Part shown: piece after piece, positions 1-64,000 of the stretch | Layout: every line of letters starts with the position of its first letter | How positions within the stretch are numbered: the stretch's first letter is position 1 | NCBI GenBank assembly: GCA_949282305.1 | Contig: CASDPB010000013.1 | Location: 1-64,000 of the forward strand | Direction of reading: 5' to 3' | DNA length: 64,000 bases | Source: an uncultured Lentisphaeria bacterium | Lineage (GTDB): Bacteria; Verrucomicrobiota; Lentisphaeria; Victivallales; UBA1829 | Program-made: the position numbers and the translations under genes | Notes under the pieces: generated by a model | The model's input: the letters and a program-made list of their open reading frames with translations, nothing else | What the model was told of the DNA's origin: nothing | The model's database searches: none

Positions 1-138
1 ATAATCCGGAGACTGCTTGAGCAGTTGTCCGGGGATGGGGTGCGACTGGAGAACCAAGTTCAAAGCCCCTTGAGGGGCAGGCCGGTATCATGCCCTTATA
101 GGGCTGGAACAAGCCACCGGCTCAGCCGGTGGTTTTGA
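1..138 (+). mobile_element. Candidate right end of an IS200/IS605-like element with tnpB 3' remnant
   Basis: A plus-strand frame is open from the left edge to a TGA at 136-138. It contains the short string GDGVRLE, which resembles the C-terminal end of TnpB proteins. Three small hairpins follow in tandem: CCCCTTGAGGGG, GCCCTTATAGGGC and CCACCGGC-TCA-GCCGGTGG (114-132), the last followed by TTTTGACT. IS200/IS605 right ends carry such hairpins and double as the scaffold of the TnpB guide RNA. The element would end against the stop codon of the next gene. Only the last 138 bases are visible, so this is an inference. The alternative is a set of terminators. Confidence 0.35.
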
Positions 139-139
139 C

Positions 140-451
140 TTATGCTTTGAACCGCAGATGACACTTGGGACAGTGGTACAATCCGATCACGTTTTCGTCG
201 ATCAGCTTGCCAGCCTGAGCGCCGAGCAGACCTCCGGAGGTGACGCCCCAGAGGAGATTCAGGATACCTCCCGCGACAGCTCCGATGGTCGTGCCGACAA
301 CTCCCAACGTGCTTCCAGCACGGGCACCGCGAACCATGCCGACAATCACAACGGCTCCTCCTGCGGTAATCCCGGTTGCGGTTCCAACCGTACTGGCCCG
401 ATGAAGCGGATTCGCAATCGAGGCACAATTCGGACAAAAGACTTTCGCCAT
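140..451 (-). CDS. Small zinc-ribbon protein with a glycine-zipper core
   Basis: The product is 103 residues from an ATG at 451, with a good ribosome site (AAGGAGT) eight bases upstream. Two CxxC pairs sit at the ends (Cys6/Cys9 and Cys94/Cys97) and should form one zinc ribbon. Between them, residues about 22-80 are almost all Gly, Ala, Val and Thr with GxxxG spacing, as in glycine-zipper membrane segments. The likely picture is a membrane-inserted hairpin with a zinc-bound end. No function is recognised. It sits among mobile-element genes. A longer in-frame start at 697 lacks support, because it runs into the gene upstream. Confidence 0.6.
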   Translation of the reverse strand: MAKVFCPNCASIANPLHRASTVGTATGITAGGAVVIVGMVRGARAGSTLGVVGTTIGAVAGGILNLLWGVTSGGLLGAQAGKLIDENVIGLYHCPKCHLRFKA

Positions 452-567
452 AGTAACGACTCCTTCTTTCAGTTGATAAAACCGGCGACCGAAGCCGCCG
501 GGGTGCATGATACTCCGGAAATCGCACCATTTTTTCCGGAGGGCGTACCAAGGCAGAGCGCCGTGGA

Positions 568-1303
568 CTATCTTTTCCAGAGTCCCGCCGGTTTGCCGTC
601 CAGTCCGAACAGTCGGGTCAGACTGCGGTAGCACTGGTCGGCACGGGCGGGACTGTACTTCTTGGCGGTTTCGGTGAAGGCGTTCAACAGACTCCACCGG
701 GTCGGTTCGGCGAACTCCTCATGCCGGGGATGTTTGAACTCCTTCCAGACGGTCAGAATATCGCACGATGGAATCGCCTGACGCCTGACGTTCCGCCGCC
801 ACCACCAGCGAAGCACGAACTTCATCATCATTGAGTTCATCGATCTTCAACTCCTCTGCTACGTTTTCCAAAGTCAGAAACTCCAGTTCCAGAGCGTTCA
901 CGGCTTCCAGAACCAGACCGTTCAACTCGATCCGGGAGGTGTGCCGACGCTTCAGAACCGTACTTCCTCCGAAGCACAAATTACTGCACACATGGACACT
1001 GATTCCCGCTGACAAACCAACCGCAATCGTGCGGTCGTGGCTGTTGCGGATGCCGATGCAGCGGCTCCACTCCATGCTCGAACTTTTGTTGATCCGGATC
1101 ATGCCGAACATCCGCTGTCTGTCACGAGCCAAGCCATACTGCTCCTCAAGGATCGTCCAGCGATGCGTTTTCACGACATCGGTTACAGCATCGATCACTT
1201 CGCTGTGCGGAACCGGCCTCCAGCTCGCGGTAGCGATCGGAGTCGGAACCATTGCGATCTCGTCACGCCCGACGAACTTCCCTTCACACATCGTCAATCC
1301 CAT
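568..1303 (-). pseudogene. DUF932 phage/plasmid-like protein, interrupted by a frameshift
   Basis: Translation starts at an ATG at 1303 behind a CAGGAG site. It gives about 175 residues resembling the DUF932 family common on plasmids, phages and integrative elements (N-terminal WRPVPHSEVIDAV). The frame then runs into a stop at 719. The family's C-terminal part (ILTVWKEFKHPRHEEF, then WSLLNAFTE and a Tyr-Arg-Ser-Leu-rich end) continues in the next frame down to 568. The switch lies near 755-800, and one extra base would explain it. Together the two parts give about 245 residues, a normal family length. It may be a decaying gene, a programmed shift or a sequence error. Confidence 0.6.
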
Positions 1304-1372
1304 AATTTTTTGCTCCTGTTATTGTTTTTTGTTGAAATGATTGTATATTAAAGGAAACAGGAGGGATACACC

Positions 1373-1609
1373 ATGAGTCCGACAAAAATCACTGAAGTAA
1401 CTTTGCCGAACGGAGTAACCGTTCCTGTCGTTTCTGCCGTGGAAACAGATGATACCACCACAGAAACCTTGCGAAATGTTGCCGCGAAAGCCGGTTCTCA
1501 TGCGGTTGAAAACGCCTTGTCGCGCGGCGTGTCCGTTACTGTCGCCAAAGCAGATAAGATTGTAACAATCCATCCGGACGGCAGCGAAAGCATCATCGGA
1601 GCGTTGTAG
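1373..1609 (+). CDS. Small protein paired with the zeta-toxin-like kinase; possible antitoxin
   Basis: The product is 78 residues from an ATG preceded by AGGAGGG. The N-terminal half looks like a small beta-rich segment (VTLPNGVTVPVV). A helical stretch follows, then an ending in VTIHPDGSESIIGAL. It lies four bases upstream of the zeta-toxin-like kinase and on the same strand, opposite to all neighbouring genes. Small proteins commonly precede zeta-like kinases. The antitoxin role is inferred only from position and size, and no DNA-binding motif is visible. Confidence 0.55.
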   Translation: MSPTKITEVTLPNGVTVPVVSAVETDDTTTETLRNVAAKAGSHAVENALSRGVSVTVAKADKIVTIHPDGSESIIGAL

Positions 1610-1613
1610 ACTG

Positions 1614-2336
1614 ATGACTCCGCGTCTGAGAATGCTTGCCGGTCCCAATGGCTCAGGGAAATCGACTCTTGCAGCCCAGCTGAGTTCAGATTATGCCGTC
1701 AATCTCTATCGCTTTTTGAATGCGGATCTGCTCTTTGCCGAAGTGGTGCAAAGCCACCGGACGGCCTGTCCGTTTTCAATCGACAATGCCGAACTTATGC
1801 AGTTCGTAGCCCGGTCAACCTATCCCCGGGAATATAAACGTCCCTTTGAATCGGGGGAGATTTATATTGACGGAGAAGATTACCTGCACTTTTCGGTGAA
1901 CGGAATCAATTCCTATTCCGTAGCAATCGTCGCAGACTTCTTCAAAGAGCAATACTTGAAACACCGGATCAGTTTTTCTTTTGAAACGGTGTTTTCACAT
2001 CCTGCCAAGATCGATATCCTCAGACGGGCACAGGCAGCCGGATTTAAGACCTACATGTACTTCGTTGCGACCGAGAATCCCGTGATCAACGTAAACCGGA
2101 TCAAGGAACGGGTCGCTCTGGGAGGACATGATGTTCCGGAAGAGAAAACCCGGTCGCGATATTTGCGCTGCATGGAACAAGTCCGTTATGCTTTGCCATA
2201 TTTAAACCGGGCCTACTTTTTCGACAACTCAACGGAGCAGTCGATTTATCTGGCGGAGTATGAATCGGAGGTTGGTTTCTCTCTGCATTCAGAGCTCCTG
2301 CCATCTTGGTTCAGACGCTTCGTGCTGGGTGAATAG
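1614..2336 (+). CDS. Zeta-toxin-like P-loop kinase
   Basis: The product is 240 residues. A Walker A motif (GPNGSGKST, residues 10-18) opens the protein. A FSFETVFSH stretch near 120 and an arginine-rich lid region near 160-185 (NRIKERVALGGHDVPEEK) are typical of zeta-toxin/AAA_33 kinases. Classical zeta toxins phosphorylate UDP-N-acetylglucosamine and block wall synthesis, but many relatives have unknown substrates. Residues about 40-100 form an insertion not needed by the fold. The gene follows the 78-residue partner by four bases. Its 3' end overlaps the convergent nuclease gene by 91 bases. An ordinary kinase role cannot be excluded. Confidence 0.7.
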   Translation: MTPRLRMLAGPNGSGKSTLAAQLSSDYAVNLYRFLNADLLFAEVVQSHRTACPFSIDNAELMQFVARSTYPREYKRPFESGEIYIDGEDYLHFSVNGINSYSVAIVADFFKEQYLKHRISFSFETVFSHPAKIDILRRAQAAGFKTYMYFVATENPVINVNRIKERVALGGHDVPEEKTRSRYLRCMEQVRYALPYLNRAYFFDNSTEQSIYLAEYESEVGFSLHSELLPSWFRRFVLGE

Positions 2337-3133
2337 ACCAAAGTCGAATGCCACTGTCTGCAACGATCCCGATAGGGACACTCGCCGCAGGCGAATGATG
2401 TTTCATTAGGTAGGAACACGCCTTTGTTGATCGCGTACTGTGCCCGGTTCGCCAGCGCCTCGAAGCGCCGGAAGTCATGAAAGCCGCGACTGGTGTAGTG
2501 CGATTCACAACCCGGATTCTTCGTCTTGGTGATGACATCGAACCGAAAGAGCGGAGCCGTGCCGTTCTGCTTCTCGTAGGCATAGCTGAACACAGTCGCC
2601 TGTAAATCACGGTCAGCCTTGCCAGCAGGCCAGCGACTCGCCGAGGTTTTCCAGTCCACGATACAGGCATCCCGTCCATCCTGAACGATGAGATCGAACT
2701 CACCGATCAGGGGCTTGTCCAGACCGGAAACATCTACCTTGAATGCCTGCGCGACTCCTTTGATCGTGTAGTAATCCGTCCAGTTCGCCAACGCCGCATC
2801 CAGCATTTTCGTTGCAAGATTGATCACCGTATCGAAGTTCTCGCCCTCCTTGTAGATCAGGTTCGGAGTAGCGTCGGCTTCGATCCTGAACGCCTCCGAG
2901 AAACGCTCCACAAGCTCATCCTGCCGCAGAGAGTTTCCCATCATGCATTCCCATGCCTGAGCAGTCAATGCCGCATGAAACGCTTTGCCGAACGGAAAGC
3001 AGACCGAAGTCCGTTCGACCTCGGCCTGATCCACATAGCGGTACATGAATTGCGCCTGACAGATGTTGAGGTACGTATTCAATGCCGAATACGACCAGTG
3101 CGGTTCCTTCCGCAGTTCGTCAATGGTCGCCAT
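2246..3133 (-). CDS. PD-(D/E)XK nuclease of the RecB/Cas4 type with probable Fe-S cluster
   Basis: The product is 295 residues. The nuclease core shows GEFDLIV (Asp147) and DWKTS (Asp160, Lys162), followed by a Gln-Ala-Thr-Val helix near 178. Four cysteines, one near the N-terminus (Cys25) and three at the C-terminus (CGECPYRDRC, Cys249/252/258), match the iron-sulfur staple of Cas4 and AddB nucleases. I chose the ATG at 3133, not the one at 3148. The stop of the upstream gene overlaps it as TGATG, and GGAGGG lies seven bases upstream. With its clamp-like and 144-residue neighbours it looks like a DNA replication or recombination module of an integrative element. The last 30 residues overlap the convergent kinase gene. 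Confidence 0.75.
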   Translation of the reverse strand: MATIDELRKEPHWSYSALNTYLNICQAQFMYRYVDQAEVERTSVCFPFGKAFHAALTAQAWECMMGNSLRQDELVERFSEAFRIEADATPNLIYKEGENFDTVINLATKMLDAALANWTDYYTIKGVAQAFKVDVSGLDKPLIGEFDLIVQDGRDACIVDWKTSASRWPAGKADRDLQATVFSYAYEKQNGTAPLFRFDVITKTKNPGCESHYTSRGFHDFRRFEALANRAQYAINKGVFLPNETSFACGECPYRDRCRQWHSTLVYSPSTKRLNQDGRSSECREKPTSDSYSAR

Positions 3134-3564
3134 CACGCCGCCCTCCATTCATTGATCTGATTGGAGCACTGCTGACGGGACAACTGACGTACATCGGGAA
3201 CCTGGAACCGGGCTGCGATCTGCTGTGGTGTCACGCCACGCTGACGGGCAAGATCAAGCAGATACGAGAGCTGCTTCGGGCTTGCCGGAGCATCATTCTG
3301 ACGGCCCCCTGACCGGTTACCTTGAGGCCCATTTTTACAGGGCTTTTCCGGCCATTTTCTCCCGTAATTCGCGGGGCTTTTTCCATGTAATTCGGCTTCG
3401 ACAGAATTCCGTACCAAATCGAAGGTTTCGTGAATACGGGCTTGGAGTGCTTCACCGGATAACCCATCCGGAAGTTCAACCTCGACCGACGCATGATAGC
3501 TCTGGCTCGAATATTCCTCTCCTGCCGGAACCTTCTTCGAATACGATGCGTTGAGTTTCAACAT
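3133..3564 (-). CDS. Hypothetical mobile-element protein, 143-144 residues
   Basis: The start at 3564 is preferred because GGAGG lies seven bases upstream, while the ATG at 3570 is too close. The N-terminal half (residues about 1-55) has beta-strand character with a Ser/Tyr-rich patch. A Pro/Gly/Asn-rich linker follows. The C-terminal 50 residues (ASPKQLSYLLDLA, then VTPQQIAARF) look like a small helical domain. The stop is fused to the nuclease start (TGATG), so the two are translationally coupled. I do not recognise a function. Its position between a clamp-like protein and a nuclease suggests an accessory role in DNA processing. Confidence 0.6.
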   Translation of the reverse strand: MLKLNASYSKKVPAGEEYSSQSYHASVEVELPDGLSGEALQARIHETFDLVRNSVEAELHGKSPANYGRKWPEKPCKNGPQGNRSGGRQNDAPASPKQLSYLLDLARQRGVTPQQIAARFQVPDVRQLSRQQCSNQINEWRAA

Positions 3565-3650
3565 AGTCATTCCTCCATAAAAGACAGATAGCCGGGAGCC
3601 TCGCAGCCCCCCCCGGCTATCCGTCCGTCTGTATTTGTGTTTTTATTTGG

Positions 3651-5006
3651 CTAAATCGCCATCCTGATCCGCTCGATAGCGCGTTTGGCCTGAACGAACT
3701 CGCGCTCGCGCTGCTTCTGCTGAAGCACGGCCTCTTTGACCTTGCGGGCCAGAAGCGCCGATTCGTCGAGCAGCGTTCTGAGCTTGCCGCGCAGCTCCTC
3801 AATGGAGTGATTCAGTTCCTCCATCGGATCAACCGTTTCGGGAACAGGTTCCGGGTTGCGGACGACCGTCTGCACAGGGGCGGACACGACTCTCATTTCA
3901 TTGTTTTCCATCTTGGGTTCCTCCGTTTGAGTTTGAATGGTTTTGGGTTCCTGATTCTGTTTTTGAGGCTGATATAACGGTATCGTGATATAGCGTCCCG
4001 TACCTCCGGTTGCAAGGATCGGGAAATGTCCGTCACTCGCCTCAATCTTCGTATGCCCCTCCGACAACAGCCGAAGAAGCACGTGCTTGTTGAGTTTGAT
4101 CGAAACATCGTTCCAGTTGCCGATAAATTCCGCCGCTATACTGGTGTGCATCTCGCCAGCGAGAATGTTCAGATACCCCGGATCGCTCTGGTACAACTCC
4201 ACAGGATTATGCGGAGGCTGGTCGGGAACATTCTTGAGGAAGATTTCAAGCTGCTGACCACGCTCCGGCAGAAACGATACCGAACGGACCAATGCCTTCT
4301 GCGAGGGGATAACCTGTTTCCAGTTCGGATAGTTCCCCTCCAACCCATTCGCATACCAGACCCAGTGTTCCGTTTCGATGCGGCACACCTTCCCGGTTCT
4401 GTCCGTCCATGTGCAGAGCATACCGGATTCCGTTGTCCTGGTCTGCATCAGAGCCAGCGGAAGCGGTATTGTGAAGTCATCCACATTCAGAGGAACGTAG
4501 ATGTTCAGCAGTTCCTTGCCGTTGGTCGCAGTGATCCCCTCCCGGCACAGGTTGATTCCCTGCAAGACCTTGCGCGGGTTGTTCCGGTCCACAAGCGGAG
4601 ATGCCGCAGCAAACAGAGCGACAAAGTCCTTCGGCAGTTCACTGATGGAGCAATGTTCACTCTCATCGGGAACCCGCCACTCCACACCGGACATCGGAAA
4701 CAAAGTCCTCTCCCCAACGCGCAGAGTTCCTTCGCTGTCTTCGATCTCAAGCACTTTGTTCCGGTATCCGCGAACCGCATCCCGGAACTCATCGAATCCC
4801 ACGATACAGCGGAACTCAACTTTCCCAGCACACGCCGTTCGGAACGTCATCTGTTCAGACGGAGAACGGGTGTTGAAACAGACTTTGCCATCCCCGCATT
4901 CGACCAACAGGGATTTATGCTCCGGAACCGGAGACATCCGACTGATCAGTTTCCCGAGCGCAATCAACGCTCTTTCCAATTCATTTTTGTTCATTTCAAT
5001 CTTCAT
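3651..5006 (-). CDS. DnaN-like sliding-clamp homologue with C-terminal coiled-coil tail
   Basis: The product is 451 residues from an ATG at 5006 behind GGAGG, chosen over a start at 5036. Residues 1 to about 345 follow the layout of bacterial beta clamps. The N-terminal strand MKIEMNKNELERAL, the RKVLQGINL...ATNGKELL segment and the HTKIEASDGHFPILATGG segment match places where DnaN has its repeated domains. The usual clamp length is about 370. The extra part is a Pro/Gln/Glu linker and a charged helix (about 395-451) likely to form a coiled coil. It would ring DNA and recruit partners, perhaps the nuclease downstream. The assignment is from pattern only and the relationship is distant. Confidence 0.6.
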   Translation of the reverse strand: MKIEMNKNELERALIALGKLISRMSPVPEHKSLLVECGDGKVCFNTRSPSEQMTFRTACAGKVEFRCIVGFDEFRDAVRGYRNKVLEIEDSEGTLRVGERTLFPMSGVEWRVPDESEHCSISELPKDFVALFAAASPLVDRNNPRKVLQGINLCREGITATNGKELLNIYVPLNVDDFTIPLPLALMQTRTTESGMLCTWTDRTGKVCRIETEHWVWYANGLEGNYPNWKQVIPSQKALVRSVSFLPERGQQLEIFLKNVPDQPPHNPVELYQSDPGYLNILAGEMHTSIAAEFIGNWNDVSIKLNKHVLLRLLSEGHTKIEASDGHFPILATGGTGRYITIPLYQPQKQNQEPKTIQTQTEEPKMENNEMRVVSAPVQTVVRNPEPVPETVDPMEELNHSIEELRGKLRTLLDESALLARKVKEAVLQQKQREREFVQAKRAIERIRMAI

Positions 5007-5029
5007 ACACAACCTCCGTGATGTTGAAA

Positions 5030-5066
5030 ATAACAAGCCCCTCCGATCCCGAAAGACCGGAAGGGC
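5030..5066 (-). terminator. Hairpin with U-rich tail upstream of the clamp-like gene
   Basis: The arms 5037-5045 (GCCCCTCCG) and 5058-5066 (CGGAAGGGC) pair over nine positions with one G-U. They enclose a 12-base loop and are followed on the minus strand by TTGTTATTTT. The hairpin could end transcription from the R-M genes or act as an attenuator in the clamp leader. Confidence 0.45.
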
Positions 5067-5419
5067 CGTTTGATAAGGTTCAGGCCGATCTCTTCAGCCT
5101 GCTGTCACGATGGTTATATATATGTGAAATTGGAAAGAAATACACACAATTGTAACTGTATTGATAGCAATGGTACTCTGCAATGCTACTACCTGAGTTT
5201 GTTCGGGATAATAGCTTGGGGTTGTCGACAGATATTTCATATTCGGACTGTTTGAGGTGTGGTACTCATTGCGAGTCTTTTCATCCGAAAAGGAGACAAC
5301 TTCCTGAATACTGCGGTGAGCGGCTTCCTTTTGCAGCCGGGTCTTGCTGAACACCCAGACTGTGTCCTGCCAGCTGCCCCTGTGTGGAAATGCGGTATAG
5401 AAACAACAGACGAGTCGTT
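5067..5419. other. Non-coding gap between the specificity subunit and the clamp-like gene
   Basis: No gene is supported here. The open frames have no ribosome site and no recognisable product. One copy of an 18-base near-repeat (5285-5302) is present; its partner lies at 8649-8666 on the other side of the R-M genes. Confidence 0.5.
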
Positions 5420-6493
5420 TTATTCAACCGGCTGACCTCCTTTTCTACCCATGTAAGCGAGATACAACTTGTATTTCTTCAACATCATATTTCTGGAATA
5501 TTGCTCCATATACTCATAGTCAGGTTCACCGGAATCATCCACAGGGAGCATTACCTGCATGTTCTTAATTCGAGCGTCATTTATCTCTCGATTAAAGTTG
5601 AAATTTGACCCCTGTTTTTCAATCAGTGCTGTCATAAAAAGATAGCAATATTTCGACATACCTTCTGTCTTTAATGCCGTTACATGGTCACTTGCGACAA
5701 AATCGAACGGTTCGTAAAAAGCCGTTCCGACGCTTCCACTATTCGCAAGACTAATACAATCGCCGAACACACGTGTGCCTGACGTGGCTTCAATATAATC
5801 ATCTACACCGTTATTATTCGCAGTTGAAGACACGTAAGGAATCATGCCGGCAACATGGTCTGCAGTCTTCAAGCGTTTTCCTCGCTGAATCATTTCGAAA
5901 ATCTCTGGCATCTTAAAATGAGACCATTCCTTTTCGTTCAGCGCTGGAATCTCAACAGGTTCTCCTATTTCCTCGATACACTTCTCAACGTAAGTGCGAT
6001 ACTTTGACAGCAGTGCTTCGCGCTTTTGCCGCGTATACTCGGCCATGTACTCATAATCAGGCTTGCCAGAATCAGTGACGGGAAGCATATTCTGAATGCG
6101 ATGTGCTCTTGGAAGTGAAATAGAGCGCCCATGACCAAAAACAGCATGTTGCTTTGAAATGCTCGCTGTCATACAAATCAAGGCATCTGGTGATATGTCT
6201 TCTTTCGGATGCAATGCGGTTACATGCGTATCCAATGCAAAATCAACAGGTTGATAATATGCAAGACCTGCGCCTCCATCACCATCATTATTCAGCGATA
6301 TAACATTGCCTCCCTTAATGACCTTTGCCGGTTCATCTATAAAGCCTTTTATCCCGTTATTTACTTTTCGAGCAGAAACGAGCGGAATATAACCTTGAGC
6401 AAGCGATGCCATGTTCTTCTCTTTGCCTCTCTCAAAAGTAAACATGGAATCCAACTCAACTGCATCCCACGTCTTCTCATCAAGACTTTGCAT
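5420..6493 (-). CDS. Specificity (S/B) subunit of a BcgI-like restriction-modification system
   Basis: The product is 357 residues, in two similar halves (about 1-175 and 190-357). Each half is a target-recognition domain: a variable block with LVSARKVNNGIKGF or YVSSTANNNGVDDY, then a VTAL strand, and an ending in LPV.DSG.PDYEYM. The ATG at 6493 has GGAGG eight bases upstream and overlaps the end of the methylase gene by 14 bases. The size and gene order match the B subunit of BcgI rather than the longer HsdS of classical type I systems. The subunit chooses a split DNA target; the target itself cannot be read from sequence. Confidence 0.85.
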   Translation of the reverse strand: MQSLDEKTWDAVELDSMFTFERGKEKNMASLAQGYIPLVSARKVNNGIKGFIDEPAKVIKGGNVISLNNDGDGGAGLAYYQPVDFALDTHVTALHPKEDISPDALICMTASISKQHAVFGHGRSISLPRAHRIQNMLPVTDSGKPDYEYMAEYTRQKREALLSKYRTYVEKCIEEIGEPVEIPALNEKEWSHFKMPEIFEMIQRGKRLKTADHVAGMIPYVSSTANNNGVDDYIEATSGTRVFGDCISLANSGSVGTAFYEPFDFVASDHVTALKTEGMSKYCYLFMTALIEKQGSNFNFNREINDARIKNMQVMLPVDDSGEPDYEYMEQYSRNMMLKKYKLYLAYMGRKGGQPVE

Positions 6494-8405
6494 CACCGTC
6501 ACCTCCCTTGAACAGATACTCGCGGTTCTGCATGATCATCGAAAACTCAAATGTCAGATAGTCACCAATAGCTTTCTCAAAGTCGGCGTCTGTTGGAATT
6601 TCGTCGTTAAAGTAATAGAACGAATGCAGCCACTCGTCATCTGGCTTCACTGTCGATTCAACACAAAATTTTGACGGTGCTTCTGCGCGGTCGAACCAGA
6701 CATCCAAGAGATGTTGCTTCTTGTCCTTCGCAGAATCGCCTTCAATGAGGCCGACGTGTGCCCGCACCTCATAGCCGTCGCTGCGGAAGTCGATGAATTT
6801 GCAGACCTTATCTTCATCATGTGGCTCATGTGCCGTAAATATAGCGATAACCGGATTTACACCAACGCCGTAAAAGGTGTCTGTGTTACATGTAATGACA
6901 CCTTCCAACGTATGTTTTCTCATGATGCTGGCCTTAAAATTCTGCTCGTCCTTGGTTTTACCAGTCATCGATGACTGAGGTACAATCACAGCAGCGCGTG
7001 CGCCAACGGTAAGAGAATCTAACAAGCGTTCAATAAAAGAGAGTTCGTATTGTTCTGGATCAGCTTTCGTGCCTTGAGAATAAGGCGGATTCATCAAACC
7101 TACTGTAGCACCCTTCAACTGCACTTGAGCGGGATTTTTCTTCAAGAAATCACAACATTCCAAATTGCTGTTTCCATCCCGGCGGAGAATCATGTTGGCA
7201 GCAGCTACGGCAAACATATTGCTCTGAAGCTCGAAGCCGTGAAGCTGCTTCTTCTTGATGTTCTTCTTTTGTGCGTCTGTGTCAGCCAGCATCAGCATCC
7301 GGTGCATTGCTGCAATCAGAAATCCGGCTGTTCCGCAGGTTGTGTCGATAACAATGTCATCCGACTGTACGTCTACCAATTCACACATCAAATCGCAGAT
7401 ATGACGGGGTGTTAGGATAATGCCCAACGTCTGTCCATCGCCGCCGGAGTAACTCATAAATTCGCCATAGAATCGGCCAATGAAATCCTCGCTGGTCTTC
7501 TGGTACTTGATGTTGCGGAACACATGTTCATACAGGAACTCCGTGTAATACTTCAAGGGAGTCTTTCCGAGCGTTTCATTCATCTCGTTCAGGCGGAAGC
7601 TGGTCTGCAAAATAGCGAACTCTGCCAGCAGCTTGTCTTTCTTCGCATCAGGTCCGACATTAGAGCGCGTCAGACGCCCCTTTATCGCATTCATCAGCTT
7701 GTCACCATCACGCATACCTGGCGTTTGGTCTCCGGTCAATGAATTGATCGAGAAGCCACCGAACTCAATCTCGTCCAGCGCCAGTAGAATACCTGCGACG
7801 ACCAGAGGTTTATCTTGGTCTTTCAAAGTCCCATATGTACGCAGATACTCATGTAAATCAGCTGCATCTTTCAGAATCTGCTCGGTCGTCTTCTCGATGT
7901 CAGTTGCTTCTTCCAGCACATAACGAGTATAATACTCGCTGATATTTTGCTCAGAGAATGAGATAAAAGATTCAATGTCCGGCAACTGCTTGTAGCCCTC
8001 ACGATCATCCACCCACAGCGGTGTAATGATATGATGTTTTGCATCACCGGAAACACCAACCGCAAACACCTTCTTAAACGCCGTATTCTGCGCAATATGC
8101 TTGGCATAAAAGTATGCGCCATTCACAGCGTAATCAGTCACTGCTTTCAAATTCATATCAATGATGCCGGAATCGGTCAGCTTAATCTGTTTGTCCATGC
8201 CGGCCTTGTCCTCAATAACGAGAACAAAATCACCAATGACAGCAGTATATTCAGGATATCCGACGTTACCAGTCCCACGCTTCGAAGCGCTCTTCAGGGC
8301 TTCGTTAATTTCCTTCACATTGCTGCCCTGCGCATCGAATCGAATTTTGCACTCGTCAAGCTGGGCCGCGACCCAAAGATCTGTCTTTACTTCTTTTTTA
8401 GCCAC
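6480..8405 (-). CDS. BcgI-like R-M subunit A: fused nuclease and N6-adenine methylase
   Basis: The product is 641 residues, starting with GTG at 8405 behind AAGGAGG. The N-terminal part carries a PD-(D/E)XK-like set: Pro51-Glu52, then VIEDK (Glu65, Lys67). The methylase part has a helical HsdM-like bundle, the AdoMet-binding motif DTTCGTAGFL (about 354-363) and the catalytic NPPY (439-442). BcgI-type (type IIB) enzymes have this fused A subunit of about 640 residues plus a separate B subunit, and cut on both sides of their site. No separate HsdR lies nearby. The start overlaps an upstream mini-gene (GTGGCTAA), so translation is coupled. Confidence 0.85.
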   Translation of the reverse strand: MAKKEVKTDLWVAAQLDECKIRFDAQGSNVKEINEALKSASKRGTGNVGYPEYTAVIGDFVLVIEDKAGMDKQIKLTDSGIIDMNLKAVTDYAVNGAYFYAKHIAQNTAFKKVFAVGVSGDAKHHIITPLWVDDREGYKQLPDIESFISFSEQNISEYYTRYVLEEATDIEKTTEQILKDAADLHEYLRTYGTLKDQDKPLVVAGILLALDEIEFGGFSINSLTGDQTPGMRDGDKLMNAIKGRLTRSNVGPDAKKDKLLAEFAILQTSFRLNEMNETLGKTPLKYYTEFLYEHVFRNIKYQKTSEDFIGRFYGEFMSYSGGDGQTLGIILTPRHICDLMCELVDVQSDDIVIDTTCGTAGFLIAAMHRMLMLADTDAQKKNIKKKQLHGFELQSNMFAVAAANMILRRDGNSNLECCDFLKKNPAQVQLKGATVGLMNPPYSQGTKADPEQYELSFIERLLDSLTVGARAAVIVPQSSMTGKTKDEQNFKASIMRKHTLEGVITCNTDTFYGVGVNPVIAIFTAHEPHDEDKVCKFIDFRSDGYEVRAHVGLIEGDSAKDKKQHLLDVWFDRAEAPSKFCVESTVKPDDEWLHSFYYFNDEIPTDADFEKAIGDYLTFEFSMIMQNREYLFKGGDGDAKS

Positions 8406-8541
8406 GTTCCGGAACCTCCTTCTTCAGCTCATCGATACAATCAAGAATAGCAGCTGCAACCGGTGTATTAGCATAAACTTTCCAAAGTACGTTATCTTTT
8501 GGTAAAAGAGCAATATTCATAGATAAGCGTCTCCTCGCCAT
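8398..8541 (-). CDS. Mini-gene at the head of the R-M operon (40-47 residues)
   Basis: Three in-frame ATGs (8520, 8541 and one further upstream) all have purine-rich sites nearby. The best are AGGAG before 8541 and GAGGAG before 8520. The product from 8520 begins MNIALLPKDNVLWKVYA and ends in a charged helix, with Glu-Arg-Gly last. It has no helix-turn-helix and does not resemble controller (C) proteins. Its stop overlaps the GTG start of the methylase-nuclease, a common form of translational coupling. It may be a leader peptide or a small subunit or inhibitor. No function is recognised. Confidence 0.5.
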   Translation of the reverse strand: MARRRLSMNIALLPKDNVLWKVYANTPVAAAILDCIDELKKEVPERG

Positions 8542-8592
8542 TTCTTTTCTCCTGCTCATGTGACTCCTCGAACCTATTCGCGTATATGTGAT

Positions 8593-8617
8593 TTACTTTA
8601 TTGTAGGTCTAAAGTAA
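8593..8617. promoter_or_regulatory. Inverted repeat upstream of the R-M operon
   Basis: Perfect eight-base arms TTACTTTA (8593-8600) and TAAAGTAA (8610-8617) are separated by nine bases in an AT-rich leader. The spacing suits a dimeric regulator. A promoter on the minus strand is likely nearby, but no clear -35/-10 pair stands out. Confidence 0.35.
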
Positions 8618-8679
8618 GTTTTTTAGTTATAATAGTAAATCGTCATCTCCGAAAAGGAACCAACTTTATACATTTGCTG

Positions 8680-9141
8680 TTACTGGGGTAGTGGCTGACC
8701 GATCAGATATGATTGATAGATATACTCCGGATTTTCAAAAAACATGCTGCTGTTATAATCATCCAGTCGGTCGGCTATCCAGGAGTTGTAAACTTCGATC
8801 AGTGTATCGGGAAAGTCAATCCCTTTTGCTTGAGAAACCGCAATGATCAAGCGTTTATAGACTTTGCCAATATCAAAAATGGAAGGAACAGTATAACGGC
8901 AGGCTGCGACATTATCGAAGGTTCCCTGCGGTATATGGTATTTCTCTGTCAGATTGTCGATCAGCTTCTCCATATTCTCGCTGTGATAGATGTCTGCCAG
9001 CTCCAGCAGATGACGAATCTCGGCAATTCCAAAAGCGTTTACGACTACACGCCGATGGTTCTTTGTCTTCCGCCCAATCGCTTCGATCAGCGAACAGACA
9101 AAGAAAAGATCGTTTTCCTGACGGTCTTCACGTCCGGTCAT
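8680..9141 (-). CDS. Partner protein of the DUF3990-type toxin (probable antitoxin)
   Basis: The product is 153 residues. It starts at an ATG at 9141 that overlaps the upstream stop as ATGA and has AAGGAGG seven bases away. It is mostly helical, with a Lys/Arg/His cluster near 27-33 and a C-terminal signature (IADRLDDYNSSMFFENPEYIYQSYL, quoted in part) that I associate with proteins accompanying DUF3990 genes. The tight coupling suggests one functional unit, with this protein neutralising or escorting the upstream protein. That role is inferred from context and is not demonstrated. Confidence 0.6.
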   Translation of the reverse strand: MTGREDRQENDLFFVCSLIEAIGRKTKNHRRVVVNAFGIAEIRHLLELADIYHSENMEKLIDNLTEKYHIPQGTFDNVAACRYTVPSIFDIGKVYKRLIIAVSQAKGIDFPDTLIEVYNSWIADRLDDYNSSMFFENPEYIYQSYLIGQPLPQ

Positions 9142-9593
9142 CGTGTGACCTCCTTGCTTTCCAAGAAAGTCAAACAGGACAACGCTCTCGGGGTGCAAAA
9201 CGTAATCTGATGAGTTGGATGCTTGAATTTTGCCAATACCCAGAATTGTTCTCTGGTGAGGATTCCGCTGATGAAGTCGGCAACATAGTTCCATATCTGA
9301 TCGTTTGCCATCGCTCCGACTACGATGTCATGAGAATGCGGAGTTCCGTTCCGGCAGGCTACGATGAAGTCAAGCCACTCTTCCGTCATCTGATCGAAAC
9401 TCAGAATATCCAAATCAGGATCAGGAGTGTATTCATAAAAACTGACAACAGGGGTGTCGAACCGCCTTGACCAGCGTTCCGCTTGTGACAGCAACTCCGT
9501 ACAATAGAAACCGGGACCGAAATCTTTATTATTTCGGCTCGGCTTTATTTCCGGAGTCCGTATTTCACAATATCCACCGTGGTAGACAATCAT
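9138..9593 (-). CDS. DUF3990 family protein, ADP-ribosyltransferase-like toxin candidate
   Basis: The product is 151 residues, opening with IVYHGGYCEI and KDFGPGFYCTE. These are the hallmark YHGS/T and GxGFY-type strands of DUF3990, a family with a predicted ADP-ribosyltransferase fold often encoded in toxin-antitoxin-like pairs. A Phe-Tyr-Glu strand follows at about 51-53, and a Trp-Leu-Asp-Phe-Ile helix near 72. It is the first gene of a two-gene unit and overlaps its partner by four bases. Catalysis and target are unknown. Confidence 0.7.
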   Translation of the reverse strand: MIVYHGGYCEIRTPEIKPSRNNKDFGPGFYCTELLSQAERWSRRFDTPVVSFYEYTPDPDLDILSFDQMTEEWLDFIVACRNGTPHSHDIVVGAMANDQIWNYVADFISGILTREQFWVLAKFKHPTHQITFCTPRALSCLTFLESKEVTR

Positions 9594-9813
9594 TGCGACC
9601 TTTCCTGTTCAGCAACTCTTCAGTTTATATCTTCTCTAAAATCTTGAACACGTAAAATATATCATCCTTGGAGACATTTGCAAATCAAGGTTTGACTTTT
9701 ACTGACGGAGCCATTATAGTAAAACTCTCATCACATTCGACTGCATTGCCTGATCCTGGCTGTTATCATGCCCGGATCGGGCAGATCAAGATATTCCGTA
9801 CATGGGGGCACTC

Positions 9814-12615
9814 TTATTTCATTTCCGGAAATCCTTTCTGAAGTTTCAGATTTGCAAGTTTCAGCAATGCTTCCTGAGAACCACGGTTGAAATAAAGTAC
9901 TGCATAACGTTGAAACGCCGGCAATTTGACAGAAACGGCAGTCCCGTTTTTTGTCATCGGAATTTCATGCAGACCCTCGAAATCCGGAGAAAACATGTAA
10001 ACGCTGTTGATGTCCCCGGCATCAATGGTAACGGTAATCGGCTTACCCGGTTCAGGAAGGTGAGAGCGGATGTCCGGATAGTGAATCCTGCTGGTTTCCG
10101 GAACCCCATCTTTTGTGGTCATTCCGACCATGTTCAGCAGATGAACCTGAATCCCCCGGGCTCCGCGATAGTTATGGTCATACGTTTCCACTACCACACC
10201 GGTCGGAAGGTTTTGAGTCCGGACAATATCGTCGGCGGAATTTCGAACCAGAGAGGTAAAGAGTTCCGCCATATTCCGGTCTCGTTCCGGTTCTCCGTAA
10301 GATCTGGGATGAATCTGCGTTCCGGCGACCTGGGTGAAATACAGCAAAGTTTCCGGATGACCGCTGAAATAGATACATTGTCCCCTGCCGTAGCGATTGA
10401 CAACAATCCCCGGCAAATCTGCCATACCGGAAGCCTGCATAACACCTAGTATCACAGCACCGCGGCGGGGCTTTACCGCAAAGAAAGTCTCCGGATGCGG
10501 AATTGTTCCTGTGACTTTTCCGAAAAGAGGGGAAGATTCCGTCATCACCAGTGATGCCCCCGATTCTATTTCCTTCTCATAATCGCAGCCGAAGAGATCA
10601 GCCAGTGCAAAATTTGGACGTTTATTTCCATTTTCATCGCATAGCGACGTTGCGGCCGAAGTGATCAGGGTGCCTCCGTTTTTCACAAAACGCCGCAGAC
10701 GATCTGCCTGTATGTCTGAAAGCAGCGGAATATTCATGGCAATGATCGTATTCGCGCGTCCGGTAAGTTCCTGTCCGAGATCCTGATCAACCAGTACCTT
10801 GTATGGAATCTGTGCCATCGTCAAATTGCCGCAAAGAGCAACGTAGGAATTGGAACGGTTGATAAAGCCGCAGGGTTCCCGGCACAGATTGTTGGAACGT
10901 GTGGAAAGCAGAATGGCTGTTTCCGCCCTGCCTCGCATTCCGGCAAGGAGATATTGATGTTTCATTTCCCATTGAATGAATTGAGCTCGCTGCGGTTTGA
11001 GGCTGTCGGCAACGTACCATGACCAGTAAGTGTGGCTGCCCTGCGAAAGCCCCAGCAGCCACCAGTAATAAATATCAATGGCACGGTTGAATCCGCGAAT
11101 AAAAAACACGTCGCCGTCCTTGTGTTCGCTTACTGCCCGGGTCAGTTTCATATTGGCAATGAACAGCGCCCAGTATTTCTGGTAATTGCTGATGGCTTCA
11201 AATCCCAGTATTTCGGCGATATCACCGGCAAGATCAATGGAAACTCCATGATCGTACCATGCGGAATCATTGTAGGGCATTGCGTAATAACTCAGCAGAA
11301 TACCATCCGGAACATGTCTGCGGTGGATCCGGCGGATCTCGGTATTGACCTGGCGGAAGTTTTCCAGGCGCCATTCCAGGAAACGTCTGTAAACCGGGGA
11401 ATTCAGATCCTTCAGCCATGGAGTCCCTGCCGGCGGAAGGGTCATACCTGTATCCGCGGAGAATTTCCTGCGGCAATGAGTGCAACCGCAGGTATCCATC
11501 ATTGTACTGGTTTCATCAATCATCAGCCCGTCGGCTTTGGTTTCGCGAATCAAAATGTCGAGGCGGCGATAATATTCATCCATCAAGACAGGGTTATTCA
11601 GGCAAAGCCATTCAAGCCCCCAGACTGTTCTTGGCTTGCCGGTATCGACGCTGAGCGCCATCCACTCCGGATGTTCCGTCAGCATTTCTCCGGAGGTCAG
11701 CGATGCAGTCAGATGCAGATAGACTTTCAGACCATGGCGATGACAGGCCTCTGCGATTGCCCGGGTATTCTTGACAAGCTCGGGAAACGGGAGTGAACCG
11801 CGGGTAACGTCCGGGTAAGGAGCATGATCCGTATTATCGGACATCAAATAACGCTGTCCCTCGGTTAAAATGGCATTATATCCACGTTCTTTCATCGTTT
11901 CGGCAAAAGCATCTGCTGTTTCCGGGGTAATCCATTTGTTCCCCTCATCACCGGGATAATTGCTGTGTTTGATAACCCCCATGCGCAATGTATTCAGGAC
12001 TTCGCGGTTGCTTTGCCCGGAGCGGTAGTCTTCGGGCACCAGTTTCAAATACACTTTCGGAAGCGGATCATCCGGCAGGGAGACAGACGGTGCGCTCCGG
12101 GTGACTTTGACTGCGCGGACATTGTCGAACCATGCCGCATCCGTAGGAGACTGTCCTTCCGCACTTAAGATAACTGATAGAAATGATACGCCGGCAGGGA
12201 CTTCCATCTGGAGCCCCCCTTTGCGGCAGGGACCGTCAAAGGGACGGAACACAGCACGGTTGACACCCGCAGTCCAGTTCCATTTCCTGTCACGGTCTTT
12301 CCAGTTCGCAGATAAGGTTGCGATACCGCCGTCGGTCTGCCGACAGAGTGCTTCGACCCGATAAACTTCACCGGCAGTGACGGGAATATCGTATTGCAGG
12401 GCGGCAGCTTTGGCACCGGAGATTTTCAGAGACCGGGACGATTTGTACCCAGTATCAGCGTCAACTCGGGCCGTTCCTTTGTTCTCATCCCGCCAGAGCA
12501 TGTATCCCGAAGGAATTTCACCGGAGGCAGCCGACTCGAAATCGTCCTGCAGAATGACTGTCTCAGAAGCATTCAGCGCAGTACACATGATTAAAATAGA
12601 AAAAATCCGATACAT
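9814..12615 (-). CDS. Secreted TIM-barrel glycoside hydrolase-like protein with GH42-type trimerisation domain
   Basis: The product is 933 residues. It starts at an ATG at 12615 behind GGAGGAG, and a signal peptide covers about residues 1-18. Residues 22-165 look like a carbohydrate-binding beta sandwich (DDFESAASGEIP). Residues 190-520 look like a TIM barrel. It includes KADGLMIDETSTMMD, with likely catalytic acids, and a Cys cluster (CGCTHC) typical of large uncharacterised glycosidases in this phylum. A GATase-like trimerisation region (about 570-760) and a beta-rich end follow. The substrate is unknown. The gene starts four bases after the pseudopilin stop, so the two are co-transcribed. 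Confidence 0.7.
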   Translation of the reverse strand: MYRIFSILIMCTALNASETVILQDDFESAASGEIPSGYMLWRDENKGTARVDADTGYKSSRSLKISGAKAAALQYDIPVTAGEVYRVEALCRQTDGGIATLSANWKDRDRKWNWTAGVNRAVFRPFDGPCRKGGLQMEVPAGVSFLSVILSAEGQSPTDAAWFDNVRAVKVTRSAPSVSLPDDPLPKVYLKLVPEDYRSGQSNREVLNTLRMGVIKHSNYPGDEGNKWITPETADAFAETMKERGYNAILTEGQRYLMSDNTDHAPYPDVTRGSLPFPELVKNTRAIAEACHRHGLKVYLHLTASLTSGEMLTEHPEWMALSVDTGKPRTVWGLEWLCLNNPVLMDEYYRRLDILIRETKADGLMIDETSTMMDTCGCTHCRRKFSADTGMTLPPAGTPWLKDLNSPVYRRFLEWRLENFRQVNTEIRRIHRRHVPDGILLSYYAMPYNDSAWYDHGVSIDLAGDIAEILGFEAISNYQKYWALFIANMKLTRAVSEHKDGDVFFIRGFNRAIDIYYWWLLGLSQGSHTYWSWYVADSLKPQRAQFIQWEMKHQYLLAGMRGRAETAILLSTRSNNLCREPCGFINRSNSYVALCGNLTMAQIPYKVLVDQDLGQELTGRANTIIAMNIPLLSDIQADRLRRFVKNGGTLITSAATSLCDENGNKRPNFALADLFGCDYEKEIESGASLVMTESSPLFGKVTGTIPHPETFFAVKPRRGAVILGVMQASGMADLPGIVVNRYGRGQCIYFSGHPETLLYFTQVAGTQIHPRSYGEPERDRNMAELFTSLVRNSADDIVRTQNLPTGVVVETYDHNYRGARGIQVHLLNMVGMTTKDGVPETSRIHYPDIRSHLPEPGKPITVTIDAGDINSVYMFSPDFEGLHEIPMTKNGTAVSVKLPAFQRYAVLYFNRGSQEALLKLANLKLQKGFPEMK

Positions 12616-12619
12616 AAAT

Positions 12620-13306
12620 TTATTCTCCTCCGTCTTCACGGCTCCAGAGCAATGTTTTTTCCAGTCTGGCCCCGGCATAAACTTCCGGATAGGAAAAATT
12701 GGGGAGCATGAATTTCCCATGGCCGTCAATGAAAATGACATTGATTCCGCGGTTGTTATGGCTTGGCTGATAATCCAGCCCGTTTCCTGCAGCATTGTCT
12801 GAGTAGATCCAGGTTGAATCACAGCCTCCGAAATCCGAAGTGATCTTCTGTCCGAAGCGGAGAACTTTTCCTGCAAAATCTGCCGTTGGATGGTTTACGC
12901 CATATCCGGTGTCCGTAAGACGATACCAGTAATGGAGATCCTGTTCATCCGTAAAGGATCCCTGTCCGGGGCGCAGCGGGCAGAGCACAAGCGACAGATC
13001 ATCGGCCATATATCCCAGTCCCCATGCGGGATCCAGCCAAATCTGGCTCGGACGGGTCGTCAGCATGCGGAAAACATATTGATTTCCCGTGTATGCCCGG
13101 GCATCTGGACCCCAGTATATCAGGTAATCCTTGTAATCTGTCGCATACAGCTGAATATAATTGCCGATCTGTTTCATGTTGTTGAGACAGCTGATATTCA
13201 TTACCTTGATTCGGGCTTTATTCAGTGCCGGCAGTAGCATCGCCGCGAGAATCGCGATAACAGCAATCACGACGAGAAGTTCAATAAGAGTGAATTTTCT
13301 CTTCAT
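12620..13306 (-). CDS. Type II secretion-like pseudopilin of the H-X9-DG group
   Basis: The product is 228 residues from an ATG at 13306 with GGAGGAG about ten bases upstream. The short leader MKRK is followed by the prepilin cleavage and helix signature [20 protein letters not shown]. Near the C-terminus, [17 protein letters not shown] resembles the H-X9-DG motif, here with ten residues between His and Asp-Gly. Such proteins occur in very large numbers in Victivallis relatives, and their role is unclear. It is followed after four bases by the secreted glycosidase, which suggests a joint role in glycan handling at the cell surface. Confidence 0.85.
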
Positions 13307-14255
13307 TATATGACATCTCCTCCCTGACTTATACAACCTGAATGTTTCTGATACAGACACAAGTGCAATGGAAAAAACGAGCGCAAATCATTCGTTGTTC
13401 CTTGCATTAAAACCTCCGGGATTATCCGACATTTCTTTCCCTGCAAAAAGCCATTTTCAATCAGGTCCTGTTCCCGACTCCTCCTTTCCCGCTTTACGGA
13501 GACCTGCTTTTTTTATCCGAATGTTTCAAATCAATCCCAAAAACATGTTGAACACTTGCTGCAGAAAGCAAACGGCAAAACCCTTTTCGATGTCATCGTG
13601 CTTCAGGACATTGTGCACTGCACGGCATATCTCAAATCCGGACCGAGGTATTCAGCAGTTGAAAATTTCCGGTAATGCACTTGCCCTATCGCTCCGGATC
13701 CTTCAAATATTTTTATGCAAAATAATGAAATCACCATGAAAAACAAGGAGAACCTCATCTCATGATTTCTTTCAATCAGCATTTGCACGGCAGCATATCC
13801 AGACAGTATCAGACACTGCCCTCAGACTATTATATGCGATTGGAAAAGAATTGTCAATATCCTGACAGAGAAAATTCAGTATTTTTCAAAAGAAAAAGGT
13901 GATAATTTCATAATATTATGATAATAAATATATTGCATATATTTTATTCCAGAGGAAAATGGATTTTGGAGAGTGATATTTTGAATGATTCATGTAATGG
14001 AAGAGTAAAAAATTATTACCTTCTGCTCAGAAATAAAAATATTGCATTGACACATTTCATCACCCGTCTGCAGTCTGATTGCGGGATTCATGCAAAGTAT
14101 CTGATTTCCAATGTCTTGAAAAATGAGACAATGGAAATCAGGCAATCCGGCAGTGCCCGGGACACAATCCGGAAAAAAGAGTCCGGAAAACAGGTACACA
14201 AACACAGTGCCGCAGGAAGCGGAACGGAGTCTGTGAGAATAAAGAGGAAGGACGG
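13307..14255. other. Long AT-rich intergenic stretch
   Basis: I find no convincing gene in these 950 bases. The open frames here (for example plus-strand 13368-13739 and 13918-14298) lack ribosome sites and known motifs. An AT run at 13904-13950 could hold a promoter. The stretch separates the infA end from the pseudopilin start. It could hide a decayed regulator, but I cannot reconstruct one. Confidence 0.5.
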
Positions 14256-14471
14256 TTATTTCTGCCTGAAAACGATTCTGCCTTTAGTAAGGTCGTAAGG
14301 CGACATTTCGAGAGTTACTGTATCGCCCGGCAAAATACGGATGAAATTCAGGCGCATTTTTCCACTGATGTGTGCAAGAACCGTATGCTTGTTCGGCAGT
14401 TCCACCATGAACATTGTGTTCGGGAGCAGTTCCTTGACAACACCATCGACTTTAATCAAATCTTTAGACAC
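14256..14471 (-). CDS. infA: Translation initiation factor IF-1
   Basis: The product is 71 residues, the usual length, and forms the single OB fold that sits in the ribosomal A site during initiation. Visible family segments are [50 protein letters not shown] and GRIVFR. It starts with GTG at 14471, overlapping the map stop as GTGTCTAA, so translation is coupled to map. The usual downstream ribosomal genes (rpmJ, rpsM) are absent; a long AT-rich gap follows instead. Confidence 0.95.
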
Positions 14472-15231
14472 GAGTTAAGACCTCCGTTCCGTTCTCTGTG
14501 ATAAGTATCATGTGCTCGAAATGGGCGGATGGCTCCCCGTCGCGGGTGCGCACCGTCCAGCCGTCACTTTCCGTATAAACTCTATGGGAACCGAGGTTCA
14601 GCATCGGCTCGACGCACAAGACCATGCCGGGGACAAGTTTCGGTCCCTTGCGGTGCTGGGCGAAATTCGGGACGTCCGGCGGCTCATGGAGTCTGATGCC
14701 GCAACCGTGTCCCACGTATTCCCTTACGATTCCGAGATGCGCCTCCTGCGCGACCTCTTCGACTGCGCGTGAAATATCCTGAACGTATCCGCCCGGATGT
14801 GCCGCCGCAAGCCCCGCTTCCAATGATTTCCGAGTATATTCCAGAAGCCTTGCAATATCTTCTGGCATCTCTTCTTCATTTCCCACATAGACGGTTCGCG
14901 CCGTATCTCCGATTCCGCCTTCAAACGCGACGCCGACGTCAATACTGACGACGTCGCCTTTCAGGATGAAACGATCATGCCGCCCGATGCCGTGGACGAC
15001 CTCGTCATTGACGGAGATGCAGATGTTTCCGGGATAGCCGCGGTAATTCAGGAATGCGGGCGTTCCGCCCATGGAACGGATTACTTCGCCGGCAATGTTG
15101 TCCAAGTCCTTTGTCGTCATTCCGGAATGAACAAGAGAACAGATACGGTCACGGGCAACTGCCGTCATGTGCGCGGCACGGCGGATCTTGATAATCTCCG
15201 GGGCAGTATGGACTACGTATTCAGGTCTCAT
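14464..15231 (-). CDS. map: Methionine aminopeptidase, type I
   Basis: The product is 255 residues. It removes the N-terminal methionine from new proteins. Metal-site segments are visible: VSIDVGV (Asp), GIGDTART (Asp), [12 protein letters not shown] (His), VEPMLN (Glu) and the final Glu in HFEHMI. The length fits type Ia enzymes without an N-terminal zinc extension. It starts three bases after the adk stop and overlaps infA by eight bases, giving the compact unit adk-map-infA. Confidence 0.95.
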
Positions 15232-15234
15232 GAT

Positions 15235-15888
15235 TCATCCCAGAACGGCAAGAAGAGCCGCGTATGCTTGATCTTTGGGCAGAGAGGAGTCGATCCTGGC
15301 AAGGAGTCCGTTGTCCGTATAGAATCTGATCAGCGGAGCAGTCTGTTCCTCATAAACTTTCAGGCGGTTCTGCGCTGTTTCAAGAGAGTCGTCGGAGCGC
15401 TGATAGAGTTCACCGCCGCAGTGATCGCAGATTCCCTCCTGTTTCGGTTTTGCAAAAAGTTTGTTGAAATTCGCCTTGCAGGATTTGCAGGTGAGACGGG
15501 CTGTCAGTCTCTGGATCAGGAGATCATTGGGTGCATCAAAGAGGACAACACAGTCAATATCACGTCCCGTCTGTTTTGCAATTTTATCCAGCATTTCCGC
15601 CTGAACGACTGTCCGGGGAAAACCGTCCAGAATAAATCCGCCGGCACAGTCTTCCTTGGCAAGTCTCGCGGCAACCATATCCACGACGAGCTGATCCGGA
15701 ACGAGTTTTCCGGCATCCATGTAGGCTTTGGCTTCCCTGCCGAGTTCCGTCCCGTTTTTGATTTCTGCACGGAAGATGTCTCCCGTGGAAATATGAACCA
15801 GTTTTTCATCGTTGATAATGATTTCGGACAGAGTGCCTTTACCGGCTCCCGGAGGTCCGAGGAAAACGAGATTTTTCTTCTTAATCAT
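15235..15888 (-). CDS. adk: Adenylate kinase with zinc-binding lid
   Basis: The product is 217 residues. It interconverts ATP plus AMP with two ADP. The P-loop is GPPGAGKGT near residue 11, and DGFPRTVVQAE is the AMP-binding region. The lid holds CKSC and CDHC, a four-cysteine zinc site as in many Gram-positive and thermophilic enzymes. I chose the ATG at 15888 because GGAG lies upstream; the in-frame TTG at 15906 is less likely. It is the first gene of adk-map-infA. In many bacteria adk follows secY, but here no ribosomal operon is attached. Confidence 0.95.
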   Translation of the reverse strand: MIKKKNLVFLGPPGAGKGTLSEIIINDEKLVHISTGDIFRAEIKNGTELGREAKAYMDAGKLVPDQLVVDMVAARLAKEDCAGGFILDGFPRTVVQAEMLDKIAKQTGRDIDCVVLFDAPNDLLIQRLTARLTCKSCKANFNKLFAKPKQEGICDHCGGELYQRSDDSLETAQNRLKVYEEQTAPLIRFYTDNGLLARIDSSLPKDQAYAALLAVLG

Positions 15889-15989
15889 GATGACTGTATT
15901 CTCCAAAAAAATTTAATAAGCTGTAATATAACACTTTAAAGGAAAGAAATCAACGGGTTTTCACAGGAAAAAAGTCCATTATTCCTGCT

Positions 15990-16922
15990 TTATGACACGG
16001 AAACGGCTTTCCGCCGGGCATAACTCTTTACCGTGACTTCCAGGCCGCGTTTGAAATCCCACGACGGCTTGAAGCCCGTTGCAAGCAGTTTATCCACACA
16101 GGCGGTGGAGTGTTTGACATCGCCGGGACGTTCCGGAAGATGAACGATCTTTGATTTGGAGCCGAGAATTTCCACGATCAGCTCCGCCAGATGGTTGATC
16201 GTCATTTTACCGCCGTAGGCGACATTGAAAACTCCGGTGAAGTCATGCTCCGCCATGAACGCATTGGCGGCGGCGATGTCTTTCACAAAGACGAAGTCAC
16301 GAGTCTGTTCTCCATCGCCGAAAACGGTAATATCTTCATCGGCAAGCGCTTTCGTGATGAAGATCGGAACCGCGGCAGCGTATGCGCTTTTCGGATTCTG
16401 GCGCGGACCGAACACGTTGAAATAACGGAGACAGGCTGTCTGAAGGCGTCCCGTCTTGGTGAACATGTCGCAGTAATATTCCCCGTCGAGTTTTGTGATG
16501 GAGTAGGGACTCTTCGGTTCGGGGATCATGGTTTCCACTTTCGGTGATACCGGATTGTCGCCGTAATTTGCCGCGGAAGTGCTGAGGATCAGTTTTTTCA
16601 CGCCGGCTTTTGCCGCCTCTTCCAGCAGTATGATTGTTCCGACGGAGTTGATCTGATTGCATTCGACGATTTTTTCCATGGATTCGGGAACGCTGACAAG
16701 TGCCGCGAGATGAAAGATGTAATCCACGCCTTTGACCGCCTCGGCAACGGCGGCGCGGTCGCTGACGTCACCTTCAATGAACTCACATTCAAGACCGTCC
16801 AGATTTTCGCGTCTGCCTGTGCGGAGATTGTCCAGAACGCGGATTTCGGCTTTGCCCTGGTAGTGTTCGACAATATGGCTGCCGATGAATCCGGAGCCGC
16901 CGGTGACAAGAATACGTTTCAT
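15990..16922 (-). CDS. NAD-dependent UDP-sugar epimerase (GalE/WbpP-like)
   Basis: The product is 310 residues, a short-chain dehydrogenase fold. The cofactor motif TGGSGFIGSH sits at residues 7-16. The catalytic Tyr and Lys are in SPYSITKLDGE, and a FGPRQNP segment follows the active site. Relatives convert UDP-Glc/Gal or UDP-GlcNAc/GalNAc. It is the last gene of a four-gene operon and overlaps the NahK-like gene as ATGA. Kinase and nucleotidyltransferase partners favour a role in interconverting UDP-N-acetylhexosamines. Substrate preference cannot be settled by eye. Confidence 0.85.
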   Translation of the reverse strand: MKRILVTGGSGFIGSHIVEHYQGKAEIRVLDNLRTGRRENLDGLECEFIEGDVSDRAAVAEAVKGVDYIFHLAALVSVPESMEKIVECNQINSVGTIILLEEAAKAGVKKLILSTSAANYGDNPVSPKVETMIPEPKSPYSITKLDGEYYCDMFTKTGRLQTACLRYFNVFGPRQNPKSAYAAAVPIFITKALADEDITVFGDGEQTRDFVFVKDIAAANAFMAEHDFTGVFNVAYGGKMTINHLAELIVEILGSKSKIVHLPERPGDVKHSTACVDKLLATGFKPSWDFKRGLEVTVKSYARRKAVSVS

Positions 16923-18013
16923 TTCATGAATTCCTTTACAATTTTCTTGAGCTTTCTTTCCTGTTCGATCAGGCGCTTGACAAGGGTGAACTGCGTGCGG
17001 CAGCGGTCGAGATTGTGATTGTCGCGGCTGATTTTGAAATAGTTGTCGCCGTTGAGGTAGTCGGTCAGGAAACGCAGACCGATTTCAAATGTGATCAGTT
17101 CACCGGAAAACGGAAGCAGTTCTATCTCTTTCTTTGTCAAACACCCCTGTGCGCCTTCCAGAAAACCTTTCACAAGGGCACGGAAGATATTCACACGGAC
17201 ACAAACTTTCGAGAGATCGGTTTCATCCTCGTCGGCAGGGCTGACGCTGGTGCGGACAAGATCGCCGAAATCGTAGAGCGAAAGTCCGGGCATGACTGTA
17301 TCCAGGTCAAGGACACAGATGCCTTCCCCGGTTTTGTCATCCAGCAGGACATTGTTCAGTTTTGTGTCATTATGCGTAATCCGTTCGGGGATTTCGCCTT
17401 TTTTTTGCAGATCAATCAGAACAGGCGCCATCCAGCGATGTTCCTGAACGAAACGGATTTCATTTTTTGCCGAAGCCGCCCGTCCGCATACATCCTTTCT
17501 GACGGCTTCATCGAAATCGAAAAGACGCGAAGGGGTGTTGTGGAAGTTGGGAATGGTTTCGTGAAGGCGTTCACCGGGAAGATCGGTCAAAAGCATCTGG
17601 AAATTGCCGAATGCCTTCGCCGCCTGATATGCCTGTTCTTCCGTTTCGAGCGTATTATAGGTGCGGGCGTTGTCGATGAACTTGTAGGAACGCCAGCATT
17701 CATCGCCGTCGATATAATACATTTTCCCATCCACGGTTGGGACAAGATGAATGCAGCGTCTTTCAGAGTCCGGCAGACCCCCGAGCTTCTTTGCGGAATG
17801 GTCGAGCACCCGGGAGACGTTTTCCATGAGATTTTCGGGTTTCCGGAAAACCTTTGTGTTAATTTTCTGGAAGATGTATTTTACATTTTTGCCGTCTACG
17901 CTGTAGACCACTTTATACGTATCGTTGATGTGTCCGCTTCCAAATGGCTCTGCCTTGATGAAATTGTCCTTAATGCAGAACTTTGAGGCAATTTCCTTCA
18001 CTGTACTTTCCAT
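16919..18013 (-). CDS. N-acetylhexosamine 1-kinase-like phosphotransferase
   Basis: The product is 364 residues of the aminoglycoside phosphotransferase fold. The Brenner-type motif is ITHNDTKLNNVL and the metal-binding motif is VLDLDTVMPG, followed by YDFGDLVR. The overall layout matches NahK of bifidobacteria, which phosphorylates GlcNAc or GalNAc at carbon 1 during salvage of host glycans. I chose the ATG at 18013, as the longer frame up to 18118 runs through the upstream gene. It sits between the nucleotidyltransferase (8-base gap) and the epimerase (4-base overlap). Confidence 0.8.
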   Translation of the reverse strand: MESTVKEIASKFCIKDNFIKAEPFGSGHINDTYKVVYSVDGKNVKYIFQKINTKVFRKPENLMENVSRVLDHSAKKLGGLPDSERRCIHLVPTVDGKMYYIDGDECWRSYKFIDNARTYNTLETEEQAYQAAKAFGNFQMLLTDLPGERLHETIPNFHNTPSRLFDFDEAVRKDVCGRAASAKNEIRFVQEHRWMAPVLIDLQKKGEIPERITHNDTKLNNVLLDDKTGEGICVLDLDTVMPGLSLYDFGDLVRTSVSPADEDETDLSKVCVRVNIFRALVKGFLEGAQGCLTKKEIELLPFSGELITFEIGLRFLTDYLNGDNYFKISRDNHNLDRCRTQFTLVKRLIEQERKLKKIVKEFMK

Positions 18014-18021
18014 AACCTGAT

Positions 18022-18927
18022 CTACTCCAGAGGTGACGTGTAAACATGGGCGTCGATCAGGCGGGCGATTGATTCCTGCACGACCGGTTTGTCTTCGCGG
18101 TAGGTGACTCCGAACCACGAATCACTGCTCTTCATGACTTTGACCTCGGCGTCTCCGGTGTGAATCAGCGAAGCAACCGCCGAGGGAATGTAAAACTCGG
18201 ATTTCAGTTCCTTTCCGCGTCTGGAAAGAAACTCTTCAAACAAACGGGACAGATGGTCGAAAATCCCGGGCATGAATCCCCACATGTTCATGGAGACAAT
18301 CTCATCGCCGGTCAGCGGAACCCGGGTTCCGTCTTCCTCCGTGAAAAACGCTCCGCCCCTGCCGTCGGGAACAATATTGGTGCGTTCCGTGACTTCCTTC
18401 AGGAACCCTGCCGGGTCGCAGCAGCAGACGCCGCGTGCCACGGAACCATTTTCGGAAAGCGTGTTCCGGAGTGTGAATCCGACCATAAAATGGCGTTTTG
18501 CCGGATTCGTGTTGCCGGCAAAACTGTCTGCGAGCAGAGCATATCCTTTCCGCCCGTAGAAATCATCCGCATTGATTGCGGCGAACGGTTCGGAGATTTT
18601 TTCCGAGGCACACAGAATCGCGTGCCCCGTTCCCCACGGCTTGGTGCGTTCCTCCGGCACCCGGAACGGTGCAGGCAGCCTGTCCAGCTCCTGAAAAGCA
18701 TACTCCACCTGAATCTTATTTTCCCATTTCGCGCCGATGTGTTCACGGAATGCCTGTTCGATGTCATGACGGATCACGAAAACGACTTTGCCGAATCCGC
18801 TTTTCATGGCATCGTAAATGGAGTAGTCCAGAATGATCTCGCCGGAGGGACCGACGGGATCAATTTGCTTGAGTCCGCCGTAACGGCTTCCCATTCCGGC
18901 GGCGAGCACCAGCAGTGCAGGTTTCAT
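18022..18927 (-). CDS. Sugar-1-phosphate nucleotidyltransferase
   Basis: The product is 301 residues. The N-terminus shows the family signature LVLAAGMGSRYGGLKQ with a PSGEIILDYSIYDA segment, and NADDFYG is the metal/sugar-phosphate region. It would join UTP (or another NTP) to the sugar-1-phosphate made by the NahK-like kinase downstream. The ATG at 18927 is chosen because CGGAG lies eight bases upstream. Small nucleotidyltransferases of this kind often replace the GalT-like enzyme beside NahK homologues. Nucleotide and sugar specificity are inferred from context only. Confidence 0.8.
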   Translation of the reverse strand: MKPALLVLAAGMGSRYGGLKQIDPVGPSGEIILDYSIYDAMKSGFGKVVFVIRHDIEQAFREHIGAKWENKIQVEYAFQELDRLPAPFRVPEERTKPWGTGHAILCASEKISEPFAAINADDFYGRKGYALLADSFAGNTNPAKRHFMVGFTLRNTLSENGSVARGVCCCDPAGFLKEVTERTNIVPDGRGGAFFTEEDGTRVPLTGDEIVSMNMWGFMPGIFDHLSRLFEEFLSRRGKELKSEFYIPSAVASLIHTGDAEVKVMKSSDSWFGVTYREDKPVVQESIARLIDAHVYTSPLE

Positions 18928-18950
18928 AGAAAAAACTCCGTTTCCGTACT

Positions 18951-20351
18951 TCAAATGACGGGAAGGCTTGCCGCCGCGACAGCCTGTCCGTGACGGCGTC
19001 CCTTCTCATCCGGGATTCTGAATTCAACTTTTCCTGCAAGCTCCGGGAATTCGGCTTTGAGCACTTCCGCCGCTTTCGCGAGAATGATGTCGCCGCCTTT
19101 CCCTGTCGTGACACGGCCGAGGATCAGGAGTTTTTCCATATCATAGAATTCGCAGTATCTCGCAATGGTATAGCCGAAGCAGACGCCGATGCTTTCATAA
19201 ATCTTCGCGGCGCGCTCGTCGCCGGCTTCCATGAGCTTCTGCACCTCCTTGAGCTGTTCCGCGAATTTCATGTCTTTCGGAAGCTCAATTCCCGCAAGCG
19301 GGACGAGTCTTGCGACGCCCTGCTGGCAGAAATACTGAACCGCGCATCCGAGGTCGCCGGACCACTCATCGGCAGGTGCGCCTTCCCGGTAGTCGACCGG
19401 AACGAAAGCAAGTTCGTTCAGCCAGTCCGTGATGTTGCCCTCGCGGTTGACGTATCCGCCCGCAACGCTGGTTCCCATGGAGATGCCGAGCACGCAGTTG
19501 GCGTTCATTTCCATGGAGCCCGCAAGCGCCGTGACTTCTCCGTCGTTGACGACTTCAAACGGAACGCCCCACTCTTTGCCGAGCTCAATGAACAGGTCTT
19601 TGACCTTGGCTTCAAACTGGTCTTCGGGAACGCCGCGGAACAGGGAGGCAAGACGGACGCGGTTGTTTACATAGACTCCGGCGGAACTGCCTCCGATCGC
19701 ATCAACACGCGGAAGGTGCGCCGCCGCGCGTTTGAGCGTGTCGTTGATGCCGTCACGATGATATTGCGGATCTTTCTGGAAGTAGGGATCCCAGGGAACT
19801 TCTTCACTGAAGACAAGTTTTCCGTCGATGGTCGCGGCGCATTTTCTGTCGGAACCGCCGAGGTCGAAACCGATTCTGCATCCGTCGAGGTGTCTGCCGA
19901 GCGGCATGGAGGGTTCCTTTGCCTTCGGAGCGTCCGCATAGTCGCAGGAGACAATCTGCATTTTGTTGCTGTAAATGCGTCCCATCATGGCATAATCAAA
20001 GGAACGCTCACCCTCGGGGGAATAGATTTTCGCGAGCGCTTCCGCGATCTTCGCGTCTCCGGCAATCGTGACTTTCCAGCCGCCTTTCATCCAAAGAAGT
20101 CCCTTCACGAGCCGCTCGACGTGCCGGATGTTCGCCGCCATTTCAGAGGCGTCGGCATTGTCGAACACAACAGTCGGATAAACGCTGACGCTCTCGGGAT
20201 TGCGTTCCACGGCAATGACGATGTCCTTGCCCTTGCCGGAGGCCTTCACCGCTTTGCGGAATTCTCTGTCCCAGAGAGTCGCGGGAATGAAATCTTTGTC
20301 GAGACACGGGATCATTGCGCATGAAACCGCTTTAGTAATTTTATCCAGCAT
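18951..20351 (-). CDS. Divergent ROK-family sugar kinase-like protein
   Basis: The product is 466 residues, far longer than the usual 300 or so. The first 155 residues are an unrecognised extra domain. The ROK/ASKHA core follows: phosphate-1 loop FDLGGSDRK, catalytic Asp in VVNDGEVTAL and phosphate-2 loop GISMGTSVAGGY. It heads the operon with AAGGAG seven bases before the ATG. A role in phosphorylating a hexose or N-acetylhexosamine would fit the neighbours. The zinc-cysteine motif of many ROK proteins is not seen, so activity is uncertain. Confidence 0.7.
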   Translation of the reverse strand: MLDKITKAVSCAMIPCLDKDFIPATLWDREFRKAVKASGKGKDIVIAVERNPESVSVYPTVVFDNADASEMAANIRHVERLVKGLLWMKGGWKVTIAGDAKIAEALAKIYSPEGERSFDYAMMGRIYSNKMQIVSCDYADAPKAKEPSMPLGRHLDGCRIGFDLGGSDRKCAATIDGKLVFSEEVPWDPYFQKDPQYHRDGINDTLKRAAAHLPRVDAIGGSSAGVYVNNRVRLASLFRGVPEDQFEAKVKDLFIELGKEWGVPFEVVNDGEVTALAGSMEMNANCVLGISMGTSVAGGYVNREGNITDWLNELAFVPVDYREGAPADEWSGDLGCAVQYFCQQGVARLVPLAGIELPKDMKFAEQLKEVQKLMEAGDERAAKIYESIGVCFGYTIARYCEFYDMEKLLILGRVTTGKGGDIILAKAAEVLKAEFPELAGKVEFRIPDEKGRRHGQAVAAASLPVI

Positions 20352-20620
20352 TCTTGTTCTCCTTTAGAAAAATGCTAATTTTTTATAAAAAATGACGAAA
20401 TAAAATACCGCCGTTTTGCCGGATTGTCAAGTATGGAACCCGCGAATAAGAAGTTATCTGGCAAATATTTGCGATGAAGCGCGGATGGCAGGCATGGCAC
20501 AGATGCCTTTCTCCGTCCGGAGAAAAAAAGTTTTTTTCCCGGGGAGACCTTGCCCGGCGGCGGATTGTGTGGCATATTACCGTATCATCCAAACTAAAAC
20601 TGAACAGAGAGGGGGATCCC

Positions 20621-21541
20621 ATGAAAAAAGATGTGATCATTATCGGAGGCGGCGCCGCCGGGCTGACCGCTGCAATTTATGCTTCAAGGGCAAATTTGAA
20701 TCCGGTGGTTCTTGCCGGACCGCTTCCCGGCGGGCTGCTGACTCAGACCTCGGATGTTGAAAACTTCCCCGGTTTTCCCGATGCGGTCAATGGATATGAA
20801 CTGATGTTCAAGTTCCAGCAGCAGGCGGAAAAATTCGGCGCAAAGATTATCAACGAAACCGTGCAGAGTGTCAAACTGACGGAGGGCGGCCCGCATGAAC
20901 TGGTGCTCGGAAACGGCGAGACCGCGGAATGCCGTGCGCTGATTATTGCAACGGGCTCCACCCCGCGCTGGCTCGGGCTTCCTTCCGAAGAAAAATTTCT
21001 GAACAAAGGCGTATCCGCCTGCGCGACGTGCGACGGCGCGTTTTACCGCAATGTTCCGGTCGTTGTCGTGGGCGGCGGCGACAGCGCCATGGAGGAAGCC
21101 ACATTCCTGACTCATTTTGCCAGCGTAGTGCATCTGGTTCACCGCCGCAATGCGTTCCGCGCCTCAAAAATCATGGCGGAACGTGTGAAGGCGAATCCGA
21201 AAATCAAAATCCACTGGAATTCCGCCGTAGTCGAAATCTTCGGCAATACGGATGTGGACGGCGTGGAAATACGGGACGTCGTTACCGGCGAACAGACGCG
21301 GATCCCCTGCAAAGGATATTTCGCGGCTCTCGGCCACATTCCGAATACGGGGCTTTTCAAAGGACAGCTCGCCATGAACGAAGCGGGATACATTGAGCTG
21401 AAAGGTGCGAGTTCCTGCACGAGCATGGCAGGCGTTTTCTGTGCCGGAGACTGTGCGGATCATGTGTACCGCCAGGCGATCACCGCCGCCGGAATGGGGG
21501 CGCGCGCTGCAATTGATGCGGAACGCTGGCTTGCGGAATAA
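20621..21541 (+). CDS. trxB: Thioredoxin-disulfide reductase
   Basis: The product is 306 residues. FAD-binding GGGAAGLTAA lies near the start, the redox-active CATC at about 135-138, the NADPH-binding GGGDSAMEEA in the second domain and GVFCAGDC near the end. It transfers electrons from NADPH to thioredoxin. The ATG at 20621 follows a GAGAGGGGG site. The gene runs divergently from the ROK operon and is followed by a good terminator and then by gnd, an NADPH producer. Confidence 0.95.
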   Translation: MKKDVIIIGGGAAGLTAAIYASRANLNPVVLAGPLPGGLLTQTSDVENFPGFPDAVNGYELMFKFQQQAEKFGAKIINETVQSVKLTEGGPHELVLGNGETAECRALIIATGSTPRWLGLPSEEKFLNKGVSACATCDGAFYRNVPVVVVGGGDSAMEEATFLTHFASVVHLVHRRNAFRASKIMAERVKANPKIKIHWNSAVVEIFGNTDVDGVEIRDVVTGEQTRIPCKGYFAALGHIPNTGLFKGQLAMNEAGYIELKGASSCTSMAGVFCAGDCADHVYRQAITAAGMGARAAIDAERWLAE

Positions 21542-21572
21542 GCCGGAATCCGGCGGGGGCAGATCGTTCCTG

Positions 21573-21600
21573 AAATCACAGATCGTTGTGATTTTCTTTT
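21573..21600 (+). terminator. Rho-independent terminator after trxB
   Basis: The arms AAATCACA (21573-21580) and TGTGATTT (21587-21594) pair perfectly around a six-base loop and are followed by TCTTTT. Confidence 0.65.
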
Positions 21601-21675
21601 CATAAGTCTTTGGAAATTTCTGCATAGGGTGCTATATTCCCTGAGATGCAACCTTAACCAGGGGTGACATGGACT

Positions 21676-23133
21676 ATGAAAAACAAAGCCGATATTGCAG
21701 TTGCCGGACTCGCCGTGATGGGGGAGAATCTGGTTTTGAACATGGAGTCGAAAGGCTTTGCCGTGGCGGTTTACAACCGGACTGGTTCCAAGACCGATGA
21801 CTTCATGAACGGACGCGGAAAAGGGAGGAATCTCATTCCTGCGCATTCCGTCGCGGAGCTCTGCGCATCGCTGGAACGTCCGCGCAGAATTATGCTGATG
21901 GTCAAGGCGGGGAATCCCGTCGATGCGCTGATCGGCGGGCTTGTGCCGGAACTGGAGAGCGGCGATATTGTCATTGACGGCGGCAACAGTTTCTTCAAGG
22001 ACACGATGCGCCGGGCGAAAGAACTGGCGTCCAAAGGCATCCTGTATGTCGGAGCCGGAGTCTCCGGCGGCGAGGAGGGCGCATTGCACGGACCCTCCAT
22101 CATGCCCGGCGGAGACAGACGGGCATGGGAGCATATTGAAAAAATCTTCCGGGCGATCAGTGCAAAGGCGCCGGACGGTTCGCCATGCTGCGACTGGGTC
22201 GGGCCGGACGGTTCCGGGCATTTCGTGAAGATGCTTCACAACGGCATTGAATACAGCGATATGCAGATGATTTCAGAAGCCTGGTTCATCCTGCGGCATC
22301 TTTGCGGGTTCAACCCCGAAGAGCTGGCGGACTTGTTTGCGGAATGGAACAACGGCGAACTTGACAGCTATCTGATTGAGATCACGGCGGACATTCTCCG
22401 GAAAAAAGACCCTGAAACCGGAAAATATGTGCTTGATACGATTCTGGACTGCGCCGGGCAGAAGGGAACCGGAAAATGGACTGCGGAATGTGCGCTGAAT
22501 CTCGGGACTCCCGCCATGACGATTGCGGAAGCGGTATTTGCCCGCTGTCTTTCCTCGCTCAAGGAGGAACGTGCGGAGGCGGCGGGAATTCTGAAAGGTC
22601 CGGCGGTACCGAAGGCGCAGGATAAAAAAGGCTTTGCCGAAGCTGTCCGGCAGGCGCTCTATGCGTCGAAGATCTGTTCCTATGCGCAGGGATTTCAACT
22701 GATGCGCGCCGCGTCGCGGGAGTACGGCTGGGACTTGAACTATGGAGATATTGCCTTGATGTGGCGCGGCGGGTGTATCATCCGGGCGAAATTTCTTGAT
22801 GACATCAAACGGGCGTTTACGGCGAACCGGGATCTTGCGAACCTGATGTTTGACCCGTTCTTCGCCGATGCTCTGGCAAAAGCCCAGGAGCCGCTCCGCA
22901 AAGTTGTGGCGTCCGCGGCGTTGAGCGGAATTGCCGTTCCCGCATTTTCGAGTGCGCTTGCGTATTATGACGCAACCCGTGCGGAGATGCTTCCCGCAAA
23001 TATGATTCAGGCAATGCGTGACTATTTCGGGGCGCATACTTATGAACGGATTGACAAGCCGCGCGGAGAATATTTCCATACGGTCTGGACCGGGTCGGGC
23101 GGTTCTGCCACTTCGACCACTTACAATGTATAA
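21676..23133 (+). CDS. gnd: 6-phosphogluconate dehydrogenase (decarboxylating)
   Basis: The product is 485 residues, close to the usual 470-480. It carries out the NADPH-forming step of the oxidative pentose phosphate pathway. Visible are AVMGENLVLN (cofactor loop), YNRTGSK (NADP-binding Arg), GVSGGEEGALHGPSIMPGG, and the signature GHFVKMLHNGIEY with the catalytic Lys. The C-terminal tail HTYERIDKPRGEYFHTVW is typical of the family. The ATG at 21676 or the in-frame GTG at 21664 could start translation; I prefer the ATG. Confidence 0.95.
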   Translation: MKNKADIAVAGLAVMGENLVLNMESKGFAVAVYNRTGSKTDDFMNGRGKGRNLIPAHSVAELCASLERPRRIMLMVKAGNPVDALIGGLVPELESGDIVIDGGNSFFKDTMRRAKELASKGILYVGAGVSGGEEGALHGPSIMPGGDRRAWEHIEKIFRAISAKAPDGSPCCDWVGPDGSGHFVKMLHNGIEYSDMQMISEAWFILRHLCGFNPEELADLFAEWNNGELDSYLIEITADILRKKDPETGKYVLDTILDCAGQKGTGKWTAECALNLGTPAMTIAEAVFARCLSSLKEERAEAAGILKGPAVPKAQDKKGFAEAVRQALYASKICSYAQGFQLMRAASREYGWDLNYGDIALMWRGGCIIRAKFLDDIKRAFTANRDLANLMFDPFFADALAKAQEPLRKVVASAALSGIAVPAFSSALAYYDATRAEMLPANMIQAMRDYFGAHTYERIDKPRGEYFHTVWTGSGGSATSTTYNV

Positions 23134-23168
23134 GTTTTATGAAAGGATTTACAAAAGGAGCCGGAATT

Positions 23169-23981
23169 ATGAACCCTGTGCAGAAACTGATTTTATTGTT
23201 TGCCGCCGTATGGATGTGCGGCATAATGACGGCATGCGGGCCTGACTTGCTTGACCTTGATCCGCAGGAACCTGCCGACTTGACCGTGGCGCAGCTGGTT
23301 GCCAAGATGAATCATGCAACCGATCCCGCGGGAAATTACCGGAATGCGAAAACCTATCTGATGAAGCAGGAACTTTCCTCGGTGAAGCCCGGCAAGAAGG
23401 AATACTATGCCACGGAAATTCTGTTCAAGGCGCCTGACAAGATGCGGACTACGACTTACCGGGACGGAAAGGCGATTGCCGCCGTGATCTTCAACGGAGA
23501 CCAGGGCTGGACTGTGGATCTGCTGAAAAACAAAAGCGAGAAACTGAAACCGGGGCTGCCCCTCTCGCTTGTGCGCATTTTTACGCAGATGGCAACTCCG
23601 GGAGTGAACATTACGAAAATCTTCAAGCATATCACGATTGACATCTCCTATAAGGACGGAACCAAGACATACCGCTTGATCTGCGATCCGGGCGTGGACG
23701 GCATTGCGCCGTATATCATTTATGTAGACGGCCGCACTTTCCTGACCAAAAAACTTGAAACGATCATGTATGCTGTGGACGGCAGGGAGTACCTCTATTC
23801 CGCGAACACGATGAGCTATGTCTGGATTGATGACATCCGGATTGCCGAAGCATCTGTCGTATACAGCCTCAATCAGACAGATATTTCCACTTTGAAAGAG
23901 TTCAAGCTGAATTCTGATATTCCCGACTCCGAATTTGTCCCGCCGGTTCCCTTCAACCATGTGGTGACGGATGGAAAATGA
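23169..23981 (+). CDS. Lipoprotein, LolA/outer-membrane-lipoprotein-sorting-like
   Basis: The product is 270 residues from an ATG behind AAGGAG. The signal peptide ends in the lipobox MTAC (Cys20). The mature part repeats beta strands with patterns such as KAPDKMRTTTYRDG, VIFNGDQGWTVDL and KTYRLICDPG, as in LolA/LolB-like sorting proteins and DUF4292 relatives that bind lipids. It lies 35 bases after gnd and overlaps the NUDIX gene by four bases. The exact ligand is unknown. Confidence 0.65.
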   Translation: MNPVQKLILLFAAVWMCGIMTACGPDLLDLDPQEPADLTVAQLVAKMNHATDPAGNYRNAKTYLMKQELSSVKPGKKEYYATEILFKAPDKMRTTTYRDGKAIAAVIFNGDQGWTVDLLKNKSEKLKPGLPLSLVRIFTQMATPGVNITKIFKHITIDISYKDGTKTYRLICDPGVDGIAPYIIYVDGRTFLTKKLETIMYAVDGREYLYSANTMSYVWIDDIRIAEASVVYSLNQTDISTLKEFKLNSDIPDSEFVPPVPFNHVVTDGK

Positions 23982-24538
23982 GCGGAACGGGCGAGAAAAA
24001 GTGGATTTCCCGCGGCAACCGGCGTGAACTCTGCCGGACCGGCGTGATGACGATGGTTTCCGAAACATTTGAATGTGTCCGGACGGGAGCCATTCATGAT
24101 TTCATCACGGTGGATTTGATCGACTGGGTCGTGGTTGTGGCGGAGACTCCGGAAAAGGAGCTGGTGATGATCCGCCAGTTCCGGCATGGTTCCGGGCGGA
24201 TTGAGCTGGAGATTCCCGGCGGCTGCATTGACCGGAAGGACAGGACTCCGCTGGAAGCGGCGGAGCGCGAACTGCTTGAAGAGACCGGTTTTGCGGGAGA
24301 GAATGCGCATATCATTGGCAAGGTCTGTCCGAATCCCGCAATTCAGCATAATACCTGTTATGTGGTGAAGATCGACAATGTGCGGCGCGTTTCCGAGCCG
24401 CAGTTGGAGGATACCGAGGATATTGAACATCTGATTGTCCCCATGCAGAAGGTGAAAGAGCTGCTGAAAAACGGTGCGGTTTCCCATGGAATCGTGCTGA
24501 ATGCCCTGTTTTTTTATCTGATGGATCAATACTGTTGA
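23978..24538 (+). CDS. NUDIX hydrolase, ADP-ribose pyrophosphatase-like
   Basis: The product is 186 residues. The layout (ELVMIRQFRHG, LEIPGGCID, then the NUDIX helix AAERELLEETGF) follows ADP-sugar pyrophosphatases. The loop before the helix has one extra residue, and an Asp stands where a Glu is usual, while the key REL-EE pair is intact. It would hydrolyse a nucleoside diphosphate linked to another group. It starts within the stop of the lipoprotein gene (ATGA). Confidence 0.85.
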   Translation: MSGTGEKKWISRGNRRELCRTGVMTMVSETFECVRTGAIHDFITVDLIDWVVVVAETPEKELVMIRQFRHGSGRIELEIPGGCIDRKDRTPLEAAERELLEETGFAGENAHIIGKVCPNPAIQHNTCYVVKIDNVRRVSEPQLEDTEDIEHLIVPMQKVKELLKNGAVSHGIVLNALFFYLMDQYC

Positions 24539-24612
24539 AACAGAAGGATTATGGAGAGTGAAGTCATTCATTTTTCCAGGTTTTTATCACTTACTCAAGG
24601 AGAACTGTATTT

Positions 24613-24873
24613 ATGAAAAGTGCATTTGAGCTTGCCCTGGAACGGACCGGCGGAAAACTCCGGGAAATTTCCGAAGAGAAAAAACGGAAACTTGCGGAAA
24701 TAGATAAAATCTACCAGTCGAAAATCGCGGAGGCGCAGCTTTCTGCGGATCAGCGCCTGGCGAAAGAGTCCGATCCCGTGAAAGCGGAGGAGATCAGAAA
24801 CGCTCTTGTCACGGAATTTGCCTCGATTCGGGACAGATGGGAGCGCGAAAAGGACAAGGTTCGTGAGGAATAA
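24613..24873 (+). CDS. Small coiled-coil protein of unknown function
   Basis: The product is 86 residues with AAGGAG ten bases before the ATG. Almost the whole chain is a charged helix rich in Glu, Lys, Arg and Ala. Heptad-like spacing runs from residue 15 to the end, with a short break near AKESDPVKAEE. There is no signal peptide and no cysteine. It lies just before the cysteine desulfurase gene (14-base gap), so it is probably co-transcribed. No family is recognised. Confidence 0.65.
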   Translation: MKSAFELALERTGGKLREISEEKKRKLAEIDKIYQSKIAEAQLSADQRLAKESDPVKAEEIRNALVTEFASIRDRWEREKDKVREE

Positions 24874-24887
24874 ACGGAGAACTGCTT

Positions 24888-26009
24888 ATGTCCGTCTATC
24901 TTGACAATGCCGCGGCATGTCCGTGTGATTCCGACACCATTGATTTCTATCGCGCTGTCATGATCCGCTTTTTCGCGAATCAGGAGTCGATGGGATTTCA
25001 CGGCGCGGAATGCGCCAATGCCCTGAAAGAATCCGGGGACAGGCTTTCCGCCGCCCTGTGCGGCACGGATCCCGGCTCTCTGATCTGGACGAATACGGGA
25101 ACCGGCGCTCTTCTGACCGCCGTGGAAGGGGCGGTGCATCATACCCGGAAGGGCGACATCGTCACATCGCCTCTGGAACACCCTGCGCTGGAATTCGCCT
25201 TGCGCAGAGTCGCACAGCGGGAGGGACGGGCGTTGCATGTCTGCCGGGTATGCCGGGACGGACAGCTTGATCTGGATTCCCTGGAAACGCTTCTGAATGA
25301 GAGAACGGCGCTGCTTGCCGTCCATCATGTGCAGTCGGAAACGGGGACATTGCAGGATTTGAAGGCAATTCGCGGGATATTGGACAGGAAAGCGCCGAAT
25401 GCGCTTTTTCTCGCGGACACCATTCAGTCGATCGGCAAAATCCGTGTGCCGTGGACAGAGGCGCGGCTTGACATCATGGCCCTTTCCGGGCAGAAAATCG
25501 GGTGTCCGAGCGGCGGCGCACTGGTTTACCGCCCCGTGCTGGACCAGTCCATGAGGCGTATTCGTTCTTTGGAACACCGGATTGGGCGCTGTGTGCCGGC
25601 TGCGGCAATGACGGTGGCGAATCATCTTTCGGAACTCCTGCTTGAGATGGACGAGAATGCGGTGTATGCCGCCGAGCTCAAGGACATCCTGCGGACCTGT
25701 CTTGAGGAGGAGGGCGTCAATTATCACCTGACAGTCAAGGCAAGCTGTTCCTCGCCGTATATCCTTCACATGACTCTGCCGCCGTATCAGGGAGCGATTC
25801 TGACGCGGGCGCTTCATGAATACAGGATTTCCGTCGCTCCCGGCAGCGCGTGCGAGTCTGAAGGGGGCGGCTCTCCGGCGCTCAGGGCGATGGGATACCC
25901 GGTCAATGAAACTTATTGTGCGCTGCGCGTGTCCACCTGGGCTGACAATACGGTGGAGGAAATGCGGATTTTCAGCAGGGCGCTGGCGGAATGTCTGCGC
26001 AAATACTGA
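24888..26009 (+). CDS. Cysteine desulfurase (NifS/IscS-like)
   Basis: The product is 373 residues, a class-V aminotransferase fold. It begins YLDNAAAC. EHPALEF gives the PLP-stacking His region, HHVQSETGTLQD the substrate region and LSGQKIGCPSGGAL the PLP-binding Lys. The active-site Cys lies in APGSACES. It takes sulfur from cysteine for iron-sulfur clusters and tRNA thiolation. It precedes a NifU-like scaffold gene by 68 bases, and no IscU or SUF genes are seen nearby. Confidence 0.85.
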   Translation: MSVYLDNAAACPCDSDTIDFYRAVMIRFFANQESMGFHGAECANALKESGDRLSAALCGTDPGSLIWTNTGTGALLTAVEGAVHHTRKGDIVTSPLEHPALEFALRRVAQREGRALHVCRVCRDGQLDLDSLETLLNERTALLAVHHVQSETGTLQDLKAIRGILDRKAPNALFLADTIQSIGKIRVPWTEARLDIMALSGQKIGCPSGGALVYRPVLDQSMRRIRSLEHRIGRCVPAAAMTVANHLSELLLEMDENAVYAAELKDILRTCLEEEGVNYHLTVKASCSSPYILHMTLPPYQGAILTRALHEYRISVAPGSACESEGGGSPALRAMGYPVNETYCALRVSTWADNTVEEMRIFSRALAECLRKY

Positions 26010-26077
26010 AAACGCTCTTGCAAACATGCCGTTCAGCGTTTAGATTATGCCAACCAGAAACAGAAAGGAAAACAGTC

Positions 26078-26305
26078 ATGGAAGAATTGGAAAAGAACAT
26101 AAGAGAAAAACTCGAAGAACTCCGGGTTCACCTCCAGAATGACGGCGGAGATCTGGAAATCGTCTCAATCGAAGGCAAGGATGTCAAACTCGCTCTCAAA
26201 GGCGCCTGCGGCTGCTGCCCGCACGCCACCATGACGATCAAGGACGGTATTCAGAGAATCCTCCGTGAAGAAATCGATCCCGAAATCGTCGTCGAGCGCG
26301 CATAA
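26078..26305 (+). CDS. NifU C-terminal-like iron-sulfur scaffold
   Basis: The product is 75 residues, the stand-alone Nfu domain. HLQNDGGDLEIV and CGCCPHATMT, with the CxxC cluster site, define the family. The ATG at 26078 follows an AGAAAGGAAA site. It would assemble or carry 4Fe-4S clusters using sulfur from the desulfurase upstream. Like full-length Nfu proteins it ends soon after the EIDPEIVV strand. Confidence 0.9.
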   Translation: MEELEKNIREKLEELRVHLQNDGGDLEIVSIEGKDVKLALKGACGCCPHATMTIKDGIQRILREEIDPEIVVERA

Positions 26306-26381
26306 GTTCAAATCAACGGCAGGGTGTCCCGGAACAGGGCATCCTGTTTTTAATTTTCCAGGGAAAGCCGGTGCAGAGACG

Positions 26382-27053
26382 ATGCTCAGAGCAGGATTTG
26401 ATTATTCTTGGAGCGAGGCTTCTTTCGCTCTTGCGGATGAAAACGGAACCGTTATTTTTGATGAATTCATACAACTGCCGCCGCGCAATGCCTCCGGTCT
26501 GCCGTCATGGATGGAAGAGTGCCTGAAAAGGCATGGCGCCGTGTTCAATGACATTGCGGAATGGAGTGTTGGAATCGGTCCCGGTTCATTTACGGGGCTG
26601 CGCCTTGCTTCATCGTTTGTGATGGGGCTTGCTTTCCGGCGGGAGAATGTGCGCTGCCGCGGGATTTCCACCGCATCCGCACTGGCTGCGTCTGCCGGAC
26701 TGAAGGTTCCGCGCGTTCTCGCTCTGTTCGACGGCAGACGTGATGAACTTCTGGCTTTCGGACTCGGAGACAGGAACGGTTCTTATGAGCCTGATTCCTT
26801 TCATGCGGTGCTCGGAAAAGATTCTCTGAACGTACTGAATGATTTTGAGGCGTTGGTCTGTCTTGCCAGAGACGAGGCGCAGATCCGCAGGGTTGCCGGC
26901 GATGCCGCGGAAGGAAAACTGCATCCGGTGGAACATCTGAAAGCCTCAAAGCTGATCCTTGCGTCTCCGGGGGATTTCAATACGACCCTCAAGGATCTGG
27001 TCTATCTCCGTCCCGCAGTGTTTGTCGAACCCAGAATCCCGAGACAGTTATGA
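26382..27053 (+). CDS. tsaB: tRNA threonylcarbamoyladenosine biosynthesis protein TsaB
   Basis: The product is 223 residues. The family core VGIGPGSFTGLRLASSFVMGLAF lies at about 65-87, followed by ISTASALA and ALFDGRRDELLAF. TsaB is the inactive-paralogue partner of TsaD in the complex that modifies adenosine 37 of ANN-decoding tRNAs. The ATG at 26382 lacks a strong ribosome site, but the family alignment begins there (MLRAGFDYS). It overlaps the next gene by four bases. Neither tsaD nor tsaE is in the window. Confidence 0.85.
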   Translation: MLRAGFDYSWSEASFALADENGTVIFDEFIQLPPRNASGLPSWMEECLKRHGAVFNDIAEWSVGIGPGSFTGLRLASSFVMGLAFRRENVRCRGISTASALAASAGLKVPRVLALFDGRRDELLAFGLGDRNGSYEPDSFHAVLGKDSLNVLNDFEALVCLARDEAQIRRVAGDAAEGKLHPVEHLKASKLILASPGDFNTTLKDLVYLRPAVFVEPRIPRQL

Positions 27054-27772
27054 GCTCCAGACGCAAAAGAGCCGGAATCATATTCTGCATTATTTTCGCT
27101 TTTCTGCTGTCGATTGTCGTCATTGCCTTTTTTGTCGTAAGGAGCGTCTTTACGGATACTTCAATTCGGAGGACGCCTGCTGCCGAAATTAATCCGCAGG
27201 ATTACCGGATGGCGCAGCTCAAAGTCGGCGGCGCGGTCTCCCTTGTCCGCAACGCTTCGGAACACAGCCCGATGCAGGAGCTTGTCCTTTCCGGGGATGA
27301 ATTCAATGCCCTGACGGAAACGCTGTTCAATCTTTCGGGTCAGATTTCCAAAGATATGGAAATAGGCGGCATCAGACTTCAGGATGCCGCATTGAAGCTG
27401 AACGACGACTCGTTCCGTCTTCTTTACAGCTATGACACCGGGATGAAAACTCCGTTCGGTTCCCGTGTGAACTTTTGCATCGACATGGATTTCCGGATTG
27501 CGGACGGCAGATCATCCATGCAGTTCAGGAACACACGGATGGGCGGCATGGCAATGCCCGCCGTTTTACGCGACAGGCTGGAGGAAAGCTGGCGGAAGTT
27601 CCGGCATACCAGGGAACACCAGTGTCTGCTGGAATCCGTGGAATCGCTTTCCGTCGACAATGGCGAGCTCCGGGTCAGATACCGTCCTTACCGGATGAAA
27701 CAAAACTTCGCCCCGTCTGTCCTGAATGCCGTTGACATGATTCTGAATCCTCTTGGCAGTTTCAGAAGATGA
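27050..27772 (+). CDS. Membrane-anchored protein of unknown function
   Basis: The product is 240 residues. A positively charged start (SSRRKR) is followed by one membrane helix at about 9-31; the remainder should face outward. That part is mixed beta and helix, with NALTETLFNLS and DSFRLLYSYDTGMKTPFG as notable stretches, and a basic C-terminus. It overlaps the tsaB stop as ATGA and is therefore coupled to it. No family is recognised. Confidence 0.7.
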   Translation: MSSRRKRAGIIFCIIFAFLLSIVVIAFFVVRSVFTDTSIRRTPAAEINPQDYRMAQLKVGGAVSLVRNASEHSPMQELVLSGDEFNALTETLFNLSGQISKDMEIGGIRLQDAALKLNDDSFRLLYSYDTGMKTPFGSRVNFCIDMDFRIADGRSSMQFRNTRMGGMAMPAVLRDRLEESWRKFRHTREHQCLLESVESLSVDNGELRVRYRPYRMKQNFAPSVLNAVDMILNPLGSFRR

Positions 27773-27897
27773 GAGCACGGATTCCGGGTTCTTTTTCATG
27801 GTTTTCCCGCTTTCGGAATTGACTAATCGGGGATATGAATTTATATTTAGTGACTTTTATGCAATTTAAATGACAATTCATGCAAGGAAATTAGGAA

Positions 27898-28692
27898 ATG
27901 CTTACATTGCTTTGTGCCCTGGCTGCCGGAATCATTGTCTGGCTCGGAACTGTTTACGGATTTCATCTCACGTCGTCGTGGGGAACTTTTCTCGGCGTTT
28001 TCGCCATGCTGGCCGTGCAGGTTGCGGTGTCGCTGATCGTCCGCCGCAAAACGACAAAGATCAACCTTCAGATTCAAGGGATTATGCTGGACGTCCAGAA
28101 GAAACTGGAGGCGAAACAGCAGCAGTTCATGCGCCGCCCGATGGACCCGAAACTTATGATGCAGCAGTTCACGAAGGAACAGAATGCCGGACTGGAGCGC
28201 GCGATCACGGCTTGTGAACTGTTCCGCCCGCTCTACAAGTGGAGTTTTCTGATGGAGCGTCAGATCAACACAATGAAAATGGCGTTCAACTATCAGCTCA
28301 GGCGGTATGACGAGGCGGACCGCCTGATGGCGAAATCGCTTCTGCTTGACCCGCAGTCCATTGCAATGAAAATGGCACGCATGTACAAGCGTGGCGAGGA
28401 GGGAATAGACAAGTTTTTCAAAAAAAAATGCAAGAGGCTCAAGGGGAAGAACTGTGTCCTTCCTTATTCGCTGTATGCGTGGATTCTGATTAAGCAGGAC
28501 AAGGCGGATGAGGCGTTCAAGGTGATGACCGAAGCGAAGAAACGTGTTGAAAATGAGGTGATTGTCCGGAACTGGGAAGTTCTTGCGAATAAAAAGCCGA
28601 AAAGTTTTTCCAATGCGGGACTCGGTGAAATGTGGTATGCTCTTGCTTTGGAAGAGCCCAAAATGCCCAAACAGCAGTACCGCTACCGCTGA
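27898..28692 (+). CDS. Membrane protein with helical-repeat cytoplasmic domain
   Basis: The product is 264 residues. Two membrane helices lie at about 2-22 and 28-50. A long helical part follows with TPR-like pairs (NYQLRRYDEADRLMAKSLLLDP and KQDKADEAFKVMTEAKKRV, cited in part). The ATG follows AGGAA. Such proteins usually serve as docking platforms. It lies on its own between a weak gap and the rpsB promoter. No specific function is recognised. Confidence 0.7.
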   Translation: MLTLLCALAAGIIVWLGTVYGFHLTSSWGTFLGVFAMLAVQVAVSLIVRRKTTKINLQIQGIMLDVQKKLEAKQQQFMRRPMDPKLMMQQFTKEQNAGLERAITACELFRPLYKWSFLMERQINTMKMAFNYQLRRYDEADRLMAKSLLLDPQSIAMKMARMYKRGEEGIDKFFKKKCKRLKGKNCVLPYSLYAWILIKQDKADEAFKVMTEAKKRVENEVIVRNWEVLANKKPKSFSNAGLGEMWYALALEEPKMPKQQYRYR

Positions 28693-28793
28693 GCAGATTC
28701 CCGGGGCAGGCTGATGTTTCTTCACAGAATTGCGGCGGACGCGCCGTCGGCTGTCTTTCTGTCGTGTTTTTCTTGAAACTTGCGGCTTATGAC

Positions 28794-28821
28794 TTGAAAC
28801 TTTCCGTTTTCATGCTATCTT
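28794..28821 (+). promoter_or_regulatory. Probable rpsB-tsf promoter
   Basis: TTGAAA (28794-28799) and TATCTT (28816-28821) are separated by 16 bases. The start would leave a leader of about 160 bases before rpsB, containing complementary GTGTGCG and CGCGCATTACAC blocks that could fold. Autoregulation by S2 is known in other bacteria, but this structure is only suggested here. Confidence 0.45.
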
Positions 28822-28987
28822 AACTACTCTTTTCAGTGTTCGTGTGCGGGCTTCGCTGTGCGTTGCCTTCCCCATTAACCAACCCGGGGCGCGCATTACA
28901 CCAAAACAATAAAGATGTCTTGCCGGACTCATAACAATAGAAAAAAGTCCGTGCGAAAGCGTCGAAACAAAGAAAGGGCGGCCGATC

Positions 28988-29968
28988 ATGGCTCTCACAG
29001 TAAAAGATCTTCTTGAGGCAGGATGTCATTTCGGACATCAGACAAAACGCTGGAACCCCAAAATGAAGGACTATGTTTACGGTTCCAAAAACGGTATTTC
29101 CATCATCGACATCACCAGGACCATTCATCAGGTCGCCGACGCCTGCAACTTCCTTCAGGGCTGTGTCATGAAAGGCGGCAAGATTCTCTTCGTCGGAACG
29201 AAAAGACAGGCGCAGCAGATCGTCCGCGAGGCTTCCGACGCCACGGGAATGAACTATGTCATGGAAAGATGGATGGGCGGAACGCTCACGAACAACGCCA
29301 CCATCAAGAAATCCATCAAGAAAATGCAGGAGATTGATGCAATTGTCAGCAGTGAAAACAGCAAACTCAAAAAGAAGGAGATTGCTGTCCTTTCCCGTCA
29401 GGGCGAAAAACTTCACCGGGATCTCGACGGCATCGCCTCCATGAAGAAACTTCCGGATGCGGTCGTCATCGTTGACGTCTGCCATGATGAAATCGCTGTC
29501 AAGGAAGCACGCAAGCTCAATATTCCGATCGTTGCAATCGTTGATACAAACGGCGATCCCGAGCCGATTGATTATCCGATCGCCGCCAACGACGATGCCG
29601 TGAAATCCATCAAGGTCATCATGGACACCTTTGTCGAGACGATCAAAGATGCCGCTGAGCTCTATGGCAAGAAGGCTGCCGAAGACAAGGCGAAGGCGGA
29701 TGCCGCCGCAGCTGAAAGAGCGAAGGATGAACCCAAACGCCGCAGCGTCAAAGGCGAAAGCAAGGATGGAAAGAGCGGAAAACGCGCTTTCACGAAGCGC
29801 CCCTCCCGCAAGCTGGTTGACGGTGCTCCCAAAGCTGATGGAGAAGAAAAAGTCGAGGTTACGACGGATGCGGAAATGAAGAAGAAAGCCCCGGCGAAAA
29901 AGGCCGCTCCCAAGAAAGCGGAAGCCGCGGCGGAAGCTCCGAAAGCTGAAGAAAAACCTGCTGAATAA
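28988..29968 (+). CDS. rpsB: Small ribosomal subunit protein S2 with long basic tail
   Basis: The product is 326 residues. The first 225 follow S2 closely: LLEAGCHFGHQTKRWNPKM, ERWMGGTLTNN, LPDAVVIVDV and PIVAIVDTN. The last 95 or so residues, beginning after YGKKAAEDKAK, form a low-complexity Lys/Ala/Glu-rich extension not present in the common 240-residue form. It starts after GGGCGG and precedes tsf by 29 bases, the classical order. Confidence 0.95.
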   Translation: MALTVKDLLEAGCHFGHQTKRWNPKMKDYVYGSKNGISIIDITRTIHQVADACNFLQGCVMKGGKILFVGTKRQAQQIVREASDATGMNYVMERWMGGTLTNNATIKKSIKKMQEIDAIVSSENSKLKKKEIAVLSRQGEKLHRDLDGIASMKKLPDAVVIVDVCHDEIAVKEARKLNIPIVAIVDTNGDPEPIDYPIAANDDAVKSIKVIMDTFVETIKDAAELYGKKAAEDKAKADAAAAERAKDEPKRRSVKGESKDGKSGKRAFTKRPSRKLVDGAPKADGEEKVEVTTDAEMKKKAPAKKAAPKKAEAAAEAPKAEEKPAE

Positions 29969-29997
29969 GTTTAATCCTATCTGAAAGGAGTCCGATA

Positions 29998-30801
29998 ATG
30001 GCTAACATAACTGCTGCAATGGTCAAAGAACTGCGCGATAAAACCGATGCGGGAATGATGGATTGCAAAAAAGCTCTGACAGAAACAAACGGCGACATGG
30101 AAGCCGCTGTTGAGTATCTGCGTAAAACCGGTGCGGCGAAAGCTGAAAAGCGTGCCGACAAAGCCACCAAGGAAGGCAAAGTCTTTGCCGCGGTCGATGG
30201 AAACAAGGCCGTTATGATCGAGGTTCTTTGCGAGACCGACTTTGTTGCGGGCAATGAAAAATTCTTCGATTATGTCAAAGAAGCCGCCGGACGCATTCTT
30301 GCCGCCACATCCGGTGACGGCGACATTACGGAAAAGGCTCAGGAACTCGAAAACGACAATCTGAAGGAACTCTTCGTGAAGTTCGGTGAAAAGATGGTTC
30401 TCCGCAGAGCAGTCCGTTTCGAGTCTGCCGGTGTGGTTTCCTCCTATATGCACGGCAACGGTAAAATCGGCATCATGATCGATGTCGAAGGCACGACTGA
30501 TCCGGAGCTTCTCAAGGCGATCTGCATGCATATCGCGGCTTACAGTCCGATGTATGTCAACTCCGGCGAGGTTCCCGCCGAGGCGATTGCGAAGGAAAAG
30601 GAAATTGCCGCGGCTCAGCTTGCGGGCAAGCCTGCAAATATGATTGAGAAGATCCTTGCCGGCAAGATCAACAAGTGGTATACTGAAATCTGCCTCATGA
30701 ACCAGCCCTGGATTCATGATGACAAGACCTGCCTGGCAAAACTTGCTCCCGGCGTGAAAGTCAACAAGTTTGTCCGCTGGACCGTCGGTCAGGAACTTTA
30801 A
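29998..30801 (+). CDS. tsf: Elongation factor Ts
   Basis: The product is 267 residues. It exchanges GDP on EF-Tu. The N-terminal UBA-like helix (MVKELRDKTDAGMMDCKKAL) and the core TDFVAGNEKFF are clear family marks, with the EF-Tu contact in TDFV. The length is slightly below the E. coli form (283). The ATG has AAAGGAG eight bases upstream. It is followed by a strong terminator, so rpsB-tsf is one unit. Confidence 0.97.
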   Translation: MANITAAMVKELRDKTDAGMMDCKKALTETNGDMEAAVEYLRKTGAAKAEKRADKATKEGKVFAAVDGNKAVMIEVLCETDFVAGNEKFFDYVKEAAGRILAATSGDGDITEKAQELENDNLKELFVKFGEKMVLRRAVRFESAGVVSSYMHGNGKIGIMIDVEGTTDPELLKAICMHIAAYSPMYVNSGEVPAEAIAKEKEIAAAQLAGKPANMIEKILAGKINKWYTEICLMNQPWIHDDKTCLAKLAPGVKVNKFVRWTVGQEL

Positions 30802-30822
30802 TCCGTTCTGCTGATTTTTGTC

Positions 30823-30858
30823 AAAGGGTCTGTTCCGTAAAAGAACAGACCCTTTTTT
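30823..30858 (+). terminator. Strong terminator of rpsB-tsf
   Basis: Arms AAAGGGTCTGTTC (30823-30835) and GAACAGACCCTTT (30843-30855) pair perfectly over 13 bases around a seven-base loop, followed by a run of T. Confidence 0.9.
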
Positions 30859-30872
30859 TACAGGTGTTTTCC

Positions 30873-32099
30873 ATGAACAGAGTGGCAGTAATCGGTTCGG
30901 GGCCTGCCGGTTTGTCGGCGGCGCTGGCGCTCAGGGAATGCGGAAGGGAACCCGTAGTCTTTGAGCGGAGGGATCTTCCCGCCCTTAAACTTCTTGCCAG
31001 CGGGGGTGGACGCTGCAACTTCACCAATATTCTGGAACCTGAAGTTTTTATGGAAAAATTCGGGCGGAACGGTCTGTTCATGCGGGACGTCCTGTGTTTT
31101 GCTCCGCGGGAATGGCTGATTTCCTTCCTTGAAACGCATGGGGTTCCGGTTCAGCTGACGGATGGTTTCCACTATTTTCCGAAATCCGGGAAAGCGCGCG
31201 ATATTCTGAATGCTTTTCTCACTGCATCCCATGCCGTTGTCAAGACATCATCCGAAGTTTCGGAGATATTGACGGAAGACGGTGCTGTTTCCGGAATCCG
31301 CGTCAACGGGATTGCACTTCCTTTTGAAACAGTGATCCTTGCGGCAGGCGGTCCGGCGTGGAAAGGACTTGGCAGTGCCTCCGGCTTGAGGCTTGCGGAG
31401 ATGCTGGGTCACACGATTGTAAAACCTCTTCCTGCGGTTGCTCCGCTTCTGATCCGCGAGGATTGGGTCAAGTCCCTTGCCGGAGTCAGCCTGGAGCGGG
31501 CGAGGCTCTTTATGCGCAGGGGAAAGCGTCATCGCGTAATTGAAACCGTGGGGAACCTGCTTTTCACCCATGAGGGGCTTTCCGGTTTTTCCGCGCTTGA
31601 TCTTGCCGGAGACGCCGCCGCAATCTGCGCGGAAAACGGGGATTCGGAGCTGTTTCTCAGTGTCCGCCCGGAATGGAACAGGGGGGACTGGGCTGCGGAA
31701 GTGGAGCGCTGGAGACGCGGGGACGGCTGGAAGCTGATCCGTTCGCATCTCGCACGGCATATAGTCCGTTCCGTGGCGGACATGATTTGTGATCTTTCCG
31801 AGTGTTACGACGTGAAAGCATGCAGTCTTTCCGCAGTTCAGCGCGATGCCCTGCTTGACAATCTGACGGCTCTGCCGCTGACCGTTTACGGTGCGGGCCC
31901 CATGGGAAAGGCTATGGCGATGCGCGGGGGAGTCTCCCTGAAAGAGATTCATCCGGCGACTTTGGAGAGCCGCCGTGTAAAGGGGCTTTACTTTGCCGGC
32001 GAGATCATGGATCTTGTCGGTCCCTGCGGCGGCTACAACATGCAATGGGCTTTTTCGTCCGGCAGACTTGCCGGGAGTCTGAGAAATCTTCACTCCTGA
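30873..32099 (+). CDS. HI0933/BaiN-like FAD-binding oxidoreductase
   Basis: The product is 408 residues. The FAD-binding motif GSGPAGLSAAL is at the start, followed by FERRD. LLASGGGRCNFTN is a hallmark of the HI0933 flavoprotein family. DGFHYFPKSGKARDI and the C-terminal GLYFAGEIMDLVGPCGGYNMQWAFSSG (quoted in part) also fit. Substrates of this family are mostly unknown. The ATG at 30873 follows AGGTG. Its 3' end overlaps the convergent lipoprotein gene by ten bases. Confidence 0.85.
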   Translation: MNRVAVIGSGPAGLSAALALRECGREPVVFERRDLPALKLLASGGGRCNFTNILEPEVFMEKFGRNGLFMRDVLCFAPREWLISFLETHGVPVQLTDGFHYFPKSGKARDILNAFLTASHAVVKTSSEVSEILTEDGAVSGIRVNGIALPFETVILAAGGPAWKGLGSASGLRLAEMLGHTIVKPLPAVAPLLIREDWVKSLAGVSLERARLFMRRGKRHRVIETVGNLLFTHEGLSGFSALDLAGDAAAICAENGDSELFLSVRPEWNRGDWAAEVERWRRGDGWKLIRSHLARHIVRSVADMICDLSECYDVKACSLSAVQRDALLDNLTALPLTVYGAGPMGKAMAMRGGVSLKEIHPATLESRRVKGLYFAGEIMDLVGPCGGYNMQWAFSSGRLAGSLRNLHS

Positions 32100-32572
32100 A
32101 CGGCGGCGGGCGCATTTCTGCCGAAATTTTCTTTTTTCTGAAGAGGGATCATTTTGGAGAAAAGACGTTTACCGGAACCGGCTTTGACGATGCGCAGAGT
32201 CCACTCCAGGTCCTCATTGACAAAAGACCCGACAATGTACTGAGGCTCTGAAGCCGCATAGTCGGCAAGTTTCTGATCCACCATTTTCTGCATGACGCGG
32301 AATGCGAGCTTTTTCGCGTTGGATTCTCCCGTGATTGCAAAAGAAATGGGACCTTCTCCCTGCGAAACCAGAACCATGGTCAGCGAAGTGATCATCATGT
32401 TGATTGCATCAACATCCTTGACCGGTTCCGTGCCGACCCTGACGGACTGCGAGGCAATCTCTTCCTCAAACGGCGGTGTCAGCGGCTCCGGTCCGCTTTC
32501 AAACCATCCTATGCAGGCGGTCAGCGATATGAGTGCGGGAATGAGCAAAATAAAACAGGCAAGACGAATCAT
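32090..32572 (-). CDS. Small lipoprotein
   Basis: The product is 160 residues from an ATG behind AAGGAG. The lipobox SLTAC gives Cys20 as the acylated residue. The mature part has conserved-looking strands VRVGTEPVKDVDAINMM and a Lys/Leu-rich segment AKKLAFRVMQKMVDQKLADY, with an alternating-strand end (WTLRIVKAGSGKRLF). This resembles penicillin-binding-protein activator/LpoB-type lipoproteins, but the match is loose. It is monocistronic, transcribed toward the flavoprotein gene. Confidence 0.6.
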   Translation of the reverse strand: MIRLACFILLIPALISLTACIGWFESGPEPLTPPFEEEIASQSVRVGTEPVKDVDAINMMITSLTMVLVSQGEGPISFAITGESNAKKLAFRVMQKMVDQKLADYAASEPQYIVGSFVNEDLEWTLRIVKAGSGKRLFSKMIPLQKKENFGRNAPAAVQE

Positions 32573-32795
32573 TCAAAAAACTCCTTCCAGATGATTTCAG
32601 GAATACAACTTAACCCCGGGAATGAAAATAGGCAAGTCTGTTTTTGATATTTTTTCTGTTTTCTCTCCGGCATCGGCGGAATCTCCGGTTTTTGAACGAA
32701 TTTACGACTCTTTGTATTGTATATTGCCGGAACAGGAACTATATTATTTGAAATAATACTAATTTCAGATTCATTTAAATTAAAGATTTTGACAA

Positions 32796-34577
32796 ATGAA
32801 AGCGTATGATTTAAGAAAAAAATACCTGAGCTTTTTCCAGAGCAAAGGTCACTCCGTCATCAAGAGTGCTTCCCTGATTCCCGATAATGACCCGACTGTT
32901 CTTTTCACCACTGCCGGAATGCATCCTCTGGTTCCCTATCTGCTCGGCGGAAAGCATCCGCAGGGGACTCGTCTTACCGATGTGCAGAAGTGCATCCGCA
33001 CCGGCGATATTGATGAAGTCGGGGATCCGGTGCATCTTACCTTCTTTGAAATGCTCGGCAACTGGTCGCTCGGCGATTACTTCAAGAAGGAGGCGATTGA
33101 ATTCAGTTTTGAGTTTCTTACCTCGAAAGAATACCTCGGCATTCCGGTGGAAATGCTGGCTGTGACGGTGTTCGCCGGTGATGAAAATGCGCCGTTCGAT
33201 GAAGAGGCATTCAACCAATGGCGTTCCCTCGGCATTCCGGAGAAACGGATTGCAAAGTGTCCGAAAGAGGACAACTGGTGGGGCCCCGCCGGACAGACCG
33301 GTCCCTGCGGTCCCGATACGGAGATGTTCTACTGGACCGGACCGCTTCCCGTTCCCGAGACCTTTGATCCCGGAAACAAGCTCTGGGTCGAGATCTGGAA
33401 TGACGTATTCATGCAGTACAATAAGACCGCCGACGGCAGATTTGAGCCTCTGGCGCAGAAAAATGTGGATACCGGCATGGGAGTTGAACGTGTGACGGCG
33501 ATCCTTCAGGGGAAAAAGAGCTGTTACGAGACGGAGCTTTTCGCGCCGCTGTTTGCTGAGCTGGATCAGCTTCGAGGCGTGACGCATCAGGAGGGCGGAG
33601 AAAGAAGCCGTTCCGAGCGCATTGTCGTGGAACATGCGCGTGCGGCGACGTTTATCATGGCGGACGGCATTACCCCCGGCAAAGTCGATCAGGCCTATGT
33701 CCTGCGCCGTCTGATCCGCAGAATGATCCGCGAGGCGCGCAAGCTCGGCGTGAACGGGCTGTTTACGGCAAAGCTGGCGGAAGTCGTGATTCGTGACTAC
33801 AAGGAGTTCTATCCCGAACTGGAAGCCAATTCCAAACAGATTCTTGAGGAGTTTACCCGCGAGGAGGAGCAGTTCCAGCAGGCGCTTGAAAAGGGCACTG
33901 CGGAGTTTGAAAAACTGATTGCCCGTGTTCCCGCGCACATCCAGAACAAAGTCGTCAGCGGCAAAAACGCTTTTTATCTTTATGAGACCTTCGGTTTTCC
34001 GATTGAACTGACTGTCGAAATGGCACGGGAAAAGGGATTCAAGGTCGATTTGAAAGGCTATGAAGAGGCGTATGCGAAACATCAGGAGCTTTCGAGAAAA
34101 GGCGCTGAACAGAAATTCAAAGGCGGTCTTGCCGATCATTCCGAAGAGTCGGCGAAGCTCCACACTGCAACGCACCTGCTCCATGCGGCTTTGAGAAAGG
34201 TTCTGGGAACACATGTCGCTCAGAAGGGGTCCAATATCAATGCGGAACGTCTGCGTTTTGACTTTTCACATCCGGACAAGATGACGCCGGAGCAGCTTGC
34301 CGAAGTTGAAAAACTTGTGAACGAAGCGATTGAGGCAAAGGTTCCGGTGGTCTGCGAAGAGATGGGGGTGGAGGAAGCCAGGGCACAGGGGGCCATCGGA
34401 CTTTTCGGAGACAAATATGGCGAAAAGGTTCGCGTGTATACAATGGGGAAATTCAGCAAGGAAATCTGTGGCGGGCCTCATGCCGCGAATACGGGGGATC
34501 TCGGACATTTCAAAATTGTAAAAGAGGAAAGTTCCAGCCGTGGTGTCAGACGCATCAAGGCTGTAATCGGCAAATAA
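32796..34577 (+). CDS. alaS: Alanine-tRNA ligase, short form lacking the C-Ala domain
   Basis: The product is 593 residues, where most bacterial forms have about 870. The catalytic domain is complete: LRKKYLSFFQSKGH, FTTAGMHPLVPYLLG, FFEMLGNWSLGDYFK and GPAGQTGPCGPDTEMF. The editing domain has HTATHLLH and CGGPHAANTG, giving all four zinc ligands of that site. The protein stops right after the editing domain, so the oligomerising C-Ala domain is missing. No strong ribosome site is seen before the ATG. The STAS gene follows 18 bases later. Confidence 0.93.
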   Translation: MKAYDLRKKYLSFFQSKGHSVIKSASLIPDNDPTVLFTTAGMHPLVPYLLGGKHPQGTRLTDVQKCIRTGDIDEVGDPVHLTFFEMLGNWSLGDYFKKEAIEFSFEFLTSKEYLGIPVEMLAVTVFAGDENAPFDEEAFNQWRSLGIPEKRIAKCPKEDNWWGPAGQTGPCGPDTEMFYWTGPLPVPETFDPGNKLWVEIWNDVFMQYNKTADGRFEPLAQKNVDTGMGVERVTAILQGKKSCYETELFAPLFAELDQLRGVTHQEGGERSRSERIVVEHARAATFIMADGITPGKVDQAYVLRRLIRRMIREARKLGVNGLFTAKLAEVVIRDYKEFYPELEANSKQILEEFTREEEQFQQALEKGTAEFEKLIARVPAHIQNKVVSGKNAFYLYETFGFPIELTVEMAREKGFKVDLKGYEEAYAKHQELSRKGAEQKFKGGLADHSEESAKLHTATHLLHAALRKVLGTHVAQKGSNINAERLRFDFSHPDKMTPEQLAEVEKLVNEAIEAKVPVVCEEMGVEEARAQGAIGLFGDKYGEKVRVYTMGKFSKEICGGPHAANTGDLGHFKIVKEESSSRGVRRIKAVIGK

Positions 34578-34595
34578 CCAGGAGGAGGGTGCGCA

Positions 34596-35096
34596 ATGAA
34601 GAATGCAGAGGTTCTGATCGCCAGCAATGACGGTGTTTACAGCATCAAAGTAAACGGACGCGCTACATTTGAGTGTGCGCCGCCGCTGCGCAGTCTGGCA
34701 AAGGATTTGGAAAATGTCATGTTCAGGAAAGTTGATGTTGACCTTTCCGCCTGCACCGGAATGGACAGCACGTTCATGGGCATTCTTGCCATGCTGGGGC
34801 TCCGTTCCAAGAAGATTGATGCGGTCATGACGATTTTCAATGCCGGAGAATTGAATAAATCTCTCCTTTTCGGTCTCGGGCTGAAGAAGCTGTTCAATTT
34901 CTCGGAAGGCGAAGTTCCTCTCGGAGCGCAGACGGGTGCCGCGGACAGCGCCCCGGACAAGATTGTCAATGCACAGACGGTTCTGGATGCACACAAGACT
35001 TTGATGGATGTCGATGAGGAAAACGTCAGGAAATTTGAGAAGGTGGTTGACTACGTTCAAAAAGACCTTGATAAACTGAACGACAAGAAGTCATGA
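34596..35096 (+). CDS. STAS-domain protein (anti-sigma antagonist-like)
   Basis: The product is 166 residues with AGGAGGAGGG before the ATG. Residues 8-105 form a STAS-like fold: ATFECAPPLRSLAKDL, then VDVDLSACTGMDSTFMGILAMLG, where the Asp-Ser-Thr stretch sits at the usual phospho-serine loop. A second helical part (115-166) ends in a charged helix. Such proteins bind anti-sigma factors or regulate transporters. No anti-sigma kinase is nearby. It is co-transcribed with alaS and overlaps a mini-gene. Confidence 0.75.
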   Translation: MKNAEVLIASNDGVYSIKVNGRATFECAPPLRSLAKDLENVMFRKVDVDLSACTGMDSTFMGILAMLGLRSKKIDAVMTIFNAGELNKSLLFGLGLKKLFNFSEGEVPLGAQTGAADSAPDKIVNAQTVLDAHKTLMDVDEENVRKFEKVVDYVQKDLDKLNDKKS

Positions 35097-35233
35097 AGCC
35101 TCCGCGGAAGCCACACGACAATCCCCGTCCGCAGCTGGACTCGATGAAATCCCGTTCCTTTGCGGCACGCAGCGGCGCGCGGAACCGGATTATCTCGAAT
35201 GCGTCTAAAAAACCGACGTCGCGGCGGGGATGA
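35093..35233 (+). CDS. Basic mini-protein coupled to the STAS gene
   Basis: This is an open frame of 46 codons whose ATG overlaps the STAS stop (ATGA). The product is very basic and Pro/Arg/Ser-rich (MKPPRKPHDNPRPQLDSM at the start, KPTSRRG at the end). Its only ribosome support is the weak AAGAAG at the end of the STAS gene, which suits re-initiation. The terminator follows 22 bases after the stop, so it would be the last gene of the operon. It may be non-coding. Confidence 0.4.
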   Translation: MKPPRKPHDNPRPQLDSMKSRSFAARSGARNRIISNASKKPTSRRG

Positions 35234-35255
35234 AATAAAGAACTGGTTTGTAATG

Positions 35256-35294
35256 AATGCCGGAAGAACGATTGCTTTCTTCCGGTATTTTTTT
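35256..35294 (+). terminator. Terminator of the alaS-STAS operon
   Basis: Arms 35256-35268 and 35277-35289 pair over 13 positions with one G-U (core CCGGAAGAA/TTCTTCCGG) around an eight-base loop, followed by seven T. The minus-strand side has no T-run, so it is not a clear terminator for the convergent operon. Confidence 0.85.
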
Positions 35295-35304
35295 GCGTCT
35301 GGCG

Positions 35305-36918
35305 TCAGTTACCGGCAGGTACCGCTTCGGTATTGTTTTCTGCTTTATTTTCAGACGTCTGCTGGGCTTCCAGAAGCAGCTGCGCCTTGATGCGGTCTGC
35401 GATTTCTCCGGGCAGATTGCGGATACACGTCTGTGCGATTTCCGAAGTCATCTGGGCGAACGGCGGCAGTTTTGTGCGTTCTTCAGTGCCCATATCCTTC
35501 ATATAACGGTTGTAAGCCATTCTGGCGAGCTGGAGATGAGCATCCGCGGCTGTCTTGTCCCCGTAACCCAGGAGAAGACAGCTCCGGAAAATCAGGCCGT
35601 TGATCATATCATTTGCCTGTTTGAATCCGGCATCCTTGATTTCCTCCTGCCAGTGCTTCAGAACGAACTGGTCGAAAGGCAGACGGGTATCCCGGTCTTT
35701 CTTATGATCCGACAGATAGTCATAGAACTCCTGCGCCTTGGTGTATTGTCCGTAGCTGTACATCGTGGTAATGGCACGCGACATGAAGTTTTCATACGCA
35801 TCGCGGAACGATTTGATGTCCGGGTTCTCCTGAATTGCATCCAGGTAGGACTGCCGAACTGCGTCGGCAACGGAGAAATTCGGGATCAGCAGGAAATTCT
35901 CGGCGGGCTTGTCTCCGGGGAACAGCATACGGCCGTTCGTAAACGTTACCTGAAGCGATTGCGTAATCATGCGGCTGCAGTCCACGCTTTTACGGTCCGG
36001 ACTTTTTTCAATGCCGAGCATCGCCCAGTAAATCGCGAAAGACTCCGGCAGAAACCAGTCCAGGTCGCCGTATTTTTCATTGACTCTTAAAATGTCGGAC
36101 GGTGCCAGCATGGTGGCGTCCTTTAGCCATCTGACGCGCAGATAGTTCGTAATCAGTTTGACTTCATCCTTGTTTTTCATCCCCGCCGCCAGTTTTTCCG
36201 GAAATACTCCTTCGGCTTCACGGAATGCCTCGGAAAGCGACTCCAGCGAATCGTATCCGGCATCTTTCATTTCGATGAAGAAGGTCGATTCCGGTTTGAG
36301 CGCCTCTCTCAGCCCCGCTTCCGTCGCGGGGGTCTCGGCGAGCTCTTTCCAGTCGGGATAATGTTCGCCGAGAATTGTAATCATCCGAAGCCCCATCTGG
36401 TATTTATAATAGCGCTGGGCGTCATCCAGAATATTCCCAAGTTTATGCTGATAAATCCATCCGAGCTCCTTGTAAAGCACCGGATCATTCGGGTTGTACT
36501 GCAAGGCCTCATGATAAAGATCAATTCCCTTGTTGACCCAGCGCCAGCGGTCCACCGGCGAGCTGTACGTTACGGAGATATTGTATGCCATGTTCCACGC
36601 CAGATATGCGGCTGTGGCTGTGGATTTCGGCTGCAGTTTCATGATCCAGGATGCCAGCTGAACCATCTCGAAGTATTTGCCCTGTTCCTGCATGGAAATT
36701 GCGCGGAGCCAGAGAAAGTCCGCAATCAGACCGCGGAATCCTCCGAGGGCAACCGTTGTGAACGCCACCATCGGAGGCGCTCCTTCCACAAACTGTTCGT
36801 CAATAAGTTTGTTTTCCCTGATGCTGTTGTCCAGGCGCGACTGAACGAACATATTGCCCGCCAGAAGAAGAATTCCAGCCACAAATGCGATTAAAACGAT
36901 TGGACGTTTTTCTGTCAT
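35305..36918 (-). CDS. Membrane-anchored helical-repeat protein at the end of the SPFH operon
   Basis: The product is 537 residues. An N-terminal membrane helix (about 7-24) is followed by a long helical domain. TPR-like units are visible, such as KLQPKSTATAAYLAWNMAY, ALQYNPNDPVLYKELGWIY and KAQEFYDYLSDHKKD. The DFLWLRAISMQEQGKYFEMVQ segment is distinctive. It follows the ABC permease by 12 bases. Its position suggests a scaffold for the exporter. No enzymatic motif is seen. Confidence 0.7.
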   Translation of the reverse strand: MTEKRPIVLIAFVAGILLLAGNMFVQSRLDNSIRENKLIDEQFVEGAPPMVAFTTVALGGFRGLIADFLWLRAISMQEQGKYFEMVQLASWIMKLQPKSTATAAYLAWNMAYNISVTYSSPVDRWRWVNKGIDLYHEALQYNPNDPVLYKELGWIYQHKLGNILDDAQRYYKYQMGLRMITILGEHYPDWKELAETPATEAGLREALKPESTFFIEMKDAGYDSLESLSEAFREAEGVFPEKLAAGMKNKDEVKLITNYLRVRWLKDATMLAPSDILRVNEKYGDLDWFLPESFAIYWAMLGIEKSPDRKSVDCSRMITQSLQVTFTNGRMLFPGDKPAENFLLIPNFSVADAVRQSYLDAIQENPDIKSFRDAYENFMSRAITTMYSYGQYTKAQEFYDYLSDHKKDRDTRLPFDQFVLKHWQEEIKDAGFKQANDMINGLIFRSCLLLGYGDKTAADAHLQLARMAYNRYMKDMGTEERTKLPPFAQMTSEIAQTCIRNLPGEIADRIKAQLLLEAQQTSENKAENNTEAVPAGN

Positions 36919-36930
36919 AGCCGTTCCGCC

Positions 36931-38367
36931 CTATTGTTTCATTGCCTGAGCGACTTCTCTGCGCCAGTAGAGATAAATTCCCAGTGCGCAGAGCGGAAGC
37001 CCCTTCAATATGATGTTGAAAACCAAAAGCTGCACGATGAATCTGTATTCAATCAGTTCTCCTGTCGCAAGCGAGCCGGAGACAAAGAAATTCTGAATCG
37101 GAATCAGCAGAGACATCATGACCTTGCCGGTATAGGTTCCGATGGCATCCAGGTAGTTGACGTCGATTCCTTCACTGGTCGAGTCGATGGAGGTGATGAT
37201 GTAACTTGAGAACATGCCGGTAAGGACGTAAGATATTGTAATGAAGATCGCCGTCGGCATGGAAAGAAACGCCGATGCGGAACAGGCAATCAGTCCGAGG
37301 GCAAAGATCCCAAGCGCCGTCGTGAAGACTGCGCGCGCGTAGTTGTTGAGAAACGATGCCTGTTTAATCAGAAGCCGAGGACTGTCCGTTACCTGAAAAT
37401 GAAGTGTTTCCGCACCCGGCTGCCCGAGGTTGGCGAAACGAAGATATGCCGTCCCTTCATAAATCAGAGTCGAGCCGTTGACGGGGAATTCATTGTAAAT
37501 GCCGCAGACAATCTGCTCCGGCGGTTTCTGAATCTGATATTCCCGGCGGTCAATGACTTTCTTCGGTTCCGTTGTGGAATTTTCGTCATAAATCGTTTGA
37601 ACATAACGGAGCAGCCACGTTCCGAATGCCATCTTCTGATCTTTGGAGAAGAGAGTGCCGGAATAGATTTTGTAGCGGACAAAAACCGGACCGTCATAAG
37701 ATTTCGGCAACGTATTGTAATACCACTGCTGAACTTCGCCGGGCCGCACTTCTCCCATTTTCGACAGGATTTCCATTTTGACCGTTTCCAGATATTTGCG
37801 GCGTTCCGCCCCGTCCAGGTTCAGCGGTTCTCCCCGCAGTCTGGCTTTCTCAATCCGTTTCGCTGCCTCCTGCTTGACCTGCTCATCCAGATTCTCGATG
37901 ACTGGCAGATAGCTCCTGCGCCCTGCGAAAACTTCATTTTCCATCTTTGCGCGTTCTGCCGGTGTGAATTTCTGCCGGTTGTACTGGAACATGACAAACG
38001 CATAAATGAATACCGCGGCAATGATAAGCAGAACCAGGTGAATCAGGAAAACTCCCGCGAATTTGCCGAACCATATCGTAATGCGGGAAACGGGTTTTAC
38101 AACAATCATGTGAAACTGTCCGTTTTCCATATCCGTGCAGAATTCAGAGCACGAGAGCCAGATAATGGAGGTGGAAAGAATCAGCGCCACGATTCCCGTG
38201 CTGTATTCCAGCATGACCTGAATGTAGCCATAGGCAGTGCCATCGCCTTTGATCGTATTCGGAACGAGGATGACGCAGACAATCAGCAGGAACAGTAGAA
38301 AACGGAACACATTGGACCGCATCGCCGACCGGCAGGTAAGTTTGACTATTGCGAGAAATGATGTCAT
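36931..38367 (-). CDS. ABC-2 type exporter permease
   Basis: The product is 478 residues. Membrane helices appear near 17-36, 55-75, 100-128 and, after a large soluble part (about 130-335), four more between 340 and 470. The segment DMENGQFHMIVVKPVSRITIWFGK, before the third helix, is typical of ABC-2 permeases. The big loop, rich in Glu/Lys/Arg, probably lies outside the membrane. The ATP-binding partner is encoded just upstream (13-base gap). The cargo is unknown. Confidence 0.8.
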   Translation of the reverse strand: MTSFLAIVKLTCRSAMRSNVFRFLLFLLIVCVILVPNTIKGDGTAYGYIQVMLEYSTGIVALILSTSIIWLSCSEFCTDMENGQFHMIVVKPVSRITIWFGKFAGVFLIHLVLLIIAAVFIYAFVMFQYNRQKFTPAERAKMENEVFAGRRSYLPVIENLDEQVKQEAAKRIEKARLRGEPLNLDGAERRKYLETVKMEILSKMGEVRPGEVQQWYYNTLPKSYDGPVFVRYKIYSGTLFSKDQKMAFGTWLLRYVQTIYDENSTTEPKKVIDRREYQIQKPPEQIVCGIYNEFPVNGSTLIYEGTAYLRFANLGQPGAETLHFQVTDSPRLLIKQASFLNNYARAVFTTALGIFALGLIACSASAFLSMPTAIFITISYVLTGMFSSYIITSIDSTSEGIDVNYLDAIGTYTGKVMMSLLIPIQNFFVSGSLATGELIEYRFIVQLLVFNIILKGLPLCALGIYLYWRREVAQAMKQ

Positions 38368-38380
38368 TGTCCGCCTCGCA

Positions 38381-39559
38381 TCACTTTGAATCTTTCGGTG
38401 AAAGAATGTCCTTCAGCTTCTCATTGGCTTCCGAAAGGTCGATCTTCGGCGATTCGGGTTCTTCTTTCTTCTGTTTCTTCCTGCGCAGGAGATCGTCACT
38501 GAGGTCTTCCAATGCCTTGGTGTCGATTTTCGGCGCCTCCGCAACAGGCTCCTGCGGTTTTTCCGCTTCCTTGTCTTTCTTCGTCAGGGAGTCGAGAAGC
38601 TCTCTTGCCGACTCTTCCTGGGCATCCGCGGAAAGATACTCGGCAATATGTCCGCCGGAACGCGCACCGTAGGTTTCGACACTTTCAGACTGTGCTTTGT
38701 TGACCACGTCAAGGAAGAAGTCTTCCAGCGACATGCGGGGATGATCCACCTTGAACTGATCGTCGGAAAGTGAACTGCGCAGAATGGCAAGGACTTTTTC
38801 CATGACTTCCGGCGGAAGCTGCGGGGTCGTGATGCGGTTGGTTCCTTCAATTGTAAGAAGCTCGTTCAATGTGCCCTGCGCCCGTATCTGACCACCGTAA
38901 AGAATAATGACACGGTCGCAGACATCTTCAATATCGCTGAGCAGATGACTTGTCACGATGACGGTTTTCCCGCGTTTTTTCAGCATGTGAATCAGATCCT
39001 TGACTTCACGGCAGCCGAGCGGGTCAAGCCCGGAGGTCGGTTCATCAAGTATCAGCAGGGACGGGTCGTTGATCATTGCCTGGGCAAGCCCGATTCGGCG
39101 GGACATTCCCTTGGAAAATTCTCCGACGGGACGGTTTTTTGCATGGGACAGTCCTACCATTTCAAGCAGCTGTTCACTCCGTTTTCTGCGTTCCAGTCCG
39201 GAAAGATTGAACAGCGACCCGAAGAAATCCAATGTCTCATAAGCGGTCAGATATTTATAAAGATAGGACTCTTCCGGCAGGTAGCCGATCAGTCGCTTGG
39301 TATCCACGTCGCGCGGCGATTTGCCGAAAACCGTAAGGCGTCCGGCAGTCGGATAAAGCAATCCGAGAAGCATCTTCACAGTAGTGGACTTACCGGAACC
39401 GTTCGGACCGAGCAGCCCGAGAACTTCGCCTTCTCTGACTTCAAAATCAAGGTCGTTGACGGCCTTTGCCTTCGGGCGGTTCCAGAAATCCCTGAACTCT
39501 TTGACAAGCCCTACGGAACTTACTACAATATTCGATTCTTTTGTCGCCGTCTCAACCAT
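38381..39559 (-). CDS. ABC exporter ATP-binding protein with charged C-terminal tail
   Basis: The product is 392 residues. Walker A is GPNGSGKST, the signature FSKGMSRRIGLAQA and Walker B LLILDEPTSGLDP, with the switch His in VTSHLL. The first 300 residues are a normal ABC-2 ATPase (DrrA/CcmA type). The last 90 form an acidic/lysine-rich tail (for example KKQKKEEPESPK) without known fold. The ATG at 39559 follows GAGGAT. It belongs to the SPFH operon and pairs with the permease downstream. Confidence 0.88.
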   Translation of the reverse strand: MVETATKESNIVVSSVGLVKEFRDFWNRPKAKAVNDLDFEVREGEVLGLLGPNGSGKSTTVKMLLGLLYPTAGRLTVFGKSPRDVDTKRLIGYLPEESYLYKYLTAYETLDFFGSLFNLSGLERRKRSEQLLEMVGLSHAKNRPVGEFSKGMSRRIGLAQAMINDPSLLILDEPTSGLDPLGCREVKDLIHMLKKRGKTVIVTSHLLSDIEDVCDRVIILYGGQIRAQGTLNELLTIEGTNRITTPQLPPEVMEKVLAILRSSLSDDQFKVDHPRMSLEDFFLDVVNKAQSESVETYGARSGGHIAEYLSADAQEESARELLDSLTKKDKEAEKPQEPVAEAPKIDTKALEDLSDDLLRRKKQKKEEPESPKIDLSEANEKLKDILSPKDSK

Positions 39560-39576
39560 CGCAAAGATCCTCTGAT

Positions 39577-41643
39577 TTATTGTTTTGCTTCTTCCGCAGC
39601 TTCCTGAATCAGTGCCCGGCGCCAGGAGTTCAATTCCTGGCTTGTCGCATCTTCCCCGGTCCGGAGAAGACGGGCGCTGTTGAATATGATAATCAAGGTG
39701 CTGCATGTGTGGAACATCGCGGCGGCAATCGGTCCCATCCATCCGAAGACGGACAAAACGATACCGCACAGCACAAACAGGAAGCCGAATGCAACGTTCT
39801 GGTGGATGATCGTGCTTGATTTTCTAGCCAGCATGATTAACATGGGAATACGGCGCAAGTCATTGGTCATCAAGGCAATGGAGGCACTGTTGATGGCAAT
39901 GTCGCTTCCGATTGCACCCATTGCGATGCCGAGATCGCCTGCCGCAAGCGCGGGCGCGTCGTTGACACCGTCTCCGACAAATGCAACCAGGCTGTTCTTC
40001 TTCAGTTCCTCAATGTAAGCAACTTTTCCTTCCGGAAGGCAGTCGCCTTTGAACTCGTCGATATTCAATTTCGCGGCAACTCCCTTCGCGACGCTTTCAC
40101 GGTCGCCGGTGACCATGGCGCAACGTTTGATTCCGAGTTCCTTCAGACGGCGGATTGCTTCTGAGGATTCAGAACGGATTTTATCGCGGAAGCCGATCCA
40201 GCCGATCAGTCTGCCATCCTGTGCCACGTAAACCACACTCATGCCGGAGGATTCTTCCGGCTGTGTCTCGGGGAGCGCGATATTGAACGCCTTCAGCCAG
40301 ATTGCCCGTCCGACCAGCGTCGCCTTGCCGTTCAGAGTGCCCTCCACACCGGTTCCGGGAGTTTCCTTGAAGTTCATGACCTCCTGAGGCTGAATGCCGA
40401 CCTCTTTTGCCAGTTTCTGAAGCGCAAGGGCCGTCGGGTGATTGCTGTGTGCTTCAATGGAAGACGCAATCATCAGGAGTTCCGCAGGCTCGACGCCGTC
40501 AACAGGCCCGAGTTTTGCAACTGCAAGCTGACCTTCCGTCAGGGTTCCGGTCTTGTCAAATACGAATGCCCGTATTCTGGAGGCAAGTTCCACAAGATGG
40601 CTGACATTCTTGACCAGGATGCCGAGGCGTGCCGCCGCAGCCACCGAAGCGACCACCGTGGTCGGAGTCGCGAGAACCACTGCGCACGGGCAGGCGATCA
40701 CCAGCAGAGTGATGACACGCTCCATGTCTCCATTGGAGAGCCACCAGGTGATGATGGCAAGCATCAGGATTGTCGGCGTATAGAATGCCGCATATTTGTC
40801 AATCAGCCGGACTACTGGAGTTTTACTTTTCTCCGCGGCGAGAATCATGTCTTTGACCTTGCCGAGCGTAGTGTCACTGCCGACTTTCGTGATTTTGACG
40901 TCCACGCTTCCGGAAAGGTTCTGCGTGCCGGCGAAAACATCGTCGCCGACGGTCTTGTCCACGGGAAGCGATTCGCCGGTGATTGAAGCCTGGTTCACCG
41001 CGCTGATCCCGTTGACAATTACGCCGTCCACCGGGAAATTGTCGCCGGGACGGACGTTGATGATGTCTCCGAGTGCGAGTTCGGCAACTTTTACCTCTGT
41101 GGCTACGCCGTTCACCAGTTTGCGCGCCGTATCGGGAGCAAGACGGATCAGCTCTTCAATGGAACGCTGTGCACCGCTCGCCGTGTGTGTTTCAATGATG
41201 ATCGTCACCAGCAGAAAGAACGCGATGATGCCAGCTTCCCGGAAATCCGCCGAGGTGAAGGCGGCGAGAATGGCCAGCGCCACCAGTTCATTCATGTAGA
41301 CACGTCCCTCGCAGAGATCCTTGACCGCAGTCAGGATGATCGGAAACGCCAGAATGACCGCGCCGATGAAAGCGCAGAGCTCCGCGGCAAATGTCTGTTC
41401 GGGCAGAAGCCAGAGGAAAAGATAGGAGTTCAGAATCAGGAAGCCGCCTACGACAGCAAAACCGATTCTGCCCATGGATCTGCCGTGCCCTACGCCTTCT
41501 CCGATCGGTGCGCCGCAGGAAATGCAACGTGTCGGCTCTTCCGGAGAAGCCTCATGATGATGTCCGCATCCGCAGGCGGAAGTATGCTCATGCGCGTGAT
41601 CGTGTGCGCATCCGGGACCGTGTTTGTGTGCTGTTTCACTCAT
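39577..41643 (-). CDS. P1B-type metal-transporting ATPase with His-rich N-terminus
   Basis: The product is 688 residues. The start (about 1-32) is packed with His and Cys, then CISCG. The core shows TGES, ACPCAVVLATPT, DKTGTLTEG, the SNHPTA nucleotide-site His-Pro pair and GDGVNDAPAL. No ferredoxin-like HMA domain is present. The last membrane helix has MFHTCSTLIIIFNSARLL, where zinc pumps show an Asp and copper pumps a Met/Ser pattern, so the metal is uncertain. It overlaps the preceding SPFH gene by one base (TAATG). Confidence 0.88.
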   Translation of the reverse strand: MSETAHKHGPGCAHDHAHEHTSACGCGHHHEASPEEPTRCISCGAPIGEGVGHGRSMGRIGFAVVGGFLILNSYLFLWLLPEQTFAAELCAFIGAVILAFPIILTAVKDLCEGRVYMNELVALAILAAFTSADFREAGIIAFFLLVTIIIETHTASGAQRSIEELIRLAPDTARKLVNGVATEVKVAELALGDIINVRPGDNFPVDGVIVNGISAVNQASITGESLPVDKTVGDDVFAGTQNLSGSVDVKITKVGSDTTLGKVKDMILAAEKSKTPVVRLIDKYAAFYTPTILMLAIITWWLSNGDMERVITLLVIACPCAVVLATPTTVVASVAAAARLGILVKNVSHLVELASRIRAFVFDKTGTLTEGQLAVAKLGPVDGVEPAELLMIASSIEAHSNHPTALALQKLAKEVGIQPQEVMNFKETPGTGVEGTLNGKATLVGRAIWLKAFNIALPETQPEESSGMSVVYVAQDGRLIGWIGFRDKIRSESSEAIRRLKELGIKRCAMVTGDRESVAKGVAAKLNIDEFKGDCLPEGKVAYIEELKKNSLVAFVGDGVNDAPALAAGDLGIAMGAIGSDIAINSASIALMTNDLRRIPMLIMLARKSSTIIHQNVAFGFLFVLCGIVLSVFGWMGPIAAAMFHTCSTLIIIFNSARLLRTGEDATSQELNSWRRALIQEAAEEAKQ

Positions 41644-42812
41644 TATTTCTGATCCTTCGCTGTCTTGTCTTCATTTTTCTTGATTACAGGTTCCGGATTA
41701 AGTTTCAGCCTGAGTTCCTGTTTTGAATTCGGGACTTTGCTCAGGATGAACTTATCTTTCACGAGCGCCATGGAGTCCGCGAGCGTGGTGGAGTAAAGCG
41801 AAACCATCACGGCGTCCGGGTTTTTCTCATATTCTTTCAGGATTGCCTCGAAATAGGAAATATCAGCTTTGACTTCCGCTTCAATGCGTGCCTTGTAGGA
41901 TTCCGCATTGGCAATGATCATTGCCGACTGGGATTTTGCACTGTTGGCCATTTCAATTGCTTTGGCTTTGGCTGTTTCGATTTCGATTGTCGCCTGTGTG
42001 CTTGCGCTTGCCGCCTCGTCGAATGCGGCGATTGTCTGGAGAGGCGGACGTTTGACCGGGAGTGCGAGGCTTTCCACCGCGACACCGATCTGCATGTCAT
42101 TGAGCTGTTTTTCCAGCTGGGCCTGAACCGCGTTGATGTAGTCGGTCGTCTTGTTATAGAGAATATCCTTGATGTCCCATGTGGCGGTTACTTTGATGAT
42201 GCACTCGTCCAGCACATTTTTTAGCATTGTTATCGCACCGCGCGTTCCGAGCAGTTCTCCGTCGGGACCTTTCATCACCTCGTCAGGATCAAGAGGACGT
42301 TCCGGGGTAAGGCATTTTTCATAGTAGACTTCAGGGTTCTGCACCCGGTAAACGAGTTCCCATTCGCTGTGGAGGATGCTGTTGTCGCCGGTCAGCAGGA
42401 AGCCGTCTTTGCCAGGCGTCAGCGTCGCATTCGGAGAGGCTCCGTTCTGCTCGTTCTTACGCTCCGTGATGGAGGTGCGGTCTGCGGGCATGAACGTCAT
42501 GCTGCGGATTGTCTGGTTGGTCTTCGGCACCCTGATGACCTTGCTCACCGGATACGGGAAACTCCAGTAGACTCCGCCGAGTTCGTATTTATTTGTCAGC
42601 TTGCCGAACTGCAGCAGCAAAACAGATTCCTTTGTGGAGTCCACGATGAAAAAGCCGCCGAGAGTGAAGAACCAGACGACCATCAATGCGATGATGATCG
42701 TCAGCAGTGTGAAGAACACTTTGAACATCCGCGAAACAGCCAGCATTCCCTGAGAGAACTGCCCGCTGTCCGCCGTGTCCATCGCATTCTGGTATCTGTT
42801 ATCGTTTTCCAT
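41643..42812 (-). CDS. SPFH-domain membrane protein (HflK-like)
   Basis: The product is 389 residues. One membrane helix (about 31-52) is followed by an SPFH domain (STKESVLLLQFGKL, then WSFPYPVSKVIRVP). A long Ala/Glu/Lys helical part (around 255-320) precedes a beta-rich end, as in HflK. HflK and HflC form a membrane cage around the FtsH protease. A VMKGPDGELLG insertion of about 20 residues lies in the middle. It is the third SPFH gene of the operon. Confidence 0.8.
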   Translation of the reverse strand: MENDNRYQNAMDTADSGQFSQGMLAVSRMFKVFFTLLTIIIALMVVWFFTLGGFFIVDSTKESVLLLQFGKLTNKYELGGVYWSFPYPVSKVIRVPKTNQTIRSMTFMPADRTSITERKNEQNGASPNATLTPGKDGFLLTGDNSILHSEWELVYRVQNPEVYYEKCLTPERPLDPDEVMKGPDGELLGTRGAITMLKNVLDECIIKVTATWDIKDILYNKTTDYINAVQAQLEKQLNDMQIGVAVESLALPVKRPPLQTIAAFDEAASASTQATIEIETAKAKAIEMANSAKSQSAMIIANAESYKARIEAEVKADISYFEAILKEYEKNPDAVMVSLYSTTLADSMALVKDKFILSKVPNSKQELRLKLNPEPVIKKNEDKTAKDQK

Positions 42813-42836
42813 TTGTATTCAATCCCCGTTTTCCCG

Positions 42837-43787
42837 TTATTTTTTAGGCGCGTTTTCCTGTTCGAGGGAACCGACCTTGATTTTGAAAATATCGAAAGGA
42901 GTTGCTTCCGTATCAAGAATCAATGTGGTTTTTGTGCCGAGAATGCGTTTCAGAGAGTCCAGTTTCCGCAGGAACGCGGCGAGCTCCGGGTTTTTGTTGA
43001 ACACGGAATAGTATTCCGCCGCTTTGGCATCGCCGGCAGCCATCAGCTCCTTGGCTTTGGCTTCCGCTTTGGTGATTTCTTCACGCTTATTCTGATTGGC
43101 TCTGGTCTTGATGTTTTCCGCTTCAACATTGCCGCGCTGCTTTTCTTTGATCGCAGCTGTTTCGCGCTCGGTCTTCATGCGTTTGGCGATTTCGCCGGAA
43201 ATTTTTTCGGGGACGCTGATTGTGCGGATGCCGACTTTTACAACTTCAATTCCGTAACGTTCCATGACGTCCGGGGCGATCAGCTTGAACATGTCCTCTT
43301 CCATCTGGGAGAGCTTCATCTTCTTGGGATCCGTATTGATCATCTGGTCAAAACGGTATTTGCCGACAACCGCGCCTTTGGCGGTTCTCATCCGGTTGCT
43401 CAGGTATTCTTCCGCGGACGCCAGGCTTTTTGCCGCATTTTTGAATCTGGAAAGATCTTTGATGCTGTAGATGGTGTAAATTCCGATGATTACGTTCTTT
43501 TCATCGGAGGTCATGGTTTCCTCCAAATTGCCGACGGTGCCGTCGAAACAACGCTGGCGGATGTCGTATTTCACGATTTCCTGAATGGGAAGAGGCCACC
43601 GCAGATGCAGTCCCGGACCGCGTTCCCCGGAAATTTTACCCATGGTGATGACCAATGCCCGCTCATTCTCCTGAACCTGATACGTAAAGATCGCCATGAG
43701 AAATACGGCGGCAACGATAAGGCCGAGAAGTATTGTGGACCAGTATACCGGCACCTTAGAAACTTTTTCAGGACTGCTCTTCGACAT
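42837..43787 (-). CDS. HflC-like SPFH protein
   Basis: The product is 316 residues from an ATG at 43787 with GGAG nine bases upstream. A membrane helix lies at about 15-36. The SPFH core begins VQENERALVITMGKI and PGLHLRWPLPIQEI. The central part matches HflC, including VGIRTISVPEKI. The coiled-coil helix (ETAAIKEKQRGNVEAENIKT, then TKAEAKAKELMAAGDAKAAEYY) is followed by a short C-terminal strand. It likely assembles with the HflK-like product of the next gene. Confidence 0.88.
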   Translation of the reverse strand: MSKSSPEKVSKVPVYWSTILLGLIVAAVFLMAIFTYQVQENERALVITMGKISGERGPGLHLRWPLPIQEIVKYDIRQRCFDGTVGNLEETMTSDEKNVIIGIYTIYSIKDLSRFKNAAKSLASAEEYLSNRMRTAKGAVVGKYRFDQMINTDPKKMKLSQMEEDMFKLIAPDVMERYGIEVVKVGIRTISVPEKISGEIAKRMKTERETAAIKEKQRGNVEAENIKTRANQNKREEITKAEAKAKELMAAGDAKAAEYYSVFNKNPELAAFLRKLDSLKRILGTKTTLILDTEATPFDIFKIKVGSLEQENAPKK

Positions 43788-43817
43788 AATTTTGTTCTCC
43801 AATATTTTAATTATTAT

Positions 43818-45767
43818 TTATTTGCCAAGCTCATTGATGTCATCGCTGTTCAGAAGGTCGAGACGCGGATTCTCTTCCATATTCACCTCGAATATCTGAG
43901 ACGGGATGTTTGCGGAAATGATATATTTGCGCAAGTCCTTGCAGTCGATTTCCAGAAAGTCCAGATAAGTGCGCAGACGGAACAGTTTCGGCTGTGCCAG
44001 ATACGCGGTCAACTGGCTTTGGAAACGGAACGCATCCGCTTCCGCCACGGTGGATACATTATAGGAGTATGCCTCCGCGTTGCTGATGATCTCCATGCTT
44101 TTGATTCTGCCCTCGGCTACCACCTTTTCCGCCTCCGCAGTTGCCTCGTGGATCAAAGTCTTGACCTGCTCCTGCGCGGCAAGAACATCCTGGAACGCCG
44201 GAGCGACGTCCTTGACCGGCGGGTGGGCGTCATTCACATTCACGCAGTCAATTTCAATGCCGAGCTCCAGACGATCGGCTTCCGCCTGAATCCGTGTCTT
44301 GAGTGCCTGCACGATTGTATCACGGCCGGAAGACATATCCTTGATGAAGTCCGTGCTGGCAAAATAGCGTGTCGCCTCCTGTTCGCTGACATCCTTGACC
44401 ATCTGCTGGACATTTTCAAATTTGAATGCGTAATTGTACACCTGGTCTTTTCTGACCTTGTAACTGATGGGAAGGGTGATCTCAAGAATGGATACCGCAC
44501 TCGCCACTTCCGTGCCGACCATATCATTTGCCACCAGAAAACCGGTGCTGATCGGAGAATCTGATTCCGCGTGCGCCGTTGTCCAGAGAACAACACCGGG
44601 TTTCAACATCTTGCCGTCTTTCTCAAAACGGGAACCGACAACGACTTCCTGTATTTTGTCAATCGGGATGCGGCGTATTGTCTCAAACGGCCAGGGAAGT
44701 TTGAAATAAATTCCGGGTTCCAGAGTTTCCCTGTTTTTGGAAACCGCGCCGAACCGTTCCCGGATTCCGACTTCGCCGGGAGCGACTTCCGTCACAATTG
44801 TGAAGACCCAGAATAAAAGAAACCACAAAAGAAGCGCCGGAAGAATGGCGCGCCCGAAAAATCCGAAGATCCAGGTTCTGGAGACTTTAAATCCAAACTG
44901 ATAGTCCAGGGAATCCGCGATATTGCGCATGATGCCGCCCGGTTCCGTGAAAAGTGAGAGAAGACGGCTTTCATAAACGGGGCGGTCCTCCATTTGATTC
45001 CGCGGCCGGTAGAACTCGCTGATAAAACTCAGCAGCAGCTCCGCGCAGAGAACTGCGAGAGCGAAATAAGTGAACTTGGAGAAAAATCCATCCCATGGCT
45101 GGAACTCAAATTGCGCCAGCAGAGAGGAGATCAGAGTGAAGCACATCACAAGCGCACCCGCCATCAGCCATGCTCCGACGGGACGGAGCCAGCGGAATTC
45201 CAGCACGTGAGACTGTCCGGCTAGAAAAATACCGAGAAACAGGCTGAATGCGGCGCACATTGCGCTGAGAAATGCCAGCACGATCGGCTGTTTCGGCATT
45301 CCGGCCGCCAGTGCAACCGCATCCTCCGGACGGAAAATCAAAGCCTTCCAAAGATAAACAAGAACACAGGCCAGGGCGATGGCCATCAGGGCGGCGACAG
45401 TGGAGGGGACGTATTTTTCAAAGTTCAGCAGATTGCGCCCGGCTGTGAATCTTACATCCTCTGAAATTTCAAGAATGGAAAGTTTGCTTTCCTTCCGTTT
45501 CTGGAGAATGAGCTTTTCCTCCTCATCGCGGATTGCCTTTTCCGTCAACTTGGAGTGAATCCATGCCATCAATGCGCAGATAAAAGCAATGGTGAAGGGA
45601 ATCAGAGAGAGCGTGAAGGTCGCAAAACCCGCCCATTCATAAACCGGCCCGGTAAGCAGGATAATGATGGAAAGCACTGCCGAAAGCACACACGAGATAA
45701 CGGACAGTTTTACAGCCAGCCCCGCCCGTTCCAGAACTGCAGTAAGATTCGTATTTTCATTCTGCAT
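43818..45767 (-). CDS. Polytopic SPFH protein with seven predicted membrane helices (HflK-like)
   Basis: The product is 649 residues, much larger than HflK (about 420). Residues 1 to about 330 contain about seven membrane helices (for example VISCVLSAVLSIIILL and AILPALLLWFLLFWVF). An SPFH domain follows (VAPGEVGIRERFGAVS, YFKLPWPFETIRRIP), then a long helix with HEATAEAEKVVAEGRIKS, and a C-terminal strand. I chose the ATG at 45767, not the GTG at 45788. It heads the seven-gene operon. The fusion suggests a membrane platform larger than the standard HflKC cage. Confidence 0.82.
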   Translation of the reverse strand: MQNENTNLTAVLERAGLAVKLSVISCVLSAVLSIIILLTGPVYEWAGFATFTLSLIPFTIAFICALMAWIHSKLTEKAIRDEEEKLILQKRKESKLSILEISEDVRFTAGRNLLNFEKYVPSTVAALMAIALACVLVYLWKALIFRPEDAVALAAGMPKQPIVLAFLSAMCAAFSLFLGIFLAGQSHVLEFRWLRPVGAWLMAGALVMCFTLISSLLAQFEFQPWDGFFSKFTYFALAVLCAELLLSFISEFYRPRNQMEDRPVYESRLLSLFTEPGGIMRNIADSLDYQFGFKVSRTWIFGFFGRAILPALLLWFLLFWVFTIVTEVAPGEVGIRERFGAVSKNRETLEPGIYFKLPWPFETIRRIPIDKIQEVVVGSRFEKDGKMLKPGVVLWTTAHAESDSPISTGFLVANDMVGTEVASAVSILEITLPISYKVRKDQVYNYAFKFENVQQMVKDVSEQEATRYFASTDFIKDMSSGRDTIVQALKTRIQAEADRLELGIEIDCVNVNDAHPPVKDVAPAFQDVLAAQEQVKTLIHEATAEAEKVVAEGRIKSMEIISNAEAYSYNVSTVAEADAFRFQSQLTAYLAQPKLFRLRTYLDFLEIDCKDLRKYIISANIPSQIFEVNMEENPRLDLLNSDDINELGK

Positions 45768-46172
45768 TGTTTTTACGTTCCCTTCCACTTAAACTCTGAT
45801 TGGTTACTTTAAAATACCGGATGACTTTCTTTTGACATTAAAAGAAAGCATTCAGTTCCGCAGAAAACCTCATTTGGACCGAACTTTCTTCATTTTGAAT
45901 TCAAAAAAGATTTTTCTGCGTCTCTTAGACTGTATAATAATACCTGTTCAAGCAAAAGACAAGCAGGAAAAGACGTTTTTTTACAGAAAGAAAGCGAATC
46001 GGCTAGGAACAGACGATTTTTCAAGAGGCAAAACCGGGTTTTTCTTCTCCGTTTCCGCTGAATACGGGGGCTGCCTCCTCATCTTCCGGGAAACACCGGC
46101 GTCTGACGTGTCTGACGGTAGATGAACAGAAGAAGTTCCGGAATTTTAACCATCACCGAATCCGGGAGGGAC
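45768..46172. other. Intergenic region with promoter of the SPFH operon
   Basis: No gene is supported here. An AT-rich block (45930-45946, TATAATAATAC on the plus strand) lies about 165 bases before the start of the operon and may hold its promoter. The short frames in the gap lack ribosome sites. No terminator hairpin is clear for the GH2 gene. Confidence 0.4.
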
Positions 46173-48572
46173 TCAGTGCAGTTTGCTCAAGTCTATTCCG
46201 GTCTGCTCCCAGAATAGAGTGTCTTCCACCGGCTTGTTGTCGATTTCCCAGAAATGGTTCATGACATCCTCCCTGTGCGCCCCCTTTGCGGTTTCGTCCG
46301 CGAGATACTGCTTCAAGACGGCAGGGACAATCGTCTTTTCCGTCATAAATTCTCCGGTGCCGTTCAGCAGAGCGGCAAGAAAAGTATCCGATGTCGGACT
46401 GGAGAACTGATTTCCGAAGACCAGTGTGCAGACAATCAATGTGCCTTTTCCGACTTTCACGGAGAACAGATGTGAGAAGTTCCGCAGCGTGTCTTCCGGA
46501 ATGAAGTCCTTGATTCCGTGGATCAGCCCTTTCATACGGTCGCGCACCGGTTTGTCAATGCCGAAAATGAATTCCTCTGCCTTTACGGGGAAATTGTCAA
46601 GGCAGATTTTGTATCCGCCTTCCAGAAGCGGCTGCATATTGAGGTCGAAATAGCGTCCGGACGCCAGTTTTCCGCGGAGATATTTCGAATTGATGACTCC
46701 GCCGAGATTGCTTCCACGGTCCCAGATGCAGGGTTTGAAGCGTTCCAGCGCTCCCGGCCAGTAGTATTGGTTTCCGGGATTGTCGCGATGATAAGACAGA
46801 ATTACGGTTTTTCCGTCCTCCAGATGCTTGAACATCCGGTCAGTCAGGGTATCGGTCAGCACGAGGGAAGCGTCCTTTGTTCCGTGCCAGGCTCTGATTT
46901 GCTCCTCCAGCGCGTGATTGTCAAGTTCCATTTCCGGCAGGATGCGGATTTGCGCCTGCGGATAGAGCCAGAAGGTCCATGTGTTCTTACATGTCTTTCC
47001 GGAAGAGGAAAATTCGGCGGCAAGCTCCATTTGTTCCGCTTTGCCGGAGTTCGGGAGACGGAGCCGGACATCCGCCAGTTTCTGAAGTCCGCCCGCAAGT
47101 GCAATGTTTTTTCCGGACCAGACCTCAATACCGTTCACGCTGACTTTCAGTTCGCCTTTGATGCAAGGCTGCGGCAGAAAGTTGGAGATGCTCAAACCGA
47201 CCTTGACGGGGGTGTCATGGTAGAACACTTCGTTTTCAAACCGTGCCAGCAGTACTGCATCGCCGTTGATGGAACGCATCCATTCGGGGTCGATGTATTT
47301 GTCGTCATCGAAGCAGTCCACGATGCCGTTTTTATTTTCGTATTTCAGCGTATCGGCGAATTGGAGCATTTCAAATCCGCAAAGACGGGAATGGCGGAGT
47401 TGTTCCAGGTAGACTTTGATTGCCAGTTTCTTGAAATATTCCGAACCTTTGACATAATCGGGCATTTTTGCTTCCAGTCCCTTGCGGCGAATCAGTTCCG
47501 GGAGTGCCGTCATATAGCGCGGTTTCCTGATGCCGTTTGCCTTGAGGTAATCTTCTCCGACTGCGGCGCAGAAATCATCAAATTTTCTGTTGAGCGCTTC
47601 ATAATCGGGGATTTCGATATAGTGAACCGCCTCATGCGCGATCACCGGTTTCAGCGGGACCGCCTCCCGGCGGACATGCGCCCGGACTCCGGCGGTTTCA
47701 ACGTCGCTTTCGAGCGGTTCGTCATAAGTGGAGCCGTTGATGCGCCAGCAGCTGTCTGTCTCAAACATGTCGGCATGGTGCTTGAAGGGAAAATAGTAGG
47801 CGATATGCTGGGAATAGATGTCCGCTGTCGGACGGTCATACTCGCCCCATCCGGAATTGTCCATGATGAGCTTTGCGGGGGCGAGCTCCCTGCCGAGCGC
47901 GTAAAGCGCGTGCACTTCGGGCTGGTGTCCCGACTTGTGCATCTCGTTGCCGATGCAGAAAATCGCTACAGACGGATGATTGCGGTAGCGGAGAATGGTT
48001 TCCTTCCAGCTTGCATTGTCCATGGAAAGTTTCTTTTTTCCGCCTTTTTCATCATATTCATAGGCAAAACCGATTTCCATGTGAATGAACAGCCCCTCTT
48101 CGTCCGCCGCTTCGACGAATTCCGGTGTCGGTATCGTGCTGTGAAAACGGACAAGGTTGAATCCGTATTTTTTCGCCTGACGGATATTTTTGACGGCGGC
48201 GTCTTTGAGAGTTCCGCCCGTCATATTGGGATGTTCATGCGCAACGATGCCGCGGATGTAGCCGCGGAGATAACAGCGTTCTCCGTTCAGCAGAACGTCG
48301 ATATTGGAAAAGGTTTTGAGTTCACAGAATCCGAACCGTTCCGTGATGGAACCGGCTTTCAGCAGATAAAGCACCGGTGTGTCGGGCGACCATGTTTCAA
48401 GTGCGGAGGCATCCAGAGTTGTATGGTATTTCCCGTTTTTCCGGATGCAGTCAAGTTGACGGCAATTGGTGTCGGCACCCGTCAAAGTGACGATTTTCGG
48501 TTCCGTCAGTTTTTCGTCACTTTCCAGAATGACGAGACGGGACTCAATTTTGCAGCGGATGTATACAGCCAT
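46173..48572 (-). CDS. Cytoplasmic GH2-family glycosidase-like protein
   Basis: The product is 799 residues from an ATG behind AAGGAG and has no signal peptide. The GH2 barrel begins near residue 95: NIDVLLNGERCYLRGYIRG, HPNMTGG, NLVRFHSTIPTPEF. The acid/base Glu is in FCIGNEMHKSG and the nucleophile in PVIAHEAVHYIE. The usual N-terminal jelly-roll domain is missing; only an Ig-like part precedes the barrel. A C-terminal region of about 250 residues is unassigned. It would cleave imported beta-linked oligosaccharides. Confidence 0.75.
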   Translation of the reverse strand: MAVYIRCKIESRLVILESDEKLTEPKIVTLTGADTNCRQLDCIRKNGKYHTTLDASALETWSPDTPVLYLLKAGSITERFGFCELKTFSNIDVLLNGERCYLRGYIRGIVAHEHPNMTGGTLKDAAVKNIRQAKKYGFNLVRFHSTIPTPEFVEAADEEGLFIHMEIGFAYEYDEKGGKKKLSMDNASWKETILRYRNHPSVAIFCIGNEMHKSGHQPEVHALYALGRELAPAKLIMDNSGWGEYDRPTADIYSQHIAYYFPFKHHADMFETDSCWRINGSTYDEPLESDVETAGVRAHVRREAVPLKPVIAHEAVHYIEIPDYEALNRKFDDFCAAVGEDYLKANGIRKPRYMTALPELIRRKGLEAKMPDYVKGSEYFKKLAIKVYLEQLRHSRLCGFEMLQFADTLKYENKNGIVDCFDDDKYIDPEWMRSINGDAVLLARFENEVFYHDTPVKVGLSISNFLPQPCIKGELKVSVNGIEVWSGKNIALAGGLQKLADVRLRLPNSGKAEQMELAAEFSSSGKTCKNTWTFWLYPQAQIRILPEMELDNHALEEQIRAWHGTKDASLVLTDTLTDRMFKHLEDGKTVILSYHRDNPGNQYYWPGALERFKPCIWDRGSNLGGVINSKYLRGKLASGRYFDLNMQPLLEGGYKICLDNFPVKAEEFIFGIDKPVRDRMKGLIHGIKDFIPEDTLRNFSHLFSVKVGKGTLIVCTLVFGNQFSSPTSDTFLAALLNGTGEFMTEKTIVPAVLKQYLADETAKGAHREDVMNHFWEIDNKPVEDTLFWEQTGIDLSKLH

Positions 48573-48783
48573 GAAATTCTCCTTTTTTCGGTTCTGTCAA
48601 CTGCCATGAAATTAAAATATAGTGTCCGCACATCCGCCCGCAATCCGTTGCAGAACGCTTTTGTTTAAAATCTTTTCCTCTTGTCCTGAAAACCTGTATT
48701 CTTTTATTCTATCTGACGGGGTCGCTTGTCTGCATTTCAGAAAACGTTTTTCCGGAATGTTCCGCCAGAATCTTGAGAACAGG

Positions 48784-49836
48784 CTACTGTCTGTTTTTCC
48801 GTTTTGAATTCAGAAATTTTTTAAGTCCGTCAAATCCTTCTTTGTCGGCAATGCTTTTGATCAGACGGAAACCTTTCCCGTAGACGGGATCGGTGTTTGC
48901 TTCGATGCGCCTGTTCAGGTAGTCGCGTCCGTGGAGCCTGTTATAGAGCCAGCCGACATATTCCGCAAACCCTTCCTTGATCTGCAGATCCCGGATTCCC
49001 GGGAAATACGTTACAAGCCAGTCATGCCCGAGTTCATGCGCCATGACATATTCCATGCGTTCCTTCGGCAGACCGTTCAGAACGTAGATATTGAACAGTT
49101 CCGAAGTTTTTTCCTCTTTCTCGGAAACCTTGCGCCCCAGCAGGTCGCGCGTTACAACCTTTTCCAGTTCGGCGAGATACTCAAAGAGTCCCTGTTCCGT
49201 CACAACGTTGGACTGGCTGCGGGATTTCCTGTGAAGTGTTTCCTGGTCGATCAGATAAAACTGAATGGGATGGTTGGTGCCGAGCCCGAGTTTGTATTTC
49301 AGGTCGTTTCTTACGGACTGGAAGTATTTTCTTGCCGTGTTTTCATTGAAAACCGCCGTTTTTGAACAGTTCGGGCAGATGATGCGTCCGTCATGCAGCT
49401 TTCTGCCGCCGGTTGGCATCTGGCAGGAGAAACAGCGCGGTTTCCTGAGACAGTCCGGGCATGCGAAGAAGGAGTTGTCTGCGGCGAGTGCACCTTCGGC
49501 GGAACGTCTGCCGCAGACCGTGCATTCCGGCAGCGTGGACTCATAGCATTTCCGGGAACAGAAGGTTTTGCCGTTGGAAGTCAGGTAGCCTCCTTTGATT
49601 CGTCTGGAGCAGACGGAACATTTCGGCAGGGACTGTTCCAGACTCTTATCCGCGCAGGGACGTGAGCAGTAGTTTTTATTTTTGATCCGGTAATAACTTT
49701 TCCCCGCTCCGATTGTTTTTCCGCACCAGTCGCATTTCAGCTTTTCCGAAGCGCCCAGAAAGAAGGGGAGAAGAAACAGAAAAGAAAGGAGCCGGACCCC
49801 CCTTCCTGAAAAAAATATGAATTTTCTTTGCCTCAT
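48784..49836 (-). CDS. Secreted DA1-like LIM/zinc-ribbon metallopeptidase
   Basis: The product is 350 residues. A signal peptide ends near residue 29 (FFLGAS). Four Cys-rich zinc modules follow (CDWC, CSVC, CTVC, CFSC and their partners, about 35-155). The C-terminal part holds the HExxH site in AHELGHDWL and a downstream EGFAEYVGWLYN (third ligand Glu). This matches DA1, the LIM-domain ubiquitin-activated peptidase first studied in plants. The ATG at 49836 has GGAG eight bases upstream. Its target is unknown. Confidence 0.75.
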   Translation of the reverse strand: MRQRKFIFFSGRGVRLLSFLFLLPFFLGASEKLKCDWCGKTIGAGKSYYRIKNKNYCSRPCADKSLEQSLPKCSVCSRRIKGGYLTSNGKTFCSRKCYESTLPECTVCGRRSAEGALAADNSFFACPDCLRKPRCFSCQMPTGGRKLHDGRIICPNCSKTAVFNENTARKYFQSVRNDLKYKLGLGTNHPIQFYLIDQETLHRKSRSQSNVVTEQGLFEYLAELEKVVTRDLLGRKVSEKEEKTSELFNIYVLNGLPKERMEYVMAHELGHDWLVTYFPGIRDLQIKEGFAEYVGWLYNRLHGRDYLNRRIEANTDPVYGKGFRLIKSIADKEGFDGLKKFLNSKRKNRQ

Positions 49837-49959
49837 AAGCACTACTCCGCATTGAATTACCGCAGAAACGGGATACTGTAAAGTACTGTAGAGTCAAAAA
49901 GACAGGAATGCAAGGGATTTTGTTCCTGTCGGTGGTGTTGTTTCGGGATTTTTATAAAG

Positions 49960-50247
49960 ATGAGTAAAACGGTCAGCGGTAGTTTTGAAATTACGAATGT
50001 GCGTGGTCTTCATGCCAGGCCCGCATCTCTCTTTGTGCAGGAGGCGTCCGGCTATGATGCCGATATTACGGTGCAGAATGAGACGACCGGGGAGAAAGTC
50101 GACGGCAAAAGTCTGATGGGGCTTCTGATGCTTGCGGCGCCCTGCGGGACAAGGCTGAAGATTGTAGCCAGCGGTCCGGATGCGGATCAGGCGCTGGACG
50201 CTCTCGGCGGACTCATCATGAAAGGATTCGATGAAGATCAGCAGTGA
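49960..50247 (+). CDS. ptsH: Phosphocarrier protein HPr
   Basis: The product is 95 residues. The phospho-His is in RGLHARPAS (His18). KSLMGLLML gives Ser51, the site for HPr kinase in regulatory PTS systems; two extra residues lie between the two sites compared with common HPr. It passes phosphate from enzyme I to sugar permeases or regulators. It overlaps ptsI by 17 bases. No PTS permease is seen here, so its role may be regulatory. Confidence 0.95.
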   Translation: MSKTVSGSFEITNVRGLHARPASLFVQEASGYDADITVQNETTGEKVDGKSLMGLLMLAAPCGTRLKIVASGPDADQALDALGGLIMKGFDEDQQ

Positions 50248-52048
50248 CGGAGCGGGATTGCCCGATAAGAAAATAAAACGGGAGGTTCTTTACCATGGAA
50301 TTCCGGCATCTCCCGGAATCGCAATCGGCACGGTCATGCTGGTTGCGGAATCCCACCGTACACTGTTCAAGGATGTCAAGATCACCAGCATCGCGCCGGA
50401 ACAGGTCAACAATGAAATTGCGCTGTTCCGCCGGGCGATTGACAAGACAAGAGACGAGATCAAGGAGCTGCGGACACGTGTTCAGACATCTCTCGAATCC
50501 CATGAAGCCAACATTTTCGACGCCCATTTCCTGATTGTCGATGATAAAATGCTGATGAATGAGGTCTGTTCCTCAATTTCCAAAAAGCTCATTCATGCCG
50601 ACGCCGCATTTTCCCAGACCATGCAGAAATATATCGCGGCAATTTCCGCGGTGCCGGATCCTTACCTGCGCGAGCGCGCCGCCGATGTTCAGGACGTCGC
50701 TGCGCGCATTCTTTCCAATCTTTACGGACTGGAACGGCCGAAACTCGACCATCTGCCGGGGCCGCGCATCATCATTGCAAAGGATCTGACTCCTTCCGAC
50801 ACGGCGCTGCTCGACCGTACGAATGTGCTTGCGTTTGCCACGGAGTCGGGAAGCAAGACTTCCCACAGCGCGATTCTGGCGCGCTCCATGAGAATTCCCG
50901 CGATCGTCGGCATGAACCATTTCGTCGAACGGGTGGAAGACGGCGACCGGATGATTATCGACGGTTTTCTCGGAATTGCGATCCTGAACCCGGAAAAGCA
51001 GACCATTGAACTTTACGAGCAGAAGGAGAGCCGCAAGGCGAAACTCTACAACGAGCTTCTGCGGGAAACACAGCTGAAGTCGGAAACTCTGGACGGATAC
51101 CGCATTCATCTTGCCGCCAATGTGGAGAATGCCGATACCCTGGAAGACATCAAAAAATACGGCGCGTCGGGGATCGGACTCTTCCGGACGGAATATCTGT
51201 ACATCAACCGTTCGACACTTCCCACGGAGGAGGAGCAGTTTGAGATTTACAGAAAAGTTGCCACGGCGATGGATGGGCAGGCGGCGATCATCCGGACTCT
51301 GGATCTCGGCGGCGATAAGCTCAGCGAGGCGCTTGGCGCATATCATGAGCAGAACCCGTTTCTGGGACTGCGGGCAGTTCGATTGTGTCTGGAAAAACCG
51401 GAGATACTGAAAGTTCAGATGCGTGCGATTCTGCGCGCGGGGGTTTTCGGGAAAATCCGCATGATGTTCCCGATGGTTTCCTGCATGGATGAGTTGAACA
51501 AGCTGCTGGCGCTTCTGGAGGAGGTGCGTTCCGGTCTTAAGAATTCCAATATGAAATTCGACGGCTCCATGGATATTGGAGTCATGATTGAAATTCCCTC
51601 CGCGGCGCTGATTGCGGATAAACTGGCAAAGAAGGTGGATTTCTTCAGCATCGGAACCAATGATCTCGTGCAGTATACACTGGCGGTTGACCGGAACAAC
51701 GAGAAAGTCGCGCATCTGTATGCACCGACCAATCCGGCGGTTCTGGAACTGATCGGGCGGACTGTCGATGCGGCGGAGCGCAACGGCATCTGGGTGGGAG
51801 TCTGCGGCGAAGTCGCGGGAGACCCGCGTTATATTCCGATCCTGATCGGGCTCGGCGTCAAGGAACTGAGCATGTCTCCCCTTTCAATCGGTCACATCCG
51901 CCGTCTGATCCGCAGGATTTCCATGTATGATGCGGAACGGATTGCGGAAAAAGCCCTTTCTGCGGAGACAGCCGAGGAAGCGCTTGCCTATTCGATGGAA
52001 TACCTGGAGAAGAAAGTCCCTGAGATCCTCCAGCAGCATGAACTGTAA
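50231..52048 (+). CDS. ptsI: PTS enzyme I (phosphoenolpyruvate-protein phosphotransferase)
   Basis: The product is 605 residues, slightly longer than the usual 575. The phospho-His sits in SKTSHSAILARSM. The PEP-binding barrel shows GLFRTEYLY, RTLDLGGDKL, ENPFLGLRAVRLCL-type and MIEIPSAAL, with the catalytic Cys in VCGEVAGDP. It phosphorylates HPr. The ATG at 50231 lies inside ptsH, a common translational coupling. The N-terminal 16 residues form a small extension. Confidence 0.95.
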   Translation: MKISSDGAGLPDKKIKREVLYHGIPASPGIAIGTVMLVAESHRTLFKDVKITSIAPEQVNNEIALFRRAIDKTRDEIKELRTRVQTSLESHEANIFDAHFLIVDDKMLMNEVCSSISKKLIHADAAFSQTMQKYIAAISAVPDPYLRERAADVQDVAARILSNLYGLERPKLDHLPGPRIIIAKDLTPSDTALLDRTNVLAFATESGSKTSHSAILARSMRIPAIVGMNHFVERVEDGDRMIIDGFLGIAILNPEKQTIELYEQKESRKAKLYNELLRETQLKSETLDGYRIHLAANVENADTLEDIKKYGASGIGLFRTEYLYINRSTLPTEEEQFEIYRKVATAMDGQAAIIRTLDLGGDKLSEALGAYHEQNPFLGLRAVRLCLEKPEILKVQMRAILRAGVFGKIRMMFPMVSCMDELNKLLALLEEVRSGLKNSNMKFDGSMDIGVMIEIPSAALIADKLAKKVDFFSIGTNDLVQYTLAVDRNNEKVAHLYAPTNPAVLELIGRTVDAAERNGIWVGVCGEVAGDPRYIPILIGLGVKELSMSPLSIGHIRRLIRRISMYDAERIAEKALSAETAEEALAYSMEYLEKKVPEILQQHEL

Positions 52049-52134
52049 CAAAAATTTGATTTGGCGAATGGAGCAAGTGTCAGACTGAGAGAAACAATAC
52101 AATATAATGTAAATATTTTCTTCATAAGTGCTGT

Positions 52135-53010
52135 CTAATTTTGATTTTCATAATCAAAATCACTTTGTAAGCTGTTATTACCTTTTTTTGTGTTTATAAT
52201 AAAAATAATCGTCATTTCCCATTGGTTGTCTTTCCGCTGATTCAGACGATGAATGATTCCCTTTCCAAAATATCCATCAATCTGGCAATAGAAAAATAAT
52301 TCCGGTTTTCGCGGATTTACTTCTAAAATTGAAGAATATCCACTTTGTGGTGCAGTTATCATCTTTTTTATTGCGGTATCTTTAATGCATAAAAAACCAT
52401 CATTAGTATTGGCGTTATCAAGTTTTACAATGATTGATTTTGGGCAGAAACGGGTTGTATTAAATTTTGAGATTGGAGTGTTGATCACTTCTCCATTTAT
52501 ATCTCTACTTACATCCAGGCATATAGATGCACCGGTTCTTTTAGGTGTTGTGTTTGATTTGTTTTTATTGACAATGCCACAAAATGGAATGATGTTTTTT
52601 TTATCATTCTCAATATGATAAGTTAAAACTATTTTTTTTACGCAAATATCCTTATTTTTTATTTGAGGAGCAAAAATAATTTCTTTTTCTATATTACTAT
52701 GCTTATTTGTGGAATAAATCGGGAAATCCCATTTTTCTAAAAAAAATCCCTCTTTTTTAAAATGAAAAGTTAAAGTATACGCTTTTTCATCTATTGGAAA
52801 GATTATCCCCGAGTCTGCTTTTATTGTACGAGTACTAAGGTCTATCCCACGCAATTCTTCCCATTGACCTTTCAATGTTGAAGTTGTCACATTAATTGTA
52901 ACATTGTCAATAGCTTTCCCTTCCATATCCGAAAACTTGAATTTAATCTCTCTTGCATTGCAAAAAGCACAAATCATAACAACAAATAAAAAAACAAATA
53001 TTTCTTTCAT
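52135..53010 (-). CDS. Secreted protein of unknown function in a low-GC island
   Basis: The product is 291 residues. A signal peptide covers about 1-18 (FLFVVMICAFCNA). The mature part is beta-rich and rich in Lys, Asn and Ile. It begins IKFKFSDMEGKAIDNVTINV, which recalls a carboxypeptidase-regulatory-like sandwich, and contains strands around 120-130 and 180-200. Codon use is AT-rich, unlike the neighbours. No family is recognised. Horizontal acquisition is likely. Confidence 0.6.
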   Translation of the reverse strand: MKEIFVFLFVVMICAFCNAREIKFKFSDMEGKAIDNVTINVTTSTLKGQWEELRGIDLSTRTIKADSGIIFPIDEKAYTLTFHFKKEGFFLEKWDFPIYSTNKHSNIEKEIIFAPQIKNKDICVKKIVLTYHIENDKKNIIPFCGIVNKNKSNTTPKRTGASICLDVSRDINGEVINTPISKFNTTRFCPKSIIVKLDNANTNDGFLCIKDTAIKKMITAPQSGYSSILEVNPRKPELFFYCQIDGYFGKGIIHRLNQRKDNQWEMTIIFIINTKKGNNSLQSDFDYENQN

Positions 53011-53170
53011 AATTATAACCCTTCAATAATTTGTGTTTCTATTGAAAGAACTGCTTATTGTGTCTTTCTCCTAAGTTGGACAGCTTGTTATGGACAGGTT
53101 ATAGCAAAACAAATAAAAATATTTTACAGTAAAATCTATCAGCATACTGTAGGTTTTGAGATATTTTAAG

Positions 53171-53632
53171 TCATTTTCTTTTTTTATCTTTAATTTCATT
53201 ATCCTTTTTCATGATTAATGATGTCCAAAATGTATTAAATTCAACAATTTTACTGTCGGGTATAACATTCGGATGGGTTTTAAAAATCATATTCATAATT
53301 TTTATTATTAAAGTAATTTCTTTTTTGGAAAAACTAATAAAATATTCTGTATCATCAAGTTGTGGTATTTTACTTCCTTCCGGAAAGGGAAGTAATGCTA
53401 TCACAAGAGAATACAAAGACGAAACGATAAAATCATTGGAAGCTGTTGTTACGATATAATAAAGTAATTTGAATAATTCCTGCTTCCTTTGCGGGTAAAC
53501 AAGTGCCACATGTTCGTATAAAACATCATCAGGGGACTCCGTTTTTGAAAAGTATATACGTATATCACGAGATGGTAATTTAAACGTAGAAAAAACTTCA
53601 TCTGCGATGGTATCATCTTTTTTATGACTCAT
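53171..53632 (-). CDS. Hypothetical AT-rich gene, 153 residues
   Basis: The start at 53632 is preferred because AAAGG lies nine bases upstream; the ATG at 53641 is too close to it. The product is acidic, then helical in the middle (ELFKLLYYIVTTASNDFIVSSL, cited in part), and ends in a Lys/Asp-rich tail. No signal peptide or enzymatic motif is visible. It is next to the secreted orphan and flanked by an inverted repeat. It is probably acquired with it. Confidence 0.55.
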   Translation of the reverse strand: MSHKKDDTIADEVFSTFKLPSRDIRIYFSKTESPDDVLYEHVALVYPQRKQELFKLLYYIVTTASNDFIVSSLYSLVIALLPFPEGSKIPQLDDTEYFISFSKKEITLIIKIMNMIFKTHPNVIPDSKIVEFNTFWTSLIMKKDNEIKDKKRK

Positions 53633-53654
53633 AACTATCATCCTTTTATTGCTC

Positions 53655-53721
53655 CGGCAATTCAGATTACCTGTTATTTTTCGTGTTGGCTTAGCTTGTA
53701 AACAAGCAATCTGAACTGCCG
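53655..53721. repeat. Long inverted repeat before the AT-rich gene
   Basis: Arms CGGCAATTCAGATT (53655-53668) and AATCTGAACTGCCG (53708-53721) match with one difference. A second inverted pair, GCTTGT (53694-53699) and ACAAGC (53702-53707), lies inside. It could be the relic of a small mobile element or a regulator site of the gene at 53171-53632. Confidence 0.5.
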
Positions 53722-53852
53722 AAACTTTATATGAAGATTCTTATATGGAAACTGCCATCCGCTGTTTCAGCTCCGCCGTTATTTTAGTGTGTTTGGTTTC
53801 GATCAGCATTCAGCCGCACATCCATTTTTTATATGACTGCTTCTTAATAATA

Positions 53853-53921
53853 CAGTGTTCTATAGTCTGTTCTATATTAAATTATATGACAAACTGCAAA
53901 AACCGCAAGTATAGAACACTG
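53853..53921. repeat. Perfect 12-base inverted repeat downstream of the CCA-adding enzyme
   Basis: CAGTGTTCTATA (53853-53864) and TATAGAACACTG (53910-53921) are exact inverse copies 45 bases apart. The right arm is followed by an A-run and then GCATTTTTTTTC, an A/T hairpin (53921-53940). On the minus strand this could help stop CCA-enzyme transcription, or mark an inserted element. The remainder of the gap 53633-53959 has no supported gene. Confidence 0.5.
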
Positions 53922-53959
53922 AAAAAAAGCATTTTTTTTCAGCCGGAACCAAAAGAGTG

Positions 53960-55330
53960 TCACACATCTGCGGGATGGATAATACGGTCGGCAACGGCTT
54001 TCAATGCTTCTTCTTTTGTTGAGACGATCCCGTCGAGCTGGAGATCTGCGGCATACTTCAGCAGGAATCCGACTTTGGGGCCGGGCAGGACACCGAGCGC
54101 AAGAATGTCGGCGCCGGTCAGGAACGGTTTCGGGACGACATCCGTGTGCGAGGATTCCAACTGATGCATCCGGTCAAGCAGCAGGAGATAGTTGTCCAGC
54201 TTGCCGTGGCAGGAAATGCAGTCGATCCGGTGAAGCTCCAGTTCCAGCGGGAAGTTCTGGTCGGCAATGAGCCGCCGCCATTTTGCCGTCCGCATTTTGT
54301 CGACCTGCGCAAAACGCATGTGATTGCGGACTGCCGCCGTAATGCTTTCCGTCATCCTGTAAGGCATCTTCAGCCGCCGCAGGATTGTTTCCGCCATTTC
54401 CGCGCCTTTTTCCTCATGGGAGAAAAAATGGACGCGCCCGTCTTCCCTGACTCCACGGCAGGACGGTTTTCCCACATCATGAAGCAGAACCGACCAGCCG
54501 AGTTCCGGCGACGGATATGCGATATGGGAGAGCATCAGCATGGTGTGTTCAAAGACATCGCCTTCGGGGTGGAATTTGGGCGGCTGTTCCACGCCGCGCA
54601 TGGCGTCGATTTCCGGGAGGAGGACTTTCAAAATACCGAGTTCCGCCGCCAGACGGAATGCCCGGTCCGGCATCGGACCGCACAGGATCCGCGTGAACTC
54701 GTCCCGCACCCGTTCCGAGGAGAGAAAACGCAGTTTATGGGCGAGTTCCCTGATTGCGGACATTGCCGTCTTGTCGAGTTCCAGTTGCAGGCGGACCGCA
54801 AAGCGGATTGCGCGGAGCATCCGCAGGTAATCTTCCGAAAAACGGACGACGGGATCGCCGATCGTGCGGAGAACTCCCCGCCGGAGATCGTCATAACCGC
54901 CGGTGCAGTCGATGAGTATTTCTTTTTCAGGATCAAGGAGCATGGCGTTGATCGTGAAGTCGCGCCGGGCGACGTCCTCCTGCGGCGTTTTGCTGAAACG
55001 CAGAGTCTCCGGGCGCCGCCCGTCCTCGTAATCGCGCTCCTCGCGGAATGTGGCGACCTCGAAGTTCATGGAGTCCGCGACCACCGTGACGACGCCGAAC
55101 GATGCGCCGAGCGGGATGGAGCGGGGAAACAGCTTCATGATCTCCGCGGGCACCGCATTGGTCGTAATGTCGTAATCCTTCGGGAGCTTTCCGAGGCAGA
55201 GATCGCGGACCGCGCCGCCGACGATATACGCTTCAAATCCGGCATTGCGCAGTTCCGCAACGATTCCCGCCGCAGCGGAGAACATGCGGCGTTCCCGGAT
55301 ATTCCTGTTGATTTTGAAAGGTATTTGCAT
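53960..55330 (-). CDS. CCA-adding tRNA nucleotidyltransferase with HD domain
   Basis: The product is 456 residues. The class II nucleotidyltransferase core shows YIVGGAVRDLCLG, the catalytic DYDITT and RRDFTINAML, then an RRGVLRTIGDP and FSEDYLRMLRAIRFA region binding tRNA and nucleotide. A C-terminal HD-type domain has FEHTMLML and LLHDVGKP. It adds or repairs the tRNA 3' CCA, though a poly(A) polymerase role (PcnB-like) cannot be excluded by eye. It is divergent from nadD. Confidence 0.88.
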   Translation of the reverse strand: MQIPFKINRNIRERRMFSAAAGIVAELRNAGFEAYIVGGAVRDLCLGKLPKDYDITTNAVPAEIMKLFPRSIPLGASFGVVTVVADSMNFEVATFREERDYEDGRRPETLRFSKTPQEDVARRDFTINAMLLDPEKEILIDCTGGYDDLRRGVLRTIGDPVVRFSEDYLRMLRAIRFAVRLQLELDKTAMSAIRELAHKLRFLSSERVRDEFTRILCGPMPDRAFRLAAELGILKVLLPEIDAMRGVEQPPKFHPEGDVFEHTMLMLSHIAYPSPELGWSVLLHDVGKPSCRGVREDGRVHFFSHEEKGAEMAETILRRLKMPYRMTESITAAVRNHMRFAQVDKMRTAKWRRLIADQNFPLELELHRIDCISCHGKLDNYLLLLDRMHQLESSHTDVVPKPFLTGADILALGVLPGPKVGFLLKYAADLQLDGIVSTKEEALKAVADRIIHPADV

Positions 55331-55411
55331 AAAAAATCACTTCCGGCATTTGAGTTTCTCTCTTTTCATGCTTAAATATGGACTGGAAAACAGAATTTGC
55401 AAGAGGATTTC

Positions 55412-56029
55412 ATGAAAATAGCATTCTTCGGCGGGACTTTCGATCCGGTTCACAACGGGCATCTCGCATTGGCAAAGCTGGTGCTGGAGCACCGTTCAGC
55501 CGGGCGGATTCTGTTTGTCCCCGCTCCGAATCCGCCGCATAAGACGGACCGGGAGATCACTCCGTTTGAAGTCCGTTATGAAATGCTGGCTCTGGCTCTG
55601 GAGGGGAAAGGGGAGGGTTTTGCCCTCTCCGACATCGAAAAACGGCGTTCGGGGCGTTCTTATACGATAGATACTTTGAATCAGTTGTCGAAATTATATG
55701 AATATGATGATATATTACTGCTGATCGGGGAAGACAGTCTCCGGCAGCTCCATTCGTGGAGACAGTGCCATGAGATTGTCCGCCGCTTCGGGATCATTGC
55801 TTATCCGCGCGGAGAGGAGCCGGTTTCGCGGGAGGAGTTGAGGCGGTACTGGGCGGAGGAGGAAACGGAGAAACTGTTGAGTGCAGTCCTTCCCTCGGCG
55901 CCCTGTTTTCCGGTATCTTCCACGGAGATTCGCGGGATGATCCGGCGGGGGGAATGGGAGAAGGCGGAGGCTCTGCTTCCGCCACCGGTCATGAACTTTA
56001 TCAGAAAAAACGGTGTCTATACAAAATAA
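55412..56029 (+). CDS. nadD: Nicotinate-nucleotide adenylyltransferase
   Basis: The product is 205 residues. GGTFDPVHNGHL gives the HxGH catalytic motif near the start, and PVSSTEIRGMIRRG is the C-terminal nucleotide-binding SSTxxR motif. It makes deamido-NAD from nicotinate mononucleotide and ATP. The ATG at 55412 follows AAGAGG. It precedes rsfS by 16 bases, the order found in most bacteria. Confidence 0.93.
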   Translation: MKIAFFGGTFDPVHNGHLALAKLVLEHRSAGRILFVPAPNPPHKTDREITPFEVRYEMLALALEGKGEGFALSDIEKRRSGRSYTIDTLNQLSKLYEYDDILLLIGEDSLRQLHSWRQCHEIVRRFGIIAYPRGEEPVSREELRRYWAEEETEKLLSAVLPSAPCFPVSSTEIRGMIRRGEWEKAEALLPPPVMNFIRKNGVYTK

Positions 56030-56045
56030 CCTCAGGAGGGGAATC

Positions 56046-56498
56046 ATGGCAGAAGCAGGAACGGCAAAGAAGACGGCAGGGAAAAAGGAAACGCCTGAAG
56101 AAAAACTCGCAAAAGTCTGCGAGGAAATTGCGTATGACAGGAAAGCGGAGAACATTGTCCGCCTTGACCTGAAGGAATATTCGGCGGTCAGCGATTATTT
56201 CGTGCTTTGCACCGCGACTTCCGAACCGCACATCCGCGCCATTGCCGAACGGATCCAGCGCGATGTGCTCGAACAGCTTAAAATCAAGCCGCTCCATGTG
56301 GACGGTTCCCCGGAAAGCCGCTGGATGATTGTGGATTTCGGCACCGTGATGGTTCATGTCATGGATGAGGACACCCGCTCTCTGTATCAGCTGGAAAGCC
56401 TCTGGGGCGATGCGCCGAAGTCCGATGCGATCAAACGCATTGAGGCGAAGGCGAAACGGAAAGCCGCCGCGGACAGAAAAAAACGGAAGGACGCATAA
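56046..56498 (+). CDS. rsfS: Ribosomal silencing factor RsfS
   Basis: The product is 150 residues. The core VRLDLKEYSAVSDYFVLCTATSEPHIRAIA (shown in part) and DGSPESRWMIVDFGTVMVHVM match RsfS, which binds L14 and blocks subunit joining when growth stops. Basic tails at both ends (KKTAGKKE and KRKAAADRKKRK) are extra compared with the 105-residue form. AGGAGG precedes the ATG. It is six bases before an unknown gene. Confidence 0.93.
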   Translation: MAEAGTAKKTAGKKETPEEKLAKVCEEIAYDRKAENIVRLDLKEYSAVSDYFVLCTATSEPHIRAIAERIQRDVLEQLKIKPLHVDGSPESRWMIVDFGTVMVHVMDEDTRSLYQLESLWGDAPKSDAIKRIEAKAKRKAAADRKKRKDA

Positions 56499-56504
56499 CA
56501 GCCC

Positions 56505-57137
56505 ATGCCCGGACCTTTGAAAGACTACTGGACCGAGTTCGACTGGGAAGCCGAACTCAAAAAAGACGATGCGCGGATCAGCACCTACATGCAGGAGCTG
56601 CCCCGCTATATTGACCTGCCTTCGGAAGACGCGGTAATCATGAAGCATATTCAGGACAGACCCGAGCTCGTTCCTTTCGGCGGGGACTACAAGAATTCAT
56701 CGCTTGCAGGGCTGTTCGAGAATACGGATTACGAAGAGGACATCACGTTCAGCGAAGAGTGGCAGAAGCGTGACGGTTCCGATTTTTACATCGTGCTCGG
56801 ACGCCTTTCAAAGCTCTGGGCGCAGCATTTTGCCACGCTCAGCGGACGAGGGGAGACCGTCGGCGGCATGCGTATCCTTTGTCTTTACGGCAAACTTATG
56901 GCGCGTTGTGCGGACATCATCGACATGGAGGATGAGGAATACCCCGCACTTCGTATCGCGATTATGAAGCGTCTGCTTGCAGATGCGAATCTTCTGCTGG
57001 GAGAGTTCCGCAGCTTCAGCTCCAGATTTCCAGCGTCGCGGGCGAAGGCCGATTTTCATTTTGAGCATGTCATTGTCCTGCGCGAGAAAATGCTGACCCT
57101 GCTGGAAAAATACCGTTCCGGCGGAAATGAAAAATAA
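56505..57137 (+). CDS. Unknown acidic helical protein co-transcribed with nadD-rsfS
   Basis: The product is 210 residues, acidic and helical, with no signal peptide. The start has YWTEFDWEAELKKDD, and a long helical part (about 85-205) includes GRLSKLWAQHFATLSGRGETVGGMR. It follows rsfS by six bases, which suggests a link to ribosome or NAD metabolism in this lineage. No family or catalytic motif is recognised. A weak ribosome site (no clear AGGAGG) precedes it. Confidence 0.65.
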   Translation: MPGPLKDYWTEFDWEAELKKDDARISTYMQELPRYIDLPSEDAVIMKHIQDRPELVPFGGDYKNSSLAGLFENTDYEEDITFSEEWQKRDGSDFYIVLGRLSKLWAQHFATLSGRGETVGGMRILCLYGKLMARCADIIDMEDEEYPALRIAIMKRLLADANLLLGEFRSFSSRFPASRAKADFHFEHVIVLREKMLTLLEKYRSGGNEK

Positions 57138-57265
57138 AACGGCGGATCCGCCGAATGCTTTTTCCCGGCACATCCGTTTCATGCAGCGGATCTGTCTGCA
57201 TCGCGTTCATTGATTCCCGGTATTTCCGGCGCATTGGAAAAACCGGATTTTTTTTCGGCAGGCTC

Positions 57266-57294
57266 TTGACAATCTTCCGGTTTTCGCTTATAAT
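57266..57294 (+). promoter_or_regulatory. Consensus sigma-70 promoter of the GntR gene
   Basis: TTGACA (57266-57271) and TATAAT (57289-57294) match the full consensus at the ideal 17-base spacing. The transcript would start near 57301, about 30 bases before the regulator's ATG. Confidence 0.85.
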
Positions 57295-57337
57295 TAATAT
57301 GACATCTAATATGAGCTGCTCGGAGCTGTTAATATGA
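57295..57337 (+). promoter_or_regulatory. Three direct copies of TAATATGA over the start of the GntR gene
   Basis: Copies lie at 57295-57302, 57307-57314 and 57330-57337. The first overlaps the transcription start region and the last contains the ATG of the regulator. They could form an operator for autoregulation. Short AT-rich repeats can also arise by chance. Confidence 0.35.
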
Positions 57338-58434
57338 ATCTGTATGAAAAAATTGGAAATGACCTGCGGGAAGCCATTGCCGGAAACGCATTGATGCCCG
57401 GTGACAAGATTCTTTCCATCAGTGAAATGAAGGAGAAATATCAGGTCAGTCATATTACGGCGCTCCGGGTGTACCGGGAACTTTCCGCGGAAGGGCTGAT
57501 CTCATGCCGCCACGGGCAGGGGTATTTCGTCTGCGACCGGTCCCCGAAACAGCAGAAAGTCTTCGGGCGTTTCGCCTGTTTCACGCGAACCATGCGCCCG
57601 CCGCGGAATGATGACAACTATTTCAACGAGATCAATACCGGCATTCAGATTGAGGCGGGAAACCGTCGGATAGACCTGTTTCTCCCGCACCATGCGGCGT
57701 TGCTGGACGCCTATGTCCCTTCGCCGGAAATGCTGGACGAGATCAGACGGGCGATGCTCTCCTGCGCGGACAGCGTGGACGGTTTTCTGCTGGATGAAAG
57801 GATTCCCGATGAGACCGTTGCCGAAGTGATTGAGAAAACAAGGAAGCCTGCGGTTGTAGTCAACCGCAGGACGAAACTTCCCGTCAACATGGTCTGCCCG
57901 GACAATGAAAACGCTCTGCGCATGATTCACGACATGGGGTGCAGGATGAAATACACGCAGTTCATTTTCTGCGCGAGAAGAGACCGGTTTTCCTATGATT
58001 GTTCCGATTATAATTCCACGGAGCGGGCGGCACTGTTCCACAGGCTTTTCAAGGACGAAAACCATGAGCTGATTGAAAACTGCCTGATGGTTCCGCGGGA
58101 GGTCTACCTGGAGAAGATCGACGAGGCTTACCGGCGGCGCCGAAAGCAGGGACGGGTTCTGTTGATCTGCACCACCGACGTGCTCGCGGCGGATCTGGTT
58201 CCACATTTCCTCGCAGACGGGAAATTGCCTGATGATCTCGGAATTGCAGGGCTTGAGGGACTGGCTGTCAGCAGGAAGTGCGCTCCGACTCTTTCCTGCA
58301 TGAGGGTCGATACGTTTGCCATAGGGATGAAAGCGGTGGAAATCCTGCAGTTGTCCGTCAACGGCACGGACTCCTATCTGCCGTCAACCGTTCTGGTTCC
58401 CTCTGTTTTCGAGCCTGGCGGAAGCATGAGTTAA
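57334..58434 (+). CDS. GntR-family regulator with LacI-like sensor domain
   Basis: The product is 366 residues. The winged helix-turn-helix (about 1-68) shows [37 protein letters not shown] and [22 protein letters not shown]. The rest is a periplasmic-binding-protein-like sensor ([18 protein letters not shown] and a LIPR-type end [14 protein letters not shown]), as in regulators of sugar pathways. GGAG lies eight bases before the ATG. It likely controls the pseudopilin and DUF4838 genes that follow in the same direction. Confidence 0.85.
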
Positions 58435-58480
58435 TGAAAGGCAGGTTGACATGTCAAATCAAAGACGGGGAGAATGCGGA

Positions 58481-59329
58481 ATGGAAAAGAGAAATTTACT
58501 TGCACTGATCGAGCTGTTTATCATGAAAATCTGTAAAAGGGTTGTTCTGCCCTGCCTTACTTCTTCATTCAAATGTTTTAATGTTCGATTGTTCCAATGT
58601 TTTTCTACTTCTTACTTCCCTGTTTTCTGTTCGAGATTCTTCCTTCGCAGGGTAAAAATAAGGATTTTTACCCTGATCGAGCTCTTGATCGTAATTGCAA
58701 TCATCGCGATTCTCGCCGGCATGCTTCTGCCTGCGCTGAATGCGGCAAGAGCCAGGGCATACGGCATCAACTGCATCAGCAACCTGAAGCAGATCGGGCA
58801 GGCGGTGCTGGCTTATACCATGGACAACAAAGACTGGTTTCCGGGGGGAACTCTTCACGATAAAATTTATTATGAACTGGCTCCTTATACCGGAATTGAC
58901 CCGGACAAATATAAATACAAGCCGTGGGAACAGCGCAAAATCTGGGCATGTCCGGCGGATTCCTACCGTGCCAGCAAATATGTCCCGGGGGATGGGTATG
59001 TTTCGGGAAGCTACGGGTTCAGTTATTATGCAAGGAACAACCTGACCGATCCCCCGCCGCATCCGATGGAAAAGATCAGCCTGATAAAGCAGCCGTCCAG
59101 ATTGATTTATGGAATGGATACCGAGGATTTGCGGGATGGCAAAGCACTGGTTTATACCGTCATAGCCGCCACCCGCTGGCCTTTCAAAACCGATGTCAAG
59201 GGACAGAGCGACGTTCATTTCCGCCATTCGGGAAATGCCTCGACGCTCTGGTTTGACGGACACGCCAGTATGATGCGTCTGCGGGATTGTTACGGAACGG
59301 GCATTAAACTGACTTATCAGGAGCCGTGA
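58481..59329 (+). CDS. H-X9-DG pseudopilin with unusually long leader
   Basis: The product is 282 residues from an ATG with GGGGAG eight bases upstream. The prepilin signature [28 protein letters not shown] lies only after 62 residues of leader, where 5-15 are normal. The leader contains LLALIELF, a partial echo of the signature, and a Phe/Cys-rich stretch ([15 protein letters not shown]). The C-terminus has [16 protein letters not shown], an exact H-X9-DG motif. It sits 29 bases before the DUF4838 gene. A later internal start (MKICKR) is possible. Confidence 0.8.
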
Positions 59330-59358
59330 TTTCTTAATAATAACATAAGGATGGTAAA

Positions 59359-62286
59359 ATGAAACAGATCACTTGCATTTTCATGGCGGCATTATTGGCG
59401 CTTGCCGTCTTTGCGGGGGAACGTCCCGCCCGGCAGATTCAGATCGGAAAGAAAAACACAGCCGTTGCCACGGCGTCCAATACCGAGATCGTGGTTGCGC
59501 CGGATGCGCCGCAGACCACGCTTTTCGCCGCAAAGGAACTGCGCTCTTTCCTGTCGCAGATTTTCGGCAGGGAGGTGCCGGTAGTCAAACAGATTTCAAA
59601 CGGGAAGGTCTCTTTCATCCTCGGAGTCAACCCGTGGGCGAAGGAAGCCGGAATTGATGCGGCGAAACTTGTCCGCGACGCTTTCATCATAAAAACGGAC
59701 GGTTCCCGGATTTACATCGCGGGGCTGGACGATCCGAAGGCAAACCCGGAACGGGCGCTCGCCCGGGGCGGAGTCTGGAGCCAGCTTTACGAGCGCGGCA
59801 CGCTGTTCGGCGTCTACGACTTTCTGGAACGTGCGGCGGGAGTGCGGATGTATTTCCCCGGCGAACTGGGAACCGTTGTCCCGAAAACGGACCGTCTTGC
59901 CATACCGGAAATGAACATCTACGACCGCCCGGATTTCACCCAGCGCAAAGTCTCCACATTCTGGGACGGAACCTATTTCGAGGGGGAGAAACGCGATGCG
60001 GTCATCAATCCTGCGAAGACTCTGAACAATTACCGTCTGCGGCTCGAAACGGAGTATCTGCCGTGTTGTCACGGGCTCAATCATTTCCGGTACATTCAGC
60101 GGTTCGGGAAAACGCATCCCGAGTATTTCGCGCTCCAGAGCAACGGCAAACGGAGCAATGATCCTTCCGTCCGGCACCCCGGACAGCTCTGCTACACCAG
60201 CGGAATCGTGGAGGAAATTTATCAGGATGTCCGTTCCTATCTGAAAGGGGAAAAGGCCGATGTCCGCAAAATTCCGTCGGCGGGGCGGAACGGAGGTTAT
60301 GCGTGGGGCGTCAACACAAGCAGGGGAATGTATGTGGACATCATGCCGCAGGATGCGTTCAGCGGATGCCGCTGTGAAAAGTGCCAGGCGGCATACAGGA
60401 AGAACGATCCGCATTATGCCACGGAACTGATCTGGGGCAATACGGTTTCCATTGCGAACCGGCTGAAGAAAGAGGGGATTCCGGGAATCATTACGATGAT
60501 GGCCTACCGTCCCTACCGCCGCGTTCCCGCGATGGATATTCCGGACAACGTCATGGTCATGGTGGCGGAAACGGGTCCCTGGTCGAAAGGAAATCCCGCG
60601 CAGAAAAAACTGGATGATGAGGAAATCCGGGCATGGACAAAGAAACTTGGGCGCAAGGTATGGATCTGGAACTACGTCAACAAAGGCGCCACGCTGACCA
60701 TGCCGGGAGTTCCGCAGATGAGCCCGCGCGCCTACGGCGAGTATTACAAGGAGATTGCACCGTGGATTTTCGGCGCCTTCGCGGAATCGGAAAGCGACCG
60801 TTTCCTCTACAACTATCTGAACTATTATATTTTTTCCAAGGTCGCCTGGGACAACAAGGCTGATTTTGAAGCGCTGCTGGAGGAGCATTACCGTCTGATG
60901 TTCGGGAATGCGGCTTCTGTGATGAAGAAATTTTACGAGACGCTGGAAGAGAAATGGGTCGGACAGGTCGCGGGACGTGTCGTCGATACTCCGCTGGGAC
61001 CGGTCGGCGCTCCTCCGTCGGATTACGATCTCTGGAACAAGGTTTATTCCGCGGAGGTTCTTTCCGGGCTGGAGCAGGATTTGAAAAATGCGGAGAAAAG
61101 CGTCGCCGCAGACTCACTGGAAGCGAAACGCATTGCGTTGATCCGGAAAGAGTTTTACGAACCGCTCGTCAATGCCGCGAAAGCATATCATTCCATGAGT
61201 TCCGCAGTTCAGGGGCTGAAGTTCCATATTGCTGGCGCGCCGGGAAAAGAGCTGTATCTGGTTCCGTTCCGCGGCAGGAAAGCGGGAGCGCTTCGTGCGA
61301 CGGTGAAGACCGGAGTTCAGGTCTGGCGCACGGAGAATGATCTCTGCATCCGCTTCCGCTGCGAGGAGCCCCGCATGAGCGAGATTGTGGCGCAGAAGCG
61401 CAAAGCCGACGATCCTGAAATCTGGAAGGACAATTCCGTGGAAATCTTCCTCAATCCTTCCGGCGACCGCAGGACTTATTACCAGCTGATGGTGAATTCC
61501 GAAGCTTCTCTTTCCGACCAGAAGACCGTCAAGCTCGGTGCTTCCGGTTCCGGTGATTTCACATGGAGTTCCGGCGCGTCCGTTGAGGTGAAGAAAGAGC
61601 CGTCCGCATGGATTGCGGAAATCGCGATTCCCCTGAAGAATCTGCCTGATATCAGGCAGGAATTTCCCGCGAACTTCGCCCGCAGCCGGATTCTGAAAAC
61701 GGAAGGCGACTATGAGACGCTTTATCATTGGAGCCCGTTTGCCCGCGGTTTCCATGATCTGGAGAATTACGGTTCCATCACTTCCGCGAAAGAGCAGAAC
61801 ATTCTCATCAACAGCGACTTTTCCATGCTGCCGGAGAAAACGAAGCGCCATTTCGGAATCTGGGAGGGATACAAATGGATCGGCGGCTGGATCGGCGACA
61901 AGAACAATACCGCCGCCCTGGATGTGGAAAACTGCGTGAGCGCTCCTTTCGGAATGAGACTTCGGAGTGAGGACGGCGCGATGCTCATGCAGTACCTTCC
62001 GGCATTGAAGCCGGCGACAAAATACCGTCTTTCCTTCTTCGTGAAACTTCAGGACGTCAAGCCGCTGAAAGCCGGCGGCGGAGTCTGCGCCAACATCTGG
62101 GATGACGCGAACCGCTGGTTTCCCGCTCACAACTGGCTGACCGGGACGATGAACTGGACTTTCCAGAGTTACGAATTCACGACGGGGAAAAATACGAACG
62201 TGAAAGTCAATTCATACCTGCGGCTGCGTCTTATGAATGCCTCCGGAACGGTATGGTTCGACGATGTGAAGCTGGAGGAACTCTGA
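59359..62286 (+). CDS. Secreted DUF4838 carbohydrate-active protein with CBM9-like and C-terminal binding domains
   Basis: The product is 975 residues. A signal peptide covers about 1-19. Residues 35-165 resemble the N-terminal domain of alpha-glucuronidases and GH20 enzymes (FAAKELRSFLSQIFGREVP). The DUF4838 barrel spans about 230-520, with a CRCEKC cysteine cluster and VMVMVAETGPWSKG. Residues 640-800 look like a CBM9-type domain and 815-975 like a CBM4/9 sandwich. It probably acts on a complex polysaccharide at the surface. The AAGGAT site precedes the ATG. Confidence 0.75.
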   Translation: MKQITCIFMAALLALAVFAGERPARQIQIGKKNTAVATASNTEIVVAPDAPQTTLFAAKELRSFLSQIFGREVPVVKQISNGKVSFILGVNPWAKEAGIDAAKLVRDAFIIKTDGSRIYIAGLDDPKANPERALARGGVWSQLYERGTLFGVYDFLERAAGVRMYFPGELGTVVPKTDRLAIPEMNIYDRPDFTQRKVSTFWDGTYFEGEKRDAVINPAKTLNNYRLRLETEYLPCCHGLNHFRYIQRFGKTHPEYFALQSNGKRSNDPSVRHPGQLCYTSGIVEEIYQDVRSYLKGEKADVRKIPSAGRNGGYAWGVNTSRGMYVDIMPQDAFSGCRCEKCQAAYRKNDPHYATELIWGNTVSIANRLKKEGIPGIITMMAYRPYRRVPAMDIPDNVMVMVAETGPWSKGNPAQKKLDDEEIRAWTKKLGRKVWIWNYVNKGATLTMPGVPQMSPRAYGEYYKEIAPWIFGAFAESESDRFLYNYLNYYIFSKVAWDNKADFEALLEEHYRLMFGNAASVMKKFYETLEEKWVGQVAGRVVDTPLGPVGAPPSDYDLWNKVYSAEVLSGLEQDLKNAEKSVAADSLEAKRIALIRKEFYEPLVNAAKAYHSMSSAVQGLKFHIAGAPGKELYLVPFRGRKAGALRATVKTGVQVWRTENDLCIRFRCEEPRMSEIVAQKRKADDPEIWKDNSVEIFLNPSGDRRTYYQLMVNSEASLSDQKTVKLGASGSGDFTWSSGASVEVKKEPSAWIAEIAIPLKNLPDIRQEFPANFARSRILKTEGDYETLYHWSPFARGFHDLENYGSITSAKEQNILINSDFSMLPEKTKRHFGIWEGYKWIGGWIGDKNNTAALDVENCVSAPFGMRLRSEDGAMLMQYLPALKPATKYRLSFFVKLQDVKPLKAGGGVCANIWDDANRWFPAHNWLTGTMNWTFQSYEFTTGKNTNVKVNSYLRLRLMNASGTVWFDDVKLEEL

Positions 62287-62463
62287 ACTGCAGTGCAGAC
62301 GGGGCGGATTGCAGCTTCTCCATCAGACGTTGCCGTGTTCCGTCTGCCAGAACGCCCGGCATGTGCACAGGCGGAATGAAAAGGCATTTTTTATCCGTCA
62401 AAGATTTGCGTTGATCTTTTTCCGCATGTATATTCTGCGGTAAAAGCTCATGGAGGCTGTTTT

Positions 62464-64000
62464 ATGTCGGAAGAAAATGTTCAGAAAAAGAGTAAGCTCC
62501 GTCTTGTTGTCCTGGGATGCCTGATACCGTCCGCCCTGTTTCTGGTTCTTGTGATCGTCACCGTCCTGCTGCTGAGCCGGGCGGAGTCGCCGGGGGAGAC
62601 GCCCGGATACATCAAGTCTGCGGAACCTGAAATCGAACAGCGGATCAATGATGTAGAGGAAAAGATCCGGGAACATGCCTCCGGCAGTTATGACCTGGAT
62701 ACCACCATCATGGCGCTTTTTTCCATGGAAACCGCGCTTCGGAACGCGGGAACTTTTGAACAGCTTACCGAATATATTGTTCAGGAGTCGCCGGAAAAGG
62801 TTGCTCCGGAAGTCCAGCTTTTGAAATACCGGTTTTTCAATGTCTATAAAAAAATGCTTTCGGACAAAGATTCCGAGGAGGAGGCGAAATCCATTTACAA
62901 GACGGCGCAGGGGGCGCTTCTTGACTTTGTTTCGACAGTGGACCCTCTTACTTTTACTTACAGCCGTTCCCAGGCGCAGAAAGTCTGGGAAAAATACCGT
63001 GAACAGGCACGGATGGAGGACGAACTCCGCAGGAGAATCGACCGGAATCAGGATGAATTTGTCGATTTTCTCTTTGAATTCATGACTCTTTCCGGCAAGT
63101 ATTATAAAGAATGGGAACAGCTTTGCGCTCTGCGGGACCGTGCGTATCTTGCCGCCTTGGATGGCCGCCTGGATGAAGTCATCGCAAACGCATCGGCGGC
63201 GGTCAAGCTCGCACCTGATGAGAAAGAGGCGCATACTCTGCTGATTATGGCGCTGCTGGAACGCAACCGGGAAGACGATCTTGCCATTGCGAACGGACTT
63301 GCCGACGACTTTCTGAAGAAGCATCCCGGCAATGCTTCGGGGTATCTTCTGCGCGGCGTGGCGAAGGTGCAGGAGAAACGTTTCAATGAAGCCGCGACCG
63401 ATTTCGCGCAGGCGGCAGTTTACTTCCCGAAGCAGCAGGAGGAACTTTCCAACCGTCTCGGAGTCTACCGGAAACGGGCCTACCTCAACAAATCCATGGA
63501 GGGGCGTATCATCGTCAACTCTTATCGCGCGATGATGTCGGGTTCCGGTTATTTCAGCCCGGATTTCCAGCTGGCGCGCCTGATGCAGGAAGACGGCAGG
63601 AGAGACGAGGCGCGGAAGAAAATCTTCGATCATTTTTTCCGCCGCCGGATGCAGGGGGAGTGGGACAAAGTCCGGGATGACTTCCGTTTTTCCTACCGGT
63701 TCCTGAATACGGATCTGTTCAAGATTGACGACGGTTCCGGGAATACGGTGGACATTGCGATCGACTCCGCATTTTTCACGAACAGCGTGATTCTGAAAGT
63801 CACGAATGCCGGCGATAGGCCGCTGCACAATGTGACTGTTCTTCTCTGTGTGCGTTTCACGGACATGTTCAGGAAGGACTACATCTCGTTTCCGGTCGGT
63901 GAGACCCTGGCGCTGCTGAATCCGGGGCAGACTATTGAAATCGGGCGGCGCAACATCGGAGAAGTTTCGGAAAAGATTCTTGGAGTGAAGAAAAAATTCA
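62464..64000 (+). CDS. Membrane-anchored TPR-like protein, cut off by the window edge
   Basis: An ATG at 62464 with GGAGG seven bases upstream opens a frame without stop to the end of the window (512 residues seen). One membrane helix (about 12-43) follows a basic start. The rest is helical, with a clear TPR stretch (ANASAAVKLAPDEKEAHTLL, LADDFLKKHPGNASGYLLRG). The visible end turns beta-rich (VILKVTNAGDRPLHNVTVLL), like a periplasmic sandwich. No enzyme motif is visible. The remainder lies outside the window. Confidence 0.8.
   Translation, partial: MSEENVQKKSKLRLVVLGCLIPSALFLVLVIVTVLLLSRAESPGETPGYIKSAEPEIEQRINDVEEKIREHASGSYDLDTTIMALFSMETALRNAGTFEQLTEYIVQESPEKVAPEVQLLKYRFFNVYKKMLSDKDSEEEAKSIYKTAQGALLDFVSTVDPLTFTYSRSQAQKVWEKYREQARMEDELRRRIDRNQDEFVDFLFEFMTLSGKYYKEWEQLCALRDRAYLAALDGRLDEVIANASAAVKLAPDEKEAHTLLIMALLERNREDDLAIANGLADDFLKKHPGNASGYLLRGVAKVQEKRFNEAATDFAQAAVYFPKQQEELSNRLGVYRKRAYLNKSMEGRIIVNSYRAMMSGSGYFSPDFQLARLMQEDGRRDEARKKIFDHFFRRRMQGEWDKVRDDFRFSYRFLNTDLFKIDDGSGNTVDIAIDSAFFTNSVILKVTNAGDRPLHNVTVLLCVRFTDMFRKDYISFPVGETLALLNPGQTIEIGRRNIGEVSEKILGVKKKF

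Follow-up and report, generated by a model that had tools for sequence, protein, structure and literature searches.

Genes at the locus and their recurrence

The window, by which we mean the whole 64,000-nt stretch of DNA that was analysed, contains three intact open reading frames on the minus strand in the order sliding clamp, orphan protein (P144) and nuclease, with the stop codon of the orphan gene and the start codon of the nuclease gene overlapping in a TGATG at 3135-3131. The original prediction had described a set of three genes at 2246-5006, the last two joined by TGATG, and the frames, their order and the overlap were all verified. The three genes are present as proposed, but the DUF932 and glycine-zipper genes, into which the operon extends beyond a toxin-antitoxin cassette, had been missed. 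The features of the locus are listed here by position.

140-454, minus strand: 104 aa glycine-zipper protein whose ends carry CPNC/CPKC; its gene is the last one in the shared block
719-1303, minus strand: DUF932 protein, frameshifted in the window copy (PF06067, E 5.4e-9)
1373-2336, plus strand: inserted cassette of a 78 aa putative antitoxin (1373-1609) and a zeta-type toxin (1614-2336; Zeta_toxin PF06414, 3e-7)
2246-3133, minus strand: Cas4/RecB-like nuclease (PF12705) with Fe-S-type cysteines, family sequence ending near 2348
3133-3564, minus strand: two-domain orphan P144, 143-145 aa, from alignments of relatives
3651-5006, minus strand: DnaN-type sliding clamp of 451 aa, from profile matches (ATG at 5006, stop ending at 3651)
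3651-3841, minus strand: clamp tail (residues ~389-451), conserved and predicted helical, from alignment, helix prediction and DNA homology
5004-5145, minus strand: structured leader RNA of the operon, from folding z-score, covariation and model matches
5420-9593, minus strand: cargo upstream of the clamp (PADLOC), comprising a type IIG restriction-modification enzyme with specificity subunit and PDC-M10A/B candidate defence genes

The inserted toxin-antitoxin DNA spans 1307-2347 and splits a block which runs uninterrupted in other copies. DNA homology of the nuclease gene to other copies ends at 2347/2348, and the window nuclease ends in ~33 residues that do not belong to the family and stem from the cassette. 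A reading of this nuclease tail as a functional extension was rejected because its sequence comes from the toxin cassette, as it does at locus L039. The DNA shared between copies stops at the stop codon of the glycine-zipper gene, homologues of which were found at L042, L044, L046, L038 and other loci.

Recurrence of the gene order had been set in advance as a test, which it passed: in a census seeded with P144, the clamp gene lay upstream at 38 of 52 loci and the nuclease gene downstream at 42 of 52, with both neighbours present at 35 of 50. The clamp-P144-nuclease order was found repeatedly across the GTDB phylum, usually with DUF932 present too, and the arrangement is therefore not due to chance. 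At L195, L196 and L197 P144 and the nuclease occur without an upstream clamp, so that the clamp is not obligatory. In genome G036 a different PD-(D/E)XK-like protein comes after P144, so P144 seems to stay paired with a nuclease even when the nuclease itself is replaced.

The leader RNA, which lies ahead of many operon copies, has a folding z-score of -6.8, and the predicted fold closes with a stem in which the Shine-Dalgarno sequence and the start-codon region of the clamp gene are base-paired. RNAalifold on 10 leader copies gave 27 pairs, and double compensatory changes occur in 6 of them; all matches to the leader model (R1) that have a readable downstream frame precede intact or broken clamp genes. 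No Rfam family corresponds to this RNA.

The clamp and its tail

The single clamp protein matched TIGR00663 (bacterial DnaN) with an E value of 3e-7 and PHROG 947 (DNA polymerase processivity factor) with an E value of 1e-13. Against PDB chains, a profile built from 32 clamp relatives matched 4trt over residues 1-342 (E 2.4e-25) and many beta clamps over 1-345, spanning three domains. The groove signatures are kept, YPNWKQVIP aligning with FPDYERVLP and YxAMP with YVVMPMR; in E. coli beta the residues of these signatures line the peptide-binding groove. AlphaFold, run with only four sequences, modelled the clamp poorly (pLDDT 51.5), and the assignment therefore stands on the profiles and not on the model. 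The DnaN-like clamp that had been predicted is upheld at the level of profiles by the three-domain match, and on profile evidence the window clamp belongs to the beta sliding clamp superfamily.

Although it shares the three-domain match and the groove signatures with bacterial DnaN and phage clamps, the module clamp differs from bacterial DnaN in being encoded by a mobile element, in its separate lineage and in falling below the TIGR00663 equivalog cutoff (29.6 vs 137.65 bits). In the clamp tree, where row L241 is a module copy despite its host label, host DnaN and the module clamps lie on opposite sides of a long branch (100/100, 1.72 changes per site), and judged from these sequences the lineage of the module clamps is old and separate from that of host DnaN. 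Clamps encoded by phages are already known; our searches of viral contigs, phages and plasmids gave no match to this clamp.

A linker and a conserved helical tail are extras of the module clamps relative to bacterial DnaN and the PHROG 947 clamps. A tailed clamp had been foreseen, and a conserved C-terminal tail was indeed found, with a single helix predicted at residues 394-450. Compared with the copy at L063 the tail is 98% identical and the body 36%, and position 3841 is where DNA homology ends to copies bearing another clamp body. These comparisons indicate that clamp body and tail recombine, the tail being exchanged separately from the body. The correlation between tail and partners may be mere physical linkage.

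P144, the nuclease and DUF932

Of 388 phylum genomes, 56 carry P144, which consists of a conserved N-terminal region of ~60 aa, a variable linker and a C-terminal KQ-type domain. The gene for the 144-residue protein originally described is present, but the family start is MLKLNAS at 3564, giving 143 aa. Weak matches were obtained to GemA, DUF3072 and one RecT-like PHROG, the last from only 1 of 41 P144 rows, at 0.0048. Comparison of P144 and DUF932 with single-strand annealing families gave no match above noise, and a search of viral contigs for P144 found none. The conserved KQ(L/I)xxLL motif of P144 was considered as a clamp-binding peptide and rejected; it sits within a domain common to GemA-like proteins and is therefore probably structural.

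The nuclease matched PF12705 with an E value of 2e-22 (80.8 bits vs a gathering score of 22) and also matched PHROG exonuclease families. Invariant in 18 relatives are the PD-(D/E)XK catalytic residues H53, E145, D147, D160, K162 and Q178 and the cysteines C25, C249, C252 and C258, which from the alignment are of the Fe-S cluster type, in agreement with the Cas4/RecB-like Fe-S nuclease first proposed. The closest phage relatives are PF12705 exonucleases of Geobacillus phage TP-84 and Bacillus phage vB_BpsM-61, with 23-26% identity over 84% of the query. Both are encoded beside a recombination gene, TP-84 having its nuclease gene directly upstream of an annealing-protein gene and vB_BpsM-61 directly upstream of an ERF gene. 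The exonuclease half of the phage exonuclease and annealing-protein pair is present in the module, but the place of the ERF-type annealing protein is taken here by P144 and, in most cases, DUF932, and the clamp gene upstream is a further difference from the phage arrangement.

DUF932 proteins are common in phages and islands and have no known function. The C-terminal part of the frameshifted window copy falls in the open reading frame at 568-840, and homologues were found at 32 other loci, mostly immediately after the nuclease. Among relatives in viral contigs (best 80 of 253), 0 of 80 loci had clamp, P144 or nuclease matches, and these 80 loci had no shared exonuclease neighbour. DUF932 had no clear structural match, and none to a Rad52/RecT-type annealing fold was among the Foldseek or VIA rows listed, which speaks against such a fold without disproving it. 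The best structural match of the DUF932 model was the TnsE C-terminal domain (rmsd 3.4, 116 aligned), with a Z of 7.0 that is within the usual noise range. TnsE of Tn7 is a clamp-interacting target selector (PMC9690074), and the likeness consists of this noise-range match and the clamp encoded nearby; the module differs from Tn7 in that no Tn7-type transposition genes were noticed.

The carrying element

The operon is carried by an element family of Victivallales and related bacteria. The mobile-element residence put forward in the original prediction agrees with the tRNA direct repeats flanking 27-52 kb elements, which were established for three copies in one near-complete genome (G045), the window copy being cut by the contig end. 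No empty site was found in the genus for the right-hand boundary of the window element. A tyrosine integrase (PF00589) is encoded in the tRNA-Pro element, and elements of this kind also carry a D5/DUF5906-type primase-helicase and, at L062, a YfjJ/G2P-like protein (PF11726, 9.8e-12). Around the module, neither a polymerase nor a clamp loader encoded by the element was noticed. The restriction systems upstream of the clamp are cargo in several copies.

Genomic islands of the GIPni1 type and E. coli CP4-57 are among the closest known systems. The passage describing GIPni1 lists a tyrosine integrase, AlpA, inovirus Gp2 and DUF932 (PMC7466150). Such islands and the elements described here have in common a tyrosine integrase, a YfjJ/G2P-like protein, an HTH_17 regulator, DUF932 and a genomic-island life style; a sliding clamp, P144 and a Cas4-like nuclease are absent from the GIPni1 passage (PMC7466150). 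P4-like satellites have hotspots of anti-phage genes and, as here, are integrated elements with swapped anti-phage cargo, but the abstract on them names no clamp-P144-nuclease operon (PMC9122126).

Proposed function and alternatives

Read from protein families and gene neighbourhood only, the locus appears, with confidence slightly better than even, to be an operon for replication and recombination that belongs to a family of mobile elements integrated at tRNA genes in Victivallales and relatives. The host clamp loader would put the element clamp onto the excised or replicating element, where the clamp body would serve as processivity factor and as a platform for nuclease and orphan, and the helical tail would recruit module partners. 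The nuclease would resect ends and P144, perhaps with DUF932, would bind or anneal the single strand in the manner of phage exonuclease/annealing pairs, while the leader RNA may mask the Shine-Dalgarno and keep the operon low until needed. Clamp and nuclease may form the loaded DNA-processing machine of the earlier picture; no conserved clamp-binding peptide was evident in the nuclease alignment, nor did one stand out in that of DUF932.

The original prediction had offered a replication or an anti-defence unit. The phage relatives beside annealing-protein genes favour replication and recombination, and anti-defence is left only as a rival, which we regard as unlikely: the Cas4-like nuclease and its partners would shield the incoming element from host CRISPR or restriction, the clamp guiding them to the DNA of the element. 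PF12705 Cas4-like proteins do occur in phages, and for one of them interference with the host's CRISPR has been reported in Campylobacter (PMC5704561); the gene after the nuclease at L196 is an ArdC-type anti-restriction gene. However, that neighbour was seen once, the nuclease falls below the TIGR00372 (CRISPR Cas4) cutoff (19.9 vs 65 bits), and its nearest phage relatives belong to recombination gene sets.

A slightly lower probability still is given to an anti-phage defence operon in which clamp, nuclease, DUF932 and glycine-zipper protein would counter phage replication, the element being a defence-island carrier. Type I, III and IIG restriction systems and candidate defence genes do lie immediately upstream of the clamp in several copies and toxin-antitoxin cassettes lie within the operon, but L048, L050 and L056 carry non-defence genes upstream, and the primase, integrase and YfjJ-like genes of the same elements indicate element upkeep. 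No PADLOC defence model was matched by clamp, P144 or DUF932, and the nuclease matches were limited to Cas4, DruK and a Cas4-like model, weakly. It is improbable that the divergent clamp is a decoy, which would displace the host clamp at forks or absorb its partners and so favour element replication or slow the host; its retained groove signatures and distance from host DnaN would fit, yet the recurring link to nuclease and P144 would be left unexplained and the many copies per genome (G057) would burden the host.

Within the preferred reading of a replication and recombination operon, we tentatively suggest, as possible though not probable, that mobile elements across the phylum carry a private clamp whose helical tail tethers P144, the Fe-S-type nuclease and often DUF932. 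This would couple end processing and annealing to element replication; clamp bodies would be swapped by recombination to fit new hosts, the tail would stay matched to its partners and the RNA leader would gate expression. The clamp-P144-nuclease grouping looks new, and our literature search found no description of a clamp that bears a conserved tail and shares a recurring operon with an exonuclease. Should the tail indeed tether P144 and the nuclease, the module would be a bacterial clamp toolbelt made by a mobile element, and would offer a tractable route for coupling recombination to replication and a testable role for P144 and for DUF932.

Operon Layout and State of the Window Copy

The window forms the beginning of contig C13, in a genome assembly of 4.36 Mb in 132 contigs; those relatives that have names belong to Victivallales. 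The operon and the cassette inserted into it were located as follows:

5006-3651, minus strand, DnaN-type clamp, first gene of the operon
3564-3133, minus strand, P144, a two-domain orphan protein
3133-2246, minus strand, nuclease
1373-2336, plus strand, antitoxin and zeta-toxin cassette, inserted inside the operon between the nuclease and DUF932 genes
1303-719, minus strand, DUF932 protein, continuing the operon past the cassette
454-140, minus strand, glycine-zipper protein, continuing the operon past the cassette

These coordinates bear out the TGATG overlap of the P144 and nuclease genes given in the original prediction. In other copies only a few bases separate the start of DUF932 from the end of the nuclease gene. 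Relative to them, about 33 residues at the C-terminus of the window nuclease have been replaced and the window DUF932 is frameshifted, so the window copy is partly decayed, the family being intact elsewhere. The same altered nuclease tail was present in a relative, locus L039, and the cassette insertion is therefore not private to the window's genome. Toxin-antitoxin cassettes were seen set precisely at intra-operon junctions, zeta in the window and BrnT in locus L063 (11620-11922, between clamp and P144).

Recurrence of the Gene Set

Among 100 relatives searched, a clamp match was obtained in 67 genomes, many being chromosomal DnaN; genome G057 had 11, almost all from copies of the module. 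A profile search of the phylum found P144 in 56 of 388 genomes. The census sample comprised the best locus from each of 30 genomes and 24 hand-picked distant loci, five from genome G036. At loci chosen solely by P144 the clamp was upstream in 38/52, the nuclease downstream in 42/52, and both in 35/50. Neither neighbour was found at nine P144 loci, six of them from G036; in the G036 copies read, P144 is followed by another kind of PD-(D/E)XK-like protein, whose PF12705 match (5e-4) falls below the cutoff. Four distant loci (L192, L199, L201, L202) kept clamp, P144 and nuclease with no DUF932 nearby. The firmest pair is therefore P144 plus a nuclease; the clamp comes next, and DUF932 is a frequent partner.

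G036, a single-contig genome, carries five P144 copies (L209, L212-L215) without module clamp or nuclease, and a CbbQ/MoxR-like ATPase also follows P144 in the copies read. In the distant relatives L197, L200 and L192, CbbQ-type AAA, DUF3150 or CobT-like VWA genes adjoin P144 or the nuclease.

Protein Identities

As a single sequence the clamp gave a weak DnaN match (TIGR00663, 3e-7) and a match to PHROG 947 (1e-13). A profile of 32 relatives matched solved beta clamps over the entire three-domain length (E 2.4e-25), with the groove signatures retained. The C-terminal ~60 residues, past the end of the DnaN match, were conserved in all relatives aligned and are predicted to form one helix. The nuclease belongs to PF12705, and its catalytic residues and four cysteines were invariant across 18 relatives. 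In P144 a variable linker joins an N-terminal domain, many of whose residues are invariant, to a C-terminal one that weakly resembles GemA and DUF3072; by sequence P144 matched no solved chain. Structural comparison of the DUF932 model (pLDDT 86.8) gave no clear relative. The best row, the C-terminal domain of Tn7 TnsE, is suggestive since TnsE binds the clamp (PMC9690074), but its Z of 7.0 falls within the noise range.

Clamp Lineage and Clamp Tail

In the IQ-TREE phylogeny the host DnaN copies grouped together beyond a long, strongly supported branch; row L241, entered under a host label, is a module copy. The module row L201 branched nearest to the host group, outside the strongly supported branch. 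The window's own genome has three chromosomal-type DnaN genes (L242, L243 and L244, on contigs C6, C116 and C109), two of which group apart as a pair in the phylogeny.

Between the window and L063, the clamp body was 36% identical and the tail 98%, with P144 at 90% and the nuclease at 92%. Against L062 and L066, which have a different clamp body, DNA homology extended over the nuclease and P144 genes and on into the tail, ending at ~3841. Tail distances correlated with those of P144, nuclease and DUF932 at Spearman 0.70-0.79, and body distances less well, at 0.58-0.60. The pattern is consistent with the tail acting together with the module and the body being matched to the host; mere DNA closeness predicts the same pattern.

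Leader RNA

In many copies without the c6-c5 gene pair, a stretch of approximately 120 nt before the clamp gene was predicted to fold strongly (window z -6.8):

5004-5145, minus strand, structured leader RNA, also upstream of the clamp in L042, L044, L063, L067 and others

In its long closing stem, the region after TATATA pairs with GGAGG and the start codon, which would mask the Shine-Dalgarno sequence. RNAalifold on ten diverse copies recovered this stem together with an inner hairpin, and of the 27 pairs six showed compensating double changes. Arms from the same copy paired better than cross-copy arms (11 of 20,000 permutations did as well, relatedness uncontrolled). A covariance model matched in 13 of 61 genomes, and matches with a readable downstream frame had an intact or broken clamp gene downstream. 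Rfam contained no family for the leader, the top below-threshold match being LLnc147 (E 0.14). The leader would probably serve to control translation of the operon, though TATATA could also be a promoter box. At L049-L051, L054, L056, L058-L061, L065, L070, L072 and L081 an alternative pair of genes (~259 and 131 aa) occupies the place of the leader.

Mobility and Host Elements

Module copies ~90% identical were found across different families of the order. The DNA common to unrelated contexts is a ~4 kb block that begins ~140 bp before the clamp start and ends with the glycine-zipper stop codon. The near-complete genome G045 has three copies, each flanked on one side by a tRNA gene and on the other by a repeat of that gene's 3' end (joined-region coordinates):

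repeats 21988 and 74518, tRNA-Ala element, 52.5 kb
repeats 31220 and 58676, tRNA-Thr element, 27.5 kb
repeats 20839 and 56883, tRNA-Pro element, 36 kb

In the tRNA-Pro element a tyrosine integrase adjoins the far repeat, and a DUF5906/D5-type primase-helicase is encoded along with a YfjJ/G2P-like protein; a Pif1 helicase and an HTH_17 regulator were identified in the tRNA-Thr element. Two elements inspected by eye and partly by profile showed no obvious gene for a capsid or terminase. The gene kit resembles that of the island GIPni1 of Pseudomonas nitroreducens: integrase, AlpA, inovirus Gp2 and DUF932 (PMC7466150).

Restriction systems stood directly upstream of the clamp in several copies: the window has a type IIG system, L063 a type I, and L062 and L069 each a type III, with a reverse transcriptase gene between clamp and restriction system in L062; other copies had transposase-like or host-type genes there. 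A 95% identical clamp (L037) lies on a contig assigned to an Erysipelotrichaceae bin, which probably reflects misbinning or possibly a transfer. The rest of the window showed strong AT-skew swings at 28001-31000 and 42001-44000 and a 32% GC dip at 52001-54000.

In phages, the nearest relatives of the nuclease lie directly upstream of annealing-protein genes, for which reason end resection for recombination is the favoured function. Given that clamp, primase-helicase and integrase co-occur in the elements, the most economical reading is a replication-recombination operon, in which the clamp would be loaded on element DNA, the module proteins would contact one another, and P144 and DUF932 may contribute their activities.
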